A stretch of DNA of 28,275 nt, taken from the IMG/VR virus record IMGVR_UViG_3300047557_000100, positions 1 through 28,275 of that record. One strand, given 5' to 3'. The DNA is from a virus. The notes beneath the pieces were generated by a model. The model ran no database searches, was not told the origin of the DNA, and saw only the letters and a program-made list of their open reading frames with translations. Below are positions 1-28,275 of the stretch, piece after piece (positions within the stretch are counted from its first letter, which is position 1; the number at the start of each line of letters is the position of its first letter). The translations under genes and the position numbers were made by a program.

Positions 1-2
1 AT

Positions 3-1472
3 ACTGGCGCAGTTGTGACTGCTACAGGCATCCCGTCTGGCGCATACGTCCTTGAGACTTGGGCTGGCGGTTTAGCTGTTCCTTTGTCTGCCGCTGCTAC
101 GGCGTCTGGAACTTTGAGTGCTGTTTCATTTAGCTATGCCGGTCGCCATGTTCCGCAAGAAGTTAATTTAGTCATTGACTCGGCTATTAACGACTTCACA
201 GTTTGCATGGGTGCTACCCCGTACGACCCGACTGACTTCACTACAGCGTTTGATCCGCTATTGGTTCGTTGGTCCGATCAAGACAACCCTTGGGAGTGGG
301 TGCCTGAAGTCATTAACCAGTCAGGTGAGCAACGTCTGTCGCATGGCTCGTACATCGTTGCATCGGACAACTCTCGTCAAGAATTGTTGGTTTGGACTGA
401 CGCTGCCATCTATTCGATGCAGTACATCGGACCTCCGTTCGTGTGGAGTTTTAACCTTCTAGACCAAGATATCTCCATCATTTCGCAGAACGCTCTGCGG
501 ACTGTGAACAACGTCACGTACTGGATGGGGCGAGATAAGTTCTATGCCTATACTGGTCGTGTCGAGACGTTGCCGTGTACGTTGCGTACGTTTGTGTTCA
601 GCAACATAAACCAATCTCAATCGGCGCAAGTTGTCTGTGGGCACAATGAAGGTTTCAGCGAGATCTGGTGGTTCTATCCGTCTGCTAACAGCACGGTCAA
701 TGATAGCTACATCATTTATAACTACCTTGAACAAAGCTGGTATTACGGTACATTGAACCGTTCAGCGTGGGCTGAGCAGAGTCTTCGTGAGTATCCACTG
801 GCCGCGTTTGGTATTCAGTCTTCGTATCTCGACGCTGCGATTGACGCTAGTCAAACCACAATCACTCTAATTAACGGCTCGTCCTATCCGGATTCGGGCA
901 CTGTTTTGATTGATGCAGAGCAGATTTCTTACAGCGGCAAATCAATTGATAATCCTAACGAACTGCCGAACTGCGTTCGTGGAGTCAATCAAACTACCGC
1001 TGCAAGTCATGTCATCAATTCAGATGTGACGCTGCGAGTACCGAATCAAGTACTGTTGCAAGAGTTTGGTCTTGACGATGACTCGGGTCCGACTCCGCAG
1101 CCGATTGAGGCATACATTGAATCGTCAGACTTTGACATCGGTGAGGGGCATAACTTCGCCTACGTCTGGCGTATTCTGCCTGACCTCACGTTTGCAGGGT
1201 CAACAGCGGGCACGGAAGATAGTACAAATACAAACCCGCCAAACGTGCTGCTGACTATTAAGGCTCGGCAGAACTCAGGCTCGGCATACAACTCGACAAG
1301 CAGCCCGTATGTGACTGCGACTATTCCGATTGCGGCTGATCAATATAACGGACAGGTCTATACCCGCATCAGAGGGAGGCAGGTTGCCTTTCGTGTGGCT
1401 TCTACTGCACTAGGTGAAACTTGGCAGGTAGGCGCGATGCGTATTGATATTAGACCAGACGGACGACGCTGA
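3..1472 (+). CDS. P22 gp10-like DNA stabilisation / tail hub protein (5' truncated)
   Basis: The reading frame is open from base 3, so the true start lies left of the window; a GTG at 15 is only an internal possibility. The 485 or more visible residues are rich in aromatic beta-strand segments (for example RWSDQDNPWEW near residue 78 and EIWWFYPS near 216). They end in RGRQVAFRV...GAMRIDIRPDGRR, a C-terminal signature I associate with podovirus DNA-stabilisation/tail-accessory proteins of the P22 gp10 type, which plug the portal after packaging. An inserted stretch at about residues 270-345 has a repeat-like pattern (YPDSGTVLIDAEQISYSG, then RGVNQTTAASH). The stop overlaps the next start by one base (TGATG), so the two are probably translationally coupled. 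Family placement is by eye; another beta-propeller tail protein is possible. Confidence 0.62.
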   Translation, partial: TGAVVTATGIPSGAYVLETWAGGLAVPLSAAATASGTLSAVSFSYAGRHVPQEVNLVIDSAINDFTVCMGATPYDPTDFTTAFDPLLVRWSDQDNPWEWVPEVINQSGEQRLSHGSYIVASDNSRQELLVWTDAAIYSMQYIGPPFVWSFNLLDQDISIISQNALRTVNNVTYWMGRDKFYAYTGRVETLPCTLRTFVFSNINQSQSAQVVCGHNEGFSEIWWFYPSANSTVNDSYIIYNYLEQSWYYGTLNRSAWAEQSLREYPLAAFGIQSSYLDAAIDASQTTITLINGSSYPDSGTVLIDAEQISYSGKSIDNPNELPNCVRGVNQTTAASHVINSDVTLRVPNQVLLQEFGLDDDSGPTPQPIEAYIESSDFDIGEGHNFAYVWRILPDLTFAGSTAGTEDSTNTNPPNVLLTIKARQNSGSAYNSTSSPYVTATIPIAADQYNGQVYTRIRGRQVAFRVASTALGETWQVGAMRIDIRPDGRR

Positions 1473-2065
1473 TGGCAAATCCTCGCGGTGTCGTACCTCC
1501 AAGTCTTCCTGTTGCTCCGAATGCTTACGAACGGAAATATCAGGATCAGTTGTCGAGCGTATTACGACTTTTCTTTACAAGCCTGACAAGCAAGGTCAAC
1601 TCGCCTACGCCTCATGCTTCGTACTTTGACACCGCAACGCAGACGAATCCGATAGCCAATACAGTCAATCTGTTTACGTTCAATTCAGTTGTTTCTGAAT
1701 TTAAAGTTACTCGCGGCGTTCCAACGTCGAAGATATTTGTTAATGAGACTGGGGTTTTTAACTTTCAGTTCTCGGCTCAGTTGGACAAGTCTGGCGGTGG
1801 CGCAAGTGCGGTTTATATCTGGCCCCGAATCAACGGAGTCAACGTCCCAGATTCAAACACCAAAATGGTCATTGACGGTCCCAACAACGAAGTCGTGGCT
1901 GCTTGGAACTTCGTGCTTGTGATGGAGGCAGGGGACTATTTTGAATTGGCTTGGGAAGCCGCTGACACTAACGTAATTATCGCGCACGAAGCCGCTTCCA
2001 ACAACCGACCAGCTATTCCATCGGTCATTTTGACCGTCAACTGGGTATCGAATTACGAGGCCTAG
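1472..2065 (+). CDS. Small virion protein with C1q/TNF-like jelly-roll pattern
   Basis: This 197-residue protein starts at the ATG overlapping the previous stop. The first 50 residues are an anchor-like segment with a helix (YERKYQDQLSSVLRLFFTSL). The rest alternates short beta strands in the order of a C1q/TNF-type jelly roll: an FNFQFSAQLDK strand, a YIWPRINGVNVPDS strand-turn, then WNFVLVMEAGDYFELAWEA and a final ILTVNWV strand. Phage proteins of this shape commonly decorate tails or fibres and may bind host receptors. No signal peptide or membrane segment is seen. Position directly after the tail protein supports a structural role. The fold is inferred from strand pattern, and receptor binding is a guess. 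Confidence 0.6.
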   Translation: MANPRGVVPPSLPVAPNAYERKYQDQLSSVLRLFFTSLTSKVNSPTPHASYFDTATQTNPIANTVNLFTFNSVVSEFKVTRGVPTSKIFVNETGVFNFQFSAQLDKSGGGASAVYIWPRINGVNVPDSNTKMVIDGPNNEVVAAWNFVLVMEAGDYFELAWEAADTNVIIAHEAASNNRPAIPSVILTVNWVSNYEA

Positions 2066-2105
2066 CAGTGATACTATTCGTAAAACTTGACCCCGTGGGG
2101 GAAGT

Positions 2106-3920
2106 ATGAACAGCAATTATCCTCTTGGCGGTCTTGCCTCCCTCGTTGCATCACGGGGCGGTGGCGATGACTCCATGCTTGTCCACATGACCCCCAGCGA
2201 AGTGCAGGGGTTACAGTCGCTGGCTATGGCGCATGGGGGGTCGCTTGAGATTAACCCCGAGACTGGACTCCCCAAGGCTGGGTTCCTGAAGTCCATTCTG
2301 CCGACTGTGCTTGGTGCGGTGCTTGCCCCGTTCACGGGCGGTCTGAGTGCTGCCCTGCTCGTCGGTGCGGGTACGGGTCTCGTTGAGAAGGACTGGAAGA
2401 AGGGTCTTCTGGCCGGTCTTGGTGCGTTTGGTGGGGCTGGATTGAGTTCAGCCCTGACTAGCACCGGATCGAAGGCATTGGAAACTGCTGCGGCCGAGGG
2501 TATTAAAAAGACTGCTGAGACTGCGGCCACTACCACGTTTAATCCTTTGACAGCCGGTGCTCAGCAACTTGCTTCTTCGGCGGTTCCCCAAGGCATCAAG
2601 TTTGGTGCGGGAGAATCTGCCCTTGCTGGATTGAAAGCCTTGGGTTCTGAGGCTGGGCGCGAAGTCTTTACTAAAGCAGTTCCAGAAGCATTTAACAAAG
2701 CCATTCCGGGTATTGGCGGCATGATTGGTACTAAAACCGCTGCGGCAGCGGCAGCGGCTCCCATGCTATTTGCTGAGCCTGAACCCCTAAAAGTGCCTAA
2801 ATCTGGCCCAACTATGTACTACACCGGCACGGAGTTTGAGCAGGAACTCAACCCGAACCGTGACCAGCCCGGTCAGGCGTACTTCACCCAGCGGTTTACG
2901 CCGGGGCAGTTTACGACCCAGATGCCTCTGGGCATGGCTGAAGGTGGCAAGGCTGAGAGTAATAAGGGCGAAGGTAGCAAAACCCCTCCGCCTACTATGG
3001 AAGAATACTACCGGAGCATGTTAACGCCTCCGCCCCGGACTGCTCCGGCCAACCCGGCTTTGGGGCAGTATCTGGGTGACCTGAACAAATTCATAACGGC
3101 GGGTACGCCTAAAACGTCACCGACTTACGTTGCACCTCCGGCTGCACCTCCTCCGACTACGCCTCCCCCGGCTCCACCCCCGCCTCCGACTACGCCTCCT
3201 CCGGGCGGCGGCACGACTAACCCTCCTCCGGGTGGTGGAAGAGGTGGTGGAGATAGAACCGGCCCTGATCCGCAGGATCTCTACAATTTTAATAATTTCC
3301 AAGGATTTGACCCCAGCGTACTAGCGGGTTTTGACCCGTCATTTATGCAAGGGATTAATCCTTTTGTGACTGGGTACACCTCGGGTAGTGAGACCTACAA
3401 TCCACAAACCCAGAAGTTTGAGCCTACTCAAACTGCCCAGCAGACCACTACGCCTGACTTGGGTGGTGGAAACGACTATGCCTCCTTGTTCGGGCAGCAG
3501 TTCGGTCGTGAATTTAATGCGGGACCGTTCAAGTTCGACACTAGCGACATCTATAACCGCATCGCTGAAAACGAACTGATGGACATGAACCCCGGCATGA
3601 TGCAGTTCAATCAGGGTGGCATCAGTACGCTGGGTGGTTACTCAGACGGTGGCCGACTTCTCCGTGGTCCGGGCGACGGTATGTCAGATGACATCCCTGC
3701 CGAGATTCGTAGCCGAGCACGGCGGCAACCGGCGCGATTGGCTGATGGTGAGTTTGTAGTTCCGGCTGATGTAGTCTCCCACTTGGGGAACGGCTCTACA
3801 GATGCTGGGGCGAAACAACTCTATAAGATGATGGACAAAGTGCGTCGTGCGCGGACTAAAACGTCGCGACAGGCCAAAGCCATCAAACCTGAAAAATATA
3901 TACCGGGGCGACGATCATGA
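2106..3920 (+). CDS. Virion-associated protein with Gly-rich hydrophobic region, polyproline linker and conserved C-terminal domain
   Basis: A 604-residue protein preceded by a strong GGGGAAG ribosome site 2 bases before ATG, after a 40-base gap. N-terminal residues 27-60 (HMTPSEVQGLQSLAMAHGG, then NPETGLPKAGFL) form a module I recognise from many aquatic phages. Residues 60-118 are hydrophobic and Gly/Ala-rich, compatible with membrane-inserting helices. Residues 340-390 are a polyproline/glycine linker. The last 100 residues carry GPGDGMSDDIPA, LADGEFVVPADVVSHLG and a basic tail ending PGRRS, a conserved C-terminal block in aquatic phage virion proteins. No enzymatic motif is visible. The likely role is an internal or tail-associated protein that helps open the host envelope, but this is inference. 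The stop overlaps the next ATG (ATGA). Confidence 0.66.
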   Translation: MNSNYPLGGLASLVASRGGGDDSMLVHMTPSEVQGLQSLAMAHGGSLEINPETGLPKAGFLKSILPTVLGAVLAPFTGGLSAALLVGAGTGLVEKDWKKGLLAGLGAFGGAGLSSALTSTGSKALETAAAEGIKKTAETAATTTFNPLTAGAQQLASSAVPQGIKFGAGESALAGLKALGSEAGREVFTKAVPEAFNKAIPGIGGMIGTKTAAAAAAAPMLFAEPEPLKVPKSGPTMYYTGTEFEQELNPNRDQPGQAYFTQRFTPGQFTTQMPLGMAEGGKAESNKGEGSKTPPPTMEEYYRSMLTPPPRTAPANPALGQYLGDLNKFITAGTPKTSPTYVAPPAAPPPTTPPPAPPPPPTTPPPGGGTTNPPPGGGRGGGDRTGPDPQDLYNFNNFQGFDPSVLAGFDPSFMQGINPFVTGYTSGSETYNPQTQKFEPTQTAQQTTTPDLGGGNDYASLFGQQFGREFNAGPFKFDTSDIYNRIAENELMDMNPGMMQFNQGGISTLGGYSDGGRLLRGPGDGMSDDIPAEIRSRARRQPARLADGEFVVPADVVSHLGNGSTDAGAKQLYKMMDKVRRARTKTSRQAKAIKPEKYIPGRRS

Positions 3921-4786
3921 GTTCAGGCGGTACATCAAATTATTCTAGCGGAGCCACAGGTGGAGGCACAGGCGTAGCCCCCGAGCCTAGCGCACCATAC
4001 GCGCAAAGCGCACCGGCTCCGAGCGGTGGTAAGGGTGGATACAACCCTAACCCGTATTCGCAGGAACAGCAGCCGCAACAACCGCAACAACCGCAAGTCT
4101 ATATGCCGCCGTCGCAGCCGACGTTCTACGATCAGGCATTTATGCATATGCAGCCTCGCATGGAGGCTCCTCCGAGACAGTACGGGCTTGGTGGTATGGG
4201 CGGTGGCAATGCTTACGCTCGTCCGTTTCGCTCATATGGTTCGCCTGTCGAGGCACCTCCGCCGCCGGATGAGATGCGTTTTGTTCCCGCTGTGATGCCG
4301 GATACACCTCCTAGGGCTCGTCCCGCTGTAATGCCTGCTGTGATGCCGGATACACCTCCTAGGGCTCGTCCTGCTCCATTTCAACAAGAGTATGCGGTTG
4401 GTGCTACTCCGACTATGCCGGATATGCAAGTGAGTCATATGCGGAGAGATTATCCGGTTGGTCCTATGCCGGATATGCGAATGAGGGATTACTCTGATAT
4501 GCGGATTGATTCTTTCCGTCCACCTTATCAACCGCCCGTCGAAGCCACAAGAGCAGTCATGCCAGAACCCAATTACAGCGGTGGGCTTGGTAGTTTGTTT
4601 GGTGGGATGAGTGGTTCCGTGTCTTACCCGTCGTCGCCATCTCCTAGCGGTTTTGGTCCACTACAACAGCAAAATCCTCAACTTCTTGAACAGATGCAAG
4701 GGGCGGAGATTGAAAAGCAACGAAAAGCGGCTGACTTGCAGCGATTACGTTCACAGCCCTACGACCCCCGACAATTAATCGGATAA
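3917..4786 (+). CDS. Pro/Met/Gln-rich low-complexity phage protein
   Basis: The ATG overlaps the upstream stop by 4 bases. The 289 residues are mostly disordered: Ser/Gly-rich N-terminus, Gln/Pro runs near 48-60, then Pro-Met-Asp-Arg-rich motifs such as VMPDTPPRARPA (twice, 16 residues apart) and MPDMRMRDY. Only the last 50 residues (from about LLEQMQGAEIEKQRKAADLQRL) look helical. I do not recognise a family. Similar low-complexity proteins often sit between conserved tail genes of aquatic phages, so a structural or scaffold-like role is plausible. The intact frame over 870 bases, close packing with both neighbours and a consistent strand make it a real gene. The next gene starts 6 bases after the stop. 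Confidence 0.6.
   Translation: MSSGGTSNYSSGATGGGTGVAPEPSAPYAQSAPAPSGGKGGYNPNPYSQEQQPQQPQQPQVYMPPSQPTFYDQAFMHMQPRMEAPPRQYGLGGMGGGNAYARPFRSYGSPVEAPPPPDEMRFVPAVMPDTPPRARPAVMPAVMPDTPPRARPAPFQQEYAVGATPTMPDMQVSHMRRDYPVGPMPDMRMRDYSDMRIDSFRPPYQPPVEATRAVMPEPNYSGGLGSLFGGMSGSVSYPSSPSPSGFGPLQQQNPQLLEQMQGAEIEKQRKAADLQRLRSQPYDPRQLIG
4289..4371 (+). repeat. Direct repeat, 35 nt, two copies 48 nt apart
   Basis: Two identical 35-base copies (4289-4323 and 4337-4371) encode AVMPDTPPRARP twice inside the Pro/Met-rich protein. The spacing of 48 bases keeps frame, so it is an in-frame 16-codon duplication. Near identity at the DNA level suggests a recent duplication. Confidence 0.9.
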
Positions 4787-4792
4787 CGCTGG

Positions 4793-5236
4793 ATGAATCT
4801 TGAAATTACACTCGTGCCCTACGGCCAGATTAGCTACGTCGTACCGTCGCTGATCAAGTATTTTGAGAAGTCAGAGGGTTGGACCAAGGGACGCTCTGGT
4901 GTAGATGACATCGTTCGGTTTGTGCTGACCGGACAGATGCAGTTGTGGGTCGTGTTTGACCCGACTGACAGCACGATTTACGGATACGTTATAACTGAAA
5001 TTAAGCAGTACCCGAAGAGCAAGCTCTTTGTGATTCAGTACTGCGCGATGGAAGCGCAGCATATGCGTTACGTGTCCGACAGAATGCATGAGACCGCTGA
5101 TCGCTTCGCTCGTGATATGGGCTGTAACGGGGTTGAGTTCTTTGGTCGCCCCGGCTGGGAGCCGCACGTAAAGAAGTATGGCTACACGGCCAAGTCCGTG
5201 GTGTTTGAAAAATATTTTGATGAGGTGCCGAAATGA
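4793..5236 (+). CDS. GNAT-like acyltransferase-fold phage protein
   Basis: A 147-residue protein beginning at the ATG 6 bases after the upstream stop. It has the strand-helix layout of a GNAT N-acyltransferase: an N-terminal helix region (SYVVPSLIKYFEKSEGWT), strands LWVVFDPTD and IYGYVITEIKQYP, strand LFVIQYCAME followed by a long helix (about residues 90-110), and VEFFGRPGWEPHVKKYGY near the C-terminus. The usual acetyl-CoA pyrophosphate loop (Q/RxxGxG/A) is not evident, so it may be a non-catalytic GNAT fold. T7 gp13, a small virion-assembly protein, is annotated with a similar fold and sits among late genes, which is a useful parallel. The stop overlaps the next ATG (ATGA). Confidence 0.6.
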   Translation: MNLEITLVPYGQISYVVPSLIKYFEKSEGWTKGRSGVDDIVRFVLTGQMQLWVVFDPTDSTIYGYVITEIKQYPKSKLFVIQYCAMEAQHMRYVSDRMHETADRFARDMGCNGVEFFGRPGWEPHVKKYGYTAKSVVFEKYFDEVPK

Positions 5237-6909
5237 GGCGCGTAAATAAGCTCCACGACTTTGGCTTTTATGAAGAATCACCAGAGGCGTACTTTAATTC
5301 TGGTGACCGTGCGCTCATCAAACTGAAGTCGAACATTGCATACGGTGGTGGCGGTAGCGCCCCATCTGCTCCGACTCAGCAAACAATTACGCAGAACACG
5401 ATCCCCGAGCAGTTGATGCCGACTGCTCTGCGCCTTTTGGGGCGTGTCGAAGCACTGACGGACGTTAACAAAGTTCCGTATCAGGTATACGGCGGTCAGC
5501 GCATGGCGGGTCTTAACCCGCTTCAGCAGCAAGCGATTCAAGGCACGGCTGAACTAGGCCCGACTGCCCAGACCCAACAGGCTACAGGACTCGCTGGCCT
5601 TGCTGGACTACAAGCAAACCAGATGGCTCAAGCCGGTTATCAGCCGATGCGGGAGCGCGAGTTCTATCAGCCGATGGATCTTGCTTACGGCAGTGTTCAG
5701 GCTCCGCAGTTACGCAATTACCAGATGGCTCCTACTCCACAGGTGCAGGGGCAGGGATACGGCGCATTGTCGATGGGCGCACCGGGGCAAGTACAGGCTC
5801 AAGGTTTGCAGCAGTTTCAGATGGGACCGGCTGAGCGGATTGGTGCCGATAAGTTTGGTATTCAACAGGCTCGCGAATACATGTCTCCCTACATGCAGGA
5901 TGTGGTGGAGCAGCAGAAGCAAGCCGCTGTCCAAGACTATGCTCGTCAGTTGCCCGGTATGGGTGCTGCGGCGGCTCGTGCGGGTGCTAAAGGTGGTACT
6001 CGTGAAGCGTTGCTTCAGGCTGAAGCCCGTCGCGGGTTGCAGGATCGCCTTGGAGATATTGAGGCCACAGGTCGTCAGCAAGCCTTCCAACAGGCACAGC
6101 AGCAGTTCGGTGCAGACCGCGCCGCTCAAATGCAAGCTGCGCTTGCCAATCAACAGGCTGGGCTTAGCACCGGTCAGCAGAACCTTGCGGCTCAATTGCA
6201 GACTCAGGGTCTTGGCGCACAACAGGGCTTGCAAGCGGCTCTTGCCAACCAGCAGATGGGCTTCAACGTCGGTCAGCAGAATCTCTCTGCCGAGCAAGCG
6301 CGTCGTCAGTTCATCGCTCAGCAGGGCATGCAGGCTCAACTTGCCAATCAGCAAGCAGGTCTTACGTCTGGTCAGCAGAATCTGGCTGCATTGCTTGGCG
6401 TACAGCAGTTGGGTGCTGGTCAACAGTTACAAGCGCAGCAGCTTAATCAGGCCGCGCAACTTCAGGCTCAGCAACAGGCTCTGGCTCAACAGCAACAGAT
6501 GGCGCAGTTTGGCTTGCAGGGAGCGCAGCTTGCTGAGCAGTCCCGGCAGTTTGGTGGTAACTTTGGCCTTCAGGCATTGCAGCAGCAGTTGGCTGCGGCG
6601 GGTCAGCTTGGTCAGTTAGGCCAGCAACAGTTCGGCCAGCAGCAAGCAGCGGCTCAAGCGCAGATGGGCACGGGAGCGCAGCTTCAGGCTCTTGAACAGC
6701 AACGTCTGGAGCAGCAGTATCAAGACTTCCTTGCTCAGCAGCGTTATCCGTACTCGCAGTTGGGCTTCTTGTCTGACGTATTGCGCGGTATTCCTACAAC
6801 GACTTCGTCTCAAGCGATTTACGCAGCGCAGCCCAGCATGGTCAATCAGATTGCCGGTGCGGGTATGACAGCGTATGGTTTGGGTAATCTCTTCGGTAGG
6901 GGTGGTTAA
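5233..6909 (+). CDS. Gln-rich repeat virion/tail protein
   Basis: A 558-residue protein coupled to the preceding gene by an ATGA overlap. After a short N-terminal extension, residues 51-95 (TITQNTIPEQLMPTALRLLG, then PYQVYGGQRMAGLNPLQQQA) form a conserved start I associate with aquatic phage tail or internal proteins. The middle (about 280-510) is almost entirely Gln/Ala/Leu, with three 33-residue tandem repeats built on LANQQxGxxxGQQNL, suited to a long coiled coil. The C-terminus (YPYSQLGFLSDVLRGIP, then QIAGAGMTAYGLGNLFG) is again conserved in such proteins. No catalytic motif is visible. An elongated structural role, internal core or tail, is inferred from composition and context. Confidence 0.62.
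   Translation: MRRVNKLHDFGFYEESPEAYFNSGDRALIKLKSNIAYGGGGSAPSAPTQQTITQNTIPEQLMPTALRLLGRVEALTDVNKVPYQVYGGQRMAGLNPLQQQAIQGTAELGPTAQTQQATGLAGLAGLQANQMAQAGYQPMREREFYQPMDLAYGSVQAPQLRNYQMAPTPQVQGQGYGALSMGAPGQVQAQGLQQFQMGPAERIGADKFGIQQAREYMSPYMQDVVEQQKQAAVQDYARQLPGMGAAAARAGAKGGTREALLQAEARRGLQDRLGDIEATGRQQAFQQAQQQFGADRAAQMQAALANQQAGLSTGQQNLAAQLQTQGLGAQQGLQAALANQQMGFNVGQQNLSAEQARRQFIAQQGMQAQLANQQAGLTSGQQNLAALLGVQQLGAGQQLQAQQLNQAAQLQAQQQALAQQQQMAQFGLQGAQLAEQSRQFGGNFGLQALQQQLAAAGQLGQLGQQQFGQQQAAAQAQMGTGAQLQALEQQRLEQQYQDFLAQQRYPYSQLGFLSDVLRGIPTTTSSQAIYAAQPSMVNQIAGAGMTAYGLGNLFGRGG
6139..6435 (+). repeat. Three tandem 99-nt (33-residue) repeats
   Basis: Copies at 6139-6237, 6238-6336 and 6337-6435 each begin with [AQ]LANQQ followed by GQQNL. 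They have diverged at DNA level but keep exact length. Thirty-three residues equals three 11-residue (hendecad) turns, compatible with a right-handed coiled coil. Confidence 0.85.
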
Positions 6910-6911
6910 TA

Positions 6912-8426
6912 ATGGATGGCATTCTTACTGACCCGCGACTGCTTGCACTGCAACAGGCTGCAAAAGGCAAAGACCCACAGGCATTTCGTCAGGAACTCAT
7001 GGCGCGAGTAGATCGCGGAGAGTTGCCCTCTAGCCTTGTCTACGTGATGAACTTGCAGAACCGCGCCGAGTTGATTGGCAAAGCCATGTCGCCGGAGCAA
7101 CAGCAGCAAGCGATGCAGCAGCCGTCGATTCGTCAGCGTCTTGAGAATGCCGTGGCTAACGCTGCCCCACCTCCGCAGATGCAGCAGCAGATGCCTGTAC
7201 AACAGCCGCCTATGATGGGCGGCGCACCCGCTGGGCTTCCGGCTACGAGCGCGGCTACGCTTGCTCGTCCGGGTACGTTCAGTGCCAAGGGTGGTGGCAT
7301 TGTGGCGTTTCAGAACCAAGGGTTGGTAGAAGGCGAGGAAGACGAGTATCCGGAGGTAGACGCCGCTTCGTTCTACCCGGCGGCTCCGGCTGCACCGGCT
7401 CCGAATCCCATGATGACTCCAGAGAATATCGCCAAGATGAAGCCTTCTGAAATGCAGGCTCAAGGTCTTGGAATGGTGTTGCAGCGTCGTCCGCGCACTA
7501 GCCAAGAGAGCCAAGAGAAGGCTCGTAAGGCACTGGCTGATTCGCTGGGCGTAGACAAGCTCAACAAAGAACAGACCAAGATGTTCAAGGATGCAATTAC
7601 CAACATTGCTGCACGGCGTGATGAAGCCAAGGCAATGTTCTTCCTTGAGGCCGGAGAAAAGATTGGTAAAAGCACACAAGGATTTCTGGGTGCGATAGCA
7701 ACTGGATTTGCTGAACCTGCGGCTCGCCTTGGCAAGACCCGCCGTGAGTTGGACGTTGAAGAGCGCGGCGTGAAGGGTGAACAACTCAAGTCGCGTCGTG
7801 ATTATGCCAATGCCAAGTTGGCTGACTTTGACCGTATCGGCACTGCTCGTATGGCTGACGAGGCTGCTGTGGCAGCGGAAGAAGGCCGTATTGGAACAGC
7901 CATGATGACCTACGGCAGCCAGCAAGAGCAGGTCAAGCTTGCTCGTGAACGCATGATTAATGATCTTAAAAGATCACAGGGTCAACTCGGCCCGCTGGGC
8001 TTGTTCAAGGAAGACATCGAAGCGGCAATCAAAGCCCTTCGTGCGGCTAAAACGCCAGAAGAACTCGCGGCTGCTCAAATCAAGTTTGATGCAGTCACTG
8101 CCAACATGCAGAAGCTCCAGCCGCAGTACATTACTGGGCAGGCGGGCATTACCCGCGAACAAATGCGTACTGGGTACAATCGCGCTATAAATGCAGAAAA
8201 GAACCCTAACAGCGAACTTTATCAGTTGCGTAATCAGTTGCGGCTTGAAAGAGCCAAGCGCGACAAAGCTGATCCAAATCGTATTGCACAACTTGAAGCA
8301 GCGATTGAGGCCGAAGAAGACCGTCTGTTGGGCGTACCACAACCTAATCAGGCTGCGCCAACTGGGCAAGCGGGTAAAAACTTTGTATTTAATCCTGAAA
8401 CTGGCGAACTTGAGCCAATCGGGTAA
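6912..8426 (+). CDS. Putative internal virion protein with coiled-coil region
   Basis: A 504-residue protein starting 2 bases after the upstream stop. The N-terminal 85 residues are helical (PRLLALQQAAKGKDPQAFRQ), followed by a Pro/Gln/Met linker, a small GGGIVAFQNQG motif near residue 128, and an acidic stretch. Residues 195-330 are charged helices including FFLEAGEKIGKSTQGFLGAI, an amphipathic segment that could contact membrane. Residues 330-470 predict a long coiled coil (RLERAKRDKADPNRIAQLE). No enzyme motif is seen. It lies immediately before the giant ejection-type protein, and podoviruses usually encode their internal core proteins together, so it is probably packaged and ejected with the genome. 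That role is inference. Confidence 0.6.
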   Translation: MDGILTDPRLLALQQAAKGKDPQAFRQELMARVDRGELPSSLVYVMNLQNRAELIGKAMSPEQQQQAMQQPSIRQRLENAVANAAPPPQMQQQMPVQQPPMMGGAPAGLPATSAATLARPGTFSAKGGGIVAFQNQGLVEGEEDEYPEVDAASFYPAAPAAPAPNPMMTPENIAKMKPSEMQAQGLGMVLQRRPRTSQESQEKARKALADSLGVDKLNKEQTKMFKDAITNIAARRDEAKAMFFLEAGEKIGKSTQGFLGAIATGFAEPAARLGKTRRELDVEERGVKGEQLKSRRDYANAKLADFDRIGTARMADEAAVAAEEGRIGTAMMTYGSQQEQVKLARERMINDLKRSQGQLGPLGLFKEDIEAAIKALRAAKTPEELAAAQIKFDAVTANMQKLQPQYITGQAGITREQMRTGYNRAINAEKNPNSELYQLRNQLRLERAKRDKADPNRIAQLEAAIEAEEDRLLGVPQPNQAAPTGQAGKNFVFNPETGELEPIG

Positions 8427-8431
8427 TCCTC

Positions 8432-11400
8432 GTGCCATACAACGTACAGCTTCCGGATGGGCGCAATGTTCAGTTTCCGGATTCGGTTCCGCCTGAACAA
8501 GCAGCGCAGATCATCCGACAGCAGCTTCTAACCCAAGCTGCTCCCCCTGCACAACCCGCTCCGGCTCAACCGCAAGTACAACCGGGTCAACCGGCAGAAG
8601 CCGCAGCAATGGCTGCTGTGGGAGAGCGTGGATTTGGGCGACTTTTCTCTGGACTTGGTACGTCTATAGCTGAGCGGTTCAAACAGCTTGGTTATTCGTA
8701 CATGGTTGAGAAAGCCGACGAAGCCAAAAAGATTTCGAACAAAGACAATGCTGAAGCACAGCAACGGGTAGACGAGTTAACTCAAGAATACCTTGCCAAG
8801 CTTCGTGCTAGCGATGAGCGCATCCGTCAAGCAACTCCAGAAGATCTGAACGTTATTGAAGAAGGCGTTCGATCTGGTATTGAGAGTGCCATTTTCCAAT
8901 CACCGGGATTAATTGCATCCGTTGCTGCACGTAGTTCATTACCGAACTTGGCTCTAGCGGGGTTAAGCACTCGTCAGCAAAGTTATGCTGAAGCGCGCGA
9001 AGAAGGAAAAACTCCTGAGCAAGCGTCGCTATACGGCAACGTTGATGCCATCATTGAAGTAGGCACGGAGTACTTCCCATCTAAATTCTTAACCGATGCG
9101 TTTGGCGTTAAGACGCTCAAGGGTGTCAAAGACGAACTTATTAAATTTGCTGCGGGTGAAATACCGGGCGAACAGGCTGCGACTCTTTTGCAGTCGCTCA
9201 ACGCCTACGCAAACGGGCTTGATGAAGAACTTGCTAACGCGCAATCCGCTAGCGAGGCTGCTCTTATCCAAGGCAGAAGGCAGGTTGTTACTGCCATCGC
9301 TACGCTTGTAGGCGGTGGTGTCCAAGCCGGTGCTGCCACGGCTCTTGGTGCATTGAGACAGGAGCCGCCTGAACTTACGCCGCGCCAGAGCGTCGCTGAA
9401 CTCGACCGTCAGGTTGCCGATTACCAGACTCGGATCGCGCAGATTGAAGCGCAGTTAAAGATTCCCGGCGTATATACGCAGGAAGAATCTAGGAAGATGA
9501 TTGACGAAGCCAAGAGCTTCGAAAAAGAAATCGGCATCCTTAACGATATACGTAAAGATACTGTTAAGACTTATGGTTTGACGGATCTTGAAAAGAAAGA
9601 ACCGGCTACTGTAACTACGACTGCTGGTGGCACGGGTACAGTTGTCTCTCCGAAAGATAAACCAACAGAACTCAAGGGCAACGTCACGCTGCCTACATTT
9701 GAGACTGTTCCTGCAACAGAACCTTTCCAAGGATTCAATGAACTAGAGCAACGCGCTCTGGATACGATTCGTCTCCTTGGCAACGAGACTGTCAAAGATC
9801 AGTGGAACAAAATCCTTCGCAGCAAATTCAATATTGATGCGAAAGGCGCGGGTATTCTGCTCAGCAAACTGAAGAAGGCTGACCTGATTACTGGTCGAGT
9901 CGAAGGTTTGCAGTCGCTTAAAACTGTTACGCCCCAGCCTACAGTCACTCCCACTGAGACTACAACTGAGACTACAACTGAGACTACGACTGCACCTGCC
10001 GCAACCACGACCACGACCACGACCACAACTCTGCCTCCGGCCCCCCAAGCGCAGCCAATACCAGAAGAGTTATATAACAACGCGGTAAACGTTGTTATGT
10101 CTGGGCAGGTCTCGCCTACCGAAAAGAAAGAAGACGGCACGGACTTTGTTCTTGCTAGCGTCTCCACATCTGCCTTGGGACGCGCTCTCAACATAGGCAT
10201 GGAAGACGCTGACCGTATCCTTGGTCAGATGCAAGCGCAGGGTCTTGTTGGGGAGGTGATGCCCAACGGCGTACGTCCGTTGACGGATCAAGGTTTAAAA
10301 ACATTCAAACCCACAGACTCTTCTGCTCAAATTTTTGAAGCAGGGGAAAGTGCTCCTTCAATTCCGCTTACAGACCCTGCCAGTCCGATTTACCAGAAAG
10401 GTGCAGAGGCTCTCAAACAAGCGGCAATGAACCGCAAAGATGTAAACGTCCCGGCGATCATAAAAGCCACGGGGCTTGAGCGTCAGCAAGCCGTTGAATT
10501 GATGGATGCCTATCAACAGAACGGCGTAGTATCTAAGGCAGACCCGAAGACAAGAAAGCGTAAGTATCTACTGGAGTTACCCAAACGTGAACTACGCCCA
10601 CGAACTACTGCTCAGAAGGCTGTCGCTGGAGCAGGTGCAGCAGGCACTGGAACTGTTGTACAAAAACGAGGAGCCGCCGCCGCAGGGACCACTAAGCCTC
10701 CTAAGTCCGCTGGACTGGGGGGTGTTGGAGCAGGTGTTGGTACAACTGATGCTGGAAAGGGTCGAGTCCTCCCTGCACTAGCACCGGAACAGCGTGATCA
10801 ATATCAGGCTGCTGCACAAGCGTTGCTCCGCGCAGGAGCAATCTCCACGCCTGATTACAACCGAGTTATTGCGGACATCAATCTTGCTGCTAACCCGGTT
10901 GATGATGCGGGTAATCCTGTCACCCCGCCTGACCTGACTGAAACTTCTAAGATCGTCAATGCAGCGGCTCAGCGTTATCAACAAATACAGGCTGGTACGG
11001 CGAAGCCAATCGTTGAAGAGAAGGTCGAACTGCCCGATGAAGTTGAGGAGCGCGTTGGTAAGAAGAAGGAACGCGCCGCAGTTTCTAAACAAGCCAAGCA
11101 GTTTGAGAAGGTCACTAAGCAAGCCGCAGCGACTACCGGTGTTAAGGCAGCGCAGGAAGAAGGCGCACCAAAGGAGGTTGGCGAAGAAGGCTCTGCACCT
11201 ATTGAACGTGAGGCGCGAGTTACTGGAGAACGCGTTGAGTTAACTCGGGGCATGTTGGCAGAAGTCACCGCCCTTCCGGAGCAAACTACTACTGCCTCGG
11301 AGGAAGCACCAGAACAGACTTCCAAAGAACTCAGCGAAGAAGCGTTGGGTAAAGCTATTAATGGCAGACCCATCGTAGAAGTACTCAACCTCATCGTTAA

Positions 11401-14400
11401 AACGTCGGATAGTCCGTCGTACAGAATGATTGCCGACCATCTTCTTCGGACGTTGGATTACTTGGTGTCATCTGGGTTTATTAAAGAGTTTCCCATTCAG
11501 GTTGTTAGCACCTTGCCGCGTGGCACACAGGGGCTAGCAACGATTTATCCGCAAGCTGACATGACCCGCACTCCCGGCCTACTCAACATGGGTATCGGGA
11601 TAAAAATCAATAAAAATAATACTGATTATAAAACTGTGTTACATGAAATTGTTCACAGTGTTTTACAGCCGCTCGTCGAGCTTGGTCGTGCAGCTAAAGA
11701 TATTGGTATTAAAAATGATCTGGTAACTGCGTTTGAACAGTACCAAGAAGTTGGTAACTTCATTGGTAAAAAGCTTGTTGAACTTGTCAACAACCCGCCA
11801 AAAAACAATCAAATGCGCGCGTTGGTGCAAGACCTTCAGACTATGAATATTCTGAAGAAAGATAGTAATGGGAGACTCACTTATCAAGTAGACGAAATTT
11901 ACACGTGGGGGTTAACCGATGCATCAGCACAAGCATTGCTGCGGTTGATTCCATATCGTCGTGAGCAGACTACGTGGAGCCGGTTTGTAGATACTGTTAC
12001 TAAGATGTTGGGATTTACGGTTGACGCAAACACTGCGCTTGCTCAAATTCTCAGCGTAACGGACAGGATGGCAAACACAACCGACGCCATCATTGAAATG
12101 CGCCGCGATCCTGTCACGATGATTAGGATAGGGCGTGCGCCTTTTGGGCGCCCTGTGCAACGTGGGGCAAAAAAGTTTAAAGCTCCCCCTGCCAAGGTAC
12201 GCACCCCAGAGGAGATGTACCAAGAGAGCGTTGATGAACTCGACTCTGTGGCTGGCGGCAGACCGGGCTTCCTAAAACGCGCTAAAGAATTCTTAACCGG
12301 GACGCCGTATCTCAAAGCTGCGCGCGATTTACAGAACTACCGGTACGTTTTGAAAGACATTCAGAACGGCTTAGAAATGACAGGCCGGTTGCTGCGTGAG
12401 AACGTAGGAACGCTCGGCTTTAATAACTTCTACGACCGAATGGTTGTCTCGACTGGCTTGACCAAGGGCATCATGGTGTCCCGCATCATGCCGCGCTTTG
12501 AGGCTATCGAAGTCGCTGCCAAGGCTTATGGCAAGAAATCAAAACTGCCATACAAGAAAGTGTTAGCGAAGTTGGATAAGACGCTAAAGGCGTTGCACAT
12601 TGGTGAGCGTCGCCGCACCAAGTTCATGTTGTTTGCGCCGCTTGATAACACCAAGAAAGACTTCCAGATCACCAAGCCAGATGGCACGACCGAACAAGTC
12701 AGTGCCGCTAAGCTGCGTGAGTATATCTGGACGCTGCTGCACACCAATTTAAAGTTTCAGAATGATGCCCAGCGTCAAGCTTGGTACAAGATCATCGATA
12801 ATTACCGTGATCAATTAATGCAGTTAACGGACAGAAATGATCCGAATAACCGCCTTGATGTGAACGGTTCTAGCCTTGCCGACATGATGGAGGGGGCTGA
12901 AAAGAAGAAGCCCGGTACTCGGTCGATCCGCATTGAAGATCCTGAGTACAACGTGCTCGGCACGTACTACCAAAAGGAAATCGACGATCTCATCCAAGAG
13001 TACAACTCTGACCCGAACAAGACTGAGTTCGACGAGATCATCAATGCTGTGCGCGACGTACAGGAAGAGACCGTCAAGCTAGACGAAGAAGCCAACTACT
13101 GGACGCAGGGTGTGTCGAACATCAAGCAGTTTTATGGTTGGAAGAACTATGTGCCTTTGACTGGTAAGGCACAGCAGAAAGTATCTGAAGAAGATGACAC
13201 GTTGGAGTTCTCTAGCCCCCGCTACTCTGCTGAGTACAAGGGCGAGATTGCTGCTGGGTTTAAGGGTGCGAAGTCCGAATCCCAGAACGCGCTGCTTGCA
13301 ACGCAAATCGCAGCTACGCGGGCGGCTATGCGTGTCGGGTTGAAGGATTCTAGACAAGCCATTCACAACGCTTTGAGCCAAGGCATCCTTGATGGCAAAG
13401 CCAAAGAGCGCATCAAGTTTGAAGACCGTGCCAAAGGTCTGGAGCCGCTGAAGTATCAGGGCAACCGCATCTTCATTAACTACAACGCAGACGGATCAAT
13501 TGACGTTTGGGAGCTAACCAACCGCGATCAACGCAACGCTATCCGTCGTGAGTTTGAGCCGGAAGAATCAAACAATATCTTCCTCCGCGCCATTGACGCG
13601 ATGGGAACGGTAACGAGCGGCGTAGCGCAGTTCTTCACCCGATACAACTTGGCATTCGGTTTCAAGAACTTCATCCGCGACATGTTCACTTACTCGGCGG
13701 TGTTTGCACGGCTTGGTCCGAAAGAGATGGCGCGGTACACCGCTAACGTCGCTGCGGACGTAGCACGGCTTGGCCTCGTGAAGGCAGGGCGTATCAGCTA
13801 CTTGTACAACCGTGGTCGCTTCGATGACATTGAGAAACTCGCTGCTAAAGACAAGCGGTTCTATGCCCCGGCATGGGAGTTCTTGAAGAACGGTGGTGAG
13901 TCTGTCTTCGTGCAGCAGTTCACCAAACTGTCGCGCTTAAAGAGTCTGGTTGAGCGGTACGATGTCGCTAGCGCCAACAATAAACTGAAGATGGGCAAAG
14001 AAGTTATCGATGCCTTCTTCGATACGTGGGCGTCGATGTTTGAATTGACTGCACGTGTCAGTGCCTACCGCATTCGCAAGGAAGAAATTCTTGCCAAAGA
14101 CCCCAGTCTGAGTGACGAGGCAGCGCAGGTCTCGGCAGCGTCGTGGACTAAGGAGATGCAGAACTTTGAAGCGGTGGGCGATAAGGTGCGCCGCATCAGT
14201 AAACTGTATTACTTCTTCCGTCCCGGCTCGACAGGCTCGGTTCGGGCGTTGGAAGTTCTGCGCCCCATGTTTATCTACGATGTGAATCGCCTGCTGGGCC
14301 AGCTTCCAGACAAGATTAAGAAAGATCCTATGGCACTGCGTAAAGCAGAGATCCAACTACGCCGGGATCGATACAACAGCATGCTATCTACGATGGCTAT

Positions 14401-15484
14401 GCTTGGCCTCGGCTACTTCATCTATATGATGGCTGCGTCGATGGCAGGGGACGATGACCTTGAACGCAACGTAGTTGCGACAGACAAGAAGGAACTCTGG
14501 GCACGTAGCCTCCGTATCCCATTGTCTTACTTTGGCCTTGGTGAGAAAGACGAGTTCTTCCAACTTCCTTGGGGGCTTGGCGCAGGATCATTCCCAGCAA
14601 TGGGTGCACAGATAGCTGCGTACACACAAGGGCATCAAACTGGTAAAGAGTTCATTTCTAACATGATGCAGATCGTGGCTGAGTCGTACATGCCGATTCA
14701 GCCGGTCAAGTTCAATCCGTTTGACCCGACCGAAGGTGCGAAGAGCGTACCGAAGAACCTCGGTATTGCACTGATTTACCCAGTCACCCCGTCACTGCCA
14801 CGGTCGTACCTTGAGTACTTGATCAACGTAAACACGTTGGGCCAGCAGATTTATCGCGACCAATCTAACAAGTATGGCGATGCATACGTCGATGTTGAAC
14901 GTATCCCTGAGATATACAACGACGCTGCCAAGTGGTTTGAACGTGTGAGCGATGGCGCTATCGATTACAAGCCTGAGTTCTACCACTACTTGGTGAGCAA
15001 CTTTGTCATGGGGCTTGGCAACCTTGTGGCTGACTCGTACAGCCTTGGCCTGACGTTGCTTGGCGATAAAGAGTTTGACCCACGACGCGACACCGTGTTC
15101 CTGTCAGGCTTCTTTGCGCGTCGCCCAAGCCCAGATGCCAAGGAGTACGAGCGGGTCAAATACGACATTGAGAACATGGATCGGGAGTTGAAGAAACTCG
15201 ACGCTCTCGCAGCTGTTGACCCAACTAACGTCCGTAATATTAAATACCGAGACAAGTACGAAGGCATAGATGATCTCATTGAAGTCTACCGCGACAACAA
15301 AGTCTTGATAGATAAACTGCGCGAAGAGAGTGGCCGCATCCGTGCAGGACAGGCCGGTACGTACACGACGGAAGAGCGTAAACGCATCGTGCAGAGCCTT
15401 AACGAAGACATCAATCTGTACAAACTACAGATGGTTCTGTACTACCAAGACTACAAAAAGATCTTAGAAGATAGCTCTAACTGA
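8432..15484 (+). CDS. Giant polyvalent virion-ejection protein (winged helices, zincin motif, LPD38-like region)
   Basis: A 2350-residue protein with a GTG start 5 bases after the preceding stop. Visible order: residues 1-34 (MPYNVQLPDGRNVQFPD, then PPEQAAQIIRQQL), an N-terminal tag common in large phage virion proteins; a helical and Gly-rich region 60-310; three winged-helix-like units at about 431-492, 545-623 and 654-716, the second closely following the FtsK-gamma pattern (SALGRALNIGMEDADRILGQ, then QGLVGEVMPNG); a Thr/Pro linker at 502-535; a zincin-type HEIVH at 1071-1075 with a possible third ligand E1155; a long helical region; an LPD38-like segment starting near 1735 (RYNLAFGFKNFIRDM); one hydrophobic segment about 1984-2006; and a charged coiled C-terminus. 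This matches polyvalent proteins that phages inject with DNA. Functions of individual domains are inferred from motif shape. Confidence 0.75.
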   Translation: MPYNVQLPDGRNVQFPDSVPPEQAAQIIRQQLLTQAAPPAQPAPAQPQVQPGQPAEAAAMAAVGERGFGRLFSGLGTSIAERFKQLGYSYMVEKADEAKKISNKDNAEAQQRVDELTQEYLAKLRASDERIRQATPEDLNVIEEGVRSGIESAIFQSPGLIASVAARSSLPNLALAGLSTRQQSYAEAREEGKTPEQASLYGNVDAIIEVGTEYFPSKFLTDAFGVKTLKGVKDELIKFAAGEIPGEQAATLLQSLNAYANGLDEELANAQSASEAALIQGRRQVVTAIATLVGGGVQAGAATALGALRQEPPELTPRQSVAELDRQVADYQTRIAQIEAQLKIPGVYTQEESRKMIDEAKSFEKEIGILNDIRKDTVKTYGLTDLEKKEPATVTTTAGGTGTVVSPKDKPTELKGNVTLPTFETVPATEPFQGFNELEQRALDTIRLLGNETVKDQWNKILRSKFNIDAKGAGILLSKLKKADLITGRVEGLQSLKTVTPQPTVTPTETTTETTTETTTAPAATTTTTTTTTLPPAPQAQPIPEELYNNAVNVVMSGQVSPTEKKEDGTDFVLASVSTSALGRALNIGMEDADRILGQMQAQGLVGEVMPNGVRPLTDQGLKTFKPTDSSAQIFEAGESAPSIPLTDPASPIYQKGAEALKQAAMNRKDVNVPAIIKATGLERQQAVELMDAYQQNGVVSKADPKTRKRKYLLELPKRELRPRTTAQKAVAGAGAAGTGTVVQKRGAAAAGTTKPPKSAGLGGVGAGVGTTDAGKGRVLPALAPEQRDQYQAAAQALLRAGAISTPDYNRVIADINLAANPVDDAGNPVTPPDLTETSKIVNAAAQRYQQIQAGTAKPIVEEKVELPDEVEERVGKKKERAAVSKQAKQFEKVTKQAAATTGVKAAQEEGAPKEVGEEGSAPIEREARVTGERVELTRGMLAEVTALPEQTTTASEEAPEQTSKELSEEALGKAINGRPIVEVLNLIVKTSDSPSYRMIADHLLRTLDYLVSSGFIKEFPIQVVSTLPRGTQGLATIYPQADMTRTPGLLNMGIGIKINKNNTDYKTVLHEIVHSVLQPLVELGRAAKDIGIKNDLVTAFEQYQEVGNFIGKKLVELVNNPPKNNQMRALVQDLQTMNILKKDSNGRLTYQVDEIYTWGLTDASAQALLRLIPYRREQTTWSRFVDTVTKMLGFTVDANTALAQILSVTDRMANTTDAIIEMRRDPVTMIRIGRAPFGRPVQRGAKKFKAPPAKVRTPEEMYQESVDELDSVAGGRPGFLKRAKEFLTGTPYLKAARDLQNYRYVLKDIQNGLEMTGRLLRENVGTLGFNNFYDRMVVSTGLTKGIMVSRIMPRFEAIEVAAKAYGKKSKLPYKKVLAKLDKTLKALHIGERRRTKFMLFAPLDNTKKDFQITKPDGTTEQVSAAKLREYIWTLLHTNLKFQNDAQRQAWYKIIDNYRDQLMQLTDRNDPNNRLDVNGSSLADMMEGAEKKKPGTRSIRIEDPEYNVLGTYYQKEIDDLIQEYNSDPNKTEFDEIINAVRDVQEETVKLDEEANYWTQGVSNIKQFYGWKNYVPLTGKAQQKVSEEDDTLEFSSPRYSAEYKGEIAAGFKGAKSESQNALLATQIAATRAAMRVGLKDSRQAIHNALSQGILDGKAKERIKFEDRAKGLEPLKYQGNRIFINYNADGSIDVWELTNRDQRNAIRREFEPEESNNIFLRAIDAMGTVTSGVAQFFTRYNLAFGFKNFIRDMFTYSAVFARLGPKEMARYTANVAADVARLGLVKAGRISYLYNRGRFDDIEKLAAKDKRFYAPAWEFLKNGGESVFVQQFTKLSRLKSLVERYDVASANNKLKMGKEVIDAFFDTWASMFELTARVSAYRIRKEEILAKDPSLSDEAAQVSAASWTKEMQNFEAVGDKVRRISKLYYFFRPGSTGSVRALEVLRPMFIYDVNRLLGQLPDKIKKDPMALRKAEIQLRRDRYNSMLSTMAMLGLGYFIYMMAASMAGDDDLERNVVATDKKELWARSLRIPLSYFGLGEKDEFFQLPWGLGAGSFPAMGAQIAAYTQGHQTGKEFISNMMQIVAESYMPIQPVKFNPFDPTEGAKSVPKNLGIALIYPVTPSLPRSYLEYLINVNTLGQQIYRDQSNKYGDAYVDVERIPEIYNDAAKWFERVSDGAIDYKPEFYHYLVSNFVMGLGNLVADSYSLGLTLLGDKEFDPRRDTVFLSGFFARRPSPDAKEYERVKYDIENMDRELKKLDALAAVDPTNVRNIKYRDKYEGIDDLIEVYRDNKVLIDKLREESGRIRAGQAGTYTTEERKRIVQSLNEDINLYKLQMVLYYQDYKKILEDSSN
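9953..10027 (+). repeat. Short tandem repeats encoding a Thr-rich linker
   Basis: Three copies of a 12-mer (actgagactaca, the last with one change) at 9953-9988 and four copies of a 6-mer (accacg, the last accaca) at 10004-10027 lie inside the giant virion gene. They encode TET repeats and a run of nine Thr between two winged-helix-like units. Such tracts can change length by slippage without losing frame because both units are multiples of three. Confidence 0.88.
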
Positions 15485-15686
15485 CGCGCCATACGCGCAC
15501 GCCCATGTAGTTCTTGTAGGTCGTGATGAACGCCTTGATGCGGACTCCGCTGCGCTTAGCAGCGGAGTCTATGGTGTAGAGCATCTTGGCAGGTTGAACG
15601 GTGGGGATGAAGAAACTCTCCCCAATCTGCATAAAATCAAACGGCAGGAGCCACTCTGGCTCGTTGTTCTCAGGGGGAATTGTCAA
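15477..15686 (-). CDS. Small conserved phage protein, last gene of the minus-strand operon
   Basis: A 69-residue protein whose start overlaps the end of the primase gene by 17 bases; its stop overlaps the end of the giant plus-strand gene by 8 bases. After an N-terminal tail the sequence reads MQIGESFFIPT, VQPAKMLYTIDSAAKRSGVR and ends YMGVRVWRVS. I recognise this pattern (GDSFFIPT...A..G...GVRVWR) from small proteins in many aquatic phages, where it usually sits in replication regions. No function is known to me. Length and composition suggest a compact alpha/beta domain. A perfect inverted repeat lies inside its coding sequence. Frame conservation and translational coupling make it credible despite its size. 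Confidence 0.7.
   Translation of the reverse strand: MTIPPENNEPEWLLPFDFMQIGESFFIPTVQPAKMLYTIDSAAKRSGVRIKAFITTYKNYMGVRVWRVS
15543..15569. terminator. Perfect 11-bp hairpin at the convergent gene junction
   Basis: GACTCCGCTGC, a 5-base loop GCTTA, then GCAGCGGAGTC form a perfect GC-rich stem. It sits 59 bases past the stop of the plus-strand operon, at the point where both operons converge, so it could end the plus-strand transcript. There is no T-run on either side, and it is inside the coding sequence of the 69-residue minus-strand gene (codons for DSAAKRSGV). Terminator function is therefore uncertain; it could instead act as an RNA 3'-end stabiliser. Confidence 0.5.
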
Positions 15687-18498
15687 TCAGTTCCTCTGGA
15701 ATCTCGCTCTGGAACCCGTAGACGGCAACCGGCCCGATGTCCGCGCCGCTCGGCCAACCCGTACCAAGCCGCTTCTTGCCAGAGAAAGTCAGCAATCCAT
15801 CTGCCTTCAGCGCAGTCTCAAACTGGGTAGAACCGACCTGTATTTCTGCTAGGTATTTTCGCAGTGCAGTTTTGGATACATAACGCATCTGGTTATGAAT
15901 TTCGCTACGGCCAATCAACGGACCTCGTGGCTCGGTCACCACCTTGTTGTCATTCATGATCAGGAAGCCGCTGATGTTGCGGTTGATGAACACGTTCAGG
16001 ATGTCGCGGTAATCCGTAACGTTCAGTTTCCTGTCGCTCTTGAGGTTGGCTAGTTCCTGAATCACTGCCTTGAATATGCGGTGCAGGTCGAACTTGATGA
16101 TACCGGCCTCGCAAGCAAGTTCTGCTCCGGCAAACGTCGCTGAGATCAAGTTCTCGTAGAAGCGGTACTCAGTGTCGTTGCCCAGATAGTTGTTGTACTC
16201 CTGTGCCCAACGCTTGATCTTCTCAAGGACTACTTCTTCGCCAACTGTGTAATAGTACTTAATGAACTCTACACCGGCATGCCCGTGGTTTTTGTGCAGA
16301 GTTTCAAATATCAGCCGACCGTACTCAGGCTTCTCGCGCAGCAGGTGCGGCTTCTCAATATGGAACTGAACGACACGTGCCAGTTCACCGTCAGGGCTAG
16401 CCTTGATCTGCTCCAAGATGTCGTTGATGTTCTTGTTAGAGGTCATGAACAGAATCGTGGACGCATTCTGCTGCACCTCACGCTCGGCGTTGACCGACGC
16501 TCTCACGCGAACCTTGGGCTTACCCTGCGAGTTCTGATGGATGATCTTCGATAGATGCTCTGCCTTGGCATTGGACACTTCGTCGAGGCCAAGCAGGATG
16601 TTCTTCAGGTTTAGATAGCGCGCAACAAAGCCGTTCTCGGTTGCACCTCCGTCGATCAAACCCAACTCTCGCGGCGCACCGAATATGCTAATTGCTGCAT
16701 AAAGCGAACCGGTCTTGCCGCAGCCCGTGCCGCCCGTGAAGCAGATTGATGCTCCGGGCGTGGAGGTCAGGCTCATCAACGGAGAACCAAACCCAGTCAG
16801 CATGCCAAAGGCATGGAGTTCCATGCTTGGCGCGTTGAGGATCGATACTGCCTTCTTCCAGTCGTCAAAGTTGCCTTCAGTTTTAAGAAGTTTAGCTATT
16901 GAGCGGACGAGCGGGGACGTAGCGGTTTTAAGAACCTCACCTGTCTCGCGGACTTCGGAGTGCCCGATGACGAATCCTTTACGGTCTTCCGTCCACCCCA
17001 TCTGCATACGCATCTGCTCGGCTGCTTCGATGTTGACCATGTGATCCGTCCATTTCAAAACATACTTGGTAATCAAGGCACTAACCTCTGGGTCGAACAC
17101 CACATCTTGACTCAGCATGGCTTCGCGCAGTTTGTCCGACGCCGCTACGGTCTTCATGGGCACGAGGAACGAACGAACGCCATCGTGTGGAAGAATTACG
17201 CGCATCTCCAAGCATGATGCGTCTGTCTCGCTGTACATCCGCTTGACTGGGAACAGGTCGTACTTCGTTAGCAAGATCGGGTCTTGCTCAATCTTCTTTC
17301 CCTTCTCGGACTTCGGCGGAGGTTGATAATAGATACCGCCCGCCAGTCGCATGAATGGATACAACTTATTCTGCTTGAAGATCTCTAAGTAGGCTTGGTA
17401 AGCAGAAACCGCTTCGGAATCCTCGTCCTCCCGAATTGATTCCGGCGTATCTGTTGAGGCTTCTTTGATGCGTCGCCCAATGTGAGTAGGGGACGGGATC
17501 TTTCCTTTGAAGGGGCAGTTGTCGCATCCACCGGGGTTGAGGGATTCAAATCTTTCACAAGTGTAAGCCCATTTCGCTGATAAAGTTTGTTCGGCTTTCT
17601 TCTGGGTGTAGGCGCGGTCGTAGCCCTCGTAATCCTCAGACATCTTATAGATGGCGGGATCGGCATCAACGCAGCGCATAGCAACGGACAGCCCTGCTCT
17701 CCAGAGTGGCTCGTCGATAGTGCGCGAGTTCACCAGAATGTGCTTGATCTGATTGCAGCCCTCATCTGACAGGCTCTTCATTGCAATCGTGTCGAACTCG
17801 TACTCGTAGTTCTGAAACTTGCTTATGTCAAAGATGTCTTTGTCAAAGCCTTTGATGGCAGAGGCTAGGACTTCTTCGACACTTGCTTCTTCTACCCCCA
17901 AGAATTCTTTAAACACATCAAACGAGTACTCGTAGATCTCTTGCGAGACCACGGATGTTTCACGTGGAACATCGTACTTGTAGTTGAATGTTTCTGGGCA
18001 ACGCATGATTCGCGCTGCATCTGCCGTGACGGCAGCATCAATCTTCAGTCCATTGGTCTGGCAGAATGCCTTGAACTTCTCGGCGTAGACCTTCCACTCT
18101 GCAATCGGTACGTTGCAGTCAAGCGGCCAGTAGGCATGGATGCCACCGCCGGTATCGATGATGGCAGGAGGAGGAAGTTCATGCTTCGCAAGAAAATCTT
18201 CTAGCGCCGCAGTCGCTTCCTCTTTGCTTGAATATTTCTTCTCGGTATCACCTACGTCCAGATCGATAAAGAGTGAACGGCCTGCCAGCGCGTTCTCTGC
18301 TCGTCGGCTAGAATTTTTAAATGTGTTGGGTGATACAAAGACGTTGAGCCGATCTAATTTCGCTTGCTCGACCAGTTCAAACATCTCATCAAGCGTAGGG
18401 GCAAACGAGTTAGTAACTCGCTTAGATACTGAGTCAATCGTCGTGACGCAGTACACGCCTTCCGTAGGCAGGACTTTCTCGTAGAATTGTTTTAGCAT
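15670..18498 (-). CDS. Primase/helicase: AEP-like primase domain fused to DUF927-like ATPase
   Basis: A 942-residue protein. The N-terminal part has the archaeo-eukaryotic primase pattern: FIDLD at 77-81 (metal-binding acidic pair), TGGGIHAYW at 116-124 and KIDAAVTADAARIMRCP around 152-168. A Cys cluster follows at C314, C325 and C328 (NPGGCDNCPFKGKI). The C-terminal half has Walker A GGTGCGKT at 589-596 and Walker B ILLGLDE at 634-640 followed by a sensor-like LFMTSN, the layout of DUF927-type phage helicases. The protein should synthesise primers and unwind DNA at the fork with PolA. It begins with ATG 42 bases downstream of the HTH gene, separated by a terminator-like hairpin, and no clear ribosome site is visible. 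Assignment to AEP plus DUF927 is by motif, not by search. Confidence 0.85.
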   Translation of the reverse strand: MLKQFYEKVLPTEGVYCVTTIDSVSKRVTNSFAPTLDEMFELVEQAKLDRLNVFVSPNTFKNSSRRAENALAGRSLFIDLDVGDTEKKYSSKEEATAALEDFLAKHELPPPAIIDTGGGIHAYWPLDCNVPIAEWKVYAEKFKAFCQTNGLKIDAAVTADAARIMRCPETFNYKYDVPRETSVVSQEIYEYSFDVFKEFLGVEEASVEEVLASAIKGFDKDIFDISKFQNYEYEFDTIAMKSLSDEGCNQIKHILVNSRTIDEPLWRAGLSVAMRCVDADPAIYKMSEDYEGYDRAYTQKKAEQTLSAKWAYTCERFESLNPGGCDNCPFKGKIPSPTHIGRRIKEASTDTPESIREDEDSEAVSAYQAYLEIFKQNKLYPFMRLAGGIYYQPPPKSEKGKKIEQDPILLTKYDLFPVKRMYSETDASCLEMRVILPHDGVRSFLVPMKTVAASDKLREAMLSQDVVFDPEVSALITKYVLKWTDHMVNIEAAEQMRMQMGWTEDRKGFVIGHSEVRETGEVLKTATSPLVRSIAKLLKTEGNFDDWKKAVSILNAPSMELHAFGMLTGFGSPLMSLTSTPGASICFTGGTGCGKTGSLYAAISIFGAPRELGLIDGGATENGFVARYLNLKNILLGLDEVSNAKAEHLSKIIHQNSQGKPKVRVRASVNAEREVQQNASTILFMTSNKNINDILEQIKASPDGELARVVQFHIEKPHLLREKPEYGRLIFETLHKNHGHAGVEFIKYYYTVGEEVVLEKIKRWAQEYNNYLGNDTEYRFYENLISATFAGAELACEAGIIKFDLHRIFKAVIQELANLKSDRKLNVTDYRDILNVFINRNISGFLIMNDNKVVTEPRGPLIGRSEIHNQMRYVSKTALRKYLAEIQVGSTQFETALKADGLLTFSGKKRLGTGWPSGADIGPVAVYGFQSEIPEELIDNSP

Positions 18499-18501
18499 TT
18501 T

Positions 18502-18528
18502 AGAGAAAGGCGGAGTGTTACCTCCGCC
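18502..18528 (-). terminator. Terminator-like hairpin between HTH and primase genes
   Basis: On the minus strand GGCGGAG, loop GTAACA, CTCCGCC form a 7-bp GC-rich stem followed by TTTCTCT, close to a Rho-independent terminator but with an interrupted T-run. It lies 12 bases after the HTH gene stop and only a few bases before the primase ATG. It may attenuate primase expression or protect the upstream mRNA end. Confidence 0.55.
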
Positions 18529-18540
18529 ATATGGTGACGA

Positions 18541-18855
18541 TTACTTGATTGGCGAACCAATCATCTGTTCGATATATCGCTTAGCGTCAAGGACAGTCTT
18601 CGCCGGTAACACACCGTTAGCCATATCTTCTTCAACCAGTTCAATAAAGGTCTTGATCAGGTTGTGCTTTCCCTCCCGTATACCTTGGCCTCGGAACCAA
18701 CTGTAGACGGTCGTTCGCGTTGTCTCCAACGCAGCGGCAACGTATGTAGCAGGAAGATTAGCGTTGACGCACAGCCTCGCAAGATTCACCCCAAGTGAGG
18801 TGGAATTGTTGCGATACAAATCCAAAAGGAACTTTTGACTGTACGGTCGTGCCAT
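18541..18855 (-). CDS. Helix-turn-helix phage protein
   Basis: A 104-residue basic protein starting with ATG 9 bases after the stop of the Cys4 protein gene. Residues 35-56 (PATYVAAALETTRTTVYSWF) fit a helix-turn-helix that reads like a Cro/sigma-type DNA reader: a buried A-A-L core, a turn at ETT and an exposed recognition helix. Flanking helices are LGVNLARLCVNANL before it and LIKTFIELVEEDMANGVLPA after it. It lacks the C-terminal dimerisation domain of larger repressors. I recognise similar small HTH proteins beside primase genes of aquatic phages. It may regulate early transcription or bind the origin; neither is shown. A terminator-like hairpin directly follows the gene. Confidence 0.72.
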   Translation of the reverse strand: MARPYSQKFLLDLYRNNSTSLGVNLARLCVNANLPATYVAAALETTRTTVYSWFRGQGIREGKHNLIKTFIELVEEDMANGVLPAKTVLDAKRYIEQMIGSPIK

Positions 18856-18864
18856 TGTCGATCC

Positions 18865-19728
18865 TTACTTCTTGCCCCACTTCTGCACCACGCTAGCCAG
18901 ATCTGGCTGAGCGACGGCTTCAGCGGGTTTCTTTTCACGCAGTTTCGGTTGCTTCTCAGCGACTTCGACCGGCGCAGCAGGAGCAGCAACTTCCTCTGTC
19001 TGCTCATTCTTCTTCGGCATGATGTTCAACTTGACTGCCATCTCCGCAGCGCGAGTCTTCGCCTGTTCAGAGATCGTATCAACCATGTCAGGTGGGACAG
19101 CCCCAACTGGCGAGAACAACAACTTCGGCGAGGAAGAGTTCGTGTCGAACTGCACCTTCGTGATAACACGGCCAACGCTGATGTTGTTGCTAGCAAGCAT
19201 GCGGACGTAAGGCTTAAAGCCCCACTTGCCAGACACTTCTTCGTTGAAGCATGACGCAGACGGCACAACCAACTGCATCACATCACCGGCAGGATCGTTC
19301 GGGAGTACGACAGCAGTACGCCACGACAGGCGGCAAGCAGACCCCTGACCCGTAGAACTAGAACCCTTCGCGCTCATGGGACACTTGAAGCAGTCTGCTG
19401 CAACAGGCTCGGGCACTTCGGGGTTCGGCGTTTTGCTATCGCTCGACCAACAAGTCGGGTTGGTTTTGACACCCTTCTTGTAAGTGGAGTTGTAGTACAT
19501 GCGGCTCGGAGTGTGTGCCATCTTGACGACAATCACGTTCATGTGACGGTCTTCAATTGCACCTACTTCCTTGCCGCCGACGATCTTGCGGAACACTCCA
19601 CCCTCAATTGAAATGCGCTTGAGGGCACTCTCCTGCGATTCGCCACCGGCTACTGCAAGAGTGTCTGCGTCAACGCCGCCCTGCACGGCGAGTTCATTTT
19701 TAATACTCAGGATCAGATCATTGCTCAT
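18865..19728 (-). CDS. Putative ssDNA-binding protein with Cys4 zinc motif
   Basis: A 287-residue protein with a good ribosome site (AAGGGAAGG) before ATG. A beta-rich core (about residues 37-215) begins RISIEGGVFRKIVGGKEVG and contains four spaced cysteines C93, C113, C116 and C132 (TCWSSD; ADCFKCPM; ACR), suited to one zinc site. The last 60 residues are an Ala/Pro/Glu/Lys-rich tail ending in WGKK. A folded OB-like core plus a flexible tail with a distinct tip is the general design of phage ssDNA-binding proteins, and related proteins in aquatic phage genomes are sometimes labelled that way. Its place between helicase and primase genes supports a replication role. The tail is not strongly acidic like T7 gp2.5, so this is a working assignment only. 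Confidence 0.6.
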   Translation of the reverse strand: MSNDLILSIKNELAVQGGVDADTLAVAGGESQESALKRISIEGGVFRKIVGGKEVGAIEDRHMNVIVVKMAHTPSRMYYNSTYKKGVKTNPTCWSSDSKTPNPEVPEPVAADCFKCPMSAKGSSSTGQGSACRLSWRTAVVLPNDPAGDVMQLVVPSASCFNEEVSGKWGFKPYVRMLASNNISVGRVITKVQFDTNSSSPKLLFSPVGAVPPDMVDTISEQAKTRAAEMAVKLNIMPKKNEQTEEVAAPAAPVEVAEKQPKLREKKPAEAVAQPDLASVVQKWGKK

Positions 19729-19741
19729 GGGTTACCTTCCC

Positions 19742-20158
19742 TTAATTGTTAACAACGGATGAGGAGGACGGCTTGCGAATCGTGACATCAAATTCACGCA
19801 TCGCGTTGACACCGGGTGGCAGTCCATCCCCCTCATGTTCAGACATGAACTGCTTGAAATTGGTTTGGTGTATACGCCGCTCCAACAATTCAACTGCACT
19901 GTTCTCAAGAACGAACTTACCAAACACATTCCAATCGCTACAGTAAAAGCGTTCATTCAACTTACGCATGACAGTTCCAGAAGAAGTCTTGATCGTGTCA
20001 GCGCCAACCGTATTGCAGATCTTCAACAATTCAACTTTGATCTTATTCATGTCTTCTTCCAACACGGCGTCGTCTGCTTCGTACTTCTTCTTCAACTCTT
20101 CACGCGCAGTGCGTATAGCAATGAACGCTTCAACTAATTCTTCAGTGTTAAAACTCAT
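19742..20158 (-). CDS. Conserved phage coiled-coil replication-module protein
   Basis: A 138-residue protein whose ATG overlaps the stop of the SNF2-like helicase gene by 4 bases. Residues 5-48 form a charged helix (VEAFIAIRTAREELKKKYEA) likely to be a coiled coil. Residues 53-92 give strands (ADTIKTSSGTVMRK) and an RFYCSDW motif. Residues 92-120 contain LLERRIHQTNFKQFMSEHEG and a LPPGVN turn, ending in an EFDVTIRKP strand. I recognise this order (GADxIKT..GT...SDW...RIHQTN.KQF...PPG) from small genes beside helicases and nucleases in many phages, but I know no function for it. Tight coupling to the helicase suggests joint action. Confidence 0.66.
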   Translation of the reverse strand: MSFNTEELVEAFIAIRTAREELKKKYEADDAVLEEDMNKIKVELLKICNTVGADTIKTSSGTVMRKLNERFYCSDWNVFGKFVLENSAVELLERRIHQTNFKQFMSEHEGDGLPPGVNAMREFDVTIRKPSSSSVVNN

Positions 20159-21741
20159 ACTGATTCCAACTCCTGCTTGTACAGATCAACTAGTTTTTGA
20201 TGCGAGTCAACTTTACCTTGCAACATGTTGTACACGCGACGCTCAGCATCAGAACCCTGAAGATGAACTACCGTGCACGGATTACGCTGTCCAACTCTAT
20301 CAATACGACCGATGCACTGAAGATAAGTCTCAACGCTCATCACAGGCGACCAGAAGATGATCGTATCAGCGGCGGTCAAAGTCACACCGTGAGATGCTGC
20401 TTGCGGTTGAATCACAAGCACTCGCGGATTTTCTTGAGACTGGAACCTGTCGATGATATCGGCGCGTGTCTTGGGTGGCACATCGCCTTTGATCACTTCG
20501 TTAGTGTAGCCCTCGCGGTTCAGATATTCAGTGACAACATCAATCGTGTGTATGTACGGTACGAATATTACAACTTTGTTTGACGTTTCGTCAAGCACTT
20601 CACGCATCGCTTCAAGGCGTGGAGACACATCAAACTCGACCACATCGCGGTGATCGGTGTAGACCGCGCCGCCTGAGATTTGCAGCAACTTACTCATGCT
20701 TGCCGCAGCGTTGACTGCTGACACCATTTGCCCAGCAGCTTCGATTAACATCTGATTTTTAAGGGTTTTATAGTATCTTGCGACTTGCACCGTGAGTGGT
20801 ACTTCACGGGTTTGATACGTCACCTCTGGTAGATCCAAGCATTCTTTCTTGGTGTACCGGATCGCAGGTTGTAGCGCGTAACGCACTTCGTGTTGTGAAT
20901 CTGGTTTAGGCATCCACTTGAACCGCGAGACTTGGCGCATAACTTTATCCCGCCACGCACTCATGAACTTCGGTACACGGTACGGCGAAATCAACTTCGC
21001 AAGGCCATAGGCATCCACCGGAGACTGCGAGGCAGGTGTGCCGGTCATCATCCACAAGCGTGTATCAGATGTAATGATTGACGCTAACGTCTTCCATCGT
21101 TTCGTCGTCGGTGTCTTGTATGCATTCGCCTCGTCAACGATGATCAGGTCGAACCCACCGTTACGAATCTCATCCCTGACGATTGCAACTCCGTCATAAT
21201 TAATAACGATGAAGTCGTAAGGGTTGTTGATAATCTGTTTCCGCTTCGCACCATCGCCATATGCCACGCCGCATGAACGATGCATCGCGGTCTTGAAGAT
21301 GTCTGCTTGCCATGCTGAGTGCATGATCGACAACGGGCAGATCACTAGAACTCTTTTCACCAAGCCTAGTGTCATCAGATAATCCGCTGCCCATATCGCA
21401 GCAGAGGTCTTGCCTGTTCCCGCTTCGTTAAAACAGAACGCTCTCTGCCTCAGACTTAGGAATGATGCAGTACTCTTCTGGTGATCAAATGGTTTGAAGA
21501 CGCCCGGCCAGTTGTAGTCTCTGAGTATTGGCGACGGGATGATAGGTGTGCCTTCCTTCGGAAGTTCACCGTCGAGTAGATAAGTTAGCAACGATGCTTC
21601 ATCGAAACCCCAGTAGACGGCAATGTCTTTGGCGGTTCCACAGTCGATGATCAACTCGCTCTTTTCAACTTTACTCAGGATGTTCTGAGCAATCTGGTTC
21701 GGCACGGTTAGGCGTAGCGCCGTGTTCTCTATGACTTCCAT
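20155..21741 (-). CDS. SNF2-like superfamily 2 DNA helicase
   Basis: A 528-residue protein with all main SF2 helicase motifs: KPFDHQK near 83-89 (Q-like), Walker A NEAGTGKT at 105-112, motif II VDEAN at 202-206 (DEAN rather than DEAH), motif III MMTGTP at 231-236, and motif VI QCIGRIDRVGQR at 475-486 in the second RecA lobe. The RIDRVGQ form is typical of SNF2/Rad54-like enzymes. In phages such proteins remodel replication forks or drive branch migration, comparable in role to T4 UvsW. It is the only full helicase in the operon apart from the primase-linked ATPase. It begins 10 bases after an AGAGGA ribosome site and ends with an ATGA overlap to the next gene. Confidence 0.87.
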   Translation of the reverse strand: MEVIENTALRLTVPNQIAQNILSKVEKSELIIDCGTAKDIAVYWGFDEASLLTYLLDGELPKEGTPIIPSPILRDYNWPGVFKPFDHQKSTASFLSLRQRAFCFNEAGTGKTSAAIWAADYLMTLGLVKRVLVICPLSIMHSAWQADIFKTAMHRSCGVAYGDGAKRKQIINNPYDFIVINYDGVAIVRDEIRNGGFDLIIVDEANAYKTPTTKRWKTLASIITSDTRLWMMTGTPASQSPVDAYGLAKLISPYRVPKFMSAWRDKVMRQVSRFKWMPKPDSQHEVRYALQPAIRYTKKECLDLPEVTYQTREVPLTVQVARYYKTLKNQMLIEAAGQMVSAVNAAASMSKLLQISGGAVYTDHRDVVEFDVSPRLEAMREVLDETSNKVVIFVPYIHTIDVVTEYLNREGYTNEVIKGDVPPKTRADIIDRFQSQENPRVLVIQPQAASHGVTLTAADTIIFWSPVMSVETYLQCIGRIDRVGQRNPCTVVHLQGSDAERRVYNMLQGKVDSHQKLVDLYKQELESV

Positions 21742-21907
21742 AATTCCTCTTGAAGAAGCCCCTTACGGGGGCCAGTCGTTCAAGTCACAGCGGTGAGAAT
21801 CAGTTAGATAGCCGCTGCCTTGAATGGCATGGTTGAGCGCTTATGACTACGCTAGGGCAGAAGTGGGTGGGAACTGCCCTGTCCTCCACACTCATACCTT
21901 GTGGGGA
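21742..21907. other. 166-base noncoding gap with several inverted repeats
   Basis: The only gap above 100 bases in the minus-strand operon. It holds a chain of inverted repeats: GCCCC/GGGGC (21758-21772), CAGCGG/CCGCTG (21788-21817), GCC/GGC (21817-21828), AGCG/CGCT (21836-21853), AGGGCAG/CTGCCCT (21854-21880) and CCACA/TGTGG (21886-21904). A 31-codon minus-strand ORF beginning near 21895 lacks a properly spaced ribosome site and looks non-coding. The gap could be a structured leader for the helicase mRNA, an RNA processing region or a replication origin; none is proven. Confidence 0.5.
21758..21772 (-). promoter_or_regulatory. Hairpin in the helicase 5' leader
   Basis: A 5-bp GC stem (GCCCC, loop CGTAA, GGGGC on the minus strand) sits 16 bases before the helicase ATG, just ahead of its AGAGGA ribosome site. 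It is followed by TTCTTC rather than a T-run, so it is more likely a leader or processing hairpin than a terminator. Confidence 0.45.
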
Positions 21908-22189
21908 CTACTTCATCGCTCCGCTTGAGGTACGCTTGAATGAGCGGTTGCGACGAATTGACTGGATGGTATAACCGTCTTTATTGGTTCCACCTTTCGA
22001 TAACGCTTTCTTGTGGGCAATGTCTTTGCCCTCGCGTCGATCTGCTTTTCCGTTACCGTTTAAATCTTTACCGTTCTTATCAACAGCGCGGCGCGCACGT
22101 TGACGCTCCATGCGATCTGCATGTTCCTTACGGGCTTTCTGTTGCTGATACTCTTTCTTGTACGGGCGGGGTTTGTTTACGTAAGCCAT
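21908..22189 (-). CDS. Small basic HNH-like phage protein with EF-hand-like loop
   Basis: A 93-residue strongly basic protein. I chose the ATG at 22189 because GGAGGAGGAA lies 5 bases upstream and the codon follows the upstream stop by 1 base; a longer version from 22219 would overlap the nuclease gene. The sequence starts MAYVNKPRPYKKEYQQQKAR, continues with a charged helix, then has GKDIAHKKALSKGGTNKDG and NRSFKRTSSGAMK. This resembles small HNH-nuclease-like phage proteins (..D-x-D-H-K..SKGG..N...NRS), but the usual second Asp is Ala here and no final catalytic His is clear. Between helix and core lies D42-x-N44-x-N46-G47...D50...E53, a good match to an EF-hand calcium loop. Role unknown; probably nucleic-acid binding. 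Confidence 0.68.
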   Translation of the reverse strand: MAYVNKPRPYKKEYQQQKARKEHADRMERQRARRAVDKNGKDLNGNGKADRREGKDIAHKKALSKGGTNKDGYTIQSIRRNRSFKRTSSGAMK

Positions 22190-22190
22190 C

Positions 22191-22850
22191 TCAGTTCCTC
22201 CTCCGCTTGTAGAATTCACATGTATCTACGGGACACCAACCACAAAGCGGAGTGGGGTTTGGCATCCAAGAGTTGTTCTCATAAGCGAGACTCAACCTCA
22301 TAAGATCCGGGTTGAACACATCCCAGATCGAATCAACTTGATTACGTTCGTATTCCTCTGGAATAAAAACATCATAAAGTATGAATGCAAGCGCAGCTTT
22401 GATCTTCTTCACTGAAGGAAAGTGCGCGAACACCATCAACGCCATCAACTTTAACTGGTCGGGGTCGGGCATTTTCGGCTTGCCGGTCTTGTAATCGATA
22501 ACGAAAGCATGATCTCCGTCTATGATTAGCAAGTCAGCAATACCGCGCACCCAGTAATCTGCATCGTCAAAACCACACGGCTGCTTATCGATGGTCAATG
22601 CCATCTTGTGCTCAGGGAATCGTGTCCCCGGCATCTGCATAAGCACATCCAGCAGAGGCTGAAAGCGTTCGTAATTTCTATTCAGTGGTATACCGTTTCT
22701 GACGTAGTCCTCTAATGCTTGGTGAACCTCAGTTCCGTAACGCATCTGCTCCGTTACTTCCTTCTTGAAGTTCTGTAAAACCTTTACTTCATGATACTGG
22801 CGCGGACATTTGGTGAAGTCCTTCAGTCCGCTGTACGACCATTTGATCAC
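22191..22850 (-). CDS. Cas4/RecB-like PD-(D/E)XK nuclease with Cys4 (Fe-S type) motif
   Basis: About 219 residues from a GTG at 22850 that shares its G with the PolA stop (TAGTG) and has GGGGA 6 bases upstream; a TTG at 22856 would add two residues. Numbered from that TTG start, the nuclease core is visible: H45 in YGTEVHQALEDY, D108 in RGIADLL, and D121-Y-K123 in VIDYKTGK. One Cys lies at the N-terminus (C17 in TKCPRQYH) and three near the C-terminus (C205, C208 and C213 in CGWCPVDTC), the spacing seen in Cas4 and AddB nucleases that hold a 4Fe-4S cluster. It likely resects or trims DNA ends during phage replication or recombination. No CRISPR array is present, so a Cas4 role in spacer acquisition is not implied. 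Confidence 0.84.
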   Translation of the reverse strand: MIKWSYSGLKDFTKCPRQYHEVKVLQNFKKEVTEQMRYGTEVHQALEDYVRNGIPLNRNYERFQPLLDVLMQMPGTRFPEHKMALTIDKQPCGFDDADYWVRGIADLLIIDGDHAFVIDYKTGKPKMPDPDQLKLMALMVFAHFPSVKKIKAALAFILYDVFIPEEYERNQVDSIWDVFNPDLMRLSLAYENNSWMPNPTPLCGWCPVDTCEFYKRRRN

Positions 22851-24718
22851 TAGCAATCCCCATATGATTGTCCGTATTTAGCCTCACAGGCGACGGGCAG
22901 ATCGGCACACCAGTCAGGGGGAGTAGACATAGTTTTCACTATAAATGCAAGGGCGTCATCGACTTCGGATTCTGGGACAACCCAGACACCTGCGTCATGT
23001 ACGGTCAGCACAGTTCGGTAACGTTCGTTTACCTTTAGCATCTGTTCGCCCACGATGATTCGGGCGAGGGCTTGCACGATATTCTCAGTAACTGCACCGC
23101 CCCAGATCTTTATTACGCCACGGCGTGATGTGTAAACGCATCCGTTTTCAAGGCCGCTAGTGCGGAGGTTCGGGTAGCGGATGTACAGTCGGTTCGGAAG
23201 TCTTATGCCTTCCGGCGTTATCTCTACGACTTGCTTGTTGTCCAAGTAGTAAGACTTACCCACGTTCGCACCCGTGCTCATCAACCATGACAAGGCTCGG
23301 TCGCAGTCATTCCAAAACCTCGGGATCATGCTGTTGGCCTGTCGGTACAGATGCACGATGCGCTTGCACTCATGCTCTTCAAGGCGAACGCTCACCGGAT
23401 GCGCCGTGCCCAGAGTGTGCTGCAACTTGGCAGCACCTGTGCCGTAGCCCAGTCCAAGGATGCAGGTCTTGCCCACGAACCGCTCGACCGGATCTTTCTT
23501 CGTAATAGTTCTGTTGTAGACATGCGTAGCGAACTCGGAATAGATGTCCCGCTTGTTACGGAACGCCTCGACCATGTCCTCTTGTTCGGCTAACCACGCC
23601 AGCACACGCGCTTCGATCTGTGAACTATCACAGTTAATAACGACATGTCCACGGGGAGCCAGCACTGAATTCTTCAGAGCCTTCTTCTTGGCATCGCGAC
23701 TCGGCAAGTTCTGGAAGTTGACGCTGTCCTGCCCTGACCATCGTCCGGTGTGTGCCCCGTAATACTTCAACGGGATAGGCAGCATGCCATTGTTTCGCGC
23801 ACCGATTCCGATGAAGCGTTCGATGCGGGACTCTTCGATGGTGGACTTCGTACCCAGACGAACCGCGCAGAGTTGTTGAATGATCGGGTCGGGGTGTTCT
23901 TGCAGAGCCATGAACCCCACATCATTCTTGGCAAGAGCAAAGGTCACGTTGCCTGTAGTCGGACTGATCTTCGTGGGCACGGGGATGTTGAAGTCCTCCA
24001 GTATCTGCGCGAACTGTTTGTTGCTACAGAGTTTCTTGCGAACTTCTTCCTCTAGCCCACAGTCGAGCAAGCCTCTCAGACCATTCAGCAGTTCAGTCTT
24101 CTCGGCTTTAATTTCATCTAGCCTCGTGACCAACAGCGCATCGTCCACCATCAGCGTCGGACGGGTGTACATCTTGAGGGTCATGTCCACCAGATTGAAC
24201 TCGACCTCGGGAAAAACTGGAGCCATACGAGCAAACAAATTGCACGTTAGTTCAACGTCGTTCGTGCAGTAGTGCCCATACAACTCCAGTTCTGCCGGAG
24301 AGAAGTCCTCTCTCCGCTTCCCGATGTTGTTGTGTACTTCGGTTCCCTTCTCACCAATCTCGTAACGCTGAACAAGCGCGGCAAGCGATCCACCTGCATC
24401 GACACCGTGTAGAGCACGAGCCATGCATAGCGTGTCGTAGTAGAAGTTCGGATGAATATCCAGAACCCACTCTAGTATCGCTCCGTCGAACATGGCGTTG
24501 TGACATAGGACAGCGGTGCTGCTCCAGTCAAACCTGTTTAAGAATTCTTTAATCTCAGCGTGAGACCCAGAAAACCAAACAGGTTCGCCATCGTTCTCTT
24601 TGACACCTACGCCGATGATTTGAAAACGCGGGTCACGAATGTATTCCTCAGTCGTCATCTTCGACAGACTGAAGTCCTTCGCGTAGTACGTTTCAAAGTC
24701 TAGCGTTACGAAACTCAT
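22850..24718 (-). CDS. polA: Family A DNA polymerase with 3'-5' exonuclease
   Basis: A 622-residue replicative polymerase. The exonuclease domain has LDFET (D7, E9), CHNAMFD (N74, D78) and YCTND (Y150, D154), the DEDDy set. The polymerase domain has GAHTGRWSG at 321-329, motif A NCDSSQIEAR (D364), motif B with R413, K417, L421 and Y425-G426, and motif C LTVHDAGVW (H574, D575). No 5'-nuclease domain is present, as usual for phage PolA. The residue equivalent to E. coli Pol I Phe762 is Leu421, and the third acidic position of motif C is Ala576 instead of Glu. With the primase/helicase and SNF2 helicase downstream it forms the replisome. Its stop overlaps the nuclease start. Confidence 0.95.
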   Translation of the reverse strand: MSFVTLDFETYYAKDFSLSKMTTEEYIRDPRFQIIGVGVKENDGEPVWFSGSHAEIKEFLNRFDWSSTAVLCHNAMFDGAILEWVLDIHPNFYYDTLCMARALHGVDAGGSLAALVQRYEIGEKGTEVHNNIGKRREDFSPAELELYGHYCTNDVELTCNLFARMAPVFPEVEFNLVDMTLKMYTRPTLMVDDALLVTRLDEIKAEKTELLNGLRGLLDCGLEEEVRKKLCSNKQFAQILEDFNIPVPTKISPTTGNVTFALAKNDVGFMALQEHPDPIIQQLCAVRLGTKSTIEESRIERFIGIGARNNGMLPIPLKYYGAHTGRWSGQDSVNFQNLPSRDAKKKALKNSVLAPRGHVVINCDSSQIEARVLAWLAEQEDMVEAFRNKRDIYSEFATHVYNRTITKKDPVERFVGKTCILGLGYGTGAAKLQHTLGTAHPVSVRLEEHECKRIVHLYRQANSMIPRFWNDCDRALSWLMSTGANVGKSYYLDNKQVVEITPEGIRLPNRLYIRYPNLRTSGLENGCVYTSRRGVIKIWGGAVTENIVQALARIIVGEQMLKVNERYRTVLTVHDAGVWVVPESEVDDALAFIVKTMSTPPDWCADLPVACEAKYGQSYGDC

Positions 24719-24720
24719 GA

Positions 24721-25182
24721 TTAAGCAGCCTTCGATTCTCGACGGGCGATCTCGCGATCAATGTAGAACCTAGCCTTCTTCAAGTCCTGCAACGGATTGC
24801 CCTTGTAGAAAGCGCGGCTGATGTACTTCACAGCGTTGCCCAAGTGATAGTTAAGATTCTTAGCCTCTATGAACTCAATCGTTTCCACGCCGCCAACCTT
24901 GTAGTGCGGGGGATGATTGACCATGTCGGCCTCGGGAACCTTGATCGGCTTCTGCCCGTTGAAGATCAACGGTTTCACCGGCTGCAATACTTCGCGGGTC
25001 TTTGCGATCTTCGATAACTTGGTCTTCTTGACTCGCTCACCCTTCTTTATGTTGTTCTTCCAATAGAACTTTACTTGGTGAACGTAGTTCTCTTTGAGTT
25101 TCAACTTGGCGGCGATCTCTTTTACTGACAGCCCCTCTGCCAAGAGAGCGCGAATCTTCGCAGCATTACTCTGCTTTTTCAT
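24721..25182 (-). CDS. HTH-DUF3310 fusion protein (nucleotide-kinase-like)
   Basis: A 153-residue protein that starts within the end of the VRR-NUC gene (17-base overlap), with TAGGAG 9 bases before ATG. Residues 5-42 form a helix-turn-helix (AEGLSVKEIAAKLKLKENYV). A basic Lys-rich linker covers 43-85. Residues 88-147 hold DUF3310: VNHPPHYKVGGVETIEFI, NYHLGNAVKYISRAFYKG and DLKKARFYIDREI. DUF3310 occurs in T7 gp1.7, an unusual nucleotide kinase for dGMP and dTMP, where it carries conserved His and Lys/Arg residues. The fusion to an HTH may couple nucleotide metabolism with DNA binding, or the HTH may be a recruited DNA anchor. Kinase activity has not been shown for every DUF3310 protein. Confidence 0.82.
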   Translation of the reverse strand: MKKQSNAAKIRALLAEGLSVKEIAAKLKLKENYVHQVKFYWKNNIKKGERVKKTKLSKIAKTREVLQPVKPLIFNGQKPIKVPEADMVNHPPHYKVGGVETIEFIEAKNLNYHLGNAVKYISRAFYKGNPLQDLKKARFYIDREIARRESKAA

Positions 25183-25474
25183 ACGAACTGACTCCTATCA
25201 ATATTAATTGCAACAACTGATCAACATTAGACTCATCAATCAACAGCACTTGTCCTCCTGCCTCTTCAATGTCTTTAAAGTTTTTCATCTGTAAGGCAGT
25301 CGGTTTGTTCCCCTTGGCCTTGCATTCGATGCCTATGAACAACCCCTTGTAGCAGACTAGAAAGTCTGGCACTCCGGCGTTGCCATAACCTGTGCCGATG
25401 GGCATCGCGTAGTAAGCCTTGATCTCGGTTAGAACTTTTCTAACCTTGTCTTTTACTTTTCGTTCGGGGGTCAA
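25166..25474 (-). CDS. VRR-NUC domain nuclease
   Basis: A 102-residue minimal VRR-NUC nuclease. It begins with TTG at 25474, preceded at once by an in-frame stop and by GGATGGAAG, so the start is well constrained; no ATG is available before residue 24. The core is GYGNAGVPDFLVCYKG (D37), then FIGIECKAKGNKPTALQ with E50-x-K52 and Q62, the PD-(D/E)XK catalytic set. Stand-alone phage VRR-NUC proteins act as structure-specific DNA nucleases, including Holliday-junction cleavage. Here it overlaps the zinc-finger gene upstream by 35 bases and the HTH-DUF3310 gene downstream by 17. Together with the Cas4-like enzyme it gives the operon two distinct nucleases. Confidence 0.88.
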   Translation of the reverse strand: MTPERKVKDKVRKVLTEIKAYYAMPIGTGYGNAGVPDFLVCYKGLFIGIECKAKGNKPTALQMKNFKDIEEAGGQVLLIDESNVDQLLQLILIGVSSYEKAE

Positions 25475-25634
25475 TTAACTTCCATCCCTTCGCGGTTTCT
25501 ACGAATCCGATTGCCGCCATTGCTTCAAGAGAGCGGCAATCACCAAACCTGTATTTGTGCGCGTGAAATGAGTTCGCCGTTGCAAACTTGCGCTTGCACT
25601 CAGTACACCTTCTTTCTTGCTTTACGACGCTCAC
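25440..25634 (-). CDS. Small zinc-finger protein
   Basis: A 64-residue protein with a GTG start and AGAGG 7 bases upstream. Residues 10-33 show CTECKRKFATANSFHAHKYR then FGDC, a C2H2/C2HC-type zinc finger (C10, C13, H24, H26 or a late Cys). The second half, LEAMAAIGFVETAKGWKL, has the short tail often seen after such fingers in phage proteins. It overlaps the upstream coiled-coil gene and the downstream VRR-NUC gene by 35 bases each, so all three are likely co-translated. A role guiding or regulating the adjacent nuclease is plausible but not shown. Confidence 0.74.
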   Translation of the reverse strand: MSVVKQERRCTECKRKFATANSFHAHKYRFGDCRSLEAMAAIGFVETAKGWKLIDPRTKSKRQG

Positions 25635-25797
25635 TTTTCAACCTCTCAACTTCTCTGCGTAAGTAGACGATCTCATCACGACACGCCCACAACACGCTGC
25701 CCACTGTCAGAAACTTCATTTCTGTTGTGGTCGAGGCATCGTTGATGTCGTTGGGGAGTGCGCGAATCAGATCAAGAATATCATCTTCGATTTCCAC
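25600..25797 (-). CDS. Small coiled-coil early protein
   Basis: A 65-residue protein, GTG start with GGAG 7-8 bases upstream. The N-terminal half is acidic (EIEDDILDLIRALPND). The C-terminal half is a charged helix (CRDEIVYLRREVERLKSERR) with a heptad-like pattern, so a short coiled coil is likely. I know many small phage proteins built as ILDxLR... followed by EIERLRxE, usually in early operons, without known function. It overlaps the upstream frame by 17 bases and the zinc-finger gene by 35. Reality rests on the ribosome site, its composition and the overlap pattern shared by its neighbours. Confidence 0.6.
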   Translation of the reverse strand: MEIEDDILDLIRALPNDINDASTTTEMKFLTVGSVLWACRDEIVYLRREVERLKSERRKARKKVY

Positions 25798-26023
25798 GCA
25801 GTGTCTCCAGTTCAGTCTTCAAAGTATTCAACTCTAACAAGAGGACTGTAGCCTCGTCGAACAGTCCCGCTCTCCGTATATTCTGCAAGGATTGCTCGAC
25901 GCGCTTCTGCTGACTTTGACCATAGCCCCAAGGGGCAGCACTCATCTCGTCTTTCCACGCGCCGGGTGGGGATTGATTGTCTATTACTACGGTCTCTGCC
26001 CTCGGCTTTGATTCGTTCGTCAT
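25781..26023 (-). CDS. Small early protein, overlaps the HTH gene out of frame
   Basis: An 80-residue reading frame starting with ATG at 26023 (GAGGG about 10 bases upstream). Middle residues SPPGAWKDEMSAAPWGYGQS are followed by a helix VEQSLQNIRRAGLFDEATVL and a Leu-rich coiled C-terminus (LELNTLKTELETLRGNRR). Its composition looks protein-like, more so than the Arg-rich overlapping part of the other frame. Its end lies just before the ribosome site of the next gene. Because 212 bases are shared with the HTH gene frame, either this is a true long overlap or the two are remnants of one gene broken by a frameshift. Confidence 0.5.
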   Translation of the reverse strand: MTNESKPRAETVVIDNQSPPGAWKDEMSAAPWGYGQSQQKRVEQSLQNIRRAGLFDEATVLLLELNTLKTELETLRGNRR

Positions 26024-26234
26024 ACTGCATGATCCCTCGGTTGACCGCCTTCGCTAGGTGCAAGTTAGAAACGCCCCACGACGCTGCTAATTGTTTGTAA
26101 TTAACACGTTCGTGATTTTCTCTGGCTTTCCGTCTGTACTCCAACAAAAACAAATACTGCTCATACGAAAGTACCAAGTTGTATCTTGACTTTCGCGTGT
26201 AGACCTTACCCTCTTTCTTTTTTCCTCGTGTCAT
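25812..26234 (-). CDS. Helix-turn-helix early protein with doubtful C-terminus
   Basis: A 140-residue frame starting at ATG 26234, within the last 29 bases of the acidic gene upstream; ribosome site weak. The N-terminal 85 residues are credible: a basic start (MTRGKKKEGKVYTRKSRYN), a helix (YEQYLFLLEYRRKARENHER), and a helix-turn-helix KQLAASWGVSNLHLAKAVNRG near 67-87. The remaining 55 residues (from about RRVERRDECC) are Arg/Cys-rich and read like a shadow of the 80-residue frame. The true protein may therefore end or shift frame near 26.0 kb. A DNA-binding regulator of the early operon is the likeliest role; only the N-terminal part is well supported. Confidence 0.52.
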   Translation of the reverse strand: MTRGKKKEGKVYTRKSRYNLVLSYEQYLFLLEYRRKARENHERVNYKQLAASWGVSNLHLAKAVNRGIMQYDERIKAEGRDRSNRQSIPTRRVERRDECCPLGLWSKSAEARRAILAEYTESGTVRRGYSPLVRVEYFED

Positions 26235-26472
26235 CTCGCACCAACACTAGTAACTTACAGATCACATGGCTCTCGGTCTTCTGCTCTCCTGCTTTGTGCA
26301 AGAGATCAAACTGATGAGCTAAGTTCTCAATCATGTCCCAGTCGATGTATTCCAACTCTAGGTTGTCACCAATCGTCGCCCAGACTTTTTCCTGTGGCGG
26401 GATCGGAACCATGTCCTCTGGCTTTACATCCAGATAGGACACATCGTCATCAAGAGTTAGGGAAGTAGTCAT
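26206..26472 (-). CDS. Small acidic early protein
   Basis: An 88-residue acidic protein whose ATG overlaps the end of the glycosyltransferase gene by 23 bases, with AGGAG 7 bases upstream, an excellent ribosome site. Visible parts: TTSLTLDDDVSYLDVKPEDM at the N-terminus, a hydrophobic/acidic middle (NLELEYIDWDMIENLAHQF), and KLLVLVRDDTRKKERG at the end. I do not recognise a family with confidence, though the EYIDWD...CKLLVLVR order seems familiar from aquatic phages. No nucleic-acid or catalytic motif is seen; it could be an inhibitor or assembly factor, but nothing shows this. Confidence 0.62.
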   Translation of the reverse strand: MTTSLTLDDDVSYLDVKPEDMVPIPPQEKVWATIGDNLELEYIDWDMIENLAHQFDLLHKAGEQKTESHVICKLLVLVRDDTRKKERG

Positions 26473-27631
26473 CTTGAATCTCCTGAATAAGTTCTTGAAC
26501 TTGTTTGTCCCACGGAGCCTTTACGTTATCGCGTGGAAATAGTTTTACCGATGGATACCACAGACTCGTGCGGCCACGCTTCTGGTTCCAGTACCAAAGT
26601 TTGTTAGCGTCGAGCACATACGTAGGTTTGCCCATCGCCCCTGCGATATGCACGTTGGCGTTGCTGACAGACACCACCACATCGCACAGCGACATCGTCG
26701 CGGCTACACCTTCTAGATCAAAGAAGTTGCCAACGGTGGTCTGCCACACGTGTCTACCAGTCTTCTCTTCAAACGGTTCTATGTCATGATCGGGCTTACC
26801 GTACTGAAGGTTGACGATCTTGGCGTTCGGGATGTCCCACAGCCCAACCAACTCCTCCAACTTGATGCTCTTGTGCTTGTCGATGCGAGGTGCAGTACTA
26901 GCCCATGAGAGACCGATGACGAACTCTTCTCCAGTCAGACCCAACTCTTGCTGTATCTGCACACCACGATTCGTGTCGTGCCTGATGTACTTGAACTGGG
27001 TGCACTCGTCGATGTCGGCTTCTGTCTCAATGAAGTGTCTGCCGATGCTGCCCAGTGGTATCTGAGAATCATACTCAGCGTTGTTAACCTTGGCGCTGTG
27101 CGGAATGAACTTGATGTCTGGGTTGGCTCGTTGCAGTAGTCCTGCCAATCGGATGTCGATCATGACTGTAACTTTTTCAGTACAACTCTTAACCTTCTTC
27201 AGCAGACTGCTGTACAGCAACTGATCACCGATGCCCTGCTCACACCATACAAGTACAGACTGATAGGCACGGTATGGTCGCCACTCGGGGAGCCTCGTCT
27301 TGAGTCGCGGGGATGCAAACGATGTGCTCTTCCATCGCTCGTCATACAACTCCCACCCACGCTTGAAGTCACCGCGCTGCATCGCCATCAAACCCATCGT
27401 CCACTTGGCATCAGCGGTATCAGGATCGTGGTGCAGAGCCTTCTCAAAGTCTGCCTGTGCCAAGTCCCAACGCTTCATCTCCCAGTGCGCTCGGCCACGC
27501 TGAATGTAGGACGCAATGATCAACGGATGCATATCGATGAGTTTATTGAACCCCGGTATGCACTCATCGAACTTGTCTTGATCCAACATCTCCAATGATT
27601 CTTTGAAGATGTCTTGTATAGATTTATTCAC
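26450..27631 (-). CDS. TPR protein with GT9/GT41-like glycosyltransferase domain
   Basis: A 393-residue protein from the GTG at 27631, chosen because GGGAGAG lies 7 bases upstream and the codon overlaps the stop of a 38-residue ORF (GTGA). A GTG 57 bases further upstream would add 19 residues that the small ORF already uses. Residues 3-105 contain about three TPR units (SYIQRGRAHWEMKRWDLAQA; RGDFKRGWELYDERW). Residues 124-393 fit a GT-B sugar transferase related to heptosyltransferases and OGT: LVWCEQGIGDQLLY, FVIGLSWAS, then VVVSVSNANVHIAGAMGKPT, the sugar-nucleotide pocket, ending SLWYPSVKLFP. It may glycosylate host surface sugars or proteins, and phages sometimes use this to block superinfection. 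Substrate unknown. Confidence 0.8.
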   Translation of the reverse strand: MNKSIQDIFKESLEMLDQDKFDECIPGFNKLIDMHPLIIASYIQRGRAHWEMKRWDLAQADFEKALHHDPDTADAKWTMGLMAMQRGDFKRGWELYDERWKSTSFASPRLKTRLPEWRPYRAYQSVLVWCEQGIGDQLLYSSLLKKVKSCTEKVTVMIDIRLAGLLQRANPDIKFIPHSAKVNNAEYDSQIPLGSIGRHFIETEADIDECTQFKYIRHDTNRGVQIQQELGLTGEEFVIGLSWASTAPRIDKHKSIKLEELVGLWDIPNAKIVNLQYGKPDHDIEPFEEKTGRHVWQTTVGNFFDLEGVAATMSLCDVVVSVSNANVHIAGAMGKPTYVLDANKLWYWNQKRGRTSLWYPSVKLFPRDNVKAPWDKQVQELIQEIQDDYFPNS

Positions 27632-27744
27632 CAGTAGTCTCTCCCACTTCGTTTGGCTCCCCACGCAGGTGGGGGCACATGTGACCACTCTCGTCTGCGG
27701 AAATCATCAGCGCGCTTGAAGAAACTTAGTAGCCATTTGATCAT
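27628..27744 (-). CDS. 38-residue nested early ORF
   Basis: An ATG at 27744 overlaps the stop of the upstream gene (ATGA) and its TGA at 27628-27630 overlaps the GTG of the TPR gene (GTGA), so both ends are coupled by 4-base overlaps. GAGGGAAG lies upstream at a suitable distance. The peptide begins MIKWLLSFFKRADDFRRREW, a hydrophobic-basic helix, followed by a Pro stretch (VPPPAW) and ends KRSGRDYW. It looks membrane-associated or amphipathic. Without it there would be a gap of more than 100 bases in an operon of overlapping genes. Function unknown. Confidence 0.62.
   Translation of the reverse strand: MIKWLLSFFKRADDFRRREWSHVPPPAWGAKRSGRDYW
27639..27645 (-). promoter_or_regulatory. Ribosome site fixing the TPR-glycosyltransferase start
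   Basis: GGGAGAG on the minus strand, 7 bases before GTG at 27631. It favours this start over a GTG 57 bases upstream, which has no comparable site and lies inside the 38-residue ORF. Confidence 0.65.
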
Positions 27745-28142
27745 GCGACTTCCCTCTGTTGTGGAAACGTTAGTTTCATCCCACGTATGACGGATAGTTC
27801 TTCAAACGAAAGCACCACTTGGTAATAGTATATGTTAGTTGCATTACTATTGGCAACGAACCATCCAATATTTATGTACTCTCGTGGGTAATGATCGGGA
27901 GGGTTCAACTCCCACGCTGTATTCACCGGGGCAGTAACTTGCTCGTCGATACCCAACCCATGAACCATCGCCAGCTTCTCTTTGATCGTATCGGGTAGAG
28001 TTTTAACATTGAATATCCGCAACATGTTATCGCCCACGTACACCCGATATATCTCTGGGTTTTGTGTGGTGTCACGCACTACGCAGACAGACCATAACTC
28101 ATCGTGCTGCAACTTGATCGGGGTAGTACTGTAGACATACAT
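27741..28142 (-). CDS. Small conserved phage early protein
   Basis: A 133-residue protein starting with ATG at 28142, 8 bases after AAGGG. It contains strand-rich segments: DELWSVCVVRDTTQNPEIYR, then VYVGDNMLRIFNVK, LPDTIKEKLAMV and PREYINIGWFVAN, ending in YYYQVVLSFEELSVIRG. The alternating strands suggest one small alpha/beta or beta-barrel domain. I have a weak memory of similar proteins at the early end of aquatic phage genomes, but no function. No membrane segment, signal peptide or catalytic motif is visible. Its stop overlaps the 38-residue ORF start. A tiny ORF ends 4 bases before its start. Confidence 0.66.
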   Translation of the reverse strand: MYVYSTTPIKLQHDELWSVCVVRDTTQNPEIYRVYVGDNMLRIFNVKTLPDTIKEKLAMVHGLGIDEQVTAPVNTAWELNPPDHYPREYINIGWFVANSNATNIYYYQVVLSFEELSVIRGMKLTFPQQREVA

Positions 28143-28146
28143 AGTA

Positions 28147-28203
28147 TTAACCCTTATCCGCGACGATCCATTGCAGGGGACGGTGCTGATAACCGTACGT
28201 CAT
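28147..28203 (-). CDS. Possible 18-residue leader peptide
   Basis: ATG at 28203 follows GAGGGAGGGTGG directly upstream, a strong but close ribosome site. It reads MTYGYQHRPLQWIVADKG and stops 4 bases before the next gene. The same frame is open back to an upstream ATG at 28224 (25 residues). It may be a leader that couples translation, a remnant, or chance. Confidence 0.35.
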   Translation of the reverse strand: MTYGYQHRPLQWIVADKG

Positions 28204-28275
28204 CCACCCTCCCTCGTTCGACATGTAAAACGCAGACGTTTTGGCAAAGATCTAGTCAGAGTCGATACCAGTTAT
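28204..28275. other. Upstream edge of the minus-strand operon
   Basis: No convincing gene. It contains a short palindrome, AAAACG CAGA CGTTTT (28227-28242). I see no convincing promoter pair, so the operon promoter may lie beyond the window. Confidence 0.4.

Follow-up and report, generated by a model that had tools for sequence, protein, structure and literature searches.

Why would a very large phage protein of the ejected type carry domains resembling FtsK gamma, which in bacteria reads short oriented sequences? The question is raised by a 28-kb virus record of 28,275 nucleotides (the window), in which an open reading frame of 2350 residues (8432-15484, + strand) was described in an initial annotation as holding three winged-helix units between residues 431 and 716. 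The placement given there is correct, these residues corresponding to nt 9722-10579.

Genomic setting and identity of the giant protein

In the window, the + strand encodes virion proteins (1-15484), and the - strand carries a replication set comprising a SNF2-type helicase, DNA polymerase A, a DUF927 primase-helicase and a PD-(D/E)XK nuclease. The - strand also encodes a protein with tetratricopeptide repeats (26450-27688, Pfam TPR_2), whose C-terminal stretch matches PHROG 36377 of unknown function, and a DUF3310 protein (24721-25182) with a weak GerE/LuxR-type HTH match at its N-terminus. The 2350-residue frame is a real gene, begins with GTG and is the last large + strand gene of the window. 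The genes 5' of it match virion-structure and DNA-ejection PHROGs, among them a virion structural protein (3-1472, +; PHROG 3287, head and packaging, E 3e-53) and a DNA-ejection-type protein (5233-6909, +; PHROG 4287, 'DNA ejection protein', E 1e-8).

Near the N-terminus, residues 71-289 (8642-9298, +) share 29-47% identity in tblastn with giants encoded by Vibrio and Caulobacter phages, in which Pfam LPD22 is found near the N-terminus. Downstream of the three units lies a zincin-type metallopeptidase domain (residues 1058-1213; 11603-12070, +) with H1071-E1072-x-x-H1075 and a distal E1155, four residues that are invariant across a 40-row alignment. In profile searches, this region matches the internal virion protein 9sfn (E 2.8e-20; 1.9e-6 with the single sequence), PhiM1 gp48 (8vb2, E 2e-4) and the N4 virion RNA polymerase (11fw, E 6e-4). 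PhiM1 gp48 is a tetrameric ejection protein (PMC11440229), the text of that ejectosome paper being free of the word 'protease', and the N4 polymerase carries HExxH in its C1 domain (PMC12633501). The homology to these podovirus ejection proteins covers the protease region only, and overall length and architecture differ. Further along the chain, residues 2034-2213 (14531-15070, +) form large polyvalent protein associated domain 38 (LPD38; Pfam E 2.9e-10, above the cut-off). No solved structure was matched by a profile of the C-terminal thousand residues.

With LPD38, an HExxH...E metallopeptidase and FtsK_gamma in one very large chain, the protein has the composition of a large polyvalent protein. 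Because its zincin region matches solved ejection proteins, it carries LPD38 and it has virion-gene neighbours, we class it as an ejection protein, in agreement with the initial annotation. By analogy with the homologues, it is almost certainly a phage-type large polyvalent/ejection protein, carried in the head of a short-tailed phage and injected with the DNA.

Comparison with the relative L002 sets the protease segment apart. Identity to L002 falls to 65-72% over window positions 11102-12121 (residues 891-1230), where synonymous change is nearly saturated; outside this segment the giant is 91-100% and the replication genes are 99-100% identical. Judged from these sequences, the segment has probably been recombined.

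Structure of the three units

The middle unit (unit 2, residues 545-623; 10064-10300, +) contains the signature IG-x3-A-x5-QM-x-AQG-L-V...NG-x-R, including I588 and G589, and matches Pfam FtsK_gamma (PF09397, E 4e-8, 33 bits) with a core at residues 576-613 (10157-10270, +). Against the curated cut-off of 30.6 bits, the whole 2350-residue protein scores just below (29.2 bits, E 7.8e-7), and unit 2 or the N-terminal half scanned alone scores above (33.0-33.2 bits). In a phmmer search of the PDB, E. coli FtsK gamma (2j5p) came first, with E 0.003; a three-member profile of unit 2 and the units of two relatives reaches E 7e-14 against 2j5p, with much of the score coming from the relatives. The AlphaFold model (pLDDT about 75-80) displays an order of elements that fits a winged helix. 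By sequence, the resemblance noted initially is real homology, and unit 2 is a genuine FtsK-gamma relative. Its surface is less typical of a DNA binder: the unit is acidic (K+R 6 vs D+E 11), an acidic insert precedes helix 2, and the recognition helix, MEDADR, is poor for DNA contact. The NG-x-R wing motif is kept.

Unit 3 (residues 654-716; 10391-10579, +) is basic (K+R 12 vs D+E 7), with a basic wing (KTRKRK). When the FtsK-gamma profile was slid along the 2350-residue protein, residues 651-725 gave the top non-self match, and unit 3 outscored 100 of 100 shuffles in hhalign. A profile scan of this unit yielded no family above cut-off and only weak MarR/HTH matches. In the AlphaFold model it adopts a wHTH-like order of elements (pLDDT about 70-80; helices 232-246, 253-260 and 264-276 of the modelled fragment). 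The weak profile match and the modelled topology together make unit 3 a probable winged helix.

Unit 1 (residues 431-492; 9722-9907, +) has phmmer relatives in L007 and L014, and scores near background with the FtsK-gamma profile, its score being reached by one of 100 shuffles. AlphaFold places helices and strands in units 2 and 3, and three helices without strands in unit 1. Modelled alone (AF2 pLDDT about 65), unit 1 has HTH/wHTH proteins as its top fold matches, all at E > 0.2. A CurG/CurH fusion protein also matches unit 1 weakly (E 0.02). We describe it as an HTH-like three-helix bundle of uncertain class, with no convincing wing in the models. Of the proposed trio of winged helices, the second is a secure FtsK-gamma unit and the third a probable wHTH, and the class of the HTH-like first unit is uncertain. 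A Thr/Pro/Glu/Ala-rich linker (residues 506-533; 9947-10030, +) separates units 1 and 2.

The model of the entire three-unit region was built from an alignment of five sequences, and its confidence is modest (mean pLDDT 60). Among its PDB fold matches are proteins with winged helices in tandem, for example SelB and DtxR-type repressors; FtsK is not among the best 50 in this Foldseek search with a low-confidence multidomain model, for which we leave out global TM-scores as uninformative. A Foldseek search of the viral fold library (BFVD) places the FtsK-gamma-bearing small terminase from phage Sam46 at rank 10. Structure prediction, which had been suggested as a check, fits a wHTH-like element order in units 2 and 3 only.

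A variable region between N-terminal domain and protease

Relatives were collected by several routes. A primase search retrieved 80 related contigs, most of which encode a giant protein at the same place; these giants are about 30% identical in their C-terminal half and differ in the N-terminal half. A search with the C-terminal alignment gave 80 loci that partly overlap the primase-retrieved contigs. Used as a single query sequence, the giant recovered one close relative, and a genome-collection search found one relative, L099, in an alphaproteobacterial MAG. The three-unit region itself gave only one tblastn match among phages (E 0.7), and a plasmid search gave none. A peptide-pattern scan for the FtsK-gamma signature detected only L010 and one near copy, and a nucleotide-pattern scan of viral contigs for the strict signature detected nothing.

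Besides the window and L002, Pfam FtsK_gamma occurs in the giants of L010 (53 bits), L091, L056 and L142 (40.6 bits), that is, in four of 100 related contigs scanned. The L142 giant combines FtsK_gamma and LPD38 in one chain, both above cut-off. A weak Pfam match in the contig of L057 (G041) lies within a 28-residue frame and was discounted. Since so few of the related giants carry the domain, it is not essential to ejection. Wherever they occur, the FtsK-gamma units are located after the N-terminal region and before the protease. The same interval holds weaker wHTH-like units at residues about 370-430 in the giants of L102-L105 and of L116, L119 and L126. The domain is common in phages at large: a search with the L010 unit matches 205 phage records, with FtsK-like and RdgC-type proteins among them.

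The middle region of the giants varies in length and content among relatives. Past the shared N-terminal region, the giant of Caulobacter phage BL94 (L089:7668-13787) carries ART-PolyVal at residues 612-777, and that of Vibrio phage 1.185.O (L085:8524-16068) carries GNAT at about 643-707. Because its contents vary between FtsK-gamma, ADP-ribosyltransferase and GNAT, the region between N-terminal domain and protease behaves as a cargo slot, as far as the compared sequences indicate. Additional kinds of cargo are suggested by the N-terminal halves of the giants in alignment A1, where individual members gave matches to HATPase_c_3 (E 1e-12) and to MORN repeats (E 2e-19).

The C-terminus also varies. 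The FtsK-gamma giant at L010:12998-18388 (-) ends differently (LPD39, NCBIfam PLxRFG 'tail-700') and is accompanied by the same replication genes; two C-terminal types of giant alternate within one phage group.

Possible DNA tethering and protein docking

We consider it somewhat probable that the slot holds DNA-binding-type units that are delivered with the genome and tether the ejection protein to double-stranded DNA. The giant, by analogy with its homologues, would share the head with the packaged genome and enter the cell when the phage infects it. Its slot would present one FtsK-gamma winged helix, flanked by a probable winged helix and an HTH-like unit, on flexible linkers. These units would most likely hold the protein to the entering phage genome or to host DNA by multivalent contacts of non-KOPS or low sequence specificity, and no DNA pumping would be involved. 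After entry the zincin, judging from homologues, may cut the chain and free the segment that carries the units. The FtsK_gamma match, the recurrence in the same slot and the basic unit 3 argue for this tethering, and FtsK wHTH domains in polyvalent proteins have been predicted to bind dsDNA (PMC5512222). The weak matches of units 1 and 3, the modest model confidence and the acidic unit 2 count against it.

Tethering is challenged chiefly by the acidic face of unit 2, and for this reason protein docking is its main rival. According to this alternative, which we regard as unlikely though credible, the units bind other ejection proteins or a host partner rather than DNA; wHTH folds often act as protein adaptors. 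The acidic recognition helix of unit 2 would suit such a role. FtsK gamma also binds XerD through its DNA-reading face, with R1289 critical (PMC5052618), and the equivalent R584 is kept in unit 2. This position is, however, S, K or another residue in some related giants, and unit 3 is basic. No tyrosine recombinase was found in the window or in a 42.7-kb relative, and a phage-borne partner of this kind was rejected on that search.

Proposed sequence reading, and constraint

The initial annotation also proposed that the units read oriented sequences and so direct or pull DNA. In its general form, this reading has the units recognise a specific short sequence, as FtsK gamma recognises KOPS, and thereby orient phage DNA entry or dock at host chromosome sites. 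In E. coli FtsK, KOPS is read via N1296, R1300 and E1303, and substituting all three abolishes recognition (PMC2533119); substitutions of R1300, E1303 and E1306 likewise leave the protein blind to KOPS (PMC2680272). Unit 2 shares with the FtsK/SpoIIIE gamma domains (PF09397; 2j5p, 2ve8) its sequence family, the helix 2-helix 3-wing core and the equivalents of R1300 (R595), R1289 and NG-x-R; the homology and these retained residues and motif speak for reading. It differs from them in the acidic insert, the ejection-protein setting and most of the reading residues, N1296, E1303 and E1306 being replaced by E591, G598 and Q601. Neither N1296 nor E1303 is retained in any giant examined (the latter is D in L142). 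By contrast, an RdgC-type fusion in Vibrio phage K120 has the sequence YNRAARIME, in which N1296, R1300 and E1303 are preserved. This K120 protein (L098:2056-3216, +) is annotated 'exonuclease recombination-associated', as recurs in many Vibrio phages, and has FtsK-gamma at its end.

Neither the window record nor the 42.7-kb relative matches the FtsK/SpoIIIE RecA-type motor PF01580, and an FtsK motor was rejected on this search. KOPS (GGGNAGGG) occurs once in the window; KOPS/SRS counts were also run on pieces of the relative. The suggested search for a skewed octamer gave a top difference of 7 in the window, an incomplete genome, compared with simulated maxima averaging 6.8 and reaching 9. 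With altered reading residues, no motor, a single KOPS and no octamer polarised beyond simulation, KOPS/SRS guidance is rejected and an orienting function of the units is unlikely on these sequence grounds; we give specific sequence reading in general little credence.

It is slightly less probable still that the units amount to neutral spacer, or to captured domains in decay, within a fast-changing linker region. The presence of FtsK-gamma in few relatives and the differing length and content of the middle region would fit such decay. Against it, FtsK-gamma recurs in the same slot of several divergent giants, and the units are 97.5-100% identical in amino acids between the window and L002. Unit 1 shows 10 synonymous and no nonsynonymous changes, unit 2 no synonymous and two nonsynonymous changes, and unit 3 one amino-acid difference. 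With the units conserved and an 11-residue indel in the Thr-rich linker, this short comparison suggests that they are maintained by constraint, the relative being, at 92% identity, too close for a strong test.

Least probable of all, and in our view improbable, is that the winged-helix string reads a phage-specific, non-KOPS sequence marking one genome end, with the protein leading or anchoring the DNA in a defined orientation; FtsK-gamma would then read a DNA end without any motor.

Relation to known systems and significance

Fusions of this type are already known in kind, and the window giant adds a member. FtsK wHTH domains were reported in 2017 as infrequent DNA-binding domains of phage polyvalent proteins, with LPD38 listed as phage-only (Iyer et al. 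2017, PMC5512222). The window giant resembles those proteins in its very large multidomain chain, LPD38, metallopeptidase, accessory DNA-binding and enzyme domains, late virion gene setting and FtsK wHTH; it differs in having two further units, one a probable wHTH and the other HTH-like, and its reading residues, examined here, are altered. An FtsK_gamma domain was reported in 2021 in the small terminase of Bacillus phages Sam46 and Sam112 (PMC8190038), likewise fused to a phage DNA-handling protein. That protein, in contrast, serves packaging rather than ejection, and its DNA-binding residues are reported to be highly conserved with bacterial FtsK.

The window and its relatives add documented cases in which giant ejection proteins of phages have FtsK-gamma as cargo, with altered KOPS-reading residues, and caution against annotating such carriers as FtsK translocases or orienting pumps. 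Through the zincin region, uncultivated phages are connected with ejection proteins of solved structure (9sfn, 8vb2) and with the C1 domain of the N4 virion RNA polymerase. The putative cargo slot, with its FtsK-gamma, ADP-ribosyltransferase and GNAT domains, is a place to seek injected early effectors.
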